Shown piece after piece: positions 1-64,000 of a DNA stretch of 64,000 nucleotides (within the stretch, counting starts at the first letter, position 1; each line of letters begins with the position of its first letter). Source of the DNA: Sulfoacidibacillus thermotolerans (GTDB lineage Bacteria; Bacillota; Bacilli; Alicyclobacillales; SLC66); the NCBI RefSeq assembly GCF_003144315.1, contig NZ_MPDK01000013.1, forward strand, positions 1 through 64,000, given 5' to 3'. The notes under the pieces were generated by a model, which saw nothing but the letters and a program-made list of their open reading frames with translations, was not told the origin of the DNA and made no database searches. Both the position numbers and the translations under genes were made by a program.

Positions 1-2715
<2,715 letters not shown>

Positions 2716-2748
2716 TGCATTCATCTCCTCTTCCATTCAAAAACGGCA

Positions 2749-3537
2749 TCACGAAGTGATCGTCGCCACTTGCTGCACTAATGCAGCAAATGAGGCAGGC
2801 TGTAGACTCGCACCCCCGACAAGTGCCCCGTCGATATTTGGTTGCTCCACATAGCTCACGATATTTTCCGGTTTTACGCTCCCGCCATAAAGGACGCGCA
2901 CTTGCGAAGCTGCATCAGAGCCAAGCGAAGCGGTCACCAAACTGCGAATCCATGCAGCTACTTCTTCAGCGTCTTTGGCTTCGGAGGATCTTCCTGAGCC
3001 AATCGCCCAGATAGGTTCATACGCAATCACGAGAGCTGTGGCATCGAGTTCCTTTGCACTCTGCGACTTCAAAGCTTGTAATACCGGGCCTAATTGCCGA
3101 CTCACCACAGACCGCGTAGCACCCGCCTCACGTTCTTCGAGCGTTTCTCCCACACAGACAATCGGAGTAAGCATTTGATCCAGTGCAGTCATCGCCTTTC
3201 TTGCTACTGCATCATCTGATTCAGCAAAATATTGGCGACGCTCAGAATGTCCAAGAATCACATATTCACACTGCAACTCTTTTAACATCGGTGCAGAGAC
3301 TTCTCCTGTAAATGCACCTTCAGCCATTTCATGCATATTCTGTGCACCAAGCTTCACATGCATTTGCGCCAATTGATCGTGCAAACCAAATAGCGCAGTA
3401 AAAGGCGCACAAATGAGCGACTCATGACGTGTATTCAAAAGAAGATCGGCAAATTCTGTAAGTTGCTCTGAAAACGACCGCGCTTCCCGCAATGTTTTAT
3501 ACATTTTCCAATTGCCTGCAACTAACTTGGTCCGCAT
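2749..3537 (-). CDS. tpiA: Triosephosphate isomerase
   Basis: Interconverts dihydroxyacetone phosphate and glyceraldehyde 3-phosphate. All catalytic elements are visible: the lysine in AGNWKMYK, the histidine in ILGHSERR, and the glutamate in AYEPIWAIGSG, followed by the phosphate-binding LYGGSVKPEN and GALVGGASL. Its 262 residues are a little longer than the common 250, but no extra domain is seen. It lies 21 bases downstream of pgk and is followed by gpmI, as in the Bacillus gapA operon. Confidence 0.97.
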   Translation of the reverse strand: MRTKLVAGNWKMYKTLREARSFSEQLTEFADLLLNTRHESLICAPFTALFGLHDQLAQMHVKLGAQNMHEMAEGAFTGEVSAPMLKELQCEYVILGHSERRQYFAESDDAVARKAMTALDQMLTPIVCVGETLEEREAGATRSVVSRQLGPVLQALKSQSAKELDATALVIAYEPIWAIGSGRSSEAKDAEEVAAWIRSLVTASLGSDAASQVRVLYGGSVKPENIVSYVEQPNIDGALVGGASLQPASFAALVQQVATITS

Positions 3538-3558
3538 CTACATGCGCCCCGCCTTTCT

Positions 3559-4740
3559 CTATCGAGATTGCAACGCGGCAACCCCAGGGAGTGTTTTACC
3601 TTCTAGAAACTCCAGCGAAGCTCCACCACCTGTGGAAATATGCGTCATCCGCTCGGCGAGCCCTGCCTTTTCTACCGCAGCAACTGAATCTCCGCCGCCT
3701 ATGATCGTCGTCCCTTGTACTTCTGCCATCGCTTGTGCAACCGCATTCGTCCCCGCCGCAAAACGTTCCATTTCAAATACACCCATAGGCCCGTTCCAAA
3801 TGACTGTTTTTGCAGTAATCACCGCTTTTGCATACAACTGACTAGTCTTGGGACCGATATCAAGCGCCATCTCGTCCGCTTTTACATCGTCAATCTCCCC
3901 GATGCGTGCAGGCGCGTCAGGAGCAAATGCCGTGGCGAGTACGAGATCAACAGGCAACAAAAGCTCCTTGCCCATCGTCCGTGCCTGATCAATCAGTTCC
4001 CGTGCAACCTGGATTCGATCAGATTCTACCAAAGACTTGCCAAGTGCATATCCTTGTGCCGCAAGAAATGTGTTCGCCATCCCTCCGCCAATCAACAAAC
4101 GATCAACCTTAGCGAGCAGATTTTCAATCACAGCGATTTTATCACTCACTTTTGCACCGCCGATAATCGCCGCAAACGGCCGCTCTGGATGTGCAAGTGC
4201 CGCACCCATCACCGAAAGTTCACGCTCCATCAAGAGCCCTGCGACGCCAGGTAAAAAATGCGCGATCCCCTCCGTTGTCGCATGCGCACGATGCGCAGCT
4301 CCAAATGCGTCATTCACATAGAGATCAGCGAGTTTCGCAAATTCCGCTGCGAGCTCACGATCATTCTTTTCTTCTCCTGAATGAAAACGTACATTTTCCA
4401 ACAAAAGTACGTCGCCTTCACGCAGTTTCATCACATTTGCAAGAGCCCCTGCACCAACACTATCCTCGCTAAAAAACACTGGTCCACCCAACAATTCTTC
4501 TAAACGTTTTGCAATAGGGCGCAAAGATAAACCGGGAACGACCTGACCTTTTGGTCGCCCCAAGTGACTTGCCAAAATAATGCGCGCACCTTTTTGGCGC
4601 AGTTCTTGAATGGTGGGTAAGGCAGCACGAATGCGCGTGTCATCCGTAATCTTTTCCCCATCAAGCGGAACGTTAAAATCTACACGCACAAAAACGCGTT
4701 TACCTCGGACCTCGATATCGCGTAATGTTTTTTTCTCCAT
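3559..4740 (-). CDS. pgk: Phosphoglycerate kinase
   Basis: Transfers phosphate from 1,3-bisphosphoglycerate to ADP, the first ATP-yielding step of lower glycolysis. The N-lobe signature [12 protein letters not shown] and the substrate-binding HLGRPKG are present, as are GGAKVSDKI, the hinge, and the C-lobe nucleotide motif GGGDSVAAV with [18 protein letters not shown] at the end. Length (393 residues) is standard. It begins one base after the gapA stop codon, so the two genes are almost certainly cotranscribed and translationally coupled. Confidence 0.97.
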
Positions 4741-4741
4741 C

Positions 4742-5767
<1,026 letters not shown>

Positions 5768-5832
5768 TTAGATTTTGTATTGTTTCACAGAAAGTATAAA
5801 GCGAATAAAACGTGCGCCTTCTCACATGCACC

Positions 5833-6861
5833 TTAGGACAACTGTGTCTGTTCAAGAATCGCCCGCGCAGCCCCCTCATCAGTGACCAGCGCATCCATCG
5901 CATACGCTCTTGCCGCCGCCCGAATCGCCGCTCCCTTAGCACGACCGCCAGCCACCGCAATGACAGTCCCAATATCCGCAAGATCATCAAGCCTCATGCC
6001 GACAGTGTTCATCATATATACGCTGTGGCCATGCGCATCAAAATAATAGCCAAACGCTTCAGCGACAGCGCCGCTTGCCTGCAATTTTGCAATCGTGTCG
6101 TCATCCAACTGGCGTCTGAGTGCCATCGTAAGCGCATCACCAATGCCATGAACCACAATATCTGCAGTTCGTATGCGCTCTGCCATCTCTGAAATTGCAG
6201 GCTCCTTTGACAATCGCTCCACTGTGGGCTTACTCAAAGACTCTGGTACATGAAACATGCGATATGTACCGCCGAGTTTTTCAGCAAGTTGCGAGGCGAT
6301 CGTATTTGCTAATAGCTCTACGCGCTCGCCAAGCCCACCACGTGCCGGGAGAAACTCTACATTTTGTGGAGTCATCGATTTTGGCATCATATCTGCCAAG
6401 GCAGCCATGGTCGATCCTCCAGTAACGGCCACAGTACACGGCGGATGAATATACCCTTGCAAAATTTGCGCCGCGGCATGACCAATGTCACGCATTACCG
6501 CTTCATCTTGTTCACTGTCCCCAAGAACAACTGTCACCCGTGGAATGCCAAGCGCGTTTGATAGACGCTGTTCTAGTTCGCGACGGCCATCCAGCTTCCG
6601 GATCACTTTATCAAGATCAGCCAACAACGCCTCCCCCACATCTGTGACGGACATTCCCATAGGCCCCACGTCGATGAGCCCTTGCTCTTTAAACAATTCC
6701 ACATCTGCGCGCAAGATTCGCTCAGTGGTGCCAAGCACTTGCGCTAAACTGCGACGCCCAATCGGCTGATGCAAAAAAATTCGCTGCAAAACGCGATAGC
6801 GAGAGCGCAGCTTAAGAGCTAACTCGGGCACGAGGCGCTGACTTGCTTGCAGTAAATCCAA
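5833..6861 (-). CDS. cggR: Central glycolytic genes regulator CggR
   Basis: SorC/DeoR-type repressor that in B. subtilis binds an operator upstream of its own operon and is released by fructose 1,6-bisphosphate. Residues 1-90 hold the winged helix (PIGRRSLAQVLGTTERILRA), followed by the sugar-phosphate-binding domain (VAVTGGSTMAAL, VEFLPARGG, NTIASQLAEKLGG). The TTG start at 6861 was chosen because GGGGAG lies eight bases upstream and MDLLQASQRLVPEL then resembles the Bacillus N-terminus, giving 342 residues; an in-frame ATG and TTG up to 6891 lack a ribosome binding site. It is first in the glycolytic operon, and two CGGGAC repeats typical of its operator lie just upstream. Confidence 0.94.
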   Translation of the reverse strand: MDLLQASQRLVPELALKLRSRYRVLQRIFLHQPIGRRSLAQVLGTTERILRADVELFKEQGLIDVGPMGMSVTDVGEALLADLDKVIRKLDGRRELEQRLSNALGIPRVTVVLGDSEQDEAVMRDIGHAAAQILQGYIHPPCTVAVTGGSTMAALADMMPKSMTPQNVEFLPARGGLGERVELLANTIASQLAEKLGGTYRMFHVPESLSKPTVERLSKEPAISEMAERIRTADIVVHGIGDALTMALRRQLDDDTIAKLQASGAVAEAFGYYFDAHGHSVYMMNTVGMRLDDLADIGTVIAVAGGRAKGAAIRAAARAYAMDALVTDEGAARAILEQTQLS

Positions 6862-6930
6862 GTGAATCGCTCCCCACATGTGTTCCAGCAAGCATGCACC
6901 TGCATATAAGAGACTTGCAGGCCTCTATCT

Positions 6931-6986
6931 GTCCCGCATAGATCAAAAATCGTCCCGCGATATATTGTACTATATTTCGCAAGCAA
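6931..6986 (-). promoter_or_regulatory. cggR-operon promoter and CggR operator
   Basis: Two direct CGGGAC half-sites lie at 6952-6957 and 6931-6936 (read on the minus strand), 21 bases apart, inside CGGGACGATTTTTGATC and CGGGACAGATAGG. This closely resembles the B. subtilis CggR operator (CGGGAC-N6-TGTC, repeated). Upstream, TTGCTT (6981-6986) and TATATC (6959-6964) with a 16-base spacer, or TACAAT (6964-6969), can serve as the sigma-A promoter, so a bound repressor would sit on the start site. Operator recognition is strong; the exact -10 is uncertain. Confidence 0.75.
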
Positions 6987-7023
6987 GGGAAACAAGAGAA
7001 AAACGCAGCAATGGAAGTTTACC

Positions 7024-8376
7024 TCAACTTCCCGCCGCCATATCCGACTCCACTTGGCGCCGTTGTGCAGAGTTTGGGATGTTCAATTCCTCCCGATATT
7101 TTGCAATGGTGCGGCGCGAAACTCGAATGCCACTTTGCTTCAACTGATCTGCAAGTTGTTGATCCGTAAACGGTTCGCTACGATTTTCACGGTCGATGAG
7201 AAATTTCAGTTGCGCCTTTACACTCGCCGCCGACACCCCCTCTTCCTGTCCACTAGAAATGAGACGCGCTGAAAAAAAGTGCTTTAGTTCAAAGATGCCA
7301 CGTGGTGTCTGTGCGTATTTTCCGGAAACCGCGCGACTCACAGTCGATTCGTGCAGACCGAGTTCATCTGCTACCATTTTTAAAGTAAGCGGTTTCAACA
7401 TTGCATCCCCGAATTCAAAATAATCGCGTTGATAGTGTACGATCATTTCAGCGACACGCTGCACTGTGCGCTTGCGCGCCTCAATGCCACGGACAAACGC
7501 TTGAGCAAGCCCCGTCTGACGCGCCACATAATCCCGCAGTTCACTTCCACGCTTCTGGTTTAGAAATTCTGTATATTCTTCGCTTAGGCGCAACTGAGGA
7601 AGCGCTAAATCATTTGCTGTCACGACATAGTCTGTTCCAAGCTTGGTCACAATGACATCTGGATAAATATACTGCACATCATCCGCCGCATACTGCCAAC
7701 CTGGACGCGGATCGAGCGATTGAATCAGACGGATTGCTTGTTGACATTGCGTCTCTGAACAGTGATACTTTTGCGCGAGCTTGACATGTGAACCTGTGGC
7801 GCGCAATTGCGTTAAGTCATCTGTCAGCATCCGCTTCGCTAATTCAAACAATGGTCGCTGTGCCCGTTCACATTGTCCCATGCGTGCGTTTAATTGCAAG
7901 AGCAAGCATTCCTGTAAACTACGCGCCCCTACCCCGTGGGGTTCAAACCCTTGCAAAATCCACAGTGCATACAGCACCTCGCTTTTTGGAACACGCAAAT
8001 GTGCCGCTATTTCTTCCTCGGAAATGCTTAAATATCCTCGTTCATCGAGACAATCGATCAAATAATCGACGAGTCTACGCTGGCGTTCACAGATGTGTTG
8101 CATCGCCAACTGCTCACGCAGCACTGCATCAAGTTTTGAACGATGCGCGACCGCGTACACCGCCGCATCACTTTGCCGACCAAGTCCCCGCAAACGCGCT
8201 CGCTCTTGTCGCTCTCGCTTTGGCCATTCGAGCAGCGGATTATCCGTGATCGCTTGCGTTGCCAGTTCCCAGAGTTCATGCGTCGACATCTGCAAAATCG
8301 CTATCGCTTGTTGGAGCGTCTGCGTGAGTGCCAGACGCTGTACTTGCTGTTGTACCAATCGATACCCCTGTTGCAC
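7024..8376 (-). CDS. rpoN: RNA polymerase sigma-54 factor
   Basis: Alternative sigma factor that reads -24/-12 promoters together with enhancer-binding activators. Region I is glutamine-rich (LVQQQVQRLALTQTLQQAIAILQMS), the core-binding and HTH regions follow, and the C-terminus carries the RpoN box VSRRTIAKYREELNIP. The start is uncertain: GGAGG is eight bases before a GTG at 8376, which I use, two bases before an ATG at 8382, while a TTG at 8412 has only a weak site. No enhancer-binding activator is found in the window, so its regulon lies elsewhere. The gene is on the same strand as and directly upstream of cggR, but cggR has its own promoter. Confidence 0.93.
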   Translation of the reverse strand: MQQGYRLVQQQVQRLALTQTLQQAIAILQMSTHELWELATQAITDNPLLEWPKRERQERARLRGLGRQSDAAVYAVAHRSKLDAVLREQLAMQHICERQRRLVDYLIDCLDERGYLSISEEEIAAHLRVPKSEVLYALWILQGFEPHGVGARSLQECLLLQLNARMGQCERAQRPLFELAKRMLTDDLTQLRATGSHVKLAQKYHCSETQCQQAIRLIQSLDPRPGWQYAADDVQYIYPDVIVTKLGTDYVVTANDLALPQLRLSEEYTEFLNQKRGSELRDYVARQTGLAQAFVRGIEARKRTVQRVAEMIVHYQRDYFEFGDAMLKPLTLKMVADELGLHESTVSRAVSGKYAQTPRGIFELKHFFSARLISSGQEEGVSAASVKAQLKFLIDRENRSEPFTDQQLADQLKQSGIRVSRRTIAKYREELNIPNSAQRRQVESDMAAGS

Positions 8377-8616
8377 TTGCATCGCCTCCACAAGAATCTC
8401 GGATCGCCGCAAATTTCCATAAGCAAGTTTTAGGCCAACTACTCTATGATTTATTATATTTCACACGATGTTTTAAAAACAGGGATGTTCAGAAGTTTTT
8501 TCATGCAAATTGCAAGAAGTCAAACTCGGCATACGATCTCTGCCTACCTAAATACGCATTTCTGTGCATAGGATAGAAGTACAGGAATGTCAGAAAACGA
8601 AAAAGGGGGCGTCATC

Positions 8617-9423
8617 GTGCACATTGGCATCATCGGAACAGGTCACATGGGGGGAATGCTTGCAACTGCATTTTGTGAAGCAGGAACTGCGCATCTGTTC
8701 ATCCACAATCGAACCAAAAGGAAAGCACAACGCCTAGAAGATCAATTCCCTATGAGCATCACACTGTGCGATGATTCAGAAAGCGTGGTTGAACAAGCGG
8801 ATGTCACTTTCCTTTGCACCAATGCAAAGGATTTGCCAAGCGTTCTCACCTCAATTCGCACCAAGGTACAACCACATCAATACATCATTTCAATCAATAG
8901 TCACTACACGCTGCGCGACCTAGAAGCACAGTTGCCTTGCAAAGTAGCCAAAGTCATTCCAAGCATCACCCAAACTGTACGGTCAGGTATTCTTCTTTTT
9001 ATGCCAGGAAACCGATTAACTCACGAGGATGAAGAACAACTACTTGCACTACTTCGTCGCATCGGTGAACCTCATCTGATCGAAGAGACGCAAACACGCG
9101 TCTACTCCGACCTGACAAGTTGCGGCCCAGCCTTCATAGCCTATTGGCTTTTACAATTTACTGACGCCGCCAAACAGCATGGAGTTCCCGAACCCATTGC
9201 ACAGCACTTGCTCGCAGCGATGGCAGAAGGGGTAGGGCGTCTTATCACAGAAAAGCAAATGACACTACAAGAGATTATCACTCGAGTCGCTGTCCCAGGT
9301 GGAATCACAGAAGCTGGCCTCCATGTACTTGAAGCGACAGAGAAAAACCTTTTTATACGCGTTCTTGAAGCCACCCAAAGAAAACAAGAAAACTTAACAC
9401 ACAGTGCAGATGACACACGCTAA
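8617..9423 (+). CDS. comER: ComER-like protein of the pyrroline-5-carboxylate reductase family
   Basis: NAD(P)-binding protein of the ProC superfamily. The N-terminal Rossmann motif is HIGIIGTGHMGGML and the C-terminal helical signature includes SDLTSCGPAFIAYWLL and VAVPGGITEAGL. The sequence pattern, with PSITQTVRSGI and SCGPAFIAY, is closer to Bacillus ComER than to biosynthetic ProC, so I prefer that name; the enzymatic role of ComER is not established. The GTG at 8617 is chosen because GGGGG stands seven bases upstream and the protein then begins MHIGIIGTG; an ATG at 8587 would add ten unlikely residues. It is divergent from rpoN, and the 240-base gap shows no clear motif. Confidence 0.8.
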   Translation: MHIGIIGTGHMGGMLATAFCEAGTAHLFIHNRTKRKAQRLEDQFPMSITLCDDSESVVEQADVTFLCTNAKDLPSVLTSIRTKVQPHQYIISINSHYTLRDLEAQLPCKVAKVIPSITQTVRSGILLFMPGNRLTHEDEEQLLALLRRIGEPHLIEETQTRVYSDLTSCGPAFIAYWLLQFTDAAKQHGVPEPIAQHLLAAMAEGVGRLITEKQMTLQEIITRVAVPGGITEAGLHVLEATEKNLFIRVLEATQRKQENLTHSADDTR

Positions 9424-9475
9424 ACCACTTTACAATTCGCCGATTCACCCCTAAGTCCTTTTGCTTCTCATCGAA

Positions 9476-10291
9476 CTACCTCGCCGTTGTCTCTGTCACG
9501 GCGTTTTTCATGGTCGCTTGTTCAGCTAAGCGCTGTACAGAACTGGGATTATAAAGCGTGCGCCCGAGCAATTGCACGGGTCCTTGTTCGACGACGACCT
9601 CTGTATGATAGGGAATGTGTTCATAAAACCATTTGGCATCAGGAATCGTCAAATGGAAGCAACCTTCTGAAGCGGGATGACCCAATTTTGCAGCGACATG
9701 GAGAAGAACTTGCTGGTCTTGATTCATCGGTACACTGTGAAATAAAAAGATGCCATGTCCATGCCAAGAAACCCAGTATTTTGCACCCATTTGGTACTGA
9801 TCTGCATAAAACCAGGTGCCCCTCTCCGCTTGGATATGATACACACCAAGTGGTGTACTTGAATCAGGCGCTTTATCAATCCCTGAGGAGGTAATCATTG
9901 TATAGAGCAGATGATTTCCATGGAAAATATATACCAGTTGCTGATCAATGCTTACATCAATCCAAACACGCTCATTGGGTGAGAGTACAGGATATGCACC
10001 ATCTGAAGGACGATAAGGATTGTAGCGTAAATAGACACCGTCCATTACGATGGGATCTGGCTTGGGTGCGTTGTCCGTCGTAGGTTTTAACTGCTCCTTA
10101 CCTCGCGTTTTCTGTTCGTGAGTAGACTGTAAAGCAGATGAACTTTGCGCGAAAACCAAATGTCCGCCTAGCTTGTCCACGATTGTGGTATACCCATTTT
10201 GTAAAGTAGTAAATGCGCTCGTTTGATGCGTGAGCAAGACCCCTGCGCCAAGCAACACGACAACACCGCCAAAAATTCTCTTCCACATCAA
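9476..10291 (-). CDS. L,D-transpeptidase (YkuD domain), membrane-anchored
   Basis: Cell-wall enzyme expected to cross-link or remodel peptidoglycan stem peptides outside the membrane. An N-terminal hydrophobic segment (residues about 4-28) acts as signal or anchor and is followed by a polar linker. The YkuD catalytic domain covers about residues 90-235, with VWIDVSIDQQLVYIF at its start and the catalytic HGHGIFLFHS and HPASEGCFHL motif with its nucleophilic cysteine. The start TTG at 10291 (or ATG at 10288) follows AGGGGG. No LysM domain is seen. It is on the same strand as thiD, 57 bases downstream of it, with no functional link apparent. Confidence 0.88.
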   Translation of the reverse strand: MMWKRIFGGVVVLLGAGVLLTHQTSAFTTLQNGYTTIVDKLGGHLVFAQSSSALQSTHEQKTRGKEQLKPTTDNAPKPDPIVMDGVYLRYNPYRPSDGAYPVLSPNERVWIDVSIDQQLVYIFHGNHLLYTMITSSGIDKAPDSSTPLGVYHIQAERGTWFYADQYQMGAKYWVSWHGHGIFLFHSVPMNQDQQVLLHVAAKLGHPASEGCFHLTIPDAKWFYEHIPYHTEVVVEQGPVQLLGRTLYNPSSVQRLAEQATMKNAVTETTAR

Positions 10292-10348
10292 ATGAAAACC
10301 CCCTGCACACGCAAAAGTCTCTTATTTAAATCTCATGGTCTGCGGTTC

Positions 10349-11200
10349 TTACGGCCGCACATGTCCAAAAAATGTCGCTGAATCGCTGATTTTTTGCTCC
10401 ATATAGGCCCAGTGATTTGTCGGCCCATGCCCTTCCCCTAGCGGAATTGCACCTGCAATCGCTGCACTGATAAACTGCTTGGCACTGTGCACCGCAGCAA
10501 AAAAGTCTTGTCCTCGCGCCAGCCATGCAGTCAGCGCAGAAGAAAACGTACATCCTGTCCCATGTGTATTTTTAGTCTCTACTCGAACACTGTGTAATTC
10601 CTCAAACTCGATCCCATCATAAATCACATCAATTGACTCTGGTCCGGGCATATGGCCTCCTTTAATCACCACACGCTGCGCCCCCAGATCACAAATGCGC
10701 TTCGCAGCTTCCCGCATCTCCTCAATCGACAGAATCCGCCGCCCCGTCAACACTTCTGCTTCTGGAATATTGGGCGTTACCACATAAGCGATGGGCAATA
10801 GCTGTTCACGCAAAGCTGACTCCGCATTTGGCGCAAGCAAACGCGCGCCACCCTTTGCGATCATTACAGGATCAACAATTAGTTTTTCAATCCGATAGTG
10901 TTTGACTGCCATGACCACCGTTTCAATGATCTCTGGCTGTGATAACATTCCTGTCTTTACCGCATCCACGCCAATATCCGTCACAATCGAATCGATTTGC
11001 TGACGCACAAAGTCTGGAGGCAAGTTATAAATCCCTTGCACGCCAAGCGTGTTTTGCGCCGTTACAGCTGTCAGTGCACTAACTCCAAAAACCCCTAGCA
11101 TCTGAAATGTTTTCAAATCCGCTTGGATTCCTGCACCACCGCCTGAATCTGATCCAGCGATAGTCATCGCACGCGGCAATTGCTGTATATAAGCACACAC
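10349..11200 (-). CDS. thiD: Hydroxymethylpyrimidine/phosphomethylpyrimidine kinase
   Basis: Ribokinase-family enzyme that phosphorylates HMP and HMP-phosphate for thiamine synthesis. The substrate-binding motif AGSDSGGGAGIQAD is at the N-terminus, and the anion-hole and catalytic motif NTHGTGCTFSSALTA is near residue 210-225. Length (283 residues) is slightly above the family mean because of a GTG start at 11200 preceded by GGGTG; an ATG eleven codons on is an alternative. It stands alone, without thiC, thiE or thiM, and I could not find a TPP riboswitch in the 172 bases upstream. A salvage role, or pyridoxal kinase activity as reported for some Firmicute ThiD proteins, is possible. Confidence 0.9.
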   Translation of the reverse strand: MCAYIQQLPRAMTIAGSDSGGGAGIQADLKTFQMLGVFGVSALTAVTAQNTLGVQGIYNLPPDFVRQQIDSIVTDIGVDAVKTGMLSQPEIIETVVMAVKHYRIEKLIVDPVMIAKGGARLLAPNAESALREQLLPIAYVVTPNIPEAEVLTGRRILSIEEMREAAKRICDLGAQRVVIKGGHMPGPESIDVIYDGIEFEELHSVRVETKNTHGTGCTFSSALTAWLARGQDFFAAVHSAKQFISAAIAGAIPLGEGHGPTNHWAYMEQKISDSATFFGHVRP

Positions 11201-11328
11201 GTTTCATCACACCCATTCAATTCAGGTCACATAACCAGAGAACGAACAACTGCTAAAAGCACCGTACCACGCGATGCGCTGTCGCACAAGTACTATTCCA
11301 CATAACAGAGACACGACAACGAAATGCC

Positions 11329-11357
11329 TTGCATGAAGCCTTTTCAGCATGTATAAT
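11329..11357 (+). promoter_or_regulatory. Promoter of tRNA-Arg
   Basis: TTGCAT at 11329-11334 and a perfect TATAAT at 11352-11357, spaced by exactly 17 bases. It ends 15 bases before the tRNA-Arg gene, so transcription would start within a few bases of the mature 5' end. Confidence 0.75.
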
Positions 11358-11372
11358 ATGAAAGTCTCTTAT

Positions 11373-11447
11373 GCGCCCGTGGTCCAATGGATAGGACGTA
11401 GGCCTCCGGAGCCTGAGGTAGGGGTTCGATTCCCTTCGGGCGCACCA
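11373..11447 (+). tRNA. tRNA-Arg (anticodon CCG)
   Basis: A full cloverleaf can be drawn. The acceptor stem GCGCCCG pairs with CGGGCGC, the D-arm contains TGGTCCAATGGATAGGA, the anticodon stem TAGGC/GCCTG encloses the loop CTCCGGA with anticodon CCG, and the T-arm carries GGTTCGATTCC. The CCA end is encoded (11445-11447). It reads the arginine codon CGG. It is monocistronic with its own consensus promoter. Confidence 0.95.
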
Positions 11448-11652
11448 TAAATACCGATTTGATTGCAACACAAATGACCGATTAAAGTTGCGGTTGCAAT
11501 GCAAGCCTTTCCTCTTCGTTAAGTCTCGATTAGAAACCTCTAATCATTTGACTCCATTCTACTTGGTACGAAACTCCTTAAATGACTCCCAATCGTTTTG
11601 AACAATGCAAATAGAATATGCACAATTGATACAATGCTTTTGGAGGGACATG

Positions 11653-12132
11653 ATGAGTGAACTTTTCCATTTTTTTCGTTTATCCATAAATCGTATAGGT
11701 CAAGTGACAAGAGGTATGAACGATTGGCTCGCTGACCACATGTCCCTATGGTTATCCTCAATGTGGTTGTTTTGGGGACTCACTGTCCTTATTTTATTTG
11801 CACTTGCATTACAGCGGCCAATCGGGGCTCAAGGCTGGATTTTATTTATCGTCTCTGTTTTCTTTCAAGGAGTAGCCCTCCCTGTTCTGGCGTTCGTATC
11901 CACAAAACAAGGAGATCGCATGGAGAGTGTTTTACAACAGACGCACGACGCTACGCTTGCTGAACTCGAGGAACTAAAGGCCATGCACAAAGAACGAGAT
12001 GAGGAAATCGCAATGCTTCAGCAACAACTGAAAGACAATGCGCAGACTCTCTCCTTGATTTCCGCATTACAGGAACAATTGACAGCAACAATCAGTCCGA
12101 TTGTTGCTGTGGTTAAGCCAGCAGATGAATAA
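11653..12132 (+). CDS. Small membrane protein with C-terminal coiled coil, unknown function
   Basis: No family recognised. From the chosen ATG (11653, GGAGGG six bases upstream; an adjoining ATG at 11650 is also possible) the protein has about 159 residues. A short amphipathic N-terminus is followed by two hydrophobic segments (about residues 32-52 and 58-82), and then a heptad-rich charged region (about 90-145, rich in E, K, Q and L) that should form a coiled coil. The layout suggests a membrane-anchored scaffold or stress protein of the kind often left unnamed in Bacilli. It lies between two tRNA genes, with no operon partner. Confidence 0.7.
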   Translation: MSELFHFFRLSINRIGQVTRGMNDWLADHMSLWLSSMWLFWGLTVLILFALALQRPIGAQGWILFIVSVFFQGVALPVLAFVSTKQGDRMESVLQQTHDATLAELEELKAMHKERDEEIAMLQQQLKDNAQTLSLISALQEQLTATISPIVAVVKPADE

Positions 12133-12201
12133 GCGTCAAATAATGATCGATTTTCTCCACGGGTACAATGGTGTTTGTGAGTGTGCCTATCAATCGAAAA
12201 C

Positions 12202-12230
12202 TTGATTTCATAGTGACAGCAAGCTATACT
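12202..12230 (+). promoter_or_regulatory. Promoter of tRNA-Lys
   Basis: TTGATT (12202-12207) and TATACT (12225-12230) with a 17-base spacer, ending 18 bases before the tRNA-Lys gene. Confidence 0.7.
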
Positions 12231-12248
12231 TTGAGACATGCACAATGT

Positions 12249-12320
12249 GGGTCATTAGCTCAATGGTAGAGCATCCGACTCTTAATCGGCAGGTTGAAGG
12301 TTCGAGTCCTTCATGGCCCA
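12249..12320 (+). tRNA. tRNA-Lys (anticodon CTT)
   Basis: Acceptor strands GGGTCAT and ATGGCCC pair with one G-U; the D-arm is TAGCTCAATGGTAGAGCA; the anticodon loop CTCTTAA gives CTT (lysine AAG); the T-arm is GAAGGTTCGAGTCCTTC. The discriminator base is A and CCA is not encoded. A run of five T follows directly, then a hairpin. Confidence 0.92.
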
Positions 12321-12343
12321 TTTTTCATACTCACGATTCACCG

Positions 12344-12372
12344 CAAAACCATCCGATATCTGGATGGTTTTG
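12344..12372 (+). terminator. Hairpin behind tRNA-Lys
   Basis: Perfect 11-bp stem CAAAACCATCC/GGATGGTTTTG with a 7-base loop, followed by TTGTTGG. The T-rich 3' arm makes it a plausible tRNA terminator. Confidence 0.6.
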
Positions 12373-12500
12373 TTGTTGGACGCATCTAGTACTTCGCACA
12401 AGTAATTTTAGTCCGAACGGACCATGTGTAGTTACGCTTCATCATTTACAATCAAATTGCTGAGCGATCGTGCATTGTCTGCCTTTCCTCATTCCATTGT

Positions 12501-12530
12501 CAAAAGAGGCCATCCTGCAGGCCTCTTTTG
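12501..12530. terminator. Bidirectional terminator
   Basis: Perfect stem CAAAAGAGGCC/GGCCTCTTTTG with an 8-base loop. A-rich and T-rich flanks built into the stem allow termination in both directions. Confidence 0.7.
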
Positions 12531-12584
12531 TTACTTCCCCCTTGTTGTCTGAATGCACACATTAAAATTGCTTACATAAATATT

Positions 12585-12632
12585 TAGATAAAAAGAGTGT
12601 GCCCAAGCGACTCGATCTACGCTCTGGCACAC
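12585..12632 (-). terminator. Terminator of the mgtC transcript
   Basis: On the minus strand GTGTGCC and GGCACAC (12626-12632 and 12597-12603) pair, with an inner AGCG/CGCT extension, followed by TCTTTTTAT. It lies about 170 bases after the mgtC stop codon. Confidence 0.7.
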
Positions 12633-12800
12633 GGCTGGTTTAGTCAATGAATTGGGGTACACTTGACTCCGCAACAGCTATCAGGATATTAACACAAATA
12701 GATTTTTCTATCAATATAAAAAATACTGACGGAGCATGCGCGTGAACACGATATCCCTCTCTTTACTCACGACAGATCAAACAAGCTCAGTGGCTACTTG

Positions 12801-13247
12801 TCACTCCCCTTCATCATCCTGATTGACTGGGGAAGGGAGTAACCCTAGTTTAAATGCAATGCCCTGAGAATGCATGGCAATAAACACAAGAATCCCTGTC
12901 ACAAGCGTAATACGATACAAACCATAGCCTAGTGCCAGTCCTGCAGCAGCAGTCACCCATAAATTTGCCGCCGTTGTCAATCCACGCTTGACATTTTTGC
13001 GATCAACCCAGATGACACCCGCCCCGAGGAATCCAATGCCACTCACTACTTGCGCGGCAAGGCGCATCATGTCTTTATTTTCCCCATTAGGTGGCATGGT
13101 GGAAATAATCATGACAAGACATGAGCCAATAGCAACCAATGAATGCGTTCTAATTCCTGCTGCCTTCCCTTTGCGCGCACGTTCGAGGCCTACAAGGAAA
13201 CCAAATCCGAGTGAGGCAACGAGGCGAAGATATAAGTCCCACTGCAA
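12801..13247 (-). CDS. MgtC/SapB family membrane protein
   Basis: Membrane protein of the MgtC family; in pathogens MgtC inhibits the F-type ATPase and supports growth at low magnesium and low pH, while the role in free-living Firmicutes is not settled. The N-terminus has the family motif LVGLERARKGKAAGIRTHSLVAIGS, continued by MISTMPP, SGIGFLGAGVIW and LTTAANLWVTAAAGLALGYG, together about four membrane segments. The C-terminal ACT-like domain of long MgtC proteins is absent, as in the SapB form. The TTG at 13247 follows AGGGGAG at eight bases; a GTG at 13274 is the alternative. It follows the GntR-type regulator gene closely on the same strand. No M-box magnesium riboswitch is visible upstream. 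Confidence 0.87.
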   Translation of the reverse strand: MQWDLYLRLVASLGFGFLVGLERARKGKAAGIRTHSLVAIGSCLVMIISTMPPNGENKDMMRLAAQVVSGIGFLGAGVIWVDRKNVKRGLTTAANLWVTAAAGLALGYGLYRITLVTGILVFIAMHSQGIAFKLGLLPSPVNQDDEGE

Positions 13248-13290
13248 ATTGACATCTCCCCTAAGTCGGCGCACTCACGCCCTACTCTGC

Positions 13291-13977
13291 TTATCCACGC
13301 GCCGTATAACGTAATACGCTATCCAAGTGACGCAGCATGCTTTCGGCAGCAAGTTCGCCATTTTGTGTATAGATCGACTGATAGATCGTTTCATGTTCTT
13401 GTACTAAATCCCAATCCGTACTGCGTAAAATCTGCGATTGCACCATAGATTGCTGCATAATTGGTGCCATCGTTTGCAACAGCGCATAGAGCACTTGATT
13501 TTTTGCAGCTCTAGCAATCGCCAAATGGAACTGCGCATCCGCGCGCACTACTTCTTCTGTGTCTTCATGACGCATCGCTTGCAGAAGCTCTTCTAGTAAA
13601 AGCAGATCCTCTGACGTGCGATGTAAAGCGGCTAAACGGCAGGCGCCAACTTCTAAAATACGCCGAACCTCGGTCAATTGTCTCAAATCATCGGCAAGCA
13701 ACATGACGCCGCTCATCGCTCGTTGAAAAGGATCCATATCGACTTGTGAAACATAGTAGCCCTCTCCGTGACGAACAATAATGAGACCATTTGCCTGCAA
13801 GGCAGACAACGCCTCGCGCACAGTAGCTTTACTCACATTCAACTGCTCAGAAATCTGAACCAGTGTTGGAAGCTTGTCTCCTGGCTTATACGTCCCATTG
13901 TAGATGAGATTTCGCAGTGACTCAGCAACTTGCTCATATGTTTTTTTGGGTCGTATCTCTTTCAGTTCTTTTAACAT
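13291..13977 (-). CDS. GntR-family transcriptional regulator with FCD domain
   Basis: FadR-subfamily regulator. Residues about 8-75 form the GntR winged helix (YKPGDKLPTLVQISEQLNVS, then KATVREALSALQANGLI), and residues about 85-220 form the all-helical FCD ligand domain (LTEVRRILEVGACRLAA, FHLAIARAAKN). Members usually sense a carboxylic acid through a metal in the FCD domain. The ATG at 13977 with GAGG nine bases upstream gives 228 residues, standard for the family; the longer reading frame up to 14091 lacks a start signal. The ligand cannot be read from context, since the only neighbour in the apparent transcript is mgtC. Confidence 0.85.
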   Translation of the reverse strand: MLKELKEIRPKKTYEQVAESLRNLIYNGTYKPGDKLPTLVQISEQLNVSKATVREALSALQANGLIIVRHGEGYYVSQVDMDPFQRAMSGVMLLADDLRQLTEVRRILEVGACRLAALHRTSEDLLLLEELLQAMRHEDTEEVVRADAQFHLAIARAAKNQVLYALLQTMAPIMQQSMVQSQILRSTDWDLVQEHETIYQSIYTQNGELAAESMLRHLDSVLRYTARG

Positions 13978-14256
13978 CCACAAGCACCTCGACTCATTCG
14001 TTGCAAAAACATCGCCGATACCTTCACTACACCTGCACAACACAGAGGCATGATCCCGGCTTTTCACCTCATCCAAATTTATACTTTCCAAAAAACAAAA
14101 AACCGCAGCTATCCTGTCGGTCGGTCGATGGTGTGACTTTCTTGCTGTCGCTGCATCTACATAAAGAAGAATGGATCACAAAGGAGAGAAACTTTCACCT
14201 TTTCATCCTACAAAACGAGGTCAAAACTTGTCAACGTAGGATCGCAAAGTCTCGTA

Positions 14257-14727
14257 CTAGCTACGAAGACTGGCAATTAAACGATTGGGATGTTCCAATA
14301 CGCTAAAGGCATCATGAATCGATTGTACAACGAGATCTGCCGCCAACAAAGTCTGCACCGCACATCCCTCATTCCCCATTACAGCAATGCCTAATTGTGC
14401 AGTTTGTAGCATCGCCGCATCATTTCTACCATTGCCTATCGCTACGACGCGCTTTGGATCAAACTGCAGCAAATAATCCGCCTTTTCCTTTGTATGGTCT
14501 ACAGATGTCAAACGATGAATATGAACAGGTAAATCTGCGCACATCTTCGCTACAGATCCAAACGTATCCGCCGTTACAATGTAGATAGCAAATGTGGTCG
14601 ACAGTTTTAAAATCGAGTGTTCAACTCCAGGGAGTAACTTTCCATCGCAAGCGATGGTTCCATTGTAATCCAATAAAAGTACATCGAGTCGCCATACTTC
14701 TCGTCCAGGAATGTTTACCTCAAGCAT
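14257..14727 (-). CDS. Soluble P-type-ATPase-like HAD protein
   Basis: HAD-superfamily protein that resembles the free-standing phosphorylation domain of P-type ATPases (COG4087 type). Motif I reads LLLDYNGTIACDG: the nucleophile D20 is present but the usual second aspartate is N22, as is common in that group. The lysine region (HTKEKADYLL) and the hinge motif VAIGNGRNDAAML, like the GDGVND of P-type ATPases, follow. Its 156 residues have no membrane segment or cap domain. The ATG at 14727 has GGAGGG six bases upstream. The substrate is unknown. It is transcribed divergently from the XRE-PBP regulator, sharing a 249-base intergenic region. Confidence 0.8.
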   Translation of the reverse strand: MLEVNIPGREVWRLDVLLLDYNGTIACDGKLLPGVEHSILKLSTTFAIYIVTADTFGSVAKMCADLPVHIHRLTSVDHTKEKADYLLQFDPKRVVAIGNGRNDAAMLQTAQLGIAVMGNEGCAVQTLLAADLVVQSIHDAFSVLEHPNRLIASLRS

Positions 14728-14976
14728 GTTTTTCCCTCCAAACCCTCTCGAACAGTTACATCTAGTGGAAATTAAGTGTATCATAGGCGCAATTCCTTGT
14801 GAGTCCCTCTCCTCGAATCGTACATCTATTGTCACAAGAGAGACATGGATTCGCCATAGCTCACTCAAGGTCTACCCCTACGAGAGATTTAAAACAACTG
14901 ACAAATTTATTTGCTATTTATGCTATTATATTTGCGCCGATCCATGTAAGACGTATTGCGTCTCGAGGTGACTTCT

Positions 14977-16086
14977 ATGCTCATCAACCACATCCGTTCC
15001 TTCCGTTCAAAGTTTGGATTTTCTCAAGCGGATTTAGCCGAGCAAGCTGGCGTGACACGCCAAGCCATCAGCAGTATTGAAAGCAACCAAGTGGTTCCTA
15101 GCACAGCGATTGCCCTGCGTCTCGCACGCATCTTTGGCGTCTCTGTCGAAGAATTATTTGAGGAAACCACAAACAAGTTAGAAGTAATCGCCACCGTGGA
15201 TAACTCAGAAAATGAATGGCGCCCAGGAGACCGTGTCATCGTCACAAAGATTGGAAAGACGCGCACTGCACATCTCGCAACCGTCTTGCAAGGCCAGCGC
15301 CTTCAATCCCACCCCGCTTCCGGAGTAATCCGAGAGCGTTTAGACACACGCCATGTACGCGTTGAACTGATCCCTGTGCAGTCGTCTGCACAGTCAATCG
15401 TACTTGCGGGCTGCGACATTGCTCTTGGCCTACTTGCCGAGTACGTCGAGTGCCAACATCAAGGAACACAAGCCGTGTGGTATAACGCAGATAATCGACA
15501 AGCTCTGCACAAGCTTACTCAAGGATTCGCTCACGTTGCTGCCCTCCATTTTCCGAGTGGATCCCCTGTACAATCTGCGCTTACAGACTTTTCTTTTGCT
15601 CACCGCCGCATTCGGTTTGCCAGCTGGCGAATCGGTTGGGTCGTAGCTGCGGGCAATCCTCATGGCTTTCGCGATGTGCAAGATCTCACCCACAAACGTT
15701 TGCGACTGGTCAATCGCCCTAAAGGCGCAGGTGTTCGCACAACACTTGATCGCTTACTGACCACACACGGGATCGCAGGATCTACTCTCCCTGGTTACCG
15801 TTATGAGGTAGCAGGTCATTTACAAGTTGTCGACGCGATCACTTCTGGCGCAGCCGATGTAGGGATCGCCATGGAGAGTGCAGCAACACTTGCGAAACTT
15901 GACTTTCTCCCAATCCATGAAGAGGTCTGCGATTTGCTCATCCCAGACGTTGCAGTGGATGCAAATGTCGAACGAACACTCTCACTTCTCTATTCCGATC
16001 CTTTTCGTTGGGATCTCAGTCGCTTTGGACCTTATGACATCTGCCAAACGGGCATGATGATCGAAACTGGAAACTCTACGTGTTAA
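14977..16086 (+). CDS. XRE-type regulator fused to a periplasmic-binding-protein-like domain
   Basis: Residues 1-65 are an XRE helix-turn-helix (FSQADLAEQAGVTRQAISSI, then VSVEELFEE). The rest (about 80-369) is a PBP-like domain of the type found behind MoeA and in molybdate-responsive regulators: VLAGCDIALGLLAEYVE near the hinge, then RFASWRIGWVVAAGNPHGF, LVNRPKGAGVRTTLDRLL and ITSGAADVGIAMESAA. The predicted role is a cytosolic one-component sensor for a small oxyanion or a molybdenum/tungsten cofactor intermediate; this is inferred from the family. The ATG at 14977 follows GAGGTG. A lipoprotein of the oxyanion-binding type begins 20 bases downstream, so the two are probably one transcript. 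Confidence 0.83.
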   Translation: MLINHIRSFRSKFGFSQADLAEQAGVTRQAISSIESNQVVPSTAIALRLARIFGVSVEELFEETTNKLEVIATVDNSENEWRPGDRVIVTKIGKTRTAHLATVLQGQRLQSHPASGVIRERLDTRHVRVELIPVQSSAQSIVLAGCDIALGLLAEYVECQHQGTQAVWYNADNRQALHKLTQGFAHVAALHFPSGSPVQSALTDFSFAHRRIRFASWRIGWVVAAGNPHGFRDVQDLTHKRLRLVNRPKGAGVRTTLDRLLTTHGIAGSTLPGYRYEVAGHLQVVDAITSGAADVGIAMESAATLAKLDFLPIHEEVCDLLIPDVAVDANVERTLSLLYSDPFRWDLSRFGPYDICQTGMMIETGNSTC

Positions 16087-16106
16087 ATAAAGGAGAATTG
16101 ATATTC

Positions 16107-17141
16107 ATGAAACGTAACAAATCCATGACAAAAACCATCACTCACACCTTTTCAGCTTTTGTACTGTCGCTTGTTCTCACGGGATGTGGATCACAAACTG
16201 CGGCACCTCAGTCCGCATCAAACCCTACAAATAGCAGGCAAACCAACCCCTTAGGAACCGCAAACGTCGCATACGCTGGGTCTTTGCAACTAGTCAATGA
16301 CACAAAAGTCGGTCCTGCATTTACTCGTTTTACTGGCATCGCATATGAAGGACGAGGCGGTGGTTCCTTTGGCATCGCTCACCTCATTACAAGTGGACAA
16401 ATTACACCGAATGTCTTCGAAAGCGTAGGCACAGCGCCTATTCGCTTACTGCAACCACACTTTACTTCTTATGCGATTGGCTTTGCCAGTTCCCCTCTTG
16501 TCATTGCCTATTCACCAGTAAGTCCTTTTGCAAAGACACTCAACGCGATCGCGACAGGACAACAGCCGCTCACTCGTTTATTCTCACTCATGGAGAATAA
16601 AAATTTCCACTTGGGACGCACGAATCCCAATACCGATCCGCAAGGACAAGCATTCGTCATGATGATGCAATTGGCTGAGAAATATGAGCATCTGCCCGCA
16701 GGAACAGCGCACAAAGTTCTCGGCAGTCTCGAGAATCCAACACAAATCTTCTCTGAAGAATCCATTTTGTCTCGCCTGCAGGCAGGTCAATTAGACGCAT
16801 CCAGTGCCTTTTTATCCGAAGCTATACAGCGTCATCTCCCTTACATCACACTCCCAGCCACCATTAATTTTGGCGATCCGTCAGATCAGGCAATCTATGC
16901 AACTGCACATCTGCAGTTAAGCAATGGCAAAACCATCACAGGAGCACCACTTGAAATCTATGTGACTCCCGTTCGCAACACTCCATATCCAAAAGCTGGT
17001 CTCGCCTTTATGACTTATTTATTATCGAAACAAGGGTTAGCTCTCTATCAACAAAACGGGTACCAACTCACAAAGCCCATGATCTACGGCAATAAAAATG
17101 CAATTCCACCATCACTTATGCACGAACTTTCTTTGCAATAA
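16107..17141 (+). CDS. Molybdate/tungstate-type solute-binding lipoprotein, orphan
   Basis: Exported lipoprotein. A basic N-terminus, a hydrophobic stretch and the lipobox LVLTGCGS give the acylated cysteine near residue 29. After a Ser/Pro/Gln linker, the mature domain opens with VAYAGSLQL, the strand-and-loop signature of ModA/WtpA/TupA oxyanion binders, and has YEGRGGGSFGIAHLITSG where those proteins bind their ligand. It should capture an oxyanion outside the membrane. The ATG at 16107 (GGAGA about ten bases upstream) is chosen. The usual permease and ATPase genes are absent; the next genes are yojF and bshB2. The ligand assignment is an inference. Confidence 0.75.
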   Translation: MKRNKSMTKTITHTFSAFVLSLVLTGCGSQTAAPQSASNPTNSRQTNPLGTANVAYAGSLQLVNDTKVGPAFTRFTGIAYEGRGGGSFGIAHLITSGQITPNVFESVGTAPIRLLQPHFTSYAIGFASSPLVIAYSPVSPFAKTLNAIATGQQPLTRLFSLMENKNFHLGRTNPNTDPQGQAFVMMMQLAEKYEHLPAGTAHKVLGSLENPTQIFSEESILSRLQAGQLDASSAFLSEAIQRHLPYITLPATINFGDPSDQAIYATAHLQLSNGKTITGAPLEIYVTPVRNTPYPKAGLAFMTYLLSKQGLALYQQNGYQLTKPMIYGNKNAIPPSLMHELSLQ

Positions 17142-17173
17142 CTTCTCCCAAACCGTGTGCTTTACAACAGCAG

Positions 17174-17221
17174 TATAATAATAAGTAGTTAGGGTGAGAG
17201 CTGTGGAAACGCAGCTCTCAC
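17174..17221 (+). promoter_or_regulatory. Putative promoter and 5' leader hairpin of yojF-bshB2
   Basis: A TATAAT at 17174-17179 would start transcription near 17186, just before a perfect 10-bp stem GTGAGAGCTG/CAGCTCTCAC (17194-17203 and 17212-17221). No good -35 is visible. The hairpin has no T-run, so it is more likely a 5' stabilising stem than a terminator for the upstream lipoprotein gene, though it could be the latter. Confidence 0.35.
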
Positions 17222-17255
17222 ATCGCTTACAGAATAACCTACGGAGGATTCATAT

Positions 17256-17606
17256 ATGGAAGCAATCCAACGCGAAGCGATTCAGACTGTCCTTGACAAG
17301 TGGCAGGGTCAACCCCTTTACTTGCACTTGGAAACGACCAATGGCGCCTATGCCGCCCTGCGCTCTGAGTCTCCGATGGCTGTGTGCGCGTACATTCGAA
17401 ACGGGAAGATACGTTATGAACGGGGAACCATCGCTGGCACAGGGCCATATCGCATTGGCCTTAAAATGGAAGATGGGTGGGTCTATGCGGAGGGCTTGAC
17501 GGATTGGGAGATGGACTCGCAAGGTCGTCTGCTTGTCGCAGGCCATGACAGTGAAGGGAGATTGGCAATTGCCTTTGAATTGAGCGAAACTCCTTTTCCT
17601 ATGTAA
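17256..17606 (+). CDS. yojF: YojF family protein (DUF1806)
   Basis: Small cytosolic protein of 116 residues matching Bacillus YojF in length and pattern (PLYLHLETTNGAYAA, VCAYIRNGKIRYERG, RIGLKMEDGWVYAEGLTDWE). In B. subtilis yojF lies directly before yojG (bshB2), exactly the arrangement seen here, which supports the name. Its biochemical role is unknown; the conserved pairing suggests a link with bacillithiol metabolism. The ATG is preceded by ACGGAGG at good spacing. Confidence 0.85.
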   Translation: MEAIQREAIQTVLDKWQGQPLYLHLETTNGAYAALRSESPMAVCAYIRNGKIRYERGTIAGTGPYRIGLKMEDGWVYAEGLTDWEMDSQGRLLVAGHDSEGRLAIAFELSETPFPM

Positions 17607-17697
17607 CTGATTGCGATTTATACACGGATACCATGGAGGGCAGTTCAATCTTGCAATCTCTTGCCTTCAGATCTTTACTTCAGAAAGGAAGACGCAG

Positions 17698-18360
17698 ATG
17701 GAACACGTGTTAGCTGTCTTCCCGCATCCGGATGATGAAACGTTCGGAAAGGCGGGAACGATCGCTCTTTATACAAAAGCGGGAATCCCTGTTACACTGA
17801 TTTGTGGCACGTTAGGACAGTTGGGAAGAAATATGGGGAAACCTTTTTTTGCGACTCGCGAAACGCTTCCAACGATTCGCGAGAAGGAACTCCGCGACGC
17901 CTGCGCAATCTTAGGAATCAAAGACTTGCGACTACTGGGATTGCGTGATAAAACCGTGGAGTTTGAAGATCCAGAAGCACTCGCCGACCGCATTGAAACC
18001 GTACTGCGTGAACTCTCCCCTTCAGTTGTCATGACCTACTACCCTGAGCATGGCGTTCATCCTGACCACGATGGACTTTCTCGAGCAACCGTACACGCGG
18101 TCAAACGTCTGCCACAAGCACAGCGACCTGTGATATACGGTTCTGCCGTGACCAAGAATGCTGTTGAAGCACTGGGCTCTCCAGATATCGTAAATGACGT
18201 CTCCGAAGTTTTAGAGATTAAGCTCGCCGCGATGCGTGCTCATCGTTCACAGTCAGAAGCCATGATGGAGAAAATCGAAAGAGACTTACAGGATCCTAAG
18301 AAGAAAGAAAAAGTTGAACAGACCTTAAAAATGGAGCGATTTTGGATCTATCGCACTTGA
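17698..18360 (+). CDS. bshB2: Bacillithiol biosynthesis deacetylase BshB2
   Basis: Zinc-dependent LmbE-family deacetylase that removes acetate from GlcNAc-malate, the second step of bacillithiol synthesis. The metal motif is VFPHPDDE near residue 10, with the third ligand in HGVHPDHDGLS. From the ATG at 17698 (AAAGGAAG six bases upstream) the protein has 220 residues, normal for BshB2. The preceding yojF gene supports this subtype over BshB1, which usually sits with bshA. Its presence argues for a Firmicute host. bshA and bshC are not in the window. Confidence 0.92.
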   Translation: MEHVLAVFPHPDDETFGKAGTIALYTKAGIPVTLICGTLGQLGRNMGKPFFATRETLPTIREKELRDACAILGIKDLRLLGLRDKTVEFEDPEALADRIETVLRELSPSVVMTYYPEHGVHPDHDGLSRATVHAVKRLPQAQRPVIYGSAVTKNAVEALGSPDIVNDVSEVLEIKLAAMRAHRSQSEAMMEKIERDLQDPKKKEKVEQTLKMERFWIYRT

Positions 18361-18403
18361 CCGCTTTACGGCGCATGTGGTAAATCTTCTTGCGATCAAC
18401 GGA

Positions 18404-18438
18404 CGCTTCGGATCTCATCTCACATACAGTCCGAAGCG
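18404..18438. terminator. Hairpin between convergent bshB2 and a membrane-protein gene
   Basis: Stem CGCTTCGGA/TCCGAAGCG (9 bp) with a 17-base loop in the 104-base convergent gap. There is no T-run; probably a shared Rho-independent-like structure. Confidence 0.4.
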
Positions 18439-18464
18439 CCCGCTGACATTTTCCGCGACGATTG

Positions 18465-18869
18465 TCACATGACTGTCGGCCATGTAATTCTGCGTGGATC
18501 GTAAAAGTATGCTGGAGAAAAGGCCATGATCGATAAAATCACGAGTAAAAGCAATGGACCGATCCAAGGGATAAAAAATAAGATCAACACCCACCGACTC
18601 ATGCCAAACACATGAAAAAAGCGGGCAGCCCAAATGAGCAAGAAAATCACATTGGCAATCGGCACAAATACCCATAAAACATTCCATGCACTTTTTCGTA
18701 TCGTCCATAGTAAAGGAAATAACGACAAGAAAGGAATGTACGCGAACCACGCAAGATCCACACGCGCCTTGCGATATAAGATATAATTTACAGTCCCTGC
18801 ATAGAGATAGAGTAGCCAATACACACCACTTGGAACTACCGAATGGTAATACATATGAGTAATATTCAT
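18465..18869 (-). CDS. Four-segment membrane protein of unknown function
   Basis: About 134 residues with four hydrophobic segments (SGVYWLLYLYAGTVNYILY, LAWFAYIPFLSLFPLLWTI, the stretch AWNVLWVFVPIANVIFLLIW, and the C-terminal WVLILFFIPWIGPLLLLVIL). Short loops and repeated aromatic residues resemble small DUF5684-like membrane proteins, but I cannot assign a family. The ATG at 18869 has GGGGGTG about nine bases upstream. An overlapping reading frame at 18415-18903 is cysteine-rich and lacks this pattern, so it was rejected. The gene follows the sirtuin gene on the same strand at 65 bases. Confidence 0.6.
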   Translation of the reverse strand: MNITHMYYHSVVPSGVYWLLYLYAGTVNYILYRKARVDLAWFAYIPFLSLFPLLWTIRKSAWNVLWVFVPIANVIFLLIWAARFFHVFGMSRWVLILFFIPWIGPLLLLVILSIMAFSPAYFYDPRRITWPTVM

Positions 18870-18934
18870 TTGGCAGAGCACCCCCGTTCTTTCCACTGTG
18901 CACATCCTATGCTTAAAACACGCCAACTCTTCTG

Positions 18935-19681
18935 TTATATGCGAAGCGCTGCCGCGAGTGTCTCGCCAACTTTTGCGCGAATGATCAAATCCGCCTTGTC
19001 ATCAATATACGTCTCCTCTAGATTAATCACCACAAGATGATGATGCCCTTTAATTAAGTACTGTGGCAAACTCGCAACGGGATCCACTGTAAGTGACGTT
19101 CCCAAAACAAGAAGCAATTCTGAACGCAAAACACCATAAAAGGCCTCTTCAAATCCTTTGACCATCTGTCCAAAGAGAACGACGTCTGGTTCGAGAACTG
19201 CGTTACATGGCTGTCCGTCTGCCTCGCGAAAAGAACAACGCGGCACCTCTTGCTCGAGTAGATAATCTGCATCGTAGCGGCCATGACCGCGTGGACATTC
19301 CGCATAGTAGATACTGCCATGCAATTCATGCACATCTGTACTCCCTGCAGCTTGATGCAAACCATCCACATTTTGAGTAAAAATCTGAACTTGTTTTCCC
19401 ATTTGTTCGAGTTGTGCCAAAGCAAGATGCCCGGCATTCGGCTTTGCGTGTCGATACTCTTCATTCATGAACACGCGCTTAAATTCCCGCCAAAAGTTAT
19501 CAGGATGCGCATGCAGATACCTCTCCGTCATCATAGATACAACGCGAGGATCTTGCCACAACCCCTGTTCCGAGCGAAAATCAGGGATCCCCGATTCTGT
19601 GCTCATTCCTGCACCTGACAACACCGCGATTCGCTGATTACGCGAAAAGAGTCCACGAAGCTGTTGGATCACATCTGGCAT
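18935..19681 (-). CDS. NAD-dependent protein deacylase (sirtuin)
   Basis: Sir2-family enzyme that removes acetyl groups from lysines using NAD. NAD-binding motifs AVLSGAGMSTESGIPDFRS and TQNVDGLHQAAGS (with the catalytic histidine in VHELHGS following) and LVLGTSLTV are all present; length is 248. The zinc module is unusual: where most members have two CxxC pairs, this one reads CPRGH, then PRCSF and QPC, so one position may be filled by histidine. It lies 47 bases downstream of the GNAT/acyl-CoA-synthetase fusion on the same strand, which suggests a writer-eraser pair for lysine acetylation. Confidence 0.92.
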   Translation of the reverse strand: MPDVIQQLRGLFSRNQRIAVLSGAGMSTESGIPDFRSEQGLWQDPRVVSMMTERYLHAHPDNFWREFKRVFMNEEYRHAKPNAGHLALAQLEQMGKQVQIFTQNVDGLHQAAGSTDVHELHGSIYYAECPRGHGRYDADYLLEQEVPRCSFREADGQPCNAVLEPDVVLFGQMVKGFEEAFYGVLRSELLLVLGTSLTVDPVASLPQYLIKGHHHLVVINLEETYIDDKADLIIRAKVGETLAAALRI

Positions 19682-19728
19682 GCATTTTTCTCCTTCATTT
19701 ACGTGTCCGCAGTTGCCCTAGTTATCAC

Positions 19729-22137
19729 CTATCGCGCAGGAACTGCCTGTACCCCGATCTCAAACTCCACCGCAAAAGCTTTTTCCTCACTCAGTTCAAT
19801 CCGGCGACATGTCACTTGCGCAACTTCTGGCGCCGCTTCAATCAACACGGAGAACCTCATCAACATGCTCATGAGTCCACGCGCACTGCCTGACTGCAAT
19901 TGCCAAGGATTCAGGACAGCCTCGACCATTTCTCTGGCATCGAGATCTGTCAGTGGCATAATGCGTGTCACAGATTTAATTTGCCATACTTCGTCACTTG
20001 TCGCACCAAAATCATGGAATGCATGCAAAGTAATTAACGGGCCAAACAGCGCATCTACTTTAATCTCTAACCAAAGGGTACGCGCATCAGGCTGTTTTGC
20101 AGGCGCAGTCACGATTCCTAGTAAGGACAGCAACTGCAAAGCCTGCTCAGGAGGCAAAAAAGACAACTCCTCACGCAAGTTACGCCGGATAAACGCGCGT
20201 ACCTGATCCGTGTCAATTGCCTCAAAAACCGGCAAAACGCCAGGTTCTGTTCGGCAAAATTCCGCATAAATTGTAACTTTCGCAAGTGCGCGTACTGCGT
20301 GTTCTGGAAACGGATAGACGGGAATTCGCATGGATCCTGCACAGATATAGTGGACAAAGTCATTGCCTGGCGTCAAAAAGTTCGCAACTATCGGCTTTAG
20401 TTCATTCGTTTGCCCCAGTTGTTCATATTCTTGGCGTACTTCTTGCACCGCTTCAGCAATTGCTTTAATGACACCTTCTTGATCCGTAGCACTCACGGGT
20501 GTGAAGATCACCATTACGGCATCGACACTAGGATCGCGCAATACTTGCGGCAACACTTCGCGATAACTTTCTGCCAAAGCTTCAAAACCCAAATTGATTA
20601 CAGGGCTTACAAATTCGAGACCTTCCCGCAGAATCGTATCCACAGTAAGCACCGCTCCACCCGCAGTATTGGTTACCACTGCCACCCGCCTGCCACGCGG
20701 CAGTGGTGCATAGCTAAGTAAAGCGGCCGCATCAAACAGTTCAAGCAGCGTATTGACACGAATGATCCCTGCTTGGCGAAAGAGGGCATCAACCGCCGCA
20801 TCGGGTGCAGCCAGCGTACTTTGCCTTGTTTTTGACAAGGAAAACGCGCTTGCCGTACGAGCGCTTTTCACCACAATAATCGGTTTCTTGCGCGCAATAC
20901 GTCGCGTAATACGCCAGAACTTGCGCGGGTTGCCAAAGGATTCGAGATATAGCACAATGATTTTACTGTCTGGATCATCTTCCCAATACTGCAAGAGGTC
21001 ATTGCCTGAAACGTCAACGCGATTGCCAAGACTTACAAAGCTAGATACCCCAACGCCGATGCGGTTGGCATACTCAAGGACAGCGATGCCAAGTGCCCCC
21101 GAGTGACTCGCAATGGCAAGGCTTCCCCCGACTGGGAGAATAGGAGAGAAACTCGCATTCATGTGAATCGCTTCTGTTAAATTTAACACGCCTAAACTGC
21201 TAGGGCCAATCATTCTTCGCCCAGCTCCCCGAATCTTGCGCGCAATTTCTTGTTCGAGTGCTGCCCCTTCCGGACCGCGATCGGAAAAACCGGACGCCAC
21301 AATGATAATCGCCCGTACCTCTGCACTCAAGCAGTCGTCCACAACCGCACTTACTTGTGCTGCAGGAACTGCAATCATTGCTAGATCAATCGTCTCAGGC
21401 ACAGATAAGACGCTTTTGTAAGCGCGCACGGCAGAAACCGACGACGCCGTTTGGTGAATCGGATAGACCGTTCCTGTATAATCACTTTGCAAAATATTTT
21501 TCAGTAAAATATGTCCGAGATGTGTTGGATCTTTTGACGCACCGACCACCGCGATACTGCTTGGTTCAAAGAATGGCTTTAGAGAGGCAACTGTCGCACG
21601 CTTTTCACGCATCTCACGCAACCTGCGAAATTTTTCTGTGTGCGACAGCGATAGATAGAGGTGCACCGTATCAGATTCGATTTTGCTGACAAGTTCATAG
21701 CCACTTGCGCGAAACACACTTAACATCGGTGTATTATCGCGCAGCACATAGGCTTCAAAACGCACAATTCCGTGGTTCCAAGCCGTCTCTGCCAGATACT
21801 CGAGCAATAATGTGCCAATCCCTTTTTGTTGGATCTTATCGTCAACAAGAAAGGCGACTTCAGCAGTCTCGCCTGAACCTAAACGCACATAATTGCCAAT
21901 GGCAATCAACTCATCCCCAGCCATGCAAAGCAGGCCAAGCGCATTAGGCCCGCCATCGCCAATCATTGCGGTGATGAGATCCTCGCGCACTTCTTTGACC
22001 ACATGCATAAATCGAAAATAAAGACTTTCTGCGGAGACACGCGCTGCGAGATCGCGAATCAATGCCCGATCATGCGCGTCATCCTTAGCTACGCGCAGTT
22101 CTGCAACACGCCCATCACGAAGTATTATTTGCTGCAT
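19729..22137 (-). CDS. Pat-like protein: N-terminal GNAT fused to a degenerate ADP-forming acyl-CoA synthetase
   Basis: Residues about 1-165 form a GNAT acetyltransferase (VAFLVDDKIQQKGIGTLLLEYL is the acetyl-CoA site). Residues about 180-290 form a CoA-binding Rossmann domain (IAVVGASKDPTHLG), followed by the ligase domains (IASHSGALGIAVLEYANR, VVTNTAGGAVLTVD). The C-terminal ATP-grasp part is much reduced: LLSLLGIVTAP runs after a few residues into a DALFGPLITL segment, with no recognisable nucleotide-binding lobe. This is the architecture of protein lysine acetyltransferases of the Pat type, with GNAT first rather than last. A likely target is acetyl-CoA synthetase. Start ATG 22137 follows GGGGG; a GTG at 22155 is less likely. 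The sirtuin gene follows. Confidence 0.85.
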   Translation of the reverse strand: MQQIILRDGRVAELRVAKDDAHDRALIRDLAARVSAESLYFRFMHVVKEVREDLITAMIGDGGPNALGLLCMAGDELIAIGNYVRLGSGETAEVAFLVDDKIQQKGIGTLLLEYLAETAWNHGIVRFEAYVLRDNTPMLSVFRASGYELVSKIESDTVHLYLSLSHTEKFRRLREMREKRATVASLKPFFEPSSIAVVGASKDPTHLGHILLKNILQSDYTGTVYPIHQTASSVSAVRAYKSVLSVPETIDLAMIAVPAAQVSAVVDDCLSAEVRAIIIVASGFSDRGPEGAALEQEIARKIRGAGRRMIGPSSLGVLNLTEAIHMNASFSPILPVGGSLAIASHSGALGIAVLEYANRIGVGVSSFVSLGNRVDVSGNDLLQYWEDDPDSKIIVLYLESFGNPRKFWRITRRIARKKPIIVVKSARTASAFSLSKTRQSTLAAPDAAVDALFRQAGIIRVNTLLELFDAAALLSYAPLPRGRRVAVVTNTAGGAVLTVDTILREGLEFVSPVINLGFEALAESYREVLPQVLRDPSVDAVMVIFTPVSATDQEGVIKAIAEAVQEVRQEYEQLGQTNELKPIVANFLTPGNDFVHYICAGSMRIPVYPFPEHAVRALAKVTIYAEFCRTEPGVLPVFEAIDTDQVRAFIRRNLREELSFLPPEQALQLLSLLGIVTAPAKQPDARTLWLEIKVDALFGPLITLHAFHDFGATSDEVWQIKSVTRIMPLTDLDAREMVEAVLNPWQLQSGSARGLMSMLMRFSVLIEAAPEVAQVTCRRIELSEEKAFAVEFEIGVQAVPAR

Positions 22138-22270
22138 GTGAAATCCCCCCGACACTTGACACCTAACTTCAAGTATGAATGATTTTTCAGGTAAAATGCA
22201 AACATTTCCTTCAAAACTACGGTAAAATGAAACTCGATGAATGATGCATCTAGAGAGGCGGAACGTAAAT

Positions 22271-22807
22271 ATGGAATCTTTTGTCCCCAGTCAGACGATC
22301 TACGAAGCCACCCTTGCCATACTGGCACAACGCAATGTATCGATTCGCTCCATCGCTGAAATTACAAAACACTTACAAGACCCTTACATCCCAAATTTAA
22401 CAATCGAAATGTGCGAAGAGAGTATCCAACATGTTTTGAGTAAAAGGGAAGTACAAAATGCCATCCTCACGGGTGCCGAACTTGATATGTTGGCAGAAAA
22501 GAAATTGTTATCCGAACCCATTCAATCCATTATCGAATCCGATGAGAGCCTATATGGCGTTGACGAAATTCTTGCCCTCTCGATTTTGAATATCTACGGC
22601 AGTATCGGATACACCAATTATGGTTACATCGATAAAATCAAATATGGTGTACTCGCTGAATTAAACAATCACTCCTCTAAGCACGTCCATACCTTCATGG
22701 ATGATTTAGTAGGTGCAGTTGCAGCCGCAGCCGCAAGTCGCTTGGCTCATCGCCATCGCACACAATTGGAGGAAGCTGCTTCACTCGCAAATCCCCCTAC
22801 GCCATAG
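22271..22807 (+). CDS. Phosphatidylglycerophosphatase A family protein (YutG-like)
   Basis: The C-terminal two thirds match the PgpA family: DESLYGVDEILALSILNIYG, then IGYTNYGYIDKIKYG and TFMDDLVGAVAAAAASRLAH, with the conserved acidic residues for metal binding. Members hydrolyse phosphatidylglycerol phosphate, but the soluble Bacillus YutG type lacks the membrane segments of E. coli PgpA, and so does this protein, so its substrate is uncertain. Residues 1-80 are an extra alpha-helical region. The ATG at 22271 (178 residues) is preceded by GAGAGGCGG. It is divergent from the Pat-like gene. Confidence 0.85.
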   Translation: MESFVPSQTIYEATLAILAQRNVSIRSIAEITKHLQDPYIPNLTIEMCEESIQHVLSKREVQNAILTGAELDMLAEKKLLSEPIQSIIESDESLYGVDEILALSILNIYGSIGYTNYGYIDKIKYGVLAELNNHSSKHVHTFMDDLVGAVAAAAASRLAHRHRTQLEEAASLANPPTP

Positions 22808-22955
22808 CCACAACCCGCATAGATTTTTTCATCCAGCAGCACGAAATGTGCGATTGGCGATGGACATGCGCCAAAACTCTTCGTCCCTTGTCTCCATACC
22901 ATAGAGTGTCTTCACTTTATTCCAAGAGTGAGCACCTATGAGAGGAGACACAGTG

Positions 22956-23759
22956 ATGAGTAGCTGCCATTGTCGCACACCACTTGCTGATCATCCAGTC
23001 GTAAATGCCTCAAACACCACCTATGGCTGGAGTTCAGAAAACTGGTCTGGTTATGCCATAAGTACAAATACACAGGGAATTTACACAAGCATCTCTGCAA
23101 CTTGGTGTGTACCTCAAGTGACACCGCAAAACAGTAGCACCCCCCAAATCACAGATTTTTGGACATGGTTGGCTGACTTCCTTGGTTTCCGCAATACATG
23201 CAGTTCATCCAACACCTATTCAGCAACATGGATCGGCATTGATGGATTTACCAATCATCAACTCATTCAGGTAGGTACCGCGCAAAACAATGTCAACGGA
23301 CAACCACAATATTTCGCCTGGTGGGAAGTTCTCCCTGCCCCCGAAGTGCCACTAGACACTACCCAATATCCAGTTGTTGCAGGTGATCAGATCGAAGCGA
23401 AAATTGCAAAACAAGCAAATGGCTCTTGGACAATCACACTCAACAACCAGACACAAAGGTGGTCGTTCGAGCAAAAAGAAATTGACTACTTAGGCCCACA
23501 AACTTCAGTTGAATGGATCGAAGAAGCGCCTACTTTAAACGGAGAACTCACGACTTTGGCGGATTATGGAATGGTAACCTTCCATTCTCTTCTTGTAAAC
23601 GATCAAAATCCTCACCTCACTCCATCTGAAGCTGGAGTATTGATCCAAAGTGGACAATGGGTTTCTACTCCTTCAACACCCAGCACACGAGGGGACGCTT
23701 TCTCTGTCCATTATGGAGACACGCCTCCAAGCCCCCCTGAAAATCCTAAAAATATGTAA
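22956..23759 (+). CDS. Glutamic peptidase of family G1 (eqolisin-like)
   Basis: Acid peptidase of the scytalidoglutamic peptidase fold. The family opening ENWSGYAI is at residues 29-35; the catalytic glutamine is predicted as Q105 in HQLIQVGT, after SATWIGIDGF, and the catalytic glutamate as E186 in TSVEWIEEAP. AWWEVLP is also typical. The C-terminal 35 residues are a Pro/Ser/Thr tail. From the ATG at 22956 (GAGAGGAGA seven bases upstream) there is no hydrophobic signal peptide, which is odd because known members are secreted and work at pH 2-4. A separate six-codon extension to 22938 adds none. Such enzymes occur in acidophilic Alicyclobacillaceae. Confidence 0.85.
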   Translation: MSSCHCRTPLADHPVVNASNTTYGWSSENWSGYAISTNTQGIYTSISATWCVPQVTPQNSSTPQITDFWTWLADFLGFRNTCSSSNTYSATWIGIDGFTNHQLIQVGTAQNNVNGQPQYFAWWEVLPAPEVPLDTTQYPVVAGDQIEAKIAKQANGSWTITLNNQTQRWSFEQKEIDYLGPQTSVEWIEEAPTLNGELTTLADYGMVTFHSLLVNDQNPHLTPSEAGVLIQSGQWVSTPSTPSTRGDAFSVHYGDTPPSPPENPKNM

Positions 23760-23769
23760 TCGTAAGCAA

Positions 23770-23800
23770 TGGGGCGTGAAAAACAGTGCAATACGCCCCA
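23770..23800 (+). terminator. Hairpin behind the G1 peptidase gene
   Basis: TGGGGCGT/ACGCCCCA stem (8 bp) with a 15-base loop, starting 10 bases after the stop codon. No T-run follows, so termination is uncertain. Confidence 0.4.
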
Positions 23801-23900
23801 CATGACATCTAATCGAAACTTCGCTACAATATACATAGTAAAATGACACAAAAAAATTAAATCCGCGTCACAGTTTCTGCAGAGAGGATGCACATGCCTT

Positions 23901-24320
23901 ATGATACGAAAGTGGGCCTTGCTCCTGTTCTTTTTTTTCAGTATGAGCAGCATCACTGGGTGCGCACCAAAAATCGCGAGTCCACAGCAACAAGATACTA
24001 CGATGAGTGCTCGCCAAGGAGCAGCCACGCTACTTGTTACATTGTCGCCCTCTCACTTGCTGGCTCTACATCCGATTTCTATCCGTGTACTCCTGCATTC
24101 GAACACGGATACAGCATCTCTTCTAAGCTCTGTTCAAATTAAAGAAAGCATGCCTGACATGAGCATGCCTGTACCCATTGTTCGGTTAACACAACGAGAG
24201 TCAGGAGTATTTACCGGAACACTCGTGTTTGTCATGGCAGGTCCATGGACGCTCACGATCACAGGTATGACGACAACCGGCCAGTTCTCCCAGCCATTTC
24301 ACGTTCAAGTACAGTCTTAG
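23901..24320 (+). CDS. YtkA/FixH-like lipoprotein
   Basis: A hydrophobic signal with lipobox SSITGCAP makes this an exported lipoprotein (139 residues). The mature domain is a small beta-sandwich pattern with ESMPDMSMPVP, then ESGVFTGTLVFVMAGPWTLTI, as in YtkA-like and FixH/CcoH-like proteins that help assemble copper-containing oxidases. The methionine-rich MPDMSMP could bind Cu(I). The ribosome binding site GAGAGG is about 12 bases away, rather far. It begins a run of five plus-strand genes including a CcoI-like ATPase and CtaG, which supports a copper or oxidase-assembly role. Confidence 0.75.
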   Translation: MIRKWALLLFFFFSMSSITGCAPKIASPQQQDTTMSARQGAATLLVTLSPSHLLALHPISIRVLLHSNTDTASLLSSVQIKESMPDMSMPVPIVRLTQRESGVFTGTLVFVMAGPWTLTITGMTTTGQFSQPFHVQVQS

Positions 24321-24365
24321 AAACAGTGCGTCCAACACTGAAATCGATTTGAGGAATGTTGACTT

Positions 24366-24905
24366 ATGGAGCAACGTATGACCCATCATCTCACAAGTAA
24401 AAGGAAGCATTTGCGCCAGTTGCTGTCATTTGCGATTTTTTTTGCTGTTGTTTCTTATCCTGTTAAGCACATCATTGAAGTAAATGTCGCGAATCATCTC
24501 AGCACTTGGCAGGCTGTTGCGTACCTCATGATCACGATCGCAGGCATGTTATTGGGATTTTCCTTACAAGAACGACTCCAGCGATTTGCTGACGAGTTTA
24601 GTAGAGCACTGTTGCAAAACTTCTCAGAAGAACGCCGAATCGCATACTTGCGACATACAGCCATCATCATTTTATTTCTTAGCTTACTCACGAGTCTACT
24701 CTGGACAAATGCTGCACTCAATCAATTTGTAGACCTTCATCGCGGTCTCTATGTGGAAGCAAATCTGCTCGTTTATCTCATGGGCTTTGTGATTGCACTA
24801 GCCTGGATCTTGTTGTTAGGACGCTTTGCGCTCTATGGTTTACTGTTTAGCTCAACACTTACTTTCATGATGATCGCGAATCTTCTTGCCCGTCATAGTC
24901 TGTAA
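24366..24905 (+). CDS. Polytopic membrane protein of unknown function in the copper cluster
   Basis: 179 residues with about four membrane segments (LLSFAIFFAVVSYPVKHI, AVAYLMITIAGMLLGFSL, AIIILFLSLLTSLLWTNAAL, and LLVYLMGFVIALAWILLLGRF followed by a last hydrophobic stretch). No cysteine pair or histidine cluster that would bind copper is evident. I do not recognise the family. Its place between a FixH-like lipoprotein and a DsbD_2-type protein, all on one strand with gaps of about 45-60 bases, suggests that it belongs to the same oxidase-assembly transcript. TTGAGGAATG precedes the ATG. Confidence 0.65.
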   Translation: MEQRMTHHLTSKRKHLRQLLSFAIFFAVVSYPVKHIIEVNVANHLSTWQAVAYLMITIAGMLLGFSLQERLQRFADEFSRALLQNFSEERRIAYLRHTAIIILFLSLLTSLLWTNAALNQFVDLHRGLYVEANLLVYLMGFVIALAWILLLGRFALYGLLFSSTLTFMMIANLLARHSL

Positions 24906-24964
24906 AGTAGACTTTGCATGGATCGACTTATCTTATAGATTGACCTTTGAGGAGCGAAGAACGT

Positions 24965-25705
24965 TTGAATAGTGTGGCGCTCTTGATGACTGCATTTAGT
25001 GTTGGCCTACTGCAAGGATTTGTCCACTGCGCAGGAATGTGTGGCCCATTTGTCCTTGCGTACAGTCTTGCTCTCGGTGGTGACAGTGGAGCCAGATCAC
25101 CAGTGTCCTTGCGAATGATTCTGCTCAAGGCACATTTGCCACATAATCTTGGTCGTATTCTCTCCTTCACCATTCTTGGCGCCCTGTTTGGAGCGATCGG
25201 ATCGTTTGTCAATGTCGCCTCCAAAACAACAGGAATCCAAGCGACGGCAGCTTTTGTCGGAGGTACCCTCATGGTACTATGGGCTCTTGATGAATGGCGA
25301 ACAGGACACGGCGCCAGTTTTTTAGAGCGATACTCACTATTGCGAAATAAAGGTATACAGGAAAATCTGCGCAAATGGATGAATCGCCGCGATCCTCTTG
25401 GCGCGTTTTTTGCTGGCATGTTACTAGGACTGCATCCTTGTGGCTTACTTTTTGCCATGCTCATTTCAGCAGCAGCAGCTGGTTCCGCGTTGAAGGGAGG
25501 TCTCTTGCTGTTCGCTTTTGGCATTGGCACGATTCCTTCTTTACTGGCAGTTGCCACGGCTGGATTTTACGGTCGAAAACGACTTCAGGGCCGTCTTTTT
25601 TCAAATCTCGCAGCAACTCTTATTGCACTAAGTGGAATTTTGTTCATCTTACGGGGAATGGTGATCAATAATTGGATACCGAGCGTCAACCCATGGTTAT
25701 TTTGA
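24965..25705 (+). CDS. DsbD_2/TauE-SafE-like membrane protein
   Basis: About 247 residues with six membrane segments. The N-terminal motif VHCAGMCGPFVLAY and the later LLGLHPCGLLFAML are the paired signatures of the cytochrome-biogenesis transmembrane (DsbD_2) family often annotated as sulfite exporter TauE/SafE. In oxidase clusters, these proteins stand next to CcoI/FixI ATPases and are thought to move copper or reductant. The TTG at 24965 with GAGGAG ten bases upstream is the preferred start; TTG 24947 and GTG 24974 are alternatives. The end overlaps the ATPase gene by 13 bases, a sign of translational coupling. Confidence 0.8.
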   Translation: MNSVALLMTAFSVGLLQGFVHCAGMCGPFVLAYSLALGGDSGARSPVSLRMILLKAHLPHNLGRILSFTILGALFGAIGSFVNVASKTTGIQATAAFVGGTLMVLWALDEWRTGHGASFLERYSLLRNKGIQENLRKWMNRRDPLGAFFAGMLLGLHPCGLLFAMLISAAAAGSALKGGLLLFAFGIGTIPSLLAVATAGFYGRKRLQGRLFSNLAATLIALSGILFILRGMVINNWIPSVNPWLF

Positions 25706-28134
25706 CTTGTCACCTGTGCGAGCAACCAGTCTCAACCCCTATTTATGAAGCAGACTATACCTTCTGTTGTCACGGATGCAAAGAATTGTGGCACGTACTT
25801 GGTGAAGAGGAATTACAAAAACTGAAATCCCAACCTGGGATCAATTGGTTAGCAGCACGAACAAAAGGACTTGCACTCCTTACACCAGAATCTGATAAGC
25901 CAACGGATGCACAGACGATCACCCTGGCACTTGATGGGATCTGGTGTGCCTCATGCACCTTGCTGATTGAACATGTCGTTGCACAAACACCTGGCGTTTT
26001 TGCTGCCAAGGTGGATTTTTCGACGAGTACAGCAGAGATTGCATATGATCGCGAATCCGTTACGAAGGAAACTTTATGTGAATCGATTGCAAAGCTTGGG
26101 TATCAAGCGATCCCTAAAGAAGATGCATCATCCATGGAGCAACGAGCGGATGTAATCTTACTGCGTCGTTTTAGTGTAGCAGCACTGCTTAGCTTGCTCA
26201 TGATGATGCTAAGCGTCCCGATTTGGACAGGTTATTTACCACTATTGCCATCAGGCGTTCGCATCGCTCTCACTTATTCGCTGTGGTTCTTAACAACACC
26301 CGTGATCTTTTGGAGTGGATGGCCCTTTTTGCGCGGCGCGTGGTCTTCACTTCGTCATCTAGTTCCTACAATGGATTTATTAATCGCGATCGGAAGTTTA
26401 TCTGCTTATTTTTATAGTGTCATAAACGTTCTACAAAAGGGCCAATTTGTTTATTTTGACACGGCAAGCTTACTTGTAAGTTTTTTGCTTTTTAGCCGTA
26501 CACTTGAAGCGCAAACAAAACGTAAAGCAAGTCGCGTTGTTTCCCTACTCGGGCAACTCGCACCCAAAGAAGCACGCGTTTTACTGGGAGATCAACCTAC
26601 TTTAACAGAAATCGCAAACGTTCGGGTTGGAGACTTCGTTCGTGTCGAGATTGGAGAGACGTTTCCTGTCGATGGGACTGTCATTGCTGGACACTCTTCC
26701 GTTGATGAATCTATGCTTACAGGTGAATCAATGTGGGTCGATAAGCAAATCAAAGACACTGTCTATGCCGGCACAAAAAATTTAACAGGAACTCTGACTG
26801 TACAGGCCACACGAATCGTAGATACACTGCTCAACCAAACAACCCATTTTGTTCAAAGTACTGAGATGAACTCTTTGCACTATAAACGGCTCGCCGACCG
26901 CATTTTACAAATCTTTGTTCCACTTGTTATTCTTGTCGCTACTTTGACCATTGTAGGCTCATTATGGCTTGCTCATTTAAGTTTAGGCATAGCCTTACTG
27001 CGAGGAGTCGCTGTATTAGTCATCGGTTGCCCGTGCGCACTTAGCGTTGCGACACCACTCGCGGTACTTGGCGGAGTAAGGCGACTTCATGAATATGGCA
27101 TCTTGCTGCGCAAACACGAAGCATTCGAACACGCCGCGAATATTGATACGCTCATTTTAGACAAGACAGGCACAGTAACACTTGGCTCAGTAACTGTAAA
27201 AGAGACAGTTTTTGTGATGGAAGAATCCCTTGCACTAAAACTTGCGCTTTCTGCAGAGTTCCCGTCTGATCACCCTATAAGTAAGGCTATCGTTCAGTAT
27301 GCTGTTCAGATGGGATTAAGTCCTTTCCCCGCAAAAGACTTTGAATTGGTTCCAGGCTTTGGGGTAAGGGCAAAAGTGTTGCATTATACAGTGAGCGTTG
27401 GTGCGGACACAAGTGAAGTTCGCTCGCCATTAATCGAAGCTAAGGTGGAGAAGTGGAGAAATCTAGGGTATTCTATTGCCTACTTATACATTGACGGTCA
27501 GCCCATGGGTGCTTTCGCATTTGCAGATGCCGTGCGCAAAGAAGCGTATGATGCGATTTCCAGACTCAAACAAGCACAGGTTCGCGTGGTAATCGCAAGT
27601 GGTGATCATGCACAAGCCGTTGCTGCAGTCGCTCATGCTGTAGGCATCGAAGAATGGCACGCAAATTTGCGCCCTACAGAAAAAGCTGAACTTGTAGCAC
27701 AACTACAATCCTCTGGCCAGCATGTCGCTTTTCTTGGAGATGGAGTCAATGACGCTCCAGCACTCATAAAAGCTGATCTCGGGATGGCGATGGGGAATGG
27801 ATCCGATCTTGCCATTCAAGCAGGCCATTTTGTTTTGGCAAAACCTGATCTGCGCGGAATTCCGGACTTATTTGAGCTGGGGAAAAAAGTGATGGGGACA
27901 ATCCGTTTCAATCTTGGTTGGGCCATCATCTACAATGGAATTGCACTGATCATCGCTGCGTTTGGATTTGCTAGCCCAGCGATTGCCGCACTGGCGATGC
28001 TTTTATCTAGCGCCTTTGTTCTTGGTAACTCATTACGCGTATTTGGATTTTCTCCCCAAAGGTATGTGGCGGGGGGATTTGCCGTCGTCGGGACACTCGC
28101 TGTCCTTGGCGTCCTTTCATGGTTTGCCCTGTAA
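25693..28134 (+). CDS. CcoI/FixI-like copper-translocating P1B-type ATPase
   Basis: Exports Cu(I) for insertion into cytochrome oxidase or detoxification. The N-terminus has the CcoI-type metal-binding module (CHLCEQP and FCCHGCKELW), then an HMA domain with GIWCASCTLLIE. The eight-helix core includes the ion-binding VIGCPCALSVATP, the phosphorylation site LDKTGTVT, TGES in the actuator and GDGVNDAPAL at the hinge. The double N-terminal module and lack of a histidine-rich tail favour a CcoI/FixI role over a simple CopA. The ATG at 25693 is used; a TTG at 25672 has a slightly better ribosome binding site. ctaG follows 52 bases downstream. Confidence 0.92.
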   Translation: MVILTCHLCEQPVSTPIYEADYTFCCHGCKELWHVLGEEELQKLKSQPGINWLAARTKGLALLTPESDKPTDAQTITLALDGIWCASCTLLIEHVVAQTPGVFAAKVDFSTSTAEIAYDRESVTKETLCESIAKLGYQAIPKEDASSMEQRADVILLRRFSVAALLSLLMMMLSVPIWTGYLPLLPSGVRIALTYSLWFLTTPVIFWSGWPFLRGAWSSLRHLVPTMDLLIAIGSLSAYFYSVINVLQKGQFVYFDTASLLVSFLLFSRTLEAQTKRKASRVVSLLGQLAPKEARVLLGDQPTLTEIANVRVGDFVRVEIGETFPVDGTVIAGHSSVDESMLTGESMWVDKQIKDTVYAGTKNLTGTLTVQATRIVDTLLNQTTHFVQSTEMNSLHYKRLADRILQIFVPLVILVATLTIVGSLWLAHLSLGIALLRGVAVLVIGCPCALSVATPLAVLGGVRRLHEYGILLRKHEAFEHAANIDTLILDKTGTVTLGSVTVKETVFVMEESLALKLALSAEFPSDHPISKAIVQYAVQMGLSPFPAKDFELVPGFGVRAKVLHYTVSVGADTSEVRSPLIEAKVEKWRNLGYSIAYLYIDGQPMGAFAFADAVRKEAYDAISRLKQAQVRVVIASGDHAQAVAAVAHAVGIEEWHANLRPTEKAELVAQLQSSGQHVAFLGDGVNDAPALIKADLGMAMGNGSDLAIQAGHFVLAKPDLRGIPDLFELGKKVMGTIRFNLGWAIIYNGIALIIAAFGFASPAIAALAMLLSSAFVLGNSLRVFGFSPQRYVAGGFAVVGTLAVLGVLSWFAL

Positions 28135-28186
28135 CTGATACTGAGGAATTGCACTATCCTCACTGAGACTGGAGTGTAACGTAAAG

Positions 28187-28993
28187 ATGGCATACATGAT
28201 GAATTCCTTTCCTTTTCTCCCTGCTTGGCGCCCAGAAGTCTTTGCGTTTGCCGCTTTACTCGCCATATCTTATCAACTGATCAGTGGCCGTCTTGGCAGA
28301 GAATGGGCTGGTGAGCAGTATACGCTGCCCTCTCGTCGTGAGCACCTTGCCTTTATTGGACTGCTCACCGTTTTTGTATTTGCTGTCGGTTCTCCGCTAG
28401 ACTTGCTCGCACAAACCAGTTCTTTCCCTGCATATATCTTACAAATGTTACTCATGACGATGGTCATGCCTTGGTTGTTATTGCTTAGCCTTCCAAGATG
28501 GATCATTCAATTCGCCTTATCCCTTAGCAGGGTACAAAAAATCTTGTCTTCACTTACAAAACCATGGAAGGCGAGCCTACTTTATAATTTAACCGCTACA
28601 CTGTCTCTCTCGCCATTTTTCCTAGATTTAAACTTATCAAGCAATTGGATTCATCTGTTAACCTCTGCTTTTCTCATGATAGCTGCTCTGCTCTTTTGGT
28701 GGCCACTCGTCGGAACTAGGAAAATTGGCTTGCACCGCGATGGGTTCTATGAGTTTCGCTATATTGCCTACTCCATTATTTTCATGCTCCCCATTATCCT
28801 CGCGCTTCTTTTAACAAAAACAGCCTGGTATAAAGTTTATCTTACCAGGCATTTGACCGATCTCTCCCTTTTGCAAATGCAACAGGAGGGAGCAAAACTC
28901 ATGTTATTAGGTATGCTTTTTGTCTTTGGTACACTCGGTTTGCGTGTATTGCGGCACTTGGATCACTCTTTTTGGTACAACACTCCATCTTAA
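28187..28993 (+). CDS. ctaG: CtaG-family cytochrome oxidase assembly protein (copy 1)
   Basis: Seven-segment membrane protein of the caa3_CtaG family (268 residues), needed in B. subtilis for active caa3 oxidase and thought to handle copper. Family features are the early GSPLDLLAQTSSFPAYILQM, the MVMPWLLLLSLP turn, and the LLFWWPLVG motif. A second homologue is encoded at 31944-32744 in the oxidase operon. The stop codon overlaps the stop of the convergent SCO-fusion gene by two bases (28991-28992), which leaves no space for a terminator between the two transcripts. Confidence 0.85.
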   Translation: MAYMMNSFPFLPAWRPEVFAFAALLAISYQLISGRLGREWAGEQYTLPSRREHLAFIGLLTVFVFAVGSPLDLLAQTSSFPAYILQMLLMTMVMPWLLLLSLPRWIIQFALSLSRVQKILSSLTKPWKASLLYNLTATLSLSPFFLDLNLSSNWIHLLTSAFLMIAALLFWWPLVGTRKIGLHRDGFYEFRYIAYSIIFMLPIILALLLTKTAWYKVYLTRHLTDLSLLQMQQEGAKLMLLGMLFVFGTLGLRVLRHLDHSFWYNTPS

Positions 28994-30789
28994 GAAAGCA
29001 ACTGTTTGACATAGTGACTTATGAGGGCTGCATAGGACCCCATGAGCGTCGGTGCAGAGTCCCCTGTTCCTCCGACAAACCACACTTCTTTTAAGTTCTT
29101 AGATAGAAAATAAATTCCGTCCGTATGCTGTACCATGCCAACTTTCGGCAACCCAACGTAGAAATAATATGCATTCCAAACTCTTTGCAAAGAAGCTAAG
29201 GAATTCGAGGTGAGGAATAAGAAGTTTTTCATATGAGTCAAACCATGTTCCTCATCAAATGCCTGCACATCAGCCAGCGAATGAAACGTTGGATTTGCTG
29301 CTACAGCCACAAACTCAACATCTTTTTGCAAGCTCCCTAGTGTGCGGTCGGCTCCTTGCATTTCCGCAGCAATCACTGGACAGTCATCATAACAAACAGG
29401 GTCTAAAAACGTCAAAACGACCACTTTCCCTGCCAATTGTGAAAGAGATACTTTTTTCCCATATTGATCTACTAAGGTAAAATTCGGTGCAGGTCGATTC
29501 CCTACAGGTGTAACTCCCCCATTTATCATTGCTGCTTGATCTGCTGGCGCATTCGCCGCCTCGGTTTGTGCGGAGACATGAGATAGATGCACGACAACTA
29601 CTGCGCTAATCGCTAGGGAAAAAATCGTTGCCGCGGCAGTAGTAAAAAGTCGCAGATTCACTGTCTCATGAAACGTTTTTTTCCATTTGCTTACCCATAA
29701 GATCAAGCTTGGCAGCAGTTCCTCTGCTTTTTCCACCCTTGCAGCGCCAGCAACAACCAGTAGTGCCACGACCGGGCTCGAATTTGGATCGGTTCCAAGT
29801 CCACCTAAAACACCGAAATCCTGCCCGATGACCCAGGTAAGTAACACCCAGACAAGAGTGAGTGGCACAACAATGCGCAGTCTTGCTTGCCATAGCCATA
29901 AAAAACCAAGTGTTGCCATCCAGATGACAAATGTCGCATTAAAAAATACGGGATACGCATTTAATATGTGGGCGACCCCGTAGAGCAAAGAGGCAAGAAA
30001 GGACGGTTGCGGCATTTCTGCCATACTGAGGGTTGTACTGCTAAGCCCTTGGCCAGTCCAAAATCCTGAAGCAGGAAGCGCTTGTGCAAAAGCAGCCCAA
30101 AGCCATAAGACAACCATGGTAAAACGCAAATATGTTGCCACTCTCCCAGCTTTCCACGCCTGTTCGGAGAGCAGTAAAAACGCAGCTCCTACCATATAAA
30201 ACAGCACTGAACCGGGCGCCCCAGCCAACCATGTGGCCCCACCAGAAAAAACACCGCCAAATCCTTCTCCGACTATCCAAACTGCAAGACCCCATCCCAA
30301 CGATAGCCATAAACCAATTCTCGTTAGAAGACTATTCCCTCCAAAAATCAACAACATACCAATGCCTACTTGAATCCAGATCGCCAATAAATCGTATTGA
30401 ATTGGACTTTGGCTCCACAATACAACGAGCGGCTCTAATAAATGATTGAGAAATGGTGGTTGCGCAGATACCATCGGATTCACAATGTTTGGTATAAATT
30501 CACTGCTCATATCCGGTTGAGCTTGTAAGAGTCCATCAATGATCCATAACGCGCCAAGCCCAATCCGTAAGAGACGGCGCCTTTGAAAGACCTCTCTTGT
30601 AGCTTGATCGATCGATCCAGTAGGAGACCTCAACCCTTCTTGGATCCATTCGATCAATGAGACATGACGAACACTTTTCGTAAACCAGAAAAGCACTAAC
30701 AATATGAAAAGAAATAGCGGGAATTGCCATAACATACTCGTATAAAATAAATGCAAAATCAGCGGACTTGGATTATTTGTCATATCCAT
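28990..30789 (-). CDS. Fusion of a polytopic membrane domain with a SCO1/SenC copper chaperone domain
   Basis: 599 residues. Residues about 10-440 form a membrane domain of roughly ten segments, related to the product of the upstream gene (compare LTRIGLWLSLGWGLAVWIVG with VGKIGLWVSMGLAFLDWVVG). Residues about 455-599 are a thioredoxin-fold SCO domain: APNFTLVDQYGKKVSL, the copper motif CYDDCP (C466, C470) and the copper-ligand histidine in VQHTDGIYFL (H555). SCO proteins deliver copper to the CuA site of subunit II. ATG 30789 follows GGAG and lies inside the end of the upstream gene (17-base overlap). It is last in the oxidase operon. Fusion to a large membrane domain is unusual; SCO proteins normally have one anchor. 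Confidence 0.82.
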   Translation of the reverse strand: MDMTNNPSPLILHLFYTSMLWQFPLFLFILLVLFWFTKSVRHVSLIEWIQEGLRSPTGSIDQATREVFQRRRLLRIGLGALWIIDGLLQAQPDMSSEFIPNIVNPMVSAQPPFLNHLLEPLVVLWSQSPIQYDLLAIWIQVGIGMLLIFGGNSLLTRIGLWLSLGWGLAVWIVGEGFGGVFSGGATWLAGAPGSVLFYMVGAAFLLLSEQAWKAGRVATYLRFTMVVLWLWAAFAQALPASGFWTGQGLSSTTLSMAEMPQPSFLASLLYGVAHILNAYPVFFNATFVIWMATLGFLWLWQARLRIVVPLTLVWVLLTWVIGQDFGVLGGLGTDPNSSPVVALLVVAGAARVEKAEELLPSLILWVSKWKKTFHETVNLRLFTTAAATIFSLAISAVVVVHLSHVSAQTEAANAPADQAAMINGGVTPVGNRPAPNFTLVDQYGKKVSLSQLAGKVVVLTFLDPVCYDDCPVIAAEMQGADRTLGSLQKDVEFVAVAANPTFHSLADVQAFDEEHGLTHMKNFLFLTSNSLASLQRVWNAYYFYVGLPKVGMVQHTDGIYFLSKNLKEVWFVGGTGDSAPTLMGSYAALISHYVKQLLS

Positions 30790-31873
30790 CTGCGGTGACT
30801 CCTTTCTTGTATTTATTTGCATGCTGCTTCGTCCGGTGAAACGCCCATAGCACAATCACAAATCCAGGAACCATTCCGATATTCAGAAGATAATGCGGCG
30901 CAACTCCAAAAGATTCAATCATCCACCATACAAAAAGTAGGAATACAATAAGAAAATAGACGAGAACACGTCGCTCCAAAGCCCGAACACTCACATATGC
31001 ACCCAGTGCAAAGATGAGGAAAAGTGCAACAGAAATCCACTCGCTATGATACTCGAAAGTTCTTATCAACCAGATATGACTTAAAAAAATGAATTCAGGG
31101 GTAAGAGATGAGCTTACAACTTGCCCTGTTAGATGCATGGAAGAGGATCTGCCTCCCATGTGCACAAGTTGCGAAAGCGCAACCAACAGGAATAGACCAC
31201 CTAATACACGTGAACCGAAACGTAAGGCCCTTCCCTTTTCCCACCATTTTCTGGGCAATAACAACAAGATACTAAGAAACATAACGAGTAATGCAGCTCC
31301 AGGAAAGCCACTCACCGAATCATGTGAAATTGCAAATAGGCGACCAAAGCTCTCTCCTACTACCCAATCCAAAAATGCCAATCCCATTGATACCCACAAT
31401 CCAATCTTACCGACAAAATGCTCTCTCCCCAAGTAGAGTAAAAGCGCTAAAGAAAATTGCACAAGCACAGAGAGAATATTGGCCGCAGTCGGATCAAAAA
31501 ACCAATAATTACTAAACCATTGAATACATGTCGTTACGAATCCTGGATCATACGAGATCACTGAATTTACATAACGATCTTTTGCGACAACAACCATCAT
31601 GGGAAGAATTTGTATAACTCCGCTGTATAACCAGATTCCTGCAAGACCCACCCACAGTGTATGTCTACCAAAATTTTGTAAATCTTGAGCTGAAGCTGCC
31701 ACTCTTTGTTCAGGTTTGTTCTCACGGTTGTCTGCTTGTGCTGGCTCATCGCGCAAAATCTTCAAAACGGCACTCATTACATAGCCGAAAACAACTTTGA
31801 TCCCAACCAAAAAACCAAATGCAAACATCACCTCTCCGAGCGACAGATAGTAATTATCGATCAGTTGACTCAT
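30773..31873 (-). CDS. Polytopic membrane protein paralogous to the SCO-fusion membrane domain
   Basis: 366 residues with about eight to nine membrane segments. The pattern HTLWVGLAGIWLYSGVIQIL, then VGKIGLWVSMGLAFLDWVVG and SGFPGAALLVMFLSILLLLP, aligns with the N-terminal part of the downstream SCO fusion, so the two are paralogues. The GxxWIxxG start of each unit recalls DoxX/DoxD proteins, but that link is weak. No heme or copper ligand pattern is clear. GGGGAG stands six bases before the ATG. It overlaps the SCO-fusion gene, which implies that both products are made together, perhaps as one complex. Confidence 0.7.
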   Translation of the reverse strand: MSQLIDNYYLSLGEVMFAFGFLVGIKVVFGYVMSAVLKILRDEPAQADNRENKPEQRVAASAQDLQNFGRHTLWVGLAGIWLYSGVIQILPMMVVVAKDRYVNSVISYDPGFVTTCIQWFSNYWFFDPTAANILSVLVQFSLALLLYLGREHFVGKIGLWVSMGLAFLDWVVGESFGRLFAISHDSVSGFPGAALLVMFLSILLLLPRKWWEKGRALRFGSRVLGGLFLLVALSQLVHMGGRSSSMHLTGQVVSSSLTPEFIFLSHIWLIRTFEYHSEWISVALFLIFALGAYVSVRALERRVLVYFLIVFLLFVWWMIESFGVAPHYLLNIGMVPGFVIVLWAFHRTKQHANKYKKGVTADGYDK

Positions 31874-31943
31874 GGAAAGCTCCCCTTCGCCTATAAAGCA
31901 AACTGCTTGCCTCTGCTAAGCGCTCAATAAACTCAAAAAATAG

Positions 31944-32744
31944 TCATCGATAGAGTAGCGCGTTGTCATACCGTGAATATGCATAGACTCCGAGACTAAA
32001 AAATGGAACTAACATCCCAACTAGCATGATAATCAATCCCAGCTGTTGATCTGCTAAAATGGGGATAGAAAAGACTCTTGGTACTTGCAAATAAAAGCGA
32101 TAAAACGGTTCTTGTGTAAAGAGTAAAAGAATAATTAGAGGCATCAATAAATTCCCAGCAAAAAAAATATATACAACTTGTGCTGCTGGTCTTAACCTCG
32201 CAATGAGTGCAGTTGGGCTGAGAATAGGCATCCATAAAAAGATTGCGAGCAAGAAAAAAACAAAATGTTCCACCACGTGCAGCCACGGGTGCAACAATGT
32301 TTGATTAAACACAGGTGGAAGATGAAACGCCACAAAGACCACATTAAATGCTAATGCACGTACAAACGGTTTAGAGACCTTTTGATAAAAAGGCTTATTC
32401 ACAACACGCGCTGCAACAGGCTCGATTACCCATGCAGGAATACTCGATAAGAACAAAGGGGTCATCACAATCATTTCTAAAATATTTTGCAGCATATACG
32501 CACTAAAAAGTAGATGATTAGCTAAATAGTCAATCGGGCTTCCAAATGCCAGATAAAAAACCCCAATACCAGCAAGGAAACTCAGCCACTGTTGTTTCGT
32601 CACCGGTTGACTGTGTGCGAAGTAATGTCTTCCAGATCCCACTACAAGCCAAAAATAAACTGTCGCAAGAATGAGTGATTCAATCAATACAAGAGGATGC
32701 CATAATAAATTTATACCTAACATCCAAAATTGCTGTGCAGTCAT
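31944..32744 (-). CDS. ctaG: CtaG-family cytochrome oxidase assembly protein (copy 2)
   Basis: 266 residues with about seven membrane segments. GSPIDYLANHLLFSAYMLQN, then MIVMTPLFLSSIPAWVIEP and FLWMPILSPTAL match the caa3_CtaG family; it is clearly diverged from the copy at 28187-28993. The ATG follows GGAGGTG at seven bases and overlaps the preceding stop codon (ATGA), so translation is coupled to the upstream secreted protein. Being inside the oxidase operon, this copy is the better candidate for assembly of that oxidase. Confidence 0.85.
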   Translation of the reverse strand: MTAQQFWMLGINLLWHPLVLIESLILATVYFWLVVGSGRHYFAHSQPVTKQQWLSFLAGIGVFYLAFGSPIDYLANHLLFSAYMLQNILEMIVMTPLFLSSIPAWVIEPVAARVVNKPFYQKVSKPFVRALAFNVVFVAFHLPPVFNQTLLHPWLHVVEHFVFFLLAIFLWMPILSPTALIARLRPAAQVVYIFFAGNLLMPLIILLLFTQEPFYRFYLQVPRVFSIPILADQQLGLIIMLVGMLVPFFSLGVYAYSRYDNALLYR

Positions 32745-33364
32745 GCACTCGCACCTCCCCCACTCAGAGCCTGATGCGTTATCGTAAGAAGTTCGTTAGG
32801 AACTGCACCTGGCGCACACTGAACGAGTGTATTGTCATCAGGAAGAGTATCAATATGCAAAACCCCATCTTTTAACATAGAATAAGGAACACTTCCAGGT
32901 GGTATGTCAGGTCCACCAAACTGGTCTGGATTGATGTGTTTTATCGCCAATTCCTTTAGCAATGCGGTGGAATATGACACTGGGTAGTGAGGGAAAATAT
33001 TAGTGATTGACTCGATATTCCCATATGTCCCCATAATCCCTTGCACTAGATGTGGATGTACCTTATACAAAGCAGATAAAACAGACACACTGTCGATTGA
33101 TGTCTCCGCCAACGTCCGCGAAACGGGAATGTGAAACCATTTATGAGGAACGTTTTGTAAAGGCAAATCAAGTACAGGTTCTCCCTGATATACAAATTCG
33201 ATCTGAGTTTGTCCTGAATCTAAATGATCAATCCCGCGCCATGAAACCAAATCACGTTCGTGAATCCCTTGCCCTAAACTTGTTGTCAAGGGTACAAATA
33301 AGCATAAAACAAATAACACACTTGCTACACCAATTTGCGCTGGAAGACTACTTAAGCGCTTCAT
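32741..33364 (-). CDS. Exported protein of unknown function in the oxidase operon
   Basis: 207 residues with a cleavable-type signal peptide (basic MKRLSSLP, then a hydrophobic core GVASVLFVLCLFVPLTTSLG). The mature part has no family that I know. It contains one cysteine (VQCAPGAVP) and histidines spread along the chain (PHKWFHIP, HPHLVQG, FPHYP), so metal or heme contact is possible but not shown. It overlaps the neighbouring genes on both sides (17 bases and 4 bases), so it is firmly part of the operon and may be an accessory subunit or an electron-transfer partner outside the membrane. Confidence 0.7.
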   Translation of the reverse strand: MKRLSSLPAQIGVASVLFVLCLFVPLTTSLGQGIHERDLVSWRGIDHLDSGQTQIEFVYQGEPVLDLPLQNVPHKWFHIPVSRTLAETSIDSVSVLSALYKVHPHLVQGIMGTYGNIESITNIFPHYPVSYSTALLKELAIKHINPDQFGGPDIPPGSVPYSMLKDGVLHIDTLPDDNTLVQCAPGAVPNELLTITHQALSGGGASA

Positions 33365-33818
33365 CTGGAACGCCCTCCGATGTGCTTACTTGTATACTTA
33401 AAATAAACTCATCATCATGTAACCCCACCTGCGAAATAAAAAGAAGGATGAGTCCAGTAAATAAAAAGGCGCCAGGTAACTCCCACACCGTCAGAGCCCC
33501 TGCAATCCCCCCTACAATCGAAAGAGCGAGCAACCCCATCGCTGCACGTGGCCATTTCCACGAAATAATCGCCGCTAGCAACGCGACCGCAGAGAAGAAG
33601 AACGTCAACCAATCCATCCATGTATTGGTCTTGATTTGTGGAAAATAGAAATACATCCCGAGTCGGATTCCCTTTTCCGCAATGGCAACCAAAAAACCTA
33701 GCATTGCCCCCGTGAGCGAAATCACCATAGCCCCCACACGCACCGCGAACCTCTCCTTTTTCGTGAAATGGGAGCAGGCGGTCACAGCTCGCATCAAATG
33801 CCTGACTGTGACCGCCAC
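33348..33818 (-). CDS. Small membrane protein in the oxidase operon, unknown
   Basis: 156 residues, four hydrophobic segments (VRVGAMVISLTGAMLGFLVA, WLTFFFSAVALLAAIISW, MGLLALSIVGGIAGALTVWE, and GAFLFTGLILLFISQ). No family recognised. The GTG at 33818 has GGGAGAG about 11 bases upstream; an ATG nine codons on is possible. It lies 25 bases after the small 66-residue gene and overlaps the next gene. A role as an accessory subunit of the oxidase is an inference from position only. Confidence 0.65.
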   Translation of the reverse strand: MAVTVRHLMRAVTACSHFTKKERFAVRVGAMVISLTGAMLGFLVAIAEKGIRLGMYFYFPQIKTNTWMDWLTFFFSAVALLAAIISWKWPRAAMGLLALSIVGGIAGALTVWELPGAFLFTGLILLFISQVGLHDDEFILSIQVSTSEGVPDEALK

Positions 33819-33843
33819 ATAGGAACAGGCTCTCCCATTCCAA

Positions 33844-34044
33844 TTACACTTTTTTTACCTCTACGCTTTGGCTATTTGTTTCTTCTTCACGTAGTCGGTC
33901 AATTCTCGTTGCCCAGCGGATCAACAACAGAATCAGTGTTGTCATGATCACAGCTTGAAAGAGCCAAAATACGATGTCCCACCACAGTGGGATCCCCTCA
34001 CTATAAGGGATCTGAATCGGTAATGTCGGCCAAAAATTCCCCAT
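33844..34044 (-). CDS. 66-residue single-span membrane protein, likely oxidase accessory subunit
   Basis: One membrane segment (WWDIVFWLFQAVIMTTLILLL) between a short exposed N-terminus and a charged C-terminus. AGGAGGAGGTG five bases before the ATG is one of the strongest ribosome binding sites in the operon, which supports this short gene as real. It lies 24 bases behind the subunit III gene. Size, topology and place are those of small extra subunits of heme-copper oxidases, but no family match is recognised. Confidence 0.7.
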   Translation of the reverse strand: MGNFWPTLPIQIPYSEGIPLWWDIVFWLFQAVIMTTLILLLIRWATRIDRLREEETNSQSVEVKKV

Positions 34045-34068
34045 TTGGGCACCTCCTCCTCTTACAGA

Positions 34069-34647
34069 TTACAAGAGATAGAGTTCAACATAGAGCGCAA
34101 CCCAAGTAATCACAGTAAAGACCCAGTACCAGGAGGAAAGCTCATACCCCAGTTGTCTCTCAGGAGTTACACCTATGCGCTTGACTCGTTCTCTTCCTGC
34201 TGCGAGGACTAATAAACCGACAAGTCCCATGACAACCGACAATCCAACTGTCGCAAGAAAAGTCTCCCCATAATGAGACATTGGATTTAACGGATGGTAC
34301 CACAGTTCATATCCCTGCATCAGCGTTCCAACGCCACCTAAGAATAGCGTCACATCAGTCATGCGTTTGTAACCTCTGCCATCCCCTTGTTGCACGCGGC
34401 GCACTGCGGCGACCGCAGTCAACAAACTAATCACAAGGAGTACAGTTTGAATCGCTCCCGTTGTTTGATCAAGTGCTGGTGGAATAAAGCCTCCACTCAT
34501 GATGTACCGCACGTTGATCATCATAAAATAAGGGACACTCATGCTAAACAAGAAAATAGCAAAGGCAGATCGCATTTTGCGCTGTTCAATGCGACTCTCA
34601 ACGTCACTCCTTGTCTGCGCTGATCCCATTGCAGTTCTTGCCGCCAT
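34069..34647 (-). CDS. ctaE: Heme-copper oxidase subunit III
   Basis: 192 residues with five membrane segments, the short form of subunit III without the first two helices of the mitochondrial type. Recognisable parts are FAIFLFSMSVPYFMMINVRY, FLGGVGTLMQGYELWYH with the conserved glutamate, HYGETFLATVGLSVVMGLVG and the final YWVFTVITWVALYVELYL. The ATG at 34647 has GGAGGTG five bases upstream; a GTG at 34674 would overlap the subunit I gene. Subunit III stabilises the active site of the oxidase and, in pumping enzymes, its proton uptake. Confidence 0.88.
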   Translation of the reverse strand: MAARTAMGSAQTRSDVESRIEQRKMRSAFAIFLFSMSVPYFMMINVRYIMSGGFIPPALDQTTGAIQTVLLVISLLTAVAAVRRVQQGDGRGYKRMTDVTLFLGGVGTLMQGYELWYHPLNPMSHYGETFLATVGLSVVMGLVGLLVLAAGRERVKRIGVTPERQLGYELSSWYWVFTVITWVALYVELYLL

Positions 34648-34670
34648 AAAATCACCTCCACCTCGTTGTG

Positions 34671-36542
34671 TCACATGGAAACAGGACCAGGGGTCGTTGG
34701 GATGCTAAACGATTCATCATCGTCTTCATAGTCATAAAAAGATCCTGTGACCACCGGCGCCGCAGCAAAAGATTCTTCAGCAGGCGGTGAAGTAGTTTGC
34801 CATTCCAACGTCTTAGACTGCCATGGGTTTTCCTGAACTTTTTTACCTGATTTCATTGCCCAGGCAATATGAATCAAGTTAAACAGGAAGCCAAGGCCTA
34901 GAATAAATGCAAAGATTGAAATGACAATATTAATTCCTTGCAAATAGGGCGGGTACACTGGTACCCAGCGATTCATGCCGCGTAACCCTTGGATAAACAT
35001 GAGGCTAAATGCTCCGTCAAATCCAATAAATACCCAGATCGCACCGAGTACACCCATCTTGCTGTTGTACATGCGCCCTGAAAACTTAGGCAACCAATAG
35101 TACATAGCAGCAAGCCAGGTAAAGACCATCCCGCCGATAATTGTAAAATGGAAGTGGGCGACGACAAAGAACGTGTCATGCAACTGCAAATTGATCACGG
35201 GGTCAGCAAGAAAAACGCCTGTCATCCCACCAATTAAAAAGTTGAACATACTCATTAAAACAAAGAGTGAAGGGACAGTCATGCGAAAGCGCGAACGCCA
35301 AAGAGTCCCAATTACAACCATGTACGCAAATCCGGTAGGAATCGAAATCATCTCTGTAAAGAAAGAGAACGGCAACATCTCAGTCAAGCGCATATTCGTG
35401 AACATGTGGTGAGCCCAAACAAATCCACTAAGCATCATGACGAAAATGAGACCGATAATTCCCCACTCTCGTGCAAACAAGGGCTTGCGAGCCATAACCG
35501 GCATAATTTCCATCCAAATCGCGAACGCAGGGACGACGATGATATACACTTCTGGATGTCCAAATAACCAGAACAATTCCAGATAAGTAATCGGACTCCC
35601 TACCGCGGTGAAAAACGGCAATGGAACCACACGGTCTAACACGGCCAAAATAAAGGTGATCTCGATTTCTGGAAGCCAGATGATATTCAGCAGGCTAACT
35701 GCGAGAATCCCCCATGCATACATAGGCAAACGGTTCCAAGTTAATCCTTTTGCCCGCTTAAACAGGATCGTCGTCGTTAAATTGAGTGAAACCATCAAAG
35801 ACGATAACGTGAGCGCAAGTACGCCAAGATAATAAAACAAAATTCCATTTGGATCGTTTTGCGCGAGGGGTTCATACCCACGCCAACCAGTGGTCCATTC
35901 CCCTAATAGCGGGCTTAGAATCACTGTCATGATCCCTGCAGGAACAAGCCATACACTAAGCGCCGACATTCTCGGAAAAGCGGAAGAATTCGATCCGATC
36001 ATCATCGGAATCAAATAATTGCCCAGGCCACCAACGAGCGCCACGGTTCCGACAGAAAACATCATGATCGTTCCGTGAATTCCAACTGTCTCAATGTACT
36101 GACCGGCATACGGGAAAAACCACATATGGTCTCCCATCAACTGAATCCGCATCAACATTGCGGCCAAACCAGCGATGAAAAATCCGCCAGTAGAAGAAAC
36201 GAGATACTGAATGCCAATCACTTTGTGATTTGTACTATACGCAAAATACCTGCGCCAACCAGTTGCTTCAGGATACGTAACTGTGATCCCAAACGATGGC
36301 AGCAATACGTTTTCCAATCCGCCTATTCCAAGCAGCCATCCTGCTGTTGCCGCAATCCATCCAAAAACTACTGAAGGTTGTGTGATAAAAGGATCCCCAT
36401 ACTGCGGGTCTAACAGATAGGCAACCAGGCAATTGACCACCAGAAAACCTATACCAGCCCACAGCAAGCCTCGGATAACGGGCGGCATTATCTGCTTTTT
36501 GCGAAGTGGTAGGGGCGCATCGCCAATCCTTGCCACACTCAT
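34671..36542 (-). CDS. ctaD: Heme-copper oxidase subunit I with altered proton channels
   Basis: Catalytic subunit that reduces O2 to water. Numbering from the ATG at 36542 (GGAGG nine bases upstream; ATG 36548 is possible): low-spin heme ligands H156 (GIHGTIMMF) and H465, heme a3 ligand H463 (VVAHFHFTI), CuB ligands H329 of GHPEVY and H378/H379 of VWAHHMFT, and the cross-linked tyrosine Y333 are all present, with E331. Two proton-path residues that are near-invariant in A-type oxidases are missing: the D-channel aspartate (IGAPDMAFPR) is S186 in IGSNSSAFPR, and the K-channel lysine (PTGIK) is A406 in PTGFA. Two extra N-terminal helices and an acidic, Pro-rich C-terminal tail are also seen. 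Operon with subunits II and III. Confidence 0.95.
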   Translation of the reverse strand: MSVARIGDAPLPLRKKQIMPPVIRGLLWAGIGFLVVNCLVAYLLDPQYGDPFITQPSVVFGWIAATAGWLLGIGGLENVLLPSFGITVTYPEATGWRRYFAYSTNHKVIGIQYLVSSTGGFFIAGLAAMLMRIQLMGDHMWFFPYAGQYIETVGIHGTIMMFSVGTVALVGGLGNYLIPMMIGSNSSAFPRMSALSVWLVPAGIMTVILSPLLGEWTTGWRGYEPLAQNDPNGILFYYLGVLALTLSSLMVSLNLTTTILFKRAKGLTWNRLPMYAWGILAVSLLNIIWLPEIEITFILAVLDRVVPLPFFTAVGSPITYLELFWLFGHPEVYIIVVPAFAIWMEIMPVMARKPLFAREWGIIGLIFVMMLSGFVWAHHMFTNMRLTEMLPFSFFTEMISIPTGFAYMVVIGTLWRSRFRMTVPSLFVLMSMFNFLIGGMTGVFLADPVINLQLHDTFFVVAHFHFTIIGGMVFTWLAAMYYWLPKFSGRMYNSKMGVLGAIWVFIGFDGAFSLMFIQGLRGMNRWVPVYPPYLQGINIVISIFAFILGLGFLFNLIHIAWAMKSGKKVQENPWQSKTLEWQTTSPPAEESFAAAPVVTGSFYDYEDDDESFSIPTTPGPVSM

Positions 36543-36557
36543 GCGCATCTTCCTCCC

Positions 36558-37361
36558 TTAGTTGCCAGCCTTGAGCTGCTGTTTAACCCACTGTTTAAAT
36601 GCTGCGTCACTGACGATATGCACGGTCGCATACATGTATGGATGCCCTGGCCCACAAACTTCGGCGCACTGTACACGCACCTCTGGATTTGTCTCCGTTG
36701 AAGCGATCTTCGTCGGCGTCGCGACCATATATCGCGTTTCCCCAGGGATGACATCCATTTTCTCGCCAAACGCCGGAATCCAAAACGAGTGAATCACGTC
36801 AAGTCCCACAGCATAAGGGTGGTTTGGATCATAAGAACGCAAAACGAATTCGACTGGGCGATTCACGGGCAAATACAACACGTTATTTCCATTTGCGTTT
36901 AAAGCATTTTGAATTCCATATTGCGGATAAGAGAAAAACCACTGCCACTGACGTGCCACTACGTCGACAACCAGATCGTGTTGTTCGGCTTGTGGGCTCA
37001 TCTCTTTAAACATTTGCTCTGCTGCGGATGTCGTTGGATGGACGAAAAAGAGCAGATTTACAGCTAACGACAATGTAACCCAGATTGTTACATACGTCGC
37101 ATTGAAACGTGCTCCTTTGCCCCGCACTACGCTGTCACGGGAACGTCGCCGTGCGCGAAGTGGAATAAAGATAAGCATCAGCACGACAAACACAAAAATT
37201 GGAGTTAAAAAGCGAAATAAAAATACACTTGCACTCAACCCATCTAACGCTTGTGTGGATGCCGTATAGTAATAGAAATTATGCCCCCAAGCGCTGACTC
37301 CGAGTTCTCCGAGCACAGAAAACACTACCCACAACACACCAAAAATCAGCAGATCGGCCAC
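36558..37361 (-). CDS. ctaC: Heme-copper oxidase subunit II with CuA site
   Basis: Receives electrons at the outer face through the binuclear CuA centre. About three hydrophobic segments at the N-terminus (the last two near residues 50-70 and 90-108) precede the cupredoxin domain. CuA ligands are intact: histidine in DVIHSFWIPAFG, both cysteines in CAEVCGPGHPYM and its histidine and methionine. The aromatic electron entry patch ARQWQWFFSYP is present. No cytochrome c domain is fused, unlike caa3 oxidases, so the donor should be a separate protein, such as the cupredoxin encoded upstream. GTG start with GGGGGTC seven bases upstream. Confidence 0.95.
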   Translation of the reverse strand: MADLLIFGVLWVVFSVLGELGVSAWGHNFYYYTASTQALDGLSASVFLFRFLTPIFVFVVLMLIFIPLRARRRSRDSVVRGKGARFNATYVTIWVTLSLAVNLLFFVHPTTSAAEQMFKEMSPQAEQHDLVVDVVARQWQWFFSYPQYGIQNALNANGNNVLYLPVNRPVEFVLRSYDPNHPYAVGLDVIHSFWIPAFGEKMDVIPGETRYMVATPTKIASTETNPEVRVQCAEVCGPGHPYMYATVHIVSDAAFKQWVKQQLKAGN

Positions 37362-37422
37362 TGCTGGAGACCCCCTTTAGCTCTGCGCTCCTTGCGAATG
37401 ATCTCACATTCACGCCTAAGCG

Positions 37423-38073
37423 CTACGCCGGCAAAATATTGATTGTCCCTTTCATTCCGTCCGCATAATGAATAAAGCCTTGTACAAAGCAACCATATTC
37501 CCATATGCCCGGTTTGTTTGGAACTGTGAATGTAAGTGAAATACTTCCACCCGGACGAAGTGTTGGACTGAAATTCCCATTTCCCGGCGCCGTAATCAGC
37601 CATGGACCCGGCTTAGGAATCGAGGTGACAATTGCTTTATTGGTTACCAAATTGTCCACCGCATGTTCTTCTTTAATCGTCACAGGAACTCCATCCCAAA
37701 AATCTTCGTTAAACTGAATCCGCAAATCCGTATAGTAATTGGGATCCCGTTGAAATCCACCGCGCCCAATTTGCATTTCATGGAAATGAGTCGGACTTAA
37801 ATTGTGAATATGCAACGTCATGGGAGTTCCCACACGCCAAGTCATTTGGTTTGGAATATAGTAGTAGTCTTGTTGATAAACCTTGGTGAGCCCAGAATCC
37901 ACCTGCAGTCCATTAAGCGCCGAAAACGCTTTTGCAATATTTGAAGACTCAAATAAAGCAATCGCACTCGCTGCCAGCACACTGCTCGTGCCAATCAGAA
38001 AACTGCGACGACTCCAATCGACCTCTACTGCGTCTGAGCCCACAGTTTCTTTGCTGCGATCCTCTCCATCCAT
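37423..38073 (-). CDS. Tat-exported mononuclear cupredoxin (sulfocyanin/rusticyanin-like role)
   Basis: 216 residues. A twin-arginine signal (WSRRSFLIG at 20-28, then a hydrophobic stretch to about 41) suggests export in folded form. The cupredoxin domain has a plausible type 1 copper site: H96 or H98 in SPTHFHEM, C195 in YGCFVQGF, H202 and M207 in IHYADGMKG. The Cys-x6-His-x4-Met spacing is that of blue copper electron carriers. Lying directly before the oxidase subunit II gene, it is the best candidate for electron donor to CuA. ATG 38073 has GGAGGGAG eight bases upstream; the longer frame to 38208 has no start signal. Confidence 0.87.
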   Translation of the reverse strand: MDGEDRSKETVGSDAVEVDWSRRSFLIGTSSVLAASAIALFESSNIAKAFSALNGLQVDSGLTKVYQQDYYYIPNQMTWRVGTPMTLHIHNLSPTHFHEMQIGRGGFQRDPNYYTDLRIQFNEDFWDGVPVTIKEEHAVDNLVTNKAIVTSIPKPGPWLITAPGNGNFSPTLRPGGSISLTFTVPNKPGIWEYGCFVQGFIHYADGMKGTINILPA

Positions 38074-38113
38074 AGTGCAAACTCCCTCCCGCGTCGTTTC
38101 ATTGTATCCTTGA

Positions 38114-38644
38114 CTAGGAGTTCGACACCACGACTTGCGGTGTGCCTCCATTCGTGACGTCAAACCAATCCCACATTCCAAAATTCTCTGGACGTGTTTG
38201 ATCGTCAATTCGCAAAAGCAAATTCTCCATGCGATAATCCCCTACTTGTGAAGCAACAAATTTGAAGTTACTCGATTGCCCTGGAAAAACGCCTGCGCCC
38301 GAATCATTGACCATCGATGAGACGGATGCGCCTGCGCCCGGAAATGCAAGCTTGTTAACGGAATTATAAATGCCAAAATCAAACGGAATGCCCCCATCAT
38401 TGACGAAGTGCACCTGTACGGTATAGCCGACCGGAATATCCACCGTCATCTGTCCATTGGCATAGCCATTAAAGTTGGCAAAACCATTTGTCGAGTTGGT
38501 TCCCGCAGCGATCGTCAAATCGACCGTCTGATTCGCGTTATTGACGGAAAACCAAGGTGGATTCACTGCTTCCGTCGTTCCACAGCCCGTTAAAATAATA
38601 CTTGAAAGCGCAACCGCGCCCAGCACAATGTGTCGAAATCTCAC
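38114..38644 (-). CDS. Sulfocyanin-like lipoprotein lacking type 1 copper ligands
   Basis: Lipoprotein of 176 residues with lipobox IILTGCGT (C21). The mature domain has the sulfocyanin pattern FANFNGYANGQMTVDIPVGYTV, followed by a beta strand where archaeal sulfocyanins read LPH with the first copper histidine; here it is GIPFDFGI, with Phe. The C-terminal loop that should carry Cys and His (in sulfocyanin near GHAEAGMW) reads YRMENLLLRIDDQ and then ENFGMWDWFDV, with only the Met kept. So a cupredoxin fold without a normal copper site is predicted. First gene of the oxidase operon; its ribosome binding site is poorly placed. Confidence 0.75.
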   Translation of the reverse strand: MRFRHIVLGAVALSSIILTGCGTTEAVNPPWFSVNNANQTVDLTIAAGTNSTNGFANFNGYANGQMTVDIPVGYTVQVHFVNDGGIPFDFGIYNSVNKLAFPGAGASVSSMVNDSGAGVFPGQSSNFKFVASQVGDYRMENLLLRIDDQTRPENFGMWDWFDVTNGGTPQVVVSNS

Positions 38645-38760
38645 CGCTCTGCAACCCCCCTTGCAAAATGATGCAGGTTATCTAAAATTCAAATTCTCGC
38701 TGTGCATCACCCTCCTTTAGGATTATTCGTTTTCTACTTCACCACTTGCATGTAGTTAAG

Positions 38761-38789
38761 ATGATAGTCTGATAGAATAGTCATGTCAA
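38761..38789 (-). promoter_or_regulatory. Promoter of the oxidase operon
   Basis: Read on the minus strand: consensus TTGACA (38784-38789), a 17-base spacer and TATCAT (38761-38766). It lies about 117 bases before the first gene and is the only clear promoter ahead of the eleven tightly spaced minus-strand genes down to 28990. Confidence 0.75.
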
Positions 38790-38903
38790 GAATTCGCCAT
38801 AATTCAGTCTCTTTTTCGTCATCACAAGTGCATAAATCACATCACTTATTCAAACTTTATGCTGTTAATTCTATTTTTCATTCCTCTTTTGTGCTTAATT
38901 AGT

Positions 38904-38938
38904 CAAAAATGAGTCAAGCGCAGCTCGACTCATTTTTG
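38904..38938 (-). terminator. Terminator behind sor
   Basis: Stem CAAAAATGAGTC/GACTCATTTTTG (12 bp) with an 11-base loop, 46 bases after the sor stop codon. The T-run is part of the 3' arm on either strand. Confidence 0.75.
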
Positions 38939-38983
38939 TGTCTTTGTCCTCTGCGGTGCGAGCCGCAGCCCGATGTATAGGGG

Positions 38984-39943
38984 CTAATTTTCGCTGACAC
39001 TCTCGCTGGCTTTGACAGTTCCATCGTCATTTAGGTATTCACGCCATGAGGTGTCCTCCATCAACGGATTCCAAAGAGTGATATAAGGTCCTTGCACCAG
39101 TGTAGCGAGCGCTTTATCATGAATTGCTTTCACTTTATGATTCACTACGACGCGTGAGATCCCAAACATTGCAGATTTCATGTCTGCCCATTCCATGTGA
39201 ACGATATAGGCAGTTGGTTTTTTCTCTGCTTGCATCAGTTGGAAGTTTCCGGCACGCGAACTTGGTGGATTGTCCCCAAGCGTTTGCAACGCCTGATGAA
39301 TACCGTCTGGTTCTAATTGAAAACTCCCTACGGCTGACGCGCCAATCTGGCGCATGATCATATATCCCAGAAAACCAGGTGCTTTCTTAAATTGCTTCAT
39401 AACCTGCCCGACAGCTTGTTCAAACTCTTCTTCTTTGCCGGGAATCACCGCGTGCTCACCAGCTGCGATGACGCGTTGTCCATATGGGAGAGAGACGGGA
39501 GGCATCTCTTCGCCGGCCATAAAACTCGCGCCAAGAACCGCTGGAACGTCGGTCATCCCCACATTTTCTGGCATGTCATGAGCGACAATTTCGTACACAT
39601 CTTCCCATGGACCTTCCACGACCATGCCGAGGCATCGCGAACACAACCGGAAAATGCTATCAAACTGTTCCATATGCATCTCTTCGTGATCTTCCCACCG
39701 CTTCCACATCGTATACTGTGCGATACCGATCGGATTGAGTTCATGATGCATGTCCATTTTGGCACCGCCAAAGCGCCCACCCATCGGAAAGACCCCAACT
39801 TGCACATGATTCTGAAATCCGAGAAAACCATTGTGATTTGCGGTGACCATACAAACTTTTGGCCCGACACTTTCAAAAGCTGCAAAACTTTCTGGTGCAT
39901 TAACCACTTTTGCCTTGCTAATTGCAATGTATGGATTTGGCAT
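38984..39943 (-). CDS. sor: Sulfur oxygenase reductase
   Basis: Cytosolic enzyme that oxidises and disproportionates elemental sulfur with O2 to sulfite, thiosulfate and sulfide without external cofactors; it forms a 24-mer in known cases. From the ATG at 39943 (GGGAGGGG seven bases upstream) the protein has 319 residues, close to the 308-318 of archaeal enzymes, and its residue numbers coincide with theirs: persulfide cysteine C31 (VGPKVCMVT), iron ligands H86 and H90 (DHEEMH) and E114 (PWEDVYE), and C101/C104 (LCSRC). AKMDMHHELN and GKEEEFEQAV regions also match. It has its own promoter and terminator, so it is monocistronic beside the oxidase operon. Confidence 0.96.
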   Translation of the reverse strand: MPNPYIAISKAKVVNAPESFAAFESVGPKVCMVTANHNGFLGFQNHVQVGVFPMGGRFGGAKMDMHHELNPIGIAQYTMWKRWEDHEEMHMEQFDSIFRLCSRCLGMVVEGPWEDVYEIVAHDMPENVGMTDVPAVLGASFMAGEEMPPVSLPYGQRVIAAGEHAVIPGKEEEFEQAVGQVMKQFKKAPGFLGYMIMRQIGASAVGSFQLEPDGIHQALQTLGDNPPSSRAGNFQLMQAEKKPTAYIVHMEWADMKSAMFGISRVVVNHKVKAIHDKALATLVQGPYITLWNPLMEDTSWREYLNDDGTVKASESVSEN

Positions 39944-40013
39944 GAACAAACCCCTCCCAGGTAGTGTGGCAGATGCGAACCCCGCAAACAAAGCGAGATA
40001 AGAAAGCCCTTTC

Positions 40014-40042
40014 ATCATATACCCCGATAGGTATTGTGTCAA
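40014..40042 (-). promoter_or_regulatory. Promoter of sor
   Basis: Minus strand: TTGACA (40037-40042), 17-base spacer, TATGAT (40014-40019), about 70 bases before the sor start codon. It has the same layout as the oxidase-operon promoter. Confidence 0.78.
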
Positions 40043-40240
40043 TATTGTGTAAATCACGCGATTTATTCGATAAATATTACTTTTTCTCGTCTAATCTATG
40101 AATTTTAATCGATAATCTCCTGATTTCATTTGTCCTGAATATTTTTCGACTCGAAAGGAACGTTTTTGCCTTTGTTCCCCCAAGTGTATTTAAATCTCAT
40201 CGTGTATAATGAAAAAATCACCAAAAAGGAGGACCACAGT

Positions 40241-41047
40241 GTGTCTCGTGTACAGCTGAAACAGCACCCACACTTTGCTTCCGTGCGTTTCATTGTGTTA
40301 AATCGTCCAGATAAGCACAATGCTTTAACACTAACTATGTGGGAGCAATTACTGGAATTCTTAGAAGCGTGTGAGGATAATCCGGATGTGCGTGTGGTCG
40401 TGCTTCGAGGAATTGACGAACATGCCTTTTGTGCTGGAGCTGATATTGCTGAGTTTCCCAAGTTGCGGGCAAACCGCGAGAGCGCAAAAAAACATAAAAC
40501 AGTCACTGATCTTGTCACCAAACGCTTAGCGAACTTACGACCAATCACAGTGGCAGCCATCTCTGGGATCTGTTACGGCGGAGGTCTGCAACTCGCAAGT
40601 GCATGCGACTTGCGAGTTGCAGACGATTCAGCACGCTTTGCCATTACGCCCGTTAAACTGGGATTTGTCTACGGTCCTTATGAGACCCGCTTACTCATGC
40701 GAATTGTCGGTGAGCCAAAGGCAAAAGAACTGTTATATACAGGAAAGGCGATTACAGCACAAGAAGCAGAAAAAATCGGACTCATTACAGCGCGAAATCC
40801 TTCATCGCATAACTTTGATCAGTTTGTCGATGACTATCTGTTCTCCTTGCTGCAAGCAGCTCCACATGCGCAACAGCTTACAAAACAAATTTTCCATGGG
40901 CTGCAGGAAGCAGGCACCTCCTTGCTGGACGAGCAGCTCGAAAACCTATCCACTCAAGCGCTTGACGGCAGTGAGTACGTCGAGGGAATTCAAGCATTCC
41001 TGGAAAAACGCAGGCCTTTCTATGCCGAAGGTCTCACAAAAATGTAA
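40241..41047 (+). CDS. Crotonase-family protein (enoyl-CoA hydratase/isomerase fold)
   Basis: 268 residues of the crotonase fold with CoA binding. The oxyanion-hole segments HAFCAGADIAEF and ISGICYGGGLQLASACDLRVA are in place. However, both glutamates that catalyse hydration are replaced: the GxELA position reads GLQLA, and the PE-x-x-LG position reads ITPVKLG. Hydratase activity is therefore doubtful; isomerase, hydrolase or decarboxylase chemistry is possible. The GTG at 40241 is chosen because AAGGAGG lies eight bases upstream. A TATAAT at 40205-40210 may be its -10. It is divergent from sor with no other fatty-acid genes nearby. Confidence 0.85.
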   Translation: MSRVQLKQHPHFASVRFIVLNRPDKHNALTLTMWEQLLEFLEACEDNPDVRVVVLRGIDEHAFCAGADIAEFPKLRANRESAKKHKTVTDLVTKRLANLRPITVAAISGICYGGGLQLASACDLRVADDSARFAITPVKLGFVYGPYETRLLMRIVGEPKAKELLYTGKAITAQEAEKIGLITARNPSSHNFDQFVDDYLFSLLQAAPHAQQLTKQIFHGLQEAGTSLLDEQLENLSTQALDGSEYVEGIQAFLEKRRPFYAEGLTKM

Positions 41048-41074
41048 CTTTGCGTATGCATTTTATTCCGTCAA

Positions 41075-41977
41075 TCACGCAAAAGGACCGGTCGGAAGTG
41101 TCGGCTGTGTTTTTCGCTCACTGATATAAAGCGCCAGCAAGATGAAACTGGCTCCGATAAAAAAAGTCGATTCTGGACGTGTTCGAACGATGAGGAAAGA
41201 CAAGACCACGCCGAGTATGGGCTGGATATAAAGAAACAACGACACTTTTGCTGCAGAAAACATGGTGAGCGCAAATAGCCACAAAAAATAGGCCCCCGCT
41301 GTGGCGAGAATTGCCAAATAGATAACAGCGAGCAAGACAGGAAGAGCTAAGCCATGAGGTAGCGGAGCGCCTTTTGCCAGCCACATCGGGATTGCCCCAA
41401 GAAAACCGCCTAACAGCGTCATGGAAGTTGCTGACATTGCAGATACTCGCACAATTAGTTGCTTCGAGTAGGCATTGTATAATGCGTAACAAAAAACGGC
41501 AAACACCAAGAGCAGATCGCCGTTCAAATATCCGAGATTGCCTGGTCGCGGAAAGCCTGCAATCGCCCAAGCACCGATAAATGCGATCAATAGAGCAGCT
41601 TTTCTCCTGAGTGTTAGCGTTTCTCGAAGCAGGATAGCTGCTACCAGCGCCGTAAAAATGGGTTCTAGCGCCATCATGACAGAAGCGATCGCAGGGGTTG
41701 AAAGACCAAGACCTTTGGTTTCAAAATAAACTGGCAATGAAAAGCCCACACAACCTAAAACAAGCGCGATGAACAACGTTTGTACCGTAAAATTTTCACT
41801 CTTGCGTTCCCTAAGCAAGGCGGGTGCCAATAGCAAGGCACCTGCACCTAGGCGAACTAACGTGAGAAAACTGGGTGGAACTTGTACCAACGCGATGGCT
41901 GTTGCAGGAAAGCTGCCAGCCCATATAAAATTCGCAAGCACCACTCCAAGCAATCCGCCCAACGGTTTGTTTCGCAT
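41075..41977 (-). CDS. EamA-family (DMT) transporter
   Basis: 300 residues with about ten membrane segments made of two EamA repeats (VVLANFIWAGSFPATAIAL in the first and GDLLLVFAVFCYALYNAYSKQ in the second), with PIFTALVAAILLRETLT and QPILGVVLSFLIV at the repeat ends. Such transporters export amino acids or other metabolites; the substrate cannot be read from sequence. The ATG at 41977 follows AAGAAGG; the longer frame to 42022 is unlikely. It converges on the crotonase gene with a 27-base gap. Confidence 0.88.
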   Translation of the reverse strand: MRNKPLGGLLGVVLANFIWAGSFPATAIALVQVPPSFLTLVRLGAGALLLAPALLRERKSENFTVQTLFIALVLGCVGFSLPVYFETKGLGLSTPAIASVMMALEPIFTALVAAILLRETLTLRRKAALLIAFIGAWAIAGFPRPGNLGYLNGDLLLVFAVFCYALYNAYSKQLIVRVSAMSATSMTLLGGFLGAIPMWLAKGAPLPHGLALPVLLAVIYLAILATAGAYFLWLFALTMFSAAKVSLFLYIQPILGVVLSFLIVRTRPESTFFIGASFILLALYISERKTQPTLPTGPFA

Positions 41978-42081
41978 TCTATACCTTCTTTTTTGCAAAT
42001 TGAATGCAACCTTCCGATCCAATTTAACGTCATCTTAAGAGGGGCAGGTTTACAATGTTGCCCTAACAAACAAAGGAGGCC

Positions 42082-42384
42082 ATGCATCCTTATATGATCA
42101 AAGGAAAATGGAGTGCACACCCAATCACCGCAGCAAGTGAGCAAGAACAAGAACCCACAATGAACGTATACGCAGTACGACTCTTACGTGATCTTCAAAA
42201 TGGGTTTGTATGCGAAATTTCTGATCTGGCTGAGTACATGAACAGATACCAATTACAGGACGAAACGATTGCGTTAGAACGATTGCAACGAGATTTGCGG
42301 CATCGTGAAAAGTCAAATCGCATCTTCGTTGTAAAAGCCTCATCGGCAGCGCATGCTGTACTTGCTGCAAGCCAAAAAGCTTAG
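42082..42384 (+). CDS. 100-residue hypothetical protein
   Basis: Not recognised. The sequence is soluble and mixed in charge, with a likely helical middle part (YAVRLLRDLQNGFVCEISDL, then EYMNRYQLQ) and a charged stretch ERLQRDLRHREKSNR. AAAGGAGG stands only two bases from the first ATG (42082) and 14 from the next (42094), so the start is unclear. The stop codon abuts the stop of the convergent menC-like gene with no base between. Good ribosome binding site sequence and codon pattern make it a probable gene. Confidence 0.55.
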   Translation: MHPYMIKGKWSAHPITAASEQEQEPTMNVYAVRLLRDLQNGFVCEISDLAEYMNRYQLQDETIALERLQRDLRHREKSNRIFVVKASSAAHAVLAASQKA

Positions 42385-43494
42385 TCACGAGGACAATTCA
42401 ACCCGGTCAACTGTGAACTTTTCTACGCGATCTTCTCGTACATAGGCACCGATTCCAGCACCTTCTGGGACGGAGATGATCCCTGGCTTAACAAAACACA
42501 CAGGTGGGTCAATGATGTCTTCATCAAAATAGCGCGCGCTTGGCGCAGTATCCCCTGGAAGCACAAATCCTGGTAGAGAAGTGACAGCCAAATTCGTCAG
42601 GCGTCCTACCCCAGCTTCTAGCATGCCGCCACACCAGACCGGAGTGTTTTGTTGTGCACATAGCGCCTGTAATTCACGCGCTTCCGTCAAACCACCTAGG
42701 CGCCCTACTTTTACATTGATTACTTGACATGCGCCAACTGCAATCGCCTTTTTAGCATCTTCTGTCGAATGTATACTTTCGTCAAGGCAAATCGGTGTTT
42801 GAAGTTTTGCTTGCAAAGCCGCGTGATCGATGATGTCATCATGGGCAAGCGGTTGCTCAATCATTGTCAAACCGAACTCATCTAACCGAATCAGATGATC
42901 GAGGTCTTGCAGCCGATATGCACTGTTTGCATCTGCCATAAGCGCGATCTCAGGAAATTGTTTGCGGATTGCGCGCAAAATTTCAAGGTCCCAGCCAGGT
43001 CTAATTTTAACTTTTATGCGCTTATAGCCTTGTAGTAAATATCCCTCAATTTTTTCGAGCAGCTGAAGTGTCGTAGACTGGATGCCTACGCTAATCCCTA
43101 CTTGCACTTCTGCTTTATTTCCACCCAGCGCTTTTGCTAAAGATAATCCTTGCTCTTTAGCAAAAGCATCCCAAATAGCTGTTTCAAGTGCAGCTTTTGC
43201 CATCTGATTGCGCCGAAAAGGACGTAGACGCTGACGAACTTCATCAGGATGCGCAATCTCTTGGCCGAGTAGTGCAGGGACAAACCATGTCGTTAACATC
43301 TGTTGTGCGGTCGCTGTCGTCTCCTCGCTGTATAGCGGTGCGAGCGACGCAGTACACTCTCCATACCCTTCACTATGTCCGGTGTCCACGCGAACTAAAA
43401 GAAAGTCCTTCTCTTCTTCACGACCAAAACTCGTCTCAAAAGGTTCTTTCATGCGCATTTGTAATCGCCGTATGATTACCCGTTTAATTTTCAT
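42385..43494 (-). CDS. menC: N-acylamino-acid racemase / o-succinylbenzoate synthase family (MenC2 type)
   Basis: Enolase-superfamily enzyme of 369 residues. The capping domain is at the N-terminus (FETSFGREEEKDFLLVRV), and the barrel carries the catalytic KVKIRPGWD (KxK), metal ligands in MADANSAY, IEQPL and CLDESI, and the opposite lysine in INVKVGRLGG. This group covers both OSBS for menaquinone synthesis and N-succinylamino-acid racemase. No other men gene is nearby, while a GNAT gene overlaps by four bases (ATGA), which favours racemisation of N-acyl amino acids. ATG 43494 has GGGAG eight bases upstream. Confidence 0.87.
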   Translation of the reverse strand: MKIKRVIIRRLQMRMKEPFETSFGREEEKDFLLVRVDTGHSEGYGECTASLAPLYSEETTATAQQMLTTWFVPALLGQEIAHPDEVRQRLRPFRRNQMAKAALETAIWDAFAKEQGLSLAKALGGNKAEVQVGISVGIQSTTLQLLEKIEGYLLQGYKRIKVKIRPGWDLEILRAIRKQFPEIALMADANSAYRLQDLDHLIRLDEFGLTMIEQPLAHDDIIDHAALQAKLQTPICLDESIHSTEDAKKAIAVGACQVINVKVGRLGGLTEARELQALCAQQNTPVWCGGMLEAGVGRLTNLAVTSLPGFVLPGDTAPSARYFDEDIIDPPVCFVKPGIISVPEGAGIGAYVREDRVEKFTVDRVELSS

Positions 43495-44294
43495 CGCACA
43501 CGCTCCCAAATGTATTTCCCTACGTCACGAGATCCTTCATAGCTGTAGCTCACAACGACAAACCCTCTTGCTTGCAATTCCATAACGGCTGCTCGCATGG
43601 CTTGTACCCACTGTGCTCGCAGGGAACTTGTACTAATCTTTTTCAAATTTCCAGGAATTTCGGTGATGACTCGCGAAGGGGAGTCCAAAAGAGGAATTGC
43701 TTCAGCGTCTCCGCGTTCTGTGCAACGCAGCCGCACGACTTCACTGGACACGTTTCCATTTGCATATGTAATAGCCCCCACTTGACCCAAAGACTCTTCA
43801 GGTAAGAGTTCCAATCGTGCGACAAAGCGATCTGATTCTACCCCTGCATTCAGTGGATCTCCTTCCATCATCCCATAACAATTTGGAAGAAAATCAACTA
43901 CCTTTGCCCCCAATTTATTGAGATTAAAATGTGCATTGCGACTGACGAGAGGATCAAACGTCCACATGATCACTTTGTACCCGCGCTGCACAGCCAAACG
44001 GCGCTGATACTGCTTAAGTGCAAAGCCAATTCCACGATGCAATGCATGGTCTAACACCGCTGTTTCATGTGACCATAATACCCATTCCCCATGCCATAAA
44101 GCTGGGAAACTGAGTGTAAACCCAATGGCTTCATCGCCATCCAGTGCCAATAAAACTACTCCACCATAACGCGCATGAACACTCATTTGTGCTGTCGAAC
44201 AACTGCTATCTTGCCCCCATACCGCGGTAGCGAGCCGTTTGCACTGCTCTAAATCAGAACGTGATACAGCTTCCCGAATCGCCCACTGTTCCAT
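43491..44294 (-). CDS. GNAT acetyl/succinyltransferase paired with the racemase
   Basis: 267 residues of a COG3375-like acyltransferase. The CoA-binding part (ETAVLDHALHRGIGFALKQYQ) follows a GGVVLLALDGDEAIGFTLSF strand, and MWTFDPLVSRNAHFNLNKLG is a conserved segment of this group. In Geobacillus, such a protein succinylates D-amino acids that the neighbouring racemase then epimerises; the four-base overlap with the racemase gene here supports the same pathway. The desuccinylase that would complete it is not in the window. GGAGGA stands before the ATG. Confidence 0.82.
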   Translation of the reverse strand: MEQWAIREAVSRSDLEQCKRLATAVWGQDSSCSTAQMSVHARYGGVVLLALDGDEAIGFTLSFPALWHGEWVLWSHETAVLDHALHRGIGFALKQYQRRLAVQRGYKVIMWTFDPLVSRNAHFNLNKLGAKVVDFLPNCYGMMEGDPLNAGVESDRFVARLELLPEESLGQVGAITYANGNVSSEVVRLRCTERGDAEAIPLLDSPSRVITEIPGNLKKISTSSLRAQWVQAMRAAVMELQARGFVVVSYSYEGSRDVGKYIWERVR

Positions 44295-44406
44295 GACTTC
44301 CTCCTCACTCCATATCTAAGCAATCGCTCTTACTGTACCATGAACCTTACATCATCGCATCATTCGAATGTTGATGGGGAATTGTAAAGGCTAGGGAGGG
44401 GTGCAC

Positions 44407-44865
44407 ATGGAAGAAGACCGTAAAAAGTGGCCACCAACAACAAGACGTGTTGCGCTTCATACCAGTCGAGCGATCATTCGCGAGATCGAGGCTCGCACAA
44501 TTGCAAATGTCGCTCGTTATAGCCTGCGCAGCGGCGAAGCAGTGAGTCACAGACTATCTCAGTTGGAACGAGAGTGGGATACAGATCGAATCATCGAAGC
44601 CATGGCAGGGACTTTTGTCGTAATGGGGACGCTACTAGGCGTTACCATCAACCGCCGCTGGTTCTTCGTATCTGCGCTCGCTGGAGGCTTTCTCGTTTCA
44701 CACGCATTTTCTGGATGGTGTCCTTCACTTCCAGTTTTGCGTAAATTAGGCGCGCGCACAGCAGAAGAGATTGCTGAAGAGCGAATGGCTCTTAAGGTCT
44801 TGCGAGGAGATTTCAAGCCCACTACCCATGTGCATGAGGCGCTTGCACAAACGCGAATGGTCTAG
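44407..44865 (+). CDS. DUF2892-like membrane protein
   Basis: 152 residues. A basic N-terminal half without membrane segments is followed by a YgaP-like DUF2892 unit: AMAGTFVVMGTLLGVTINRRW, then FFVSALAGGFLVSHAFSGWCP and LPVLRKLGAR. Proteins of this type often occur with rhodanese domains, but none is fused or adjacent here. The function is unknown. Start at the ATG 44407, since GGGAGGGG lies just upstream; a GTG at 44401 is possible. It stands alone between divergent and convergent genes. Confidence 0.75.
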   Translation: MEEDRKKWPPTTRRVALHTSRAIIREIEARTIANVARYSLRSGEAVSHRLSQLEREWDTDRIIEAMAGTFVVMGTLLGVTINRRWFFVSALAGGFLVSHAFSGWCPSLPVLRKLGARTAEEIAEERMALKVLRGDFKPTTHVHEALAQTRMV

Positions 44866-44900
44866 ATCGCTGCAACTGAGATGCGCCGCAGACCCTCTCT

Positions 44901-44924
44901 AGACCGTCGCATGAGCGGCGGTCT
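44901..44924. terminator. Hairpin between the DUF2892 gene and arsR
   Basis: Stem AGACCGTCGC/GCGGCGGTCT with one T-G pair and a 4-base loop. Convergent genes end on both sides; on the plus strand TCATCCTATTT follows. Probably a shared terminator. Confidence 0.55.
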
Positions 44925-44929
44925 TCATC

Positions 44930-45307
44930 CTATTTGAGGGGAGCATTTTTGTCTTCGGTTATCTCTTTTTCGATCCCACTGTCTTCTTTTTCAATCTTTT
45001 GCAACATCGAGATGGCGTCTGTTAAATTATTATTAAAGATACGTCGCGCGACATCCAATAATTCAAAAATCAATGGATCTTTTACCGAGTAAGTAACTTT
45101 TGTCCCATCTTTTTTCCCGATTACGATATTTTTATTGCGTAAAAGTGCCAATTGCTGAGAGACAACAGAACTATCAACACCTAATTCAGCTTGCAATTCA
45201 TTTACAAATTTATCTCCCTCACGAAGCAACTCTAAAATCCGGATTCGAATGGGATGTGACAATGTCTTGAAAAATTCTGCTTTAAACTGCTGTAATTTAA
45301 GATCCAC
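44930..45307 (-). CDS. ArsR-family regulator at the end of the hydrogenase operon
   Basis: Winged-helix repressor of about 125 residues: FKAEFFKTLSHPIRIRILEL, then LQAELGVDSSVVSQQLALLR as recognition helix and KKDGTKVTYSVKDP as wing. The classical metal site ELCVCDL is absent, and no cysteine is seen, so a redox or other ligand, or none, is expected. The C-terminal tail is charged. The gene overlaps the 3' end of hyfI (start GTG 45307, or ATG 45322), so it is co-translated with the hydrogenase and may autoregulate that operon. This role is inferred from position. Confidence 0.83.
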   Translation of the reverse strand: MDLKLQQFKAEFFKTLSHPIRIRILELLREGDKFVNELQAELGVDSSVVSQQLALLRNKNIVIGKKDGTKVTYSVKDPLIFELLDVARRIFNNNLTDAISMLQKIEKEDSGIEKEITEDKNAPLK

Positions 45308-45869
45308 TCTGCTCCACCCCATGAGTCAAACATTCCATTGCGTGTAAAAAACCGGCCAAGATTTCTTGCGGACGTGGTGGACATCCTGGAACTTTTACAT
45401 GAATGGGAACAAACGGCGCAATTCCCCCCTCTTGCGCATACGTTTTTCCAATCAATCCATCACCAATCGCACAACCGCCAATCGCCACGACTGCTTTTGG
45501 CCATGCGGTCGCTTCATATGTCATCCGTAAGGCTTCAAGTAAATTGCGCGTCACTCCACCAGTGACCGCCAATACATCCGCATGTCGTGGCGATGCAACA
45601 AACTCGATACGCATTCGTGAAACATCGTACACTGGATTTAATAGTGCATTCAACTCCCATTCACACGCATTACAAGATCCTGTATCTACATGTCGAACGT
45701 GCAGCGATCCGCCAAAAACGGTCGCTGCCAAATGATTGAAACGCACAAGCAGATCGTCCTCACACGAAAGACGCCCTTGCTCAATTCGCGGCGGTTGTGA
45801 AGTTAACACCTCCTCGATTGGACGAGTCGAGACCGCCGTTTGCAGTCGTTTTTTGATTAATTTCCACAT
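45297..45869 (-). CDS. hyfI: Group 4 [NiFe]-hydrogenase small subunit (HyfI/HycG-like)
   Basis: 190-residue subunit that carries the proximal [4Fe-4S] cluster next to the NiFe site, related to NuoB. All four cluster cysteines are visible: C66 and C69 in TGSCNACEWE, C133 in IGGCAIGDG and C163 in VPGCPPRPQEIL. There is no signal peptide and no extra ferredoxin domain, as usual for membrane-bound group 4 enzymes on the cytosolic side. AGGAGGTGG lies six bases before the ATG. It follows hyfG by 13 bases and overlaps the arsR gene downstream. Confidence 0.92.
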   Translation of the reverse strand: MWKLIKKRLQTAVSTRPIEEVLTSQPPRIEQGRLSCEDDLLVRFNHLAATVFGGSLHVRHVDTGSCNACEWELNALLNPVYDVSRMRIEFVASPRHADVLAVTGGVTRNLLEALRMTYEATAWPKAVVAIGGCAIGDGLIGKTYAQEGGIAPFVPIHVKVPGCPPRPQEILAGFLHAMECLTHGVEQSGS

Positions 45870-45882
45870 TCATATCCACCTC

Positions 45883-47409
45883 CTAACGATCACAACAGGC
45901 ATAACATAGCTCGAAACTCTTGTTGATCAACGGAAAATCCGGAATGATATTTCCAGGCACCGCATAGGGTACAGCCGGCCAATTCGCGTAAGAAGCAGAA
46001 CGAATACGCAACCGATAGATCGTTTGATTCTCCCCCACCATCACAAAATGCACATTCTCTCCACGGGCCGACTCCGATATGCCAATTGCAAAACTTCCAG
46101 GCACTAGAGACGGCAGTGGTGTAAGGAGTGGCGTGCCATCTCCTGTTTGAACAAGCTCTAGCAAGCGTCGAATAATTTGATCAATGAGTTTTCCTGATTC
46201 GTAAATTTCCGCAATACGTTGCTGAAAACGCGCCATAACGTCACCCGTCTGAAAAGTCGGTACAGAGAATTCCAATTCCCCGTACCCCGCATAAGGAAAA
46301 TTCATCCTCACATCGCGAACTACACCTGATGCGCGAGCCGCCGGGCCAACCACACTCCACTGCTCAACCACCTGGGCATCAAGCACCCCTGTGCGATTAA
46401 AACGATCACAAACAATCTCGTCACTCAAAATCGCATCCGTGATTTCTCCAATTTCTTGTAAGATCTGCATGGTAGTCACTCGTATTCGCTCGATTTCAGC
46501 GAAACTGAACGTTTTTGCTACACCGCCCACAACGATTACTCCACGCAGATAGCGATGCCCAGTCACATCGTCATTTAACTGCTGCAACTGTTCTTTTAGT
46601 CGTGCCCCTTGCATCGTTCCAAAACTAAAACCGATCCCCGCGCAGAGATTCCCTACATCCCCCACGTGATTGTAAAGACGTTCTAGCTCTGCAAGTAAAG
46701 TGCGAATCCAAATCGCTTGCGGTGCAAGTTGTATTTGGGCCACCGCCTCAACAGCTTGCGCATAAGACAGTGCATGCGACACACTGCACACACCACACGT
46801 TTGTTCTACAAGCGCCATTGCCTCCGCGACATGCATTCCTTCGGCGCGTTTTTCCAACCCACGATGCGTATAAAACAGTTGCGCATCGAGCGATTCGACA
46901 TTTTCTCCAGCAACCAGAAATCGGAAGTGTCCAGGCTCAATCACTCCTGCATGAATTGGTCCTACTGGCACAATGAACTGACCTTCATCCAAAGCGGGTT
47001 CTTGCAGCTCTCGCCTCACTTCTGGAAGTGACTGCAAAAGCGGATAATCGCGACGCAAAGGATAAGCATTCACCCGCTGACCATGCAAAACAAGTGGACG
47101 CAAATCGGGATGCCCTATCGGCTGAATGCCTAGTAAATCATAAACTTCGCGCTCATACCAGGAAGCAGCTGGAATGATCGTTGCCACCGAAGGATAGGTT
47201 GGATCCGTCGCGGGAATTCGCACCGTGACGAGAGCAATTTGCGACGTGCGATCCGCTGCAAAATAGTATCGCAATATGAAATGACCTGTTCGCTCGCGCT
47301 CATCTGTTCCGATCATTGTCAACAAACGAAATCCTGTTTGCATCAAACGCTGACACGCTTTTACAAGTTCAGCACGCAAAACCACTGTTTCCGTTCCCGT
47401 ATATTCCAT
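45883..47409 (-). CDS. hyfG: Group 4 [NiFe]-hydrogenase large subunit (HyfG/HycE-like)
   Basis: Residues about 1-130 are the NuoC-like 30-kDa domain (ASWYEREVYDLLGIQPIGHP), and the rest is the NuoD-like catalytic domain, the same fusion as in E. coli HycE/HyfG. Nickel ligands are kept: C205 and C208 in EQTCGVCSVSH, and C502 and C505 in FELCYACCDR; the aspartate that usually precedes the second pair is glutamate. The protein ends directly after CCDR, so no C-terminal peptide has to be cleaved during maturation. This distinguishes it from cysteine-free Ehr complexes and from NuoD. Its start overlaps the hyfF stop by one base. Confidence 0.93.
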   Translation of the reverse strand: MEYTGTETVVLRAELVKACQRLMQTGFRLLTMIGTDERERTGHFILRYYFAADRTSQIALVTVRIPATDPTYPSVATIIPAASWYEREVYDLLGIQPIGHPDLRPLVLHGQRVNAYPLRRDYPLLQSLPEVRRELQEPALDEGQFIVPVGPIHAGVIEPGHFRFLVAGENVESLDAQLFYTHRGLEKRAEGMHVAEAMALVEQTCGVCSVSHALSYAQAVEAVAQIQLAPQAIWIRTLLAELERLYNHVGDVGNLCAGIGFSFGTMQGARLKEQLQQLNDDVTGHRYLRGVIVVGGVAKTFSFAEIERIRVTTMQILQEIGEITDAILSDEIVCDRFNRTGVLDAQVVEQWSVVGPAARASGVVRDVRMNFPYAGYGELEFSVPTFQTGDVMARFQQRIAEIYESGKLIDQIIRRLLELVQTGDGTPLLTPLPSLVPGSFAIGISESARGENVHFVMVGENQTIYRLRIRSASYANWPAVPYAVPGNIIPDFPLINKSFELCYACCDR

Positions 47410-48881
47410 TACTGCGCCCTCCCTTCAAGAATCAGCGCTGCATGCTGTAATAATCCTTGAACTTCACGGGGAATGAACAGCCCAAATGCAAACACAAACA
47501 AGAGCGGTAAGAAAAGCGGGGCTACCCTCCAGCCAAAGCGCTCCTGAATCTCTGAACGCGATGGCGCCACACCTAGGACCACACGACCAGATTGATAGAC
47601 CATCACGCCAAAAATCGCTGCAATGATAAGCAGGAAGAGAGCAGAGACAAACCAATGCCCTTGTACAAATGCGGTAGCCGTAAGTGCAAATTCACTCGTG
47701 AAAAGGGAGAATGGAGGAGCACCTGACACTGCGAAAGCCGCCAACAAAAAAATGGGGCCGCTATACGGCATGGATCGCAACGCCCCGCGCATTCTGCTCA
47801 TGTTTTTTGTCTGATAGTGTTGAGTCATATTGCCCGCTGTCAGAAATAACGTCGATTTCGCCATCGCATGGTTAAACATCTGCAACAAGGCAGCTGCTAA
47901 GCCCGTTTCTCCCCCAATGCCGATGCCAAACGCAATAATCCCCATTTGTTCTACACTGGAGAAAGCAAGCATGCGTTTGATATCTTGCTGTAAAAGAATA
48001 AAAGGAAACGCCACAAACAGCGACAACAACCCAAACAACAAGACAAGATGAGAAACAAACGCTACGCCTTCCATACGCATCACGATCGCGAACATCCGCA
48101 AAATCGCGAGAAATGCGGTGTTTAGCAATGCGCCTGAGAGCATTGCTGAAGCCGGCGACGGCGCTTGACTGTGTGCGTCAGGCAGCCAAAAATGCATAGG
48201 TGCCAAACCCACTTTCGTCCCGTAGCCAACGAGCAAAAGAACAAAAGACAACAACAACAAATGTGCTGGGAGCGGTTGTGCAGCATGAATAAGAAAAGTC
48301 CAGTTCAAGCGATCTTCAGCAGCCCCATAAACTTGTACAGACGAGCTATAAAGAACAACGAGTCCAAGCAAAGCAAACGCGATGCCCACACTACAAAGAA
48401 TCAAATATTTCCATGCGGCTTCTAGCGATTCTGCTTTCCGGTAGATCGCGACAAGAAAAGCCGACACCACAGTGGTTGCTTCGATTCCCACCCACATCAT
48501 CCCAAGATTGTTCACGATGGGCACAAACAGCATCGTCGCAATAAATAAATGCAACCATAAGTAATAATTGCGCAACTGCACATCGTTGAGATGTCCATCT
48601 GCAACCTCTTGACGCATATACCCAATTGAATGTAATGAAGCAGTAAAACTCACGATTCCAATAATTGCAAGCACTAGCGCGCTGAGCGAATCTGCGTAAA
48701 AAAACTGATTAGCGGCCATGACCACGCTCTTTTGTGCGATCTCATAAACAACTCCAATCACCAGTACAAAAGTGATCACACTGCCAATCCCGTGCACGAT
48801 TTCGCGAATCTTTGGGTGCCCGATTAACCCGCACGCAACCCCCGTAACAATCGGTGACATCAACATAACCCACAGAAACAT
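47409..48881 (-). CDS. hyfF: Hydrogenase membrane subunit HyfF (NuoN/NuoM-like antiporter subunit)
   Basis: 490 residues with about fourteen membrane segments of the proton-translocating antiporter family. Typical parts are SLHSIGYMRQEVADGHLNDV, the glutamate helix MMWVGIEATTVVSAFLVAIY, the lysine helix GTKVGLAPMHFWLPDAHSQAP, and LAFSSVEQMGIIAFGIGIGG. Expected to couple hydrogenase electron flow to ion translocation. The ribosome binding site AAGGGGTGA contains the hyfE stop codon, so the genes are coupled. Confidence 0.9.
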   Translation of the reverse strand: MFLWVMLMSPIVTGVACGLIGHPKIREIVHGIGSVITFVLVIGVVYEIAQKSVVMAANQFFYADSLSALVLAIIGIVSFTASLHSIGYMRQEVADGHLNDVQLRNYYLWLHLFIATMLFVPIVNNLGMMWVGIEATTVVSAFLVAIYRKAESLEAAWKYLILCSVGIAFALLGLVVLYSSSVQVYGAAEDRLNWTFLIHAAQPLPAHLLLLSFVLLLVGYGTKVGLAPMHFWLPDAHSQAPSPASAMLSGALLNTAFLAILRMFAIVMRMEGVAFVSHLVLLFGLLSLFVAFPFILLQQDIKRMLAFSSVEQMGIIAFGIGIGGETGLAAALLQMFNHAMAKSTLFLTAGNMTQHYQTKNMSRMRGALRSMPYSGPIFLLAAFAVSGAPPFSLFTSEFALTATAFVQGHWFVSALFLLIIAAIFGVMVYQSGRVVLGVAPSRSEIQERFGWRVAPLFLPLLFVFAFGLFIPREVQGLLQHAALILEGRAQ

Positions 48882-48887
48882 CTCATT

Positions 48888-49526
48888 TCACCCCTTCAAC
48901 CGCCGCAATTTTTCGATGCTCATACTCGAGAGTAGTTCATCCATGCGAAAAGAAAGAGCTGCAATCAATACGACAACGACAAGGACGTCTAGGAATATTC
49001 CGATATCCACGAGAAACGGCATGCCAAAACTTGTCGACAAAGCCGCGAGAAACAAGCTGTTCTCAATCACAATCAAGCCTACTCCTTGCATCAAGGCTTT
49101 ATTGTGCGTAATCATGATCAGCACACCACTCAACAACATTCCGATAGAAATTGAAAGATAGAGATTGTGCCCACTTCCTAGACCTAAGTCAGGGGTAACA
49201 TAATACCCAATTGCCCACATAGCAAGTACAGCGATGATCAGCCGATCCCGCCCAAAAGACTTTTCGGCTTGGCGATCAATACCAACGGCTTTCAGCGTGC
49301 GATATAAAATATAAGGAATGGCTATAGCTTTCACAGCGAGCGTGATTGCGGCGATCACAAACAAATCTGTTCGCCCAGTTTCGATCGCTAGAACCGCTGT
49401 TAACAGAGAGAGCATGAAGGATTGAAACGACAGCCATTTAATCCCTGAAAGAATATAGCGAATCGCAATAATCCAACTCGTACTTACCATGAGTGCCATC
49501 GCCGTTACGTCCAGCCAAAAATCCAT
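48888..49526 (-). CDS. hyfE: Hydrogenase membrane subunit HyfE (NuoK-like)
   Basis: 212 residues with about six membrane segments. The C-terminal half (SISIGMLLSGVLIMITHNKA, then GLIVIENSLFLAALSTSF with its buried glutamate and FLVDIGIFLDVLVVVVLIAAL) matches the HyfE family, an enlarged NuoK homologue. The ATG at 49526 has AAAGGAGGG six bases upstream; the longer frame to 49586 would overlap hyfC and lacks a start signal. Part of the B-C-E-F-G-I gene order of the E. coli hyf operon. Confidence 0.88.
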   Translation of the reverse strand: MDFWLDVTAMALMVSTSWIIAIRYILSGIKWLSFQSFMLSLLTAVLAIETGRTDLFVIAAITLAVKAIAIPYILYRTLKAVGIDRQAEKSFGRDRLIIAVLAMWAIGYYVTPDLGLGSGHNLYLSISIGMLLSGVLIMITHNKALMQGVGLIVIENSLFLAALSTSFGMPFLVDIGIFLDVLVVVVLIAALSFRMDELLSSMSIEKLRRLKG

Positions 49527-49575
49527 CGAAGTCCCTCCTTTGCTAAACTCCACACTGATCACGGGGCATCGGAAC

Positions 49576-50505
49576 TTATGCACCAACGTAATTGCTAAGT
49601 AACGCGAAAAGCGAAAGTGACAACGCCAATGTGAGAAACCGCGGAACTGTAAATAAGCGCATTTTTGCTGTCACACTTTCAATGAACGCGAGCACCACAC
49701 CAAATAACAGTACTTTGCCAACCCAAATGATCACACCGTATAAAACGTCGTTAGGTGCTGTATCAGTCGCCATCCCATAGGGCAAACATGTGTCAAAGAA
49801 CACACTGATCCAAAGTAACTGCTTCATCCACGCGCCAAGCGACATCAAACCGAGAGCACGACCCGAAAGATCAAGAATCGCACCTTCATGGATCATCGTA
49901 AGTTCCAAGTGCGTATCAGGATTGTCGATCGGTAAGCGTCCTGTTTCTGTGATCACGATCATCAAAAGCGCGGCAGCAGCAAGCAGGGTGGTAAGGGTAA
50001 GCCCTTGGCCGGGATGTGAAAGCAAATGTAAGGTGATCCCTGCAAAACTAAATCCTTTACTTAGCAGCCCAGCAGACAAAATCGCTAAAAAGACTGTCGG
50101 CTCAACTAATAGTGCTACAAACAAATCCCTGCTAACTCCCATCCCACCGAACGCGCTTCCCGAATCCATACCTAAAAGCGCCGTCAATAATCGTGCAAAA
50201 CCAAGCAAGTAAATGAATAAAAAGAGGTTTCCAGACGCGAGAAGGGTCTGCCTGTCAACTGTGAATAAAGGAAGGGTCAGAGCGGCTGAAAAAATCAAGG
50301 CAAATTGTCCATAGGGTACTAGGCGTGTCACGATCGAAGCTTGATCAGACACTACTGCTCCTTTGTGAAAGTACTTACGCAATTCACGATATGGCTGCCA
50401 AATTGAAGGCCCTGTGCGTCCTTGCATTCGCGCTTTTAGACGTTTAATGACGCCTTGCAAAAATGGTGCAAACAGTACGATAAAACAAGCTTGAAGAAGA
50501 CTCAT
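49576..50505 (-). CDS. hyfC: Hydrogenase membrane subunit HyfC/HycD (NuoH-like)
   Basis: 309 residues with about eight membrane segments. It has the NuoH-like GVIKRLKARMQGRTGPSIWQ, then PYRELRKYFHKGAV near the quinone-module interface and the acidic loop ETGRLPIDNPDTHLELTMIH and GAILDLSGRALGL. In group 4 hydrogenases this subunit anchors the catalytic heads to the antiporter subunits. The start at 50505 (or 50508) follows AGGGGTGA; the upstream extension to 50634 overlaps hyfB in another frame and is rejected. Confidence 0.92.
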   Translation of the reverse strand: MSLLQACFIVLFAPFLQGVIKRLKARMQGRTGPSIWQPYRELRKYFHKGAVVSDQASIVTRLVPYGQFALIFSAALTLPLFTVDRQTLLASGNLFLFIYLLGFARLLTALLGMDSGSAFGGMGVSRDLFVALLVEPTVFLAILSAGLLSKGFSFAGITLHLLSHPGQGLTLTTLLAAAALLMIVITETGRLPIDNPDTHLELTMIHEGAILDLSGRALGLMSLGAWMKQLLWISVFFDTCLPYGMATDTAPNDVLYGVIIWVGKVLLFGVVLAFIESVTAKMRLFTVPRFLTLALSLSLFALLSNYVGA

Positions 50506-50516
50506 CATTTCACCCC

Positions 50517-52376
50517 TTAACGGACCACAATCAACAAGACAATCACGGTGACAAATAAATACACAAGATAAGAACGCACACTGCCATTTTGAATTCGACG
50601 AAAGTATTGCGCCGTTTTTAATACGAAATCCCAAGCAGGGCGGTACATATATCCTCTTGCCACGGGAATCATCAACGAGCGAAAAGTACGTGCGACAGGT
50701 TGTGAAAATCCTGTCGCACTATAAGACATAAACGCCATCCGTTCCCCTCCACACGTCCAAGTGGGTGCAATATGGCGCTGTTCCTTTCCGATAAACAAGC
50801 GAAGCAAAAGAAAGACGAAAAATCCACCACCAACAAGCAGAAAAAGCAAAATAAAAGGCAGTTTGGATATTGCAAACAGATTTCCCGTATACCATAAATG
50901 CACAGGAGAAAAGCGCAGAGGTTCAGGAAGCGTCAACTGTAGAGCATTCACGATAAACGCCGGAAAAAGTCCTAAAAGCAAGGCGTAGAGTGCACCCATC
51001 AAGAGACTTAGACGCATCGCAAAAGGTGCCTCGTGCGCAGCGCGCGCACCCGGAGAGCGTCCCTCCCCTTGAAACCCGACACCAAAAATCCGAGCGGCCA
51101 TCAATGCGACAAGCGCACCAGTAAAGAGGAGCGCGAACAATGCAATAGCCGCAAACAAACCTACTACATTGTGAAGATTGGTTCGAGCGAGATCAGCACT
51201 TGCCAAAAACACCAACCATTCACTCATAAATCCATTAAACGGCGGTACAGCAGCAACGCTGAGTAAACCAACGGCCATTGCTATACTTGTATAAGGCATG
51301 CGCCGAAGCAATCCGCCCAAAAAATTCAAAGAACGCTCATGCGTCCCATGGATCATTGACCCTGCTGCATGAAAGAGTAAACTTTTAAAAGCCGCGTGGT
51401 TCATTGCCTGATAAATGGTTGCACACAAGGCAACCCCTGCGATCGTCCACTCACGCAAAGCAAAGGCAGCAATCGAAATGCCGACAACCATGAATAAAAG
51501 CCCCATATTTTCGATGCTACTATAGGCGAGAATTCTCTTTATATCCGTTTCTTGTGTCGCGTGAAAAGCACCTAAAACCGCGCTGCTCCCGCCTAACACA
51601 ATGAACAATACACCCCACCAAACTGTAGGTGAAAGCCAATACAGATTGACTAAAAGCAGACCATACAATGCGGTTTTTAACATGATGCCCGACATCAGTG
51701 CAGACACATGGCTAGGAGCCGCGGGATGTGCACGCGGAAGCCAGATATGAAGTGGCATAATACCTGCTTTAAGAGCGAACCCGACGAACGTAAAAAGAAA
51801 AATTACGCTCTGAAGTACGGGTGAAAGTGTCCTTGCCAAATGTACAAAGACCGCAAAATCATAGCTCCCTGTAAATTGGTGCAACAGATAAAATGCCAGA
51901 ATGAGAAAAACCGTGCCAATTTGTGTCATTGCTAGATAAAGCACACCCGCCATGTTGACCTCTGGACGCTCCGACTCATACACGACGAGCAGATACGAAA
52001 CAAAAGACATCATTTCCCAACCAAAAAGAAAAGTGAATGCGTTGCCTGCTAAAAACACGACAGCCATTGCCGCGATGAATAAGAAAACCCCGACATCAAG
52101 CCATGCGCCCTCAAACCGCGCGCGGTACACTTCCCCATAGCCAATCCCATAGATCGCTGACAATACACCTAAAACACCAAGCGTCATGAGAAATACACTG
52201 GATAAGGGAACCGTTGCTAAATTCAGAGTAAAAAAGGAAGTCGAAAAAATATCACTGAATAGCGGATGTGCAAACAAAAGAGTTGGATGTTCAAGTCCAG
52301 ACCATCCAAGAAATAAGATCCCAACCGAAAAAGCAACTGTTGCTAAATTGATCGACACATGGACGATACGTTGCAC
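50517..52376 (-). CDS. hyfB: Hydrogenase membrane subunit HyfB (NuoL-like antiporter subunit)
   Basis: About 619 residues with some sixteen membrane segments. Antiporter features are YLGEVYRARF-like early loop (YGIGYGEVYRARF), the glutamate helix LFGWEMMSFVSYLLVVYE, the lysine helix FALKAGIMPLHIWLPRAHPA, and ILAYSSIENMGLLFMVVGI. First gene of the operon. The GTG at 52376 has GGAG nine bases upstream and is preferred to an ATG at 52385 that touches the same site. A weak AT-rich promoter lies just upstream. Confidence 0.9.
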   Translation of the reverse strand: MQRIVHVSINLATVAFSVGILFLGWSGLEHPTLLFAHPLFSDIFSTSFFTLNLATVPLSSVFLMTLGVLGVLSAIYGIGYGEVYRARFEGAWLDVGVFLFIAAMAVVFLAGNAFTFLFGWEMMSFVSYLLVVYESERPEVNMAGVLYLAMTQIGTVFLILAFYLLHQFTGSYDFAVFVHLARTLSPVLQSVIFLFTFVGFALKAGIMPLHIWLPRAHPAAPSHVSALMSGIMLKTALYGLLLVNLYWLSPTVWWGVLFIVLGGSSAVLGAFHATQETDIKRILAYSSIENMGLLFMVVGISIAAFALREWTIAGVALCATIYQAMNHAAFKSLLFHAAGSMIHGTHERSLNFLGGLLRRMPYTSIAMAVGLLSVAAVPPFNGFMSEWLVFLASADLARTNLHNVVGLFAAIALFALLFTGALVALMAARIFGVGFQGEGRSPGARAAHEAPFAMRLSLLMGALYALLLGLFPAFIVNALQLTLPEPLRFSPVHLWYTGNLFAISKLPFILLFLLVGGGFFVFLLLRLFIGKEQRHIAPTWTCGGERMAFMSYSATGFSQPVARTFRSLMIPVARGYMYRPAWDFVLKTAQYFRRIQNGSVRSYLVYLFVTVIVLLIVVR

Positions 52377-52401
52377 ATCAGCCATCTCCAAATCGTTATA
52401 T

Positions 52402-52430
52402 ATTATAATGTTATAAGATATATACATTAA
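52402..52430 (-). promoter_or_regulatory. Putative promoter of the hyf operon with palindromic AT repeat
   Basis: Minus strand: TTAATG (52425-52430), 17-base spacer and TATAAT (52402-52407). The -10 overlaps a doubled palindrome TTATAA-TG-TTATAA (52403-52416) that could be an operator, for example for the ArsR protein of the same operon. The -35 is poor. Confidence 0.45.
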
Positions 52431-52472
52431 AACATAGTGGTTGCGCAGCGTCAATCCAGATAAAAAGTAGAT

Positions 52473-52512
52473 GGGGTGTATGGTGCTCACGTGTGCGAGC
52501 ACCATACACCCC
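52473..52512 (-). terminator. Strong terminator behind the amidase gene
   Basis: Perfect 16-bp stem GGGGTGTATGGTGCTC/GAGCACCATACACCCC with an 8-base loop, 17 bases after the stop codon. On the minus strand ATCTACTTTTTATC follows. Confidence 0.85.
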
Positions 52513-52528
52513 TAATTTGCCGTTTACA

Positions 52529-53953
52529 CTAAATAAATTTTGCAATTTCCTCAATTGCTTTTGCTACCGCGAAGACAACTTGTTCTTGCCCAGCTCCACC
52601 AACAACCTGTATCCCAAAGGGGAATCCGGCTTTCGTACGTCCAATAGGGACAGCAATACCAGGGTAGCCTAAGACGTTAACAAATACGAGATAAGGAAGT
52701 ACACGAGACCCCATGTTATTGTATACATAATGTGCCACCTTTCCGTGCCGCGGAGATGCTGTCGGATAAAGGGGCGTCAAAAGTACACCGCGATCTTCTG
52801 TAATCTCTCGAAACTTCTCCCGCAAGCGCTCAATCTGCCTCGGAAACGAACGAATTGCCTGCTCACTAGGTGGAAATAAGCGTGCACCCAGTAATAAGCG
52901 CAAAATCCATTTATGGTATACACTTGTTCCGCGTTTTGATTTCATTAATTCAGAAAATAAGTGAAAAGAAGATCCTTCTTGAATTTCCGTGATCGTCTCC
53001 TGTCCGCGATCCTGCAGGATCACATTTTGCCATAAAGCAGTTGCAGACGCCAAAAATCTCCCCTCTACAGATTCTATCGCAAGCCCTGAATCGCGCATCG
53101 CACGAATCAATTGCTCCATCCCAAGCGCCAATTCCTCATCAATTGGCGCTTTATCCGTTTGAGCTAACCATTTGATCGGAATCTCACGAGGAACCAAAGG
53201 AGAAATGTGATGATCACTTAAAACTTCGTATAATACTTGCGTATCCTGCACATTTCGTGCGAGTACGCCAACTGAATTCATATGCAGATGGTGAGAATAC
53301 GCTGGATATTCGCCAACACTCGAAATTCTCCCATAGGTAGGACGAATTCCAACAATGCCACAAAAATGGGCCGGGAGACGCGTTGACCCCCCCAGATCAC
53401 TGCCTATTCCCCATGGAGAAGCAAAGGTAGAAATTAGTGCTGCCTCCCCTCCGCTTGAGCCCCCTGGAGTATGCAAAGGGTTCAATGGATGATTGGTTCG
53501 GCCAAATAGCACGTTATCCGTCTCATGTGCCATCGTCAACGTCGACATATTCGTCTTAGCTAAAACAATGGCACCAGCTGCCTTTATACGTGAAACGACA
53601 GCCGCATCCTCAGTCGCAAGTCGGTTGCGATGCTTATGCACACCTCCTGTGATCGGTAAACCTTCGATTCGATACATTTCTTTGACCGTAATGGGCATTC
53701 CGAGCAGTCGCGGAAGTGTGGAAGGATCAGTCTTTGAAAGAAGACGCAAGTGATCTGCAGCCTCTGCTTCCTTTAAGGCGTGTTCATAGCGCCTATAGGC
53801 CACTGCGTTTAACTTAGGATTCACTTCTTCTATGCGCAAGAGATGGGCTTTCACAAGTTCTGTCGAGCTAAATAACCGATTTGCTAACCCTCGCATCATC
53901 TCTGTCGCCGATAAACGCGTCAGATCGTTGGTCACGTCCTTCTCAACCCTCAT
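52529..53953 (-). CDS. Amidase signature family enzyme
   Basis: 474 residues. The Ser-cisSer-Lys triad can be placed: lysine in MPITVKEMYRIEG, cis-serine in TPGGSSGGEAALIS and nucleophile in GIGSDLGGSTRLPAHFCG. Members hydrolyse amides ranging from nitrile-derived amides to Glu-tRNA; GatA is unlikely because gatB and gatC are absent and the flanking sequence differs. The substrate is not predictable. The ATG at 53953 has GGGGTG seven bases upstream. It ends in a strong terminator. Confidence 0.9.
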   Translation of the reverse strand: MRVEKDVTNDLTRLSATEMMRGLANRLFSSTELVKAHLLRIEEVNPKLNAVAYRRYEHALKEAEAADHLRLLSKTDPSTLPRLLGMPITVKEMYRIEGLPITGGVHKHRNRLATEDAAVVSRIKAAGAIVLAKTNMSTLTMAHETDNVLFGRTNHPLNPLHTPGGSSGGEAALISTFASPWGIGSDLGGSTRLPAHFCGIVGIRPTYGRISSVGEYPAYSHHLHMNSVGVLARNVQDTQVLYEVLSDHHISPLVPREIPIKWLAQTDKAPIDEELALGMEQLIRAMRDSGLAIESVEGRFLASATALWQNVILQDRGQETITEIQEGSSFHLFSELMKSKRGTSVYHKWILRLLLGARLFPPSEQAIRSFPRQIERLREKFREITEDRGVLLTPLYPTASPRHGKVAHYVYNNMGSRVLPYLVFVNVLGYPGIAVPIGRTKAGFPFGIQVVGGAGQEQVVFAVAKAIEEIAKFI

Positions 53954-53978
53954 GATTCTACACCCCTGTGCCCGCACT

Positions 53979-54152
53979 CTATCTTATGAGATTCATAGCC
54001 ATTCCCACAGTACCAATGACAAACATCACGACGGCTGACGCAAGCGCCCAACGACGGTTTGGAGCCGCAACATAAACAATTAAAAATACCATCGCCAATG
54101 CGACAAGCAAAGCAAAAAAAGACACATACACAACTGTATATCCAGTGGTCAT
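53979..54152 (-). CDS. 57-residue membrane protein
   Basis: Two hydrophobic segments (YVSFFALLVALAMVFLIVYV and WALASAVVMFVIGTVGMAMN) joined by a short basic loop (AAPNRR). GGGAGGATT stands five bases before the ATG at 54152, which supports it despite its size. It lies between the ABC exporter genes and the amidase on the same strand. The function is unknown; an overlapping frame at 53950-54159 is cysteine-rich and was rejected. Confidence 0.6.
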   Translation of the reverse strand: MTTGYTVVYVSFFALLVALAMVFLIVYVAAPNRRWALASAVVMFVIGTVGMAMNLIR

Positions 54153-54238
54153 TTCGCAATCCTCCCAGGCAGTCTCACTTGCATTTTGACTGACGTAAGC
54201 TGTCTCCATCTTACATGAATCCAATTCATCTTGCAGAA

Positions 54239-56038
54239 CTATGCTTCTAAACAATCCTTTAAAACAACTCGTCCACCTTGTTGCAATAGAAACATTTTGT
54301 GATATAGCCCCTCTTTAGCCAACAGTTCTTGGTGTGTCCCACGCTCTATCACTTCTCCGTGGTGTAAGACCAAGATCAAATCAGCATCTTGAATCGTAGA
54401 TAACCGATGCGCAATTGCAATCGTCGTTCGTCCCTGACGCATGCGCATGAGCGTCTCTTGAATTGCTTCCTCCGTTTCCGTATCAACGCTTGCAGTAGCC
54501 TCGTCAAGAACAAGAATTTGCGGATTATGTGCCATCGTGCGCGCAAACGCGAGCAGTTGGCGCTGTCCTGCCGACAAGGTGGCGCCTCGTTCGCCTAGCG
54601 GTTCACTATACCCATGTGCAAGCTTCTGAATAAAGGCGTCCGCCTGAACAAATTGCGCAGCTGCCACCACCTCTTGATCTGTGATCTTCTCTGTTCCAAG
54701 GCGAATATTCGAACGAATGTCACCAACAAAAATAAACGCATCTTGCAAAACGAGCCCAACTTTTTTACGCAAATGTGCATTTGCAAATGTGCGTAAATCA
54801 ATCCCGTCGATTGTGATCCGACCGCGCTCGACAGAGTAAAATCGCAGCAACAAGTTTGCAATTGAACTTTTCCCACTCCCTGTATGCCCAACAAGTGCCA
54901 CCGTTTGTCCCGGTTTTGCAACAAAAGAGATGTTCTTTAAAACGTCTGTCTTCCCATCATACGAAAACGATACATCTTCAAAGCGAACTTCGCCACGTGT
55001 AATTTGCGGATCCCCCTCCCCTGCTTGTCGGGGAGCTAGATCATCTTCATCGAGCAGGTGAAACACACGATGAGAAGACACCATCGCCTGTTGAAATGAA
55101 TTTAGTCGAAGCATCATCTGATTGACAGGTTCAAAGAATTGTTCAAGATAACTCACAAACGCATACAAAACACCTAGATCAATGCGCTCCACCATCGATT
55201 GAAGGCCAAAAAATCCAAGAACGAGAATCAAGGTACATAAGTATAATCCGTCGATCAGCGGCCGCAAGAGGAGGCTATTGAATTTGATGTTGCGCAAACG
55301 TGCGCTGCGATACGCATAGTTGATCCTTGCAAACTCTGCACGCAGGCGATGTTCTTGACGCATTGCTTGAACGATATACATTCCCTGCAGGGATTCACTC
55401 AATTTCGCATTGAGCAAACTGAGGCGATGTCTTGCCAAATGAAAGATACGCGAACTAAAATGGCGGTATACTGCCATAATCGCGACAATGATCGGAGCGA
55501 GAGCCAAACAAAACAACGCGAGACGCACGTCTAAAATGAACATAGACACATAAATACCAAGAAGTAATACGATGTTTTGTACAAAAGTTGATAAAACACT
55601 GACATACATGTCCTTGATCGACTCTGTATCATTGGTAATTCGCGAAACAAGTAGCCCACTTGGCGTGCGGTCAAAAAAAGAAAGTCCAAGCATCTGCACT
55701 TTGCCAAAAACATCGACACGCAACTGTTGAATGATGAATAAGGCGACTTTCTGAAATATCAATAGCTGTGTAAAGTTAAAAAATGCTGCCATGAGTTGCA
55801 AAGAGAGATACGTAGTAGCAAGTAAAACCAACGGCCATATAGGAAAATTGTGCACAACCAGGTAATGGTCAATAAAAATCTTGATGAGGATAGGACCTAA
55901 AACGTTAGAACCTGTTGCCAATACCAATACGAAAAAAGCGAATGTCAAAGTTTTCACGTGCGGCTTGGTATAACTGAGCATCCGTAGCAACAAGGAGCCC
56001 GAAAGTGGCGCAACAGCTACGTCATCAACATCCATCAC
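54239..56038 (-). CDS. ABC exporter subunit, catalytic half (BmrD/YheH-like)
   Basis: 599 residues: a six-helix transmembrane domain (about 30-320) followed by an ATPase domain with Walker A VGHTGSGKSS, a variant signature LSAGQ, and Walker B LVLDEATASVDTETE with the catalytic glutamate. It pairs with the upstream subunit, whose Walker B glutamate is replaced, so together they form an asymmetric exporter like B. subtilis BmrCD. The substrate is probably a drug or lipid-like compound. GTG/ATG starts overlap the upstream stop codon, with AGGAGGG eight bases before the GTG. Confidence 0.9.
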   Translation of the reverse strand: MMDVDDVAVAPLSGSLLLRMLSYTKPHVKTLTFAFFVLVLATGSNVLGPILIKIFIDHYLVVHNFPIWPLVLLATTYLSLQLMAAFFNFTQLLIFQKVALFIIQQLRVDVFGKVQMLGLSFFDRTPSGLLVSRITNDTESIKDMYVSVLSTFVQNIVLLLGIYVSMFILDVRLALFCLALAPIIVAIMAVYRHFSSRIFHLARHRLSLLNAKLSESLQGMYIVQAMRQEHRLRAEFARINYAYRSARLRNIKFNSLLLRPLIDGLYLCTLILVLGFFGLQSMVERIDLGVLYAFVSYLEQFFEPVNQMMLRLNSFQQAMVSSHRVFHLLDEDDLAPRQAGEGDPQITRGEVRFEDVSFSYDGKTDVLKNISFVAKPGQTVALVGHTGSGKSSIANLLLRFYSVERGRITIDGIDLRTFANAHLRKKVGLVLQDAFIFVGDIRSNIRLGTEKITDQEVVAAAQFVQADAFIQKLAHGYSEPLGERGATLSAGQRQLLAFARTMAHNPQILVLDEATASVDTETEEAIQETLMRMRQGRTTIAIAHRLSTIQDADLILVLHHGEVIERGTHQELLAKEGLYHKMFLLQQGGRVVLKDCLEA

Positions 56039-57792
56039 GCGCGAATCCCTCCTTGTTCCACATATTCCTCTAACTGCTGACTGCGATACATAGAGGCGTA
56101 GAAGCCACCTTGTTGCATCAATTGCTCATGGTTTCCTACCCCCACAACACGCCCTTCTTCTAGAACGATGATGAGATCAGCATGTTCTACTGCACTTAAG
56201 CGATGTGCAGAAATGATCGTGGTGCGCCCTTGCCGCTTCTGTTTAAGTTCCGTTAAAATATGCGCTTCTGTGCGAGCATCTACGGCAGACAAAGAGTCAT
56301 CAAGAATCAGCACCTCCGCATCTAGCAGGAGCGCGCGCGCAATGGACAAACGCTGCTTTTGTCCACCTGAAAGTGTGACACCGCGTTCCCCAACCATCGT
56401 GTTATAACCGTCAGGAAAGCGCATGATGTCATCATGAATCGCTGCGATGCGCGCAGCCTCAGAAATCTCCGCCTGCGTAGCCTGTGGTTTTGCAAACGCA
56501 ATGTTTTCTGCAATTGTCGCAGAAAACAGAAAATGATCTTGAGGTACATAAGCGATCGCTTTGCGCAAAGAAACTTTTTGCACCGCGTAAATCGAATACC
56601 CCCCCATAGAGATATCCCCGTGTACCACGTCAAACTCACGCATAAACAATCGCAATAATGTCGTTTTCCCACTACCTGTTTTCCCTACGACACCGAGCGT
56701 AGAACCGCGCTGCAATTCAAAAAAAACACCTTGAAGACTAGGGGTAGACGCTTGGGGATATGTAAATTGCGAAATGCCAACTACAAGGTCACCTGTAAGT
56801 TCAACAGCTAAGGCGCCCCTGCGATCTGCTACGTCCTCTTTCATTGCGAGCAATGTCTGAATTCTTTCATAGGAGGCATGACCGCGTTCGACAATATTAA
56901 ATAGCCAGCCAAACGCGAGCATCGGCCAGATCAATTGACCAAGATACATTGTAAAAGTAGTTAAACTGCCGATCGAAAGCCGTCCATGCGCAACATCATA
57001 TCCTCCAACAACAAGGCTCAGAAAATAGGAAATTCCTACAATGAGTTGGATCGTTGGATCAAATAATGCGTCAATCTGTGCAACTGCAAAATTTTTAGCC
57101 ACTACATCGTTCGATAATGTTGTGAAGTTTGCAATCTCTACTTGTTCTTGCCCAAAAGCTTTGACTACCCGCATCCCTGAGATATTTTCTTGAACGCGAT
57201 CATTCAAATCTGAAAAAGCGGCTTGCGCTTTATCAAAGCGGCGATGCAAGATCTTCCCATACCGACTCGTCGCATAAGCCAAAATCGGCAACGGCAACAG
57301 CGCAACGAGTGTCAACTTCAAACTGATCACAGAGACCATGGTAATCATGACTACCGTACCTGTGACGAGTGAATCGACAAGGGTGAGAATTCCTTCCATC
57401 GCAGTTTGCTCAACCGCCTGAATATCATTGGTCGCATGCGCCATCAAATCTCCGACGCGTTTTGTTTGATAGAACTGAGGGGACATCCTCGTAAAATGAT
57501 CGAATAATTGCTCACGCAGCGTAGTCGAAAGCTCAATTGCTGCTCCAAACAACAACCACCGCCAGACATACCGTAAAAAATACGTTAAGAGCGCGACAAA
57601 AAGAATCCAACCTAACCACATTCTTAAGTTCCCATCTGTTAACTCCCTGTGTTGCAACGCATCGATAACCAGTCCCACCATTCGCGGTGGAATCAGATTG
57701 AGTAACGCAACTGTGATGAGTGTCAAAACGGCTGTTAGATAACGCCATTTTTTCCTCTTAAAATACCAGAGCAAATCAAGGAATATCCGCAA
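56035..57792 (-). CDS. ABC exporter subunit with degenerate ATP site (BmrC/YheI-like)
   Basis: About 585 residues with a six-helix domain and an ATPase domain: Walker A VGKTGSGKTT, canonical signature LSGGQ, and Walker B LILDDSLSAVDARTE, where the catalytic glutamate is aspartate. This is the usual partner of a subunit with a competent glutamate. The start is unclear: TTG 57792 has AAAGGAAG seven bases upstream and gives MRIFLDLLWYFKRKK, fitting the family; ATG 57813 and TTG 57828 have weaker sites. Overlaps the next gene by four bases. An ArsR-type regulator is encoded divergently. Confidence 0.9.
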   Translation of the reverse strand: MRIFLDLLWYFKRKKWRYLTAVLTLITVALLNLIPPRMVGLVIDALQHRELTDGNLRMWLGWILFVALLTYFLRYVWRWLLFGAAIELSTTLREQLFDHFTRMSPQFYQTKRVGDLMAHATNDIQAVEQTAMEGILTLVDSLVTGTVVMITMVSVISLKLTLVALLPLPILAYATSRYGKILHRRFDKAQAAFSDLNDRVQENISGMRVVKAFGQEQVEIANFTTLSNDVVAKNFAVAQIDALFDPTIQLIVGISYFLSLVVGGYDVAHGRLSIGSLTTFTMYLGQLIWPMLAFGWLFNIVERGHASYERIQTLLAMKEDVADRRGALAVELTGDLVVGISQFTYPQASTPSLQGVFFELQRGSTLGVVGKTGSGKTTLLRLFMREFDVVHGDISMGGYSIYAVQKVSLRKAIAYVPQDHFLFSATIAENIAFAKPQATQAEISEAARIAAIHDDIMRFPDGYNTMVGERGVTLSGGQKQRLSIARALLLDAEVLILDDSLSAVDARTEAHILTELKQKRQGRTTIISAHRLSAVEHADLIIVLEEGRVVGVGNHEQLMQQGGFYASMYRSQQLEEYVEQGGIRA

Positions 57793-57946
57793 ACGATCAT
57801 CTTCCTTTAACATGTAACATTGAATCAAGTGGGGGATTGGCAGTAAACATTCTGCATGAAGCGCGAGGATACGAAGAAGAACTGTATACGATGAAAACGA
57901 GCGTGCCCCCTTAAATTCCAGAATTTCGTGTGGGATATAGAGTAAA

Positions 57947-57974
57947 TATATACTTGATTATAACAACTATGCAA
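57947..57974 (-). promoter_or_regulatory. Putative promoter of the ABC exporter operon
   Basis: Minus strand: TTGCAT (57969-57974), 16-base spacer, TATATA (57947-57952), giving a leader of about 145 bases before the TTG start. AT-rich surroundings leave other -10 choices. Confidence 0.4.
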
Positions 57975-58055
57975 CCACTTTTAATCAATCATAGGAGAAA
58001 CTTCCCACCTTACATGCAAGACAAGGAGAACTGCATTCAGACACAAATTAGACAC

Positions 58056-58084
58056 TTGACAGAACCGAGCATGCGGAGCATTCT
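58056..58084 (+). promoter_or_regulatory. Putative promoter of the divergent arsR gene
   Basis: Consensus TTGACA (58056-58061) with a 17-base spacer and a weak -10 CATTCT (58079-58084), ending 34 bases before the ATG. Confidence 0.4.
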
Positions 58085-58118
58085 ATATGCGTAGACTTTG
58101 ATATGAGTGGGTGTTTAT

Positions 58119-58484
58119 ATGAACGACAGCGATTATGTTGCTTATGCGGCACTGTTTCGCCTTCTCTCCGACGTGAATCGCTTGCGTATACTGTACACTG
58201 TAAAAGAAGATGCACAATCTGTCTCACGCATTATGGAGTTGACAAATCTCCCGCAGACGTTGGTTTCTTATCATCTACGCGTCTTGCGCGAAAATGGGAT
58301 TGTGCAAGCGGAGCGCGATGGCCCTTTTATTTTGTATCGCATCGCAGCAGCCACACTTTGGCCTTGGATTACACAAACCAGCGCGTTCACGTCAGAAATA
58401 CAACAAGGCGAGTGTCGTCATCCACAAAAAAGAAGAAGGGGGAACCGAGGCTATGTATGGGATGAACTTTCAAGAGGGGAATAA
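58119..58484 (+). CDS. ArsR-family regulator, divergent from the ABC exporter
   Basis: About 121 residues. Winged helix: YAALFRLLSDVNRLRILYTV, ELTNLPQTLVSYHLRVLREN and ERDGPFILYRI. No cysteine pair for metal sensing is present. The C-terminal 30 residues are basic. The ATG at 58119 follows GTGGGTG. Its position opposite the exporter operon suggests that it controls it; the next gene, with a winged-helix-like C-terminus, overlaps by 32 bases, so both are co-expressed. Confidence 0.8.
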   Translation: MNDSDYVAYAALFRLLSDVNRLRILYTVKEDAQSVSRIMELTNLPQTLVSYHLRVLRENGIVQAERDGPFILYRIAAATLWPWITQTSAFTSEIQQGECRHPQKRRRGNRGYVWDELSRGE

Positions 58485-58800
58485 TGCTTATGGATTTCGC
58501 CAACAACGAGGTGGAAGAGAAAGAAAAGCATGTCGTAACATGAACCGCGAACACGTTGCCAGACTTTATTCAGATGTCAGACCACCAGCTGTTCAAGGCC
58601 TATTTGAAGATTGGCTAGCAAACGTGCAAGGAGAACTGCTCTCTTTGCTAAAAGCGCAACAAGGGAAGGTCGACTTAGCTCAAATTGCCGTACACCTCTC
58701 GATCAGCAAACAAAGTGCACGTGAACTGATTGCACGCCTATACGAACAAGAGCAAATCGAGATTGTGCAAGTTACATGGAAGGCAGACTCTTCGCAGTAA
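58453..58800 (+). CDS. Small protein with C-terminal winged-helix-like motif
   Basis: 115 residues from the ATG at 58453 (AGAAGGGGG ten bases upstream). The N-terminal 40 residues are low-complexity and rich in G, N, R and Q. The C-terminal part (VDLAQIAVHLSISKQSAREL, then IARLYEQEQIEIVQVTWK) looks like a helix-turn-helix with wing. Not recognised as a family. It overlaps the arsR gene in another frame, so it is probably a partner or a second regulator. Confidence 0.6.
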   Translation: MYGMNFQEGNNAYGFRQQRGGRERKACRNMNREHVARLYSDVRPPAVQGLFEDWLANVQGELLSLLKAQQGKVDLAQIAVHLSISKQSARELIARLYEQEQIEIVQVTWKADSSQ

Positions 58801-58807
58801 ATGGAAT

Positions 58808-58840
58808 TGCCGACCCTTTGCGATGAGGAAAGGGTCGGCA
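58808..58840. terminator. Bidirectional hairpin between convergent genes
   Basis: Perfect 12-bp stem TGCCGACCCTTT/AAAGGGTCGGCA with a 9-base loop, six bases from the stop codon of the alpha-glucosidase gene and eight from that of the small HTH gene. No long T-run follows on either strand. Confidence 0.6.
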
Positions 58841-58845
58841 GCACC

Positions 58846-60525
58846 TTAATGCAGACGATATACACGCGTCTCATAAGGGCGTAAGGAAAAGTGCCTTGGC
58901 TGTTCTAACGGATCGACATCGTAATTTGCAATCATCAGATCATAAGCACTGTAAGAAATCTCCTGAGGCAGTTCAAAAACTGGAGATCCATCATAAAAAT
59001 TATTCACAACCAACCATACTTCTCGATCCAATGTGCGTGTAAATGCATAGATTTGCGGATGATCTTCTAAGATCAACTCGTATTTCCCATAGACTACAAT
59101 TAAATGCTGTTTACGCAGTTGAATCAATTTTTGATAATAGTGAAAGACAGAGTTGGGATCACGCCGCGCTTTTTCTACGTTGATTTCTACGTAATTCGGG
59201 TTCACCTTAATCCATGGTGTACCTGTTGTAAATCCAGCATGAGGACTCGCATCCCACTGCATCGGAGTGCGTGCATTATCCCGCCCTTTCGCTTGGATAA
59301 TTTGCAACATCAAATCCGGATCAGCCCCACCTTGCACAACCCGATCCTCCCATAAATTGTGAATCTCCACGTCGCGGTAATCTTCAATGCGATCAAACTT
59401 GACATTTGTCATGCCAATTTCTTCGCCTTGATAAATATAGGGTGTCCCTTGTTGCATGTGCAAAAAAGTCGCTAACATTTTAGCAGATTGCACACGATAG
59501 GTTGAATCGTTGCCAAAACGAGAAACCGCCCGTGGTTGATCGTGATTGTTGAGATATAAACTGTTCCACCCTTTCCCATAAAGATCATTTTGCCAACGCG
59601 ACATAATCCTCTTTAAATCAGCTAACTTCCACGCGTCAAGCGACCACTTCCCTGCGGGTCCCGCCATTTCGACATGTTCAAATTGGAACACCATCGAAAG
59701 TTCTCGACGATCCTCCCCCACATACAGCAAAGCATCTTTTGTCGTTACACCACCGGTCTCACCCACGGTCATAATATCGTACTTGGACAGTACACGATCA
59801 TTCATTTCACGCAAATAATCGTGCACCTTGGGGCCATTTAAAAAATACTGTCCGCCCCAAGCGTAACGTTGATTCTCGGGATTAGGCGCATCCGGAAATC
59901 CTTCAACCTTTGAAATCGCATTAATTACGTCCATGCGAAAACCGTCAATGCCTTTCTCTAACCAAAAAGTCATCATCTCGTAGATTTCGTCCCGCACTCG
60001 AGGATTTTCCCAGTTCAAATCTGGTTGTTTTCGACTAAACAGATGCAGATAGTATTCGCCCGTGTGCTCATCATATTGCCAAGCTGAGCCACTAAAAAAA
60101 GAAAGCCAGTTGTTGGGTTCCCGCCCGTCTTTTCCAGGTCTCCAAATATAATAGTCACGATAAGGATTCTCTTTTGAAGACCGCGACTCAATAAACCACG
60201 GATGCTCATCCGATGTATGGTTTGCCACGAGATCCATCACGAGTTTCATTTTGCGGTTGTGAACTTCTTGAAGCAATTCATCAAAGTCTTCCATGGTTCC
60301 AAACTCTTTCATGATGTCACGATAGTTGCTGATATCGTAACCATTGTCATCATTTGGCGATTCATAAATGGGACTCAGCCAGATCACGTCAATTCCCAGT
60401 TCCTTGAGATAATCTAGACGAGCGATAATACCTCGCAGATCCCCAATGCCATCGCCATTGTTGTCCATAAAACTGCGCGGGTAAATCTGATAGACGACAG
60501 CTTCTTTCCACCAAATGCGTTCCAA
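58846..60525 (-). CDS. malL: GH13 alpha-glucosidase (oligo-1,6-glucosidase type)
   Basis: 559 residues without signal peptide, so cytosolic. The GH13 signatures are complete: DLVANHTSDEH, nucleophile aspartate in DGFRMDVIN, acid/base glutamate in TVGETGG and transition-state aspartate in LNNHDQPR. The pattern WWKEAVVYQIYPRSF, and DGIGDLRGI belong to the oligo-1,6-glucosidase/alpha-glucosidase subfamily, which splits isomaltose, maltose or trehalulose after uptake. The TTG at 60525 with GGGGG eight bases upstream is preferred over ATG 60546. Last gene of the sugar operon. Confidence 0.93.
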   Translation of the reverse strand: MERIWWKEAVVYQIYPRSFMDNNGDGIGDLRGIIARLDYLKELGIDVIWLSPIYESPNDDNGYDISNYRDIMKEFGTMEDFDELLQEVHNRKMKLVMDLVANHTSDEHPWFIESRSSKENPYRDYYIWRPGKDGREPNNWLSFFSGSAWQYDEHTGEYYLHLFSRKQPDLNWENPRVRDEIYEMMTFWLEKGIDGFRMDVINAISKVEGFPDAPNPENQRYAWGGQYFLNGPKVHDYLREMNDRVLSKYDIMTVGETGGVTTKDALLYVGEDRRELSMVFQFEHVEMAGPAGKWSLDAWKLADLKRIMSRWQNDLYGKGWNSLYLNNHDQPRAVSRFGNDSTYRVQSAKMLATFLHMQQGTPYIYQGEEIGMTNVKFDRIEDYRDVEIHNLWEDRVVQGGADPDLMLQIIQAKGRDNARTPMQWDASPHAGFTTGTPWIKVNPNYVEINVEKARRDPNSVFHYYQKLIQLRKQHLIVVYGKYELILEDHPQIYAFTRTLDREVWLVVNNFYDGSPVFELPQEISYSAYDLMIANYDVDPLEQPRHFSLRPYETRVYRLH

Positions 60526-60569
60526 AAATAGTACCCCCTTCTTCATCCATCAAGCAGTGCCGCGAAACC

Positions 60570-61400
60570 TTACCCTTTCACAGCCCCCGCTGTCAACCCC
60601 GAAACAATCCACTTGCGAAACACGATGACTAAAATCAAAATCGGAATCAGTGAGATCACCGAACCCGCAAAAATACTTCCGTACGGAACGTTAAACTCCC
60701 CACTAAACAGAGCAATTCCTACCGGAATTGTTCGCATTGCATCCTGCGAGTTAAACGTGAGTGCCATAAAAAATTCAGTCCATGCCGCGACAAAAGTAAA
60801 TACCGCAGCAGTAAATAATCCTGGAGTTGTTACGGGTAAAAAGATGCGCCAATAGGTTTGAAAAACACTAGCACCATCCATTTTCGCCGCTTCAAAGAGT
60901 GCTCCTGGAATTTCTAAAAAGTAATTGCGCAGAATCCAAATTGCAAATGGCATATTAAAGGCGGTATAAGGGATAATCAACGCTTGATAGGAGTTTAACC
61001 ACCCCAGTGAACGCAGCAACATGTACAACGGAGAAATCACGGCGATCTCAGGAAATACTGAGATTACAAGCAAGGCAATCATCAACGGCACTTTTCCCTT
61101 AATCGGCAGACGCGCAACGACAAATCCTGCCATGCTCGCAAAAAATAACACTAGAAGAGTCGAACTCACAGCGACAATGACGCTGTTTACAATGAACGTA
61201 GAAAAATGATAAACCGTAAAAGCTCGTACATAATGCACAAGTGTCCAGTGATGCGGAAACAAGGAAGGCGGATAGGCACTTATATCTGTGTTTGGTTTAA
61301 ATGAAGTCACAAACATCCAATAAAAAGGGAGTAAAATTACGAGCAAAAAAGCGATTAAGACAACATAACCCAACACAATTTGACGCTTGCTCCGAATCAT
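60570..61400 (-). CDS. ABC sugar transporter permease (MalG-like)
   Basis: 276 residues with six membrane segments and the MalG-type EAA loop LFEAAKMDGASVFQTYWRIF, where the ATPase docks. PFYWMFVTSFKPNTD after the first segment is typical of this subunit. ATG 61400 (AAGGGGGAAG upstream) overlaps the stop codon of the MalF-like gene (ATGA), so both are coupled. No ATPase is encoded in the operon; a shared MsmX-type ATPase from elsewhere is expected, as in many Firmicutes. Confidence 0.92.
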   Translation of the reverse strand: MIRSKRQIVLGYVVLIAFLLVILLPFYWMFVTSFKPNTDISAYPPSLFPHHWTLVHYVRAFTVYHFSTFIVNSVIVAVSSTLLVLFFASMAGFVVARLPIKGKVPLMIALLVISVFPEIAVISPLYMLLRSLGWLNSYQALIIPYTAFNMPFAIWILRNYFLEIPGALFEAAKMDGASVFQTYWRIFLPVTTPGLFTAAVFTFVAAWTEFFMALTFNSQDAMRTIPVGIALFSGEFNVPYGSIFAGSVISLIPILILVIVFRKWIVSGLTAGAVKG

Positions 61401-62335
61401 GCGTCTTCCCCCTTTACTAAAGAGCGAAATGCCGAAAGGAATACGAGACACACAAACAGCACAAGTAAAACGGTGCTTACAGCAATCGCCGAACCCCGCC
61501 CAAACTGGAGATTTTGAAACAAGATCTCATACCCGAGAATAGCGAGTGACTGCGTCGCATCGCCTGGTCCTCCACCCGTTAACACAAAAGGTAAATCAAA
61601 TACGCCAAACGCTTGTAAGATCCGAAATAAACCAGCAAGTGCAATACTCCCCCGCAAAAGGGGCAACGTGACTTTCCAAAAAGACTGCCAGCGATTCGCT
61701 CCATCCATATAAGCAGCCTCATAATATTCCTCAGGGATCATTTGCAACCCGCCAAGCAAAATAATTACAACAAACGGTGTTGTTTTCCAGATATCTGCCA
61801 CCATCATCGCAATAATTGCACTCGTCGACGTCCCAAGCCACGTCACAGGCGATTGAATAAGATGCATAGATTGCAACAGGTAATTTAAAATCCCGTACAC
61901 TCCATTGTAAATATAGTCCCACATTTGCGCTGAAATCACCGTAATGAGGGCCCACGGGATAAGCATTACAACGAGTGAAAGGTTTTTTAAGCGCTGCACG
62001 TTGTTCACTGCTAATGCAATGAGTAAACCTAAAACCAACTCAACAACAACTGTCACCACAGCATACATTACAGTGAATTCCACACTGTGCCAGTAAACGG
62101 AACTATGAATTAAAATATCGTAGTTTTTCCCTGCATTAAACTGCAGTTGAAAGCCATTTTCCGTTAACGTCACATGGTTGAAACTCATGTACATCGAGTA
62201 TAGAATTGGAAAAATTGTGATCGCGCCGATAATCAACAGGGCGGGGAACAACATGAGATACCCAGCGCGGCGATCTGACTTACCTAATTGCGAGCGCCGT
62301 TTCCCCCCTTGTTGTTCTTGCAAAATTGCATTCAT
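61397..62335 (-). CDS. ABC sugar transporter permease (MalF-like)
   Basis: 312 residues with six membrane segments (first LMLFPALLIIGAITIFPILY, then the periplasmic loop). The EAA loop is YYEAAYMDGANRWQSFWKVT. Together with the MalG-like subunit it forms the membrane channel for a sugar, probably an alpha-glucoside, given the GH13 enzyme. GGGAG stands four bases before the ATG. A 12-bp hairpin separates it from the binding-protein gene upstream. Confidence 0.92.
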   Translation of the reverse strand: MNAILQEQQGGKRRSQLGKSDRRAGYLMLFPALLIIGAITIFPILYSMYMSFNHVTLTENGFQLQFNAGKNYDILIHSSVYWHSVEFTVMYAVVTVVVELVLGLLIALAVNNVQRLKNLSLVVMLIPWALITVISAQMWDYIYNGVYGILNYLLQSMHLIQSPVTWLGTSTSAIIAMMVADIWKTTPFVVIILLGGLQMIPEEYYEAAYMDGANRWQSFWKVTLPLLRGSIALAGLFRILQAFGVFDLPFVLTGGGPGDATQSLAILGYEILFQNLQFGRGSAIAVSTVLLVLFVCLVFLSAFRSLVKGEDA

Positions 62336-62355
62336 CTCCCATTCTCCTCTACAGA

Positions 62356-62386
62356 CAGTGGGCGAAGGATGAATCTTCGCCCACTG
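62356..62386 (-). promoter_or_regulatory. Intercistronic hairpin between binding-protein and permease genes
   Basis: Perfect 12-bp stem CAGTGGGCGAAG/CTTCGCCCACTG with a 7-base loop in the 107-base gap. No T-run follows in the direction of transcription. Such stems often protect the upstream mRNA, so that binding protein is made in excess of permease. Confidence 0.6.
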
Positions 62387-62442
62387 CGCAAGGTTACAAG
62401 CCGAGATTACTCTACGAGCAGCAAATCAACCAGTCAAGTGAC

Positions 62443-63780
62443 TTATAGTCCGCCGCCAGAGCCCACTGCTTGCTGCATCTGTTGTTGCGCATTTTTCAAT
62501 GCTTTTTTCGGACTGATCGTACCTGATAGTGCTGCATTCACGTTGGTGTAAAGCGCTTGTGAAATTTGTGGATAGTTTGGTGTTTGATCGGGACGTGAAA
62601 TGAAGTGCATCTTATTGACAAGCTTAAAGACCGGACTCACGTTTTGCACTTCAGGACTCGATGCTACAGCCGCATTGGTTGGGAGTTCCGTAAACTGTAC
62701 AGCGAGAATCGTCTGAGCCTGCTTTCCTGTCATCCAGTTGATAAAAGCAAGATCTGCAGGCAAGTTTTTCGAGTGCGGATTCACATACAAGTCCCAACCA
62801 CCGATCGTACTATATCCGGCACCGCCATTGAAACTCGGCAACACTGTTACACCTACTTTGCCGACCACTTGGGAATCCGAGGGATTTTGTGAATTGGCCC
62901 AAGCGTATGTCCAATTTCGCAAAAACGCTGCCTTCCCTTGATCAAAGACATTCATTGACTCAGACTCTTGGAATGTGTCTTCCGCTGTCGGAGACACCCC
63001 ACTTGTGATGAGACTGCGCATAAAGTCGAGCGCTTTCAAAGCTTGCGGTGAATCAATGGTCGGTTGCCCTTGTGCATTGAGTACAGAGCCACCTGCATCG
63101 GCTAGATATTCTTGGAAATCGCAAGTCAATCCTTCATAGGATGCCCCTTGCCAGACAAACCCATATTGGACAAGCCCTTTCTTTTGCAACTCTTGTGCTT
63201 CTTGTTTCAACTGTGCCCACGTGGTCGGTACGGGTAAATGTGCTTTTTCCAGCAAATCTTTGCGATAATACAGAAACCCGGAATCCGCAAAAAATGGAGC
63301 GGCATACACGTTCCCTTTATAGGTTGCTCCTTGAACTAATCCTTTTGAAAACCGCGACCAGAACGAGGCCGGTAACACCGTATTTAATGGCAATGCAAGT
63401 TGCGCGTGAGCAAATTGCGCTGGCCAGATCACATCTCCCATATAAACATCAGGTGTCGAAGAGCCGCCGCCAATTGCTGTGGACAAACTTGCCCTGTTGG
63501 TGTCTGTGTTGTTGCTTTGACTTTGTAGCTGCACTTTAATTTTTGGATACTTCTTCTCAAATGCAGCAATCAACGCATTGCGCAATCCTGTGTGTGTGAT
63601 AGGTGGCGCAGCCCAAACAATCGTGCCACTGGCATTTGCGAAGTTAATGGTGTGAGTTTGCGAAGAGGATGTCGTTGTTGGGGTTGGCGTAGTCGCCTGA
63701 TTGGTTCCACATCCCGCAATCAATCCCCCTACACTCAGCATGGCAACTGCCATCGCAGCACTTTTTTGCAATTTCTTCAT
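62443..63780 (-). CDS. Sugar-binding lipoprotein of the ABC transporter
   Basis: 445 residues with lipobox GGLIAGCGT (cysteine near residue 24) and a Thr/Ser-rich linker. The mature part is a family 1 solute-binding protein: NALIAAFEKKYPKIKVQLQS, PDVYMGDVIWPAQFA and VGVTVLPSFNGGAGYSTIGG, then INWMTGKQAQ. The operon suggests maltose, trehalose, isomaltose or a related alpha-glucoside as ligand. It follows the LacI gene by 30 bases, so the regulator is probably in the same transcript or autoregulates. Confidence 0.92.
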   Translation of the reverse strand: MKKLQKSAAMAVAMLSVGGLIAGCGTNQATTPTPTTTSSSQTHTINFANASGTIVWAAPPITHTGLRNALIAAFEKKYPKIKVQLQSQSNNTDTNRASLSTAIGGGSSTPDVYMGDVIWPAQFAHAQLALPLNTVLPASFWSRFSKGLVQGATYKGNVYAAPFFADSGFLYYRKDLLEKAHLPVPTTWAQLKQEAQELQKKGLVQYGFVWQGASYEGLTCDFQEYLADAGGSVLNAQGQPTIDSPQALKALDFMRSLITSGVSPTAEDTFQESESMNVFDQGKAAFLRNWTYAWANSQNPSDSQVVGKVGVTVLPSFNGGAGYSTIGGWDLYVNPHSKNLPADLAFINWMTGKQAQTILAVQFTELPTNAAVASSPEVQNVSPVFKLVNKMHFISRPDQTPNYPQISQALYTNVNAALSGTISPKKALKNAQQQMQQAVGSGGGL

Positions 63781-63810
63781 CTCGAAATCCCCCTTTGATC
63801 ATGTCGTATC

Positions 63811-64000
63811 TCATTCCCTGTGCAGCGTCGTGACTGACTCCCGCTCAACCAATTGGTGCGGAAGATAGTATGTCCCGCATGGCGGCGGAGTGCCATCTGC
63901 GTCTATCATTTGTAGCAATACCTGCACCACACGTTCACCAATGGCTGAAAACGGTTGCGCAATCGTCGTCAGCGCAGGTGTGACCATGCGCGCGATGCTC
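63811..64000 (-). CDS. LacI-family regulator (partial, C-terminal 63 residues)
   Basis: Only the 3' end is in the window; the gene runs off the right edge. The readable part has SIARMVTPALTTIAQPFSAI, then GERVVQVLLQMI and YYLPHQLVERESV, the typical C-terminal end of the LacI/GalR ligand domain. It precedes the sugar-uptake operon on the same strand and is its likely repressor. The DNA-binding domain cannot be judged. Confidence 0.88.
   Translation of the reverse strand, partial: SIARMVTPALTTIAQPFSAIGERVVQVLLQMIDADGTPPPCGTYYLPHQLVERESVTTLHRE

Follow-up and report, generated by a model that had tools for sequence, protein, structure and literature searches.

The eleven-gene locus described here, from a 64,000-nucleotide stretch of Sulfoacidibacillus thermotolerans contig NZ_MPDK01000013.1 (the window), probably encodes a CuA-containing aa3-like oxidase that is fed by its own AcoP-type cupredoxin and serves a high-potential extracellular electron donor, most likely Fe(II). 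An initial annotation had proposed a respiratory module for Fe(II) or another inorganic donor. AcoP homology, a rus-like gene order, presence in an Fe(II) oxidizer, rarity in a sample of the phylum, and published data on relatives all favor that proposal; within it, we infer Fe(II), rather than sulfur compounds or quinol, as the donor. The features of the locus are as follows.

38984–40057, minus strand: sulfur oxygenase reductase (SOR), upstream neighbor (Pfam SOR, 1.1e-146; NCBIfam SulOxRed, over cut-off)
38904–38938, minus strand: terminator-like hairpin between the SOR gene and the operon (−21.9 kcal/mol, z −5.9)
38761–38789, minus strand: promoter-like site TTGACA-17-TATCAT (11/12 consensus match)
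38114–38644, minus strand: gene 1, SoxE (sulfocyanin)-like lipoprotein lacking copper ligands (Pfam SoxE, 4.4e-10; lipobox LTGC)
37423–38073, minus strand: gene 2, AcoP-type cupredoxin with a twin-arginine-like N-terminus (homology to AcoP 7z3b)
36558–37361, minus strand: gene 3, COX2 with CuA motif and without heme c motif (Pfam COX2, 2.1e-8)
34671–36548, minus strand: gene 4, COX1 extended at its N-terminus by ~100 residues (Pfam COX1, 1e-106, residues 111–549)
35985–35987, minus strand: COX1 residue 188, D-channel Asp position, Ser in the window (Asp in 0/34 core sequences)
35352–35354, minus strand: COX1 Glu399, helix VIII (34/34 core and 2/2 distant sequences; the two quinol oxidases have Met)
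35325–35327, minus strand: COX1 residue 408, K-channel Lys position, Ala in the window (Ala 27, Ser 6, Thr 1 of 34; Lys 0/34)
34069–34647, minus strand: gene 5, COX3 (Pfam COX3, 1.3e-10; ATG start at 34647 chosen by upstream sequence)
33844–34044, minus strand: gene 6, conserved sixth core gene, encoding a single-span protein of 66 aa (35 rows aligned including the window's; no Pfam family)
33348–33818, minus strand: gene 7, small membrane protein with no family in Pfam or NCBIfam (true start possibly later)
32741–33364, minus strand: gene 8, exported or anchored protein with no Pfam or NCBIfam family (14 rows aligned including the window's, from loci around AcoP operons)
31944–32744, minus strand: gene 9, CtaG (Pfam caa3_CtaG, 1.5e-37)
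30773–31873, minus strand: gene 10, multi-span membrane protein of the same family as the gene 11 N-domain (alignment A2; no Pfam family)
28990–30789, minus strand: gene 11, fusion of a membrane domain with SCO/SenC (Pfam SCO1-SenC at the C-terminus, 2.8e-10; alignment A2)
28187–28993, plus strand: second CtaG, convergent neighbor (Pfam, 3.2e-27)
25672–28134, plus strand: copper-type P-ATPase, neighbor (NCBIfam ATPase-IB1_Cu, over cut-off)

The tight packing first described for these genes is borne out by the ORF list, in which eleven close-set minus-strand ORFs run from 38644 down to 28990. Intergenic distances from gene 1 to gene 11 are 40, 61, 9, 23, 24, 25, −17, −4, 70, and −17 nt, computed with starts picked from homologs and upstream sequence (that of gene 7 is unsure); for gene 11, the start at 30789 (599 aa) appears more likely. 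Purine-rich SD-like stretches precede most of the gene starts. Family matches comprise SoxE (gene 1), COX2, COX1, COX3, CtaG, and SCO/AhpC-TSA (gene 11 C-terminus), in agreement with the earlier assignment of oxidase subunits II, I, and III and CtaG. The single consensus promoter proposed for the operon corresponds to the site at 38789–38761, the only one with an 11/12 match in 28000–39500; across this region, however, promoter-like sites were no commoner than expected by chance (18 versus 18.7 in shuffled sequences). Within 38500–39100 there were three such sites against an expectation of 0.8; two lie on the opposite strand.

Gene 2 matched AcoP (7z3b) at 1.7e-21 by phmmer. A profile of its family matched AcoP over two stretches at 2.6e-29, the next PDB molecule following at 9.4e-7, and both conserved AcoP regions are matched by the family; Pfam and NCBIfam yielded nothing above cut-off for this cupredoxin. 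The copper ligands are His98 and Cys195-x6-His202-x4-Met207. These columns are invariant in all 25 aligned sequences (alignment A1), and the pattern recurs in 37 of 39 sequences in a wider scan, the misses being the distant L103 and L104. The C-x6-H-x4-M spacing was described in 2014 as 'to our knowledge, never reported' (PMC4059628). Gene 2 sits inside a cytochrome oxidase cluster. AcoP itself, a green cupredoxin, is encoded in the rus operon of Acidithiobacillus ferrooxidans, which Fe(II) is reported to induce (PMC2754497), and PMC10654088 describes Cup as clustering with Alicyclobacillus. In A. ferrooxidans, cytochrome c4 passes electrons to the redox-active AcoP (PMC5982212); this reductant is missing in the window's genome, which leaves a gap before AcoP and weighs against the Fe(II) proposal. 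Plasmid sequences searched with AcoP gave no match, and plasmid records searched with COX1 gave 925 matches, none at 60% identity or above.

Gene 1, the second of the two proteins originally called cupredoxin-fold and regarded as possible donors, belongs to the sulfocyanin family but has lost the copper site. Its Pfam SoxE match, over cut-off, spans residues 33–92 and only positions 7–65 of the 149-position profile, and it scores 36.9 bits with the NCBIfam sulfocyanin model against a cut-off of 168.4. At the SoxE ligand columns (His, Cys-x4-His-x4-Met), the 31 operon copies carry the Cys in 0, the first His in 1, the second His in 7, and the Met in 29, a count that leaves out the second sulfocyanin of L054 (shown apart as L134); the comparators, six relatives chosen as copper-competent, carry all four ligands. 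In 6 of the 31 rows, a loosely defined lipobox pattern still showed a Cys downstream of the picked site; by eye, that Cys is the lipobox or lies N-terminal to it. With the copper Cys absent from every copy, gene 1 was rejected as the electron donor; since the type-1 copper ligands are missing, it is probably a lipid-anchored docking or structural subunit. A literature search found no paper joining Sulfobacillus, sulfocyanin, and 'copper ligand'. In the window's taxonomic order, the 'sulfocyanin' linked to the oxidase has no copper ligands, so SoxE matches there would mislead as markers of iron oxidation; AcoP is a better carrier candidate than sulfocyanin for the route of electrons from Fe(II) to oxygen, which is poorly defined in Gram-positive acidophiles.

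Elsewhere in the window's genome, the cytochrome c families PF13442 and PF00034 (the former run on this genome alone), rusticyanin (TIGR03095), and the multicopper oxidase family Cu-oxidase_3 gave no match in searches that may miss divergent cytochromes, supporting the initial view of a cytochrome-c-free oxidase with a copper protein as its likely donor. No copper-competent sulfocyanin was detected, the only two SoxE matches both being ligand-less, and the one Cupredoxin_1 protein lacks, by eye, the Cys of the usual Cys-loop. Of the four COX1 proteins encoded in the genome, two stand apart from AcoP; both exceed the QoxB cut-off and are quinol oxidases. Since the other donor families gave nothing and the remaining two oxidases are quinol oxidases, AcoP is the best donor candidate in this genome as judged by sequence. 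AcoP as lone donor is not general, because among the 20 genomes with AcoP, 9 give matches to cytochrome c (PF00034) and 12 give rusticyanin-like matches, none of the latter over cut-off; in G002, one SoxE protein carries all four ligands.

The oxidase was held from the outset to be neither of the caa3 nor of the aa3-quinol type, with a subunit II that lacks a heme domain, and the subunit sequences agree. CxxCH was absent from the 40 COX2 rows scanned, and a caa3 oxidase was rejected on this ground. The window's COX2 carries the CuA pattern in a motif scan (its match to NCBIfam CoxB, at 2.1e-32, is yet below cut-off), and COX1 scores 322.1 bits with QoxB against a cut-off of 1015.5; on these two grounds an aa3-600 menaquinol oxidase was likewise rejected. 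Within COX1, the canonical channel residues of A-type oxidases are lost: the D-channel Asp and the K-channel Lys each occur in none of the 34 core sequences (the partial L049 and L076 left out), at columns assigned by the usual motifs and numbering. With both residues lost across a whole oxidase clade, whether such an enzyme pumps protons at low pH when fed by a high-potential donor can be put to a direct test. The N-terminal extension, with two hydrophobic stretches by eye, is the one feature by which we liken the window's COX1 to a basal group with two extra N-terminal spans that includes iron oxidizers, as described in PMC8239418; K- and D-channel variants appear in the supplements of that paper, so the loss cannot be called unpublished. 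In the COX1 tree, for which L036 and L037 served as alignment comparators, the C114 type forms one clade (13 rows, 100/100), and window-type copies fall into three groups, each with support, in an order of branching that the tree leaves open; a division into two clades, one for each type, was therefore rejected.

Turning to the smaller and accessory genes, gene 6 occupies the position of CoxD/subunit IV, and the predicted structure of gene 8 has a mean pLDDT of 60.7. Gene 10 and the N-terminal domain of gene 11 form one membrane family (alignment A2). The SCO fusion initially reported is present at the C-terminus of gene 11 but was not seen in two congeners, whose 367-aa ORFs end before it. 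A model of the gene 11 membrane domain (pLDDT 70.7) gave no Foldseek match at E ≤ 0.001; in VIA-align it resembled GGCX (Z 11.8, rmsd 8.1, 233 aligned) and NACHO (Z 9.6, rmsd 2.9, 124 aligned), a hint only, as Z under ~13 may mean little for helical bundles.

The gene order recurs in related genomes, where the initial annotation had suggested looking for it: genes 1–6 occur in the same order in 30 of 38 COX1-bearing loci, all 30 within the window's taxonomic order. Duplicate rows L058–L065 (of G002, G005, G006, G052, G053, and G056) were left out of the alignment, COX1, gene 1, and gene-order counts. The 100-base stub L077 was not counted, and the gene-order scan omitted L036 and L037; the core of L049 is truncated by a contig end. 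The six-gene core is present in Ferroacidibacillus organovorans SLC66, a species that oxidizes Fe(II) (PMC4888994) and is tabulated as positive for ferrous iron and negative for sulfur (PMC11123200). AcoP was found in 20 of 61 relatives (the window's genome counted; one match weak and partial) and in none of 15 genomes of genus g10. In the window's own family, 8 of 18 genomes, some of them incomplete, gave no AcoP match, an absence that sits less easily with the Fe(II) proposal. Conservation in neutrophilic heterotrophs, named at the outset as evidence against an inorganic donor, was not seen in a phylum sample of 398 genomes whose lifestyles are not established, of which only three, counting the window's, had a strong AcoP match.

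The rus operon of A. ferrooxidans (cyc2-cyc1-acoP/cup-coxBACD-rus) is reported to be Fe(II)-induced, with the order cup/acoP-coxB-coxA-coxC (PMC2754497). In the window too, AcoP directly precedes COX2-COX1-COX3, a small further subunit is present by position (gene 6), and relatives are acidophilic Fe(II) oxidizers. In contrast, the window operon is without cyc2, cyc1, and rus, in keeping with the absence of PF13442, PF00034, and TIGR03095 matches, it adds the ligand-less sulfocyanin homolog, CtaG, SCO, and membrane proteins without family, and its relatives are Gram-positive and have no outer membrane. As described in PMC4059628, on which this likeness draws, Sulfobacillus cox clusters likewise hold AcoP homologs within the oxidase cluster of an acidophilic Gram-positive. 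Four AcoP loci of family f93, possibly Sulfobacillus (a guess), are without gene 1, unlike the window.

In the proposed pathway, Fe(II) would reduce the AcoP copper, directly or via a further acceptor, and electrons would pass to the CuA of COX2, then to heme a, heme a3–CuB, and finally O2. Gene 1 would serve as the lipid-anchored docking or structural subunit and gene 6 as a small core subunit, and CtaG, SCO, and perhaps the neighboring copper P-ATPase would load the oxidase with copper. COX1 would do without the D and K residues of the usual entry channels; a different proton path may run by way of Glu399 in helix VIII, and few or no protons may be pumped. More speculatively, and with real doubt, the operon could represent a minimal cytochrome-c-free iron respiratory chain of Gram-positive acidophiles, with AcoP taking up electrons at the cell surface, the D and K routes replaced by a helix-VIII Glu path (possibly weakly pumping or non-pumping, which would suit the narrow redox span available with Fe(II)), and a structural sulfocyanin for docking.

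SoxM complexes of the Sulfolobales, which we take to pair a CuA oxidase with a protein of the sulfocyanin family and to have no cytochrome c, resemble the window operon in these respects; they differ in that the window's sulfocyanin homolog has no copper ligands, AcoP taking the copper role, and in that its subunits I and III are separate rather than fused. A quinol-fed supercomplex like Sulfolobus SoxM, in which menaquinol would deliver electrons through a cytochrome b complex and a copper protein to CuA during ordinary heterotrophic growth, appears rather unlikely. A sulfocyanin homolog heads the operon, as it presumably does in SoxM-type clusters, and the window's genome has a cytochrome b6-like ORF (PF13631, 58.2 bits for two stretches together) beside a larger ORF, which counts against an Fe(II) donor. 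However, gene 1 is without copper ligands, the sole Rieske match, an ORF of 109 aa, falls short of the size of a usual membrane-anchored respiratory Rieske protein, cytochrome c is unmatched, two quinol oxidases already serve quinol, and the AcoP relative in A. ferrooxidans is described as Fe(II)-induced (PMC2754497). The likeness to SoxM complexes extends to Ferroplasma, as described in PMC10654088.

The SOR gene adjoins the operon in the window and in congener G001, an arrangement that fits sulfur oxidation and speaks against Fe(II) as the donor. Downstream of SOR, the oxidation of sulfite, thiosulfate, or tetrathionate could then supply the electrons, with gene 10 and the gene 11 N-domain as DoxX/DoxD-like partners, a reading that we consider unlikely. 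The resemblance of the gene 11 membrane model to GGCX and NACHO, which we take to share a DoxX-like architecture, favors it, yet both Z scores lie in the range of little meaning for helical bundles, and DoxX is not among the nine Pfam families matched by any of the 20 A2 members at E ≤ 1. Moreover, SOR requires no external electron acceptor. Because the hairpin at 38904–38938, equaled in none of 200 shuffles, lies between them, the SOR gene is probably a separate transcription unit from the operon, although a terminator scan, unlike the folding-energy test, called none there. Adjacency as proof of one operon was rejected on account of this hairpin and because, within the reach of the scanned loci, SOR occurs only in the window and in L038. 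Finally, F. organovorans has the core yet is recorded as sulfur-negative (PMC11123200).

Oxidase protection and copper delivery have been proposed as roles of AcoP/Cup (PMC2754497, PMC4059628) and would suit an operon and neighbors rich in copper-handling genes, but either of them as the chief role of AcoP at low pH, in place of electron transfer, is highly improbable here: CtaG, SCO, and the copper ATPase could already do so, CuA would be left without a donor among the families searched in the window's genome, and AcoP is redox active and accepts electrons from cytochrome c4 (PMC5982212).

Published expression data from a relative bear on Fe(II) oxidation through a copper protein, the reading we prefer. 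For Sulfobacillus, earlier work put forward sulfocyanin as the protein that carries electrons from Fe(II) (PMC6315122, PMC6803676). In S. thermosulfidooxidans, PMC6315122 reports more transcripts of the SoxE gene Sulth_0453 and the oxidase genes Sulth_0449–0451 in the absence of a strong iron-oxidizing competitor (log2 rises of 3.63, 2.67, 2.46, and 1.70), a comparison that would carry over only if Sulth_0449–0453 is an AcoP cluster. In the same report, the oxidase genes Sulth_0488–0489 rose more, and the cluster Sulth_1930–1933 moved in the opposite direction.

The eleven-gene oxidase operon proposed in the initial annotation proved real: it occupies the minus strand from 38644 down to 28990, with short gaps or overlaps between genes and SD-like stretches upstream of most starts. 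Genes 1–6, the core, encode a sulfocyanin (SoxE)-like protein, an AcoP-type cupredoxin, COX2, COX1, COX3 and a 66-residue single-span protein. Gene 2 received no Pfam or NCBIfam name above cut-off; against PDB sequences it matched AcoP of Acidithiobacillus ferrooxidans at 1.7e-21, and a 25-row profile matched AcoP at 2.6e-29, the next molecule scoring 9.4e-7. Judged by sequence, gene 2 is an AcoP homologue. All 25 aligned rows carry the same set of copper ligands, His98 and Cys195-x6-His202-x4-Met207; AcoP has the same ligand spacing, which, according to an excerpt of PMC4059628, had to its authors' knowledge never been reported before. The A. ferrooxidans gene order is given in a section of PMC2754497 as cyc2, cyc1, cup (acoP), coxB, coxA, coxC and then rus, with the cyc2-to-rus unit induced by Fe(II). 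Because AcoP homologues in Sulfobacillus cox clusters were already noted in 2014 (PMC4059628) and Cup is reported to cluster with Alicyclobacillus (PMC10654088), an AcoP-linked oxidase is of a known kind. The donor protein AcoP and the gene order, known from elsewhere, both recur here; what differs is that c cytochromes and rusticyanin are missing, that the sulfocyanin subunit has no copper site and that proton entry is altered. We propose that this AcoP-linked oxidase operon most likely serves Fe(II) or another high-potential donor.

Matches to gene 2 (E ≤ 0.001) were found in 20 of 61 genomes, counting the window's own (G000); G039 gave a weak partial match. Within the window's family 10 of 18 genomes matched, some of the other eight being incomplete, and in the genus labelled g10 none of 15 did. 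Of the eight matching genomes in a phylum sample of 398, only three matched strongly (G000 and two from family f93), and five gave values between 5e-17 and 2e-4. Among the carriers are Ferroacidibacillus organovorans SLC66, described as an Fe(II) oxidiser (PMC4888994), Alicyclobacillus tolerans BL-1, whose species is likewise described in passages of PMC8790237 and PMC11123200, A. mengziensis S30H14 and three MAGs. Genes 1–6 were complete and in order at 30 of the 38 loci holding an AcoP-linked COX1, always in the window's order (30/30); gene 1 was missing at seven (L074, L076 and L099–L103), and L049 runs off the contig end. For Sulfobacillus thermosulfidooxidans, part of PMC6315122 reports more transcripts of the SoxE gene Sulth_0453 and oxidase genes 0449–0451 without a competing iron oxidiser; other oxidase genes also rose, some more strongly, and cluster 1930–1933 moved in the opposite direction.

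No donor other than AcoP was detected in G000 (completeness 99.86%) among the families searched, a situation that is not general among AcoP genomes. Family searches of G000, which divergent cytochromes may escape, gave no match for PF13442 (searched in G000 only), PF00034, rusticyanin TIGR03095 or Cu-oxidase_3. Both SoxE matches are operon copies without copper ligands, and the one Cupredoxin_1 match lacks, by eye, the Cys of the usual copper loop. The sole Rieske match, a 109-residue ORF, is located elsewhere than the cytochrome b6-like protein (L138:6237-7960), which adjoins a larger ORF. PF00034 matches occur in 9 of 20 AcoP genomes and rusticyanin-like matches, none over cut-off, in 12; in G002 a gene about 21 kb from the AcoP operon encodes a SoxE protein in which all four ligands are present, and Ferroacidibacillus (G006) has no PF00034 match and two rusticyanin-like matches.

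Aligned with six relatives picked for carrying His, Cys, His and Met, gene 1 proves to have lost its copper site. The ligand Cys position holds Asn in 20, Asp in eight and Ser in three of the 31 operon copies; the first His is kept in one, the second in seven (an uncertain column, the loop being longer) and Met in 29. A loose pattern finds a lipobox-like motif in 29 of the 31. Retained as first gene of the core, gene 1 may have a docking or structural role. The ligand Cys is also absent from single proteins L112, L129 and L134 and from fusion proteins L109, L127 and L128. These fusions, ORFs of 575–594 residues in G001 and G002, couple a membrane domain that by eye resembles genes 10/11 to the sulfocyanin-like domain without copper Cys.

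The D-channel Asp occurs in 0 of 34 core COX1 sequences (Ser 17, Thr five, Lys five, Gly three, and one each of His, Arg, Asn and Glu), and the K-channel Lys position holds Ala in 27, Ser in six and Thr in one. Five aligned PDB oxidases show Asp and Lys, as do the two G000 quinol oxidases, which carry Met at 399; all 34 core sequences and both distant ones (G013c and G115) have Glu399, which lies nine residues ahead of the Lys position. G115 retains Asp with Leu in place of Lys, and G013c has Glu and Met at the D- and K-channel positions. All 34 core sequences keep Asn177 and, within GHPEVY, Glu333 and Tyr335; seven charged positions conserved in the core are not shared by the two quinol oxidases (a small set for comparison). 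The altered channel residues may bear on proton pumping. Sections of PMC8239418 discuss K and D variants for archaeal COX1 and place bacterial COX1 that carry two additional N-terminal spans, including those of iron oxidisers, in a basal group. Both CuA patterns are passed by 31 of 40 COX2 rows, and five pass the Cys-loop pattern and fail the first-His pattern; the Cys loop of L074 and L076 has Gln in place of Glu, and inspection by eye shows both Cys, the His and the Met. G000 has four COX1, of which the two not AcoP-linked score above the QoxB cut-off, and the quinol oxidases L036 and L037 pass neither CuA pattern; that quinol feeds the window's oxidase is unlikely.

A sulfur-linked donor, suggested by the neighbouring sulfur oxygenase reductase (SOR) gene, seems quite improbable. 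The flanking features are:

5' of the eleven-gene operon: promoter-like site, TTGACA-17-TATCAT
38904-38938, between SOR and operon: terminator-like hairpin, -21.9 kcal/mol, z -5.9
38984-40057, minus strand: SOR gene, directly upstream of the operon and its promoter-like site
Plus strand, convergent with the operon end: second CtaG gene and a copper-type P-ATPase gene

Because this strong hairpin separates it from the operon, the SOR gene probably forms its own transcription unit; none of 200 shuffles was as good and the 3' arm holds a run of five U, and a terminator scan did not call the hairpin. A purely protective role for AcoP, encoded directly before COX2, is very improbable beside service to Fe(II) or another high-potential donor. 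At the operon's far end, the stops of gene 11 and the convergent ctaG overlap by four bases (28990-28993).

In a tree of 38 COX1 sequences, the type encoded on contig C114 of G000 forms a single clade (13 rows, support 100/100) with members from families f1 and f2. The window type, likewise drawn from both families, splits into three supported groups, the branching order among these groups and the C114 clade not being settled by the tree. Because both types span both families, the split between the two AcoP-linked oxidases of G000 is, on these sequences, older than that of f1 and f2. The C114 locus (L035) is a second AcoP–sulfocyanin–oxidase operon, preceded by genes for CtaG and a copper ATPase.

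As for the remaining genes, the 66-residue protein (gene 6) aligned in 35 rows, and the exported or anchored gene 8 product in 14, its gene in f2 genomes lying mostly just upstream of the core. Gene 10 and the N-terminal domain of gene 11 belong to a single membrane family whose members occur next to many AcoP operons, including one f93 locus; no Pfam family matched its 20 aligned members convincingly (best 0.0088, DUF6989, one member). No SCO part is present in the gene-11 ORF of the two congeners, and G049, G050 and G053 have a separate SCO-like ORF nearby. Elsewhere in the window, a complex-I-like membrane module occupies 45297-52505 (minus strand). An ArsR-type regulator gene (44930-45322) adjoins its NuoC/D-like subunit (45883-47409), in which a Cys pair lies close to each end (EQTCGVC and LCYACCDR), as in group-4 [NiFe] hydrogenases.
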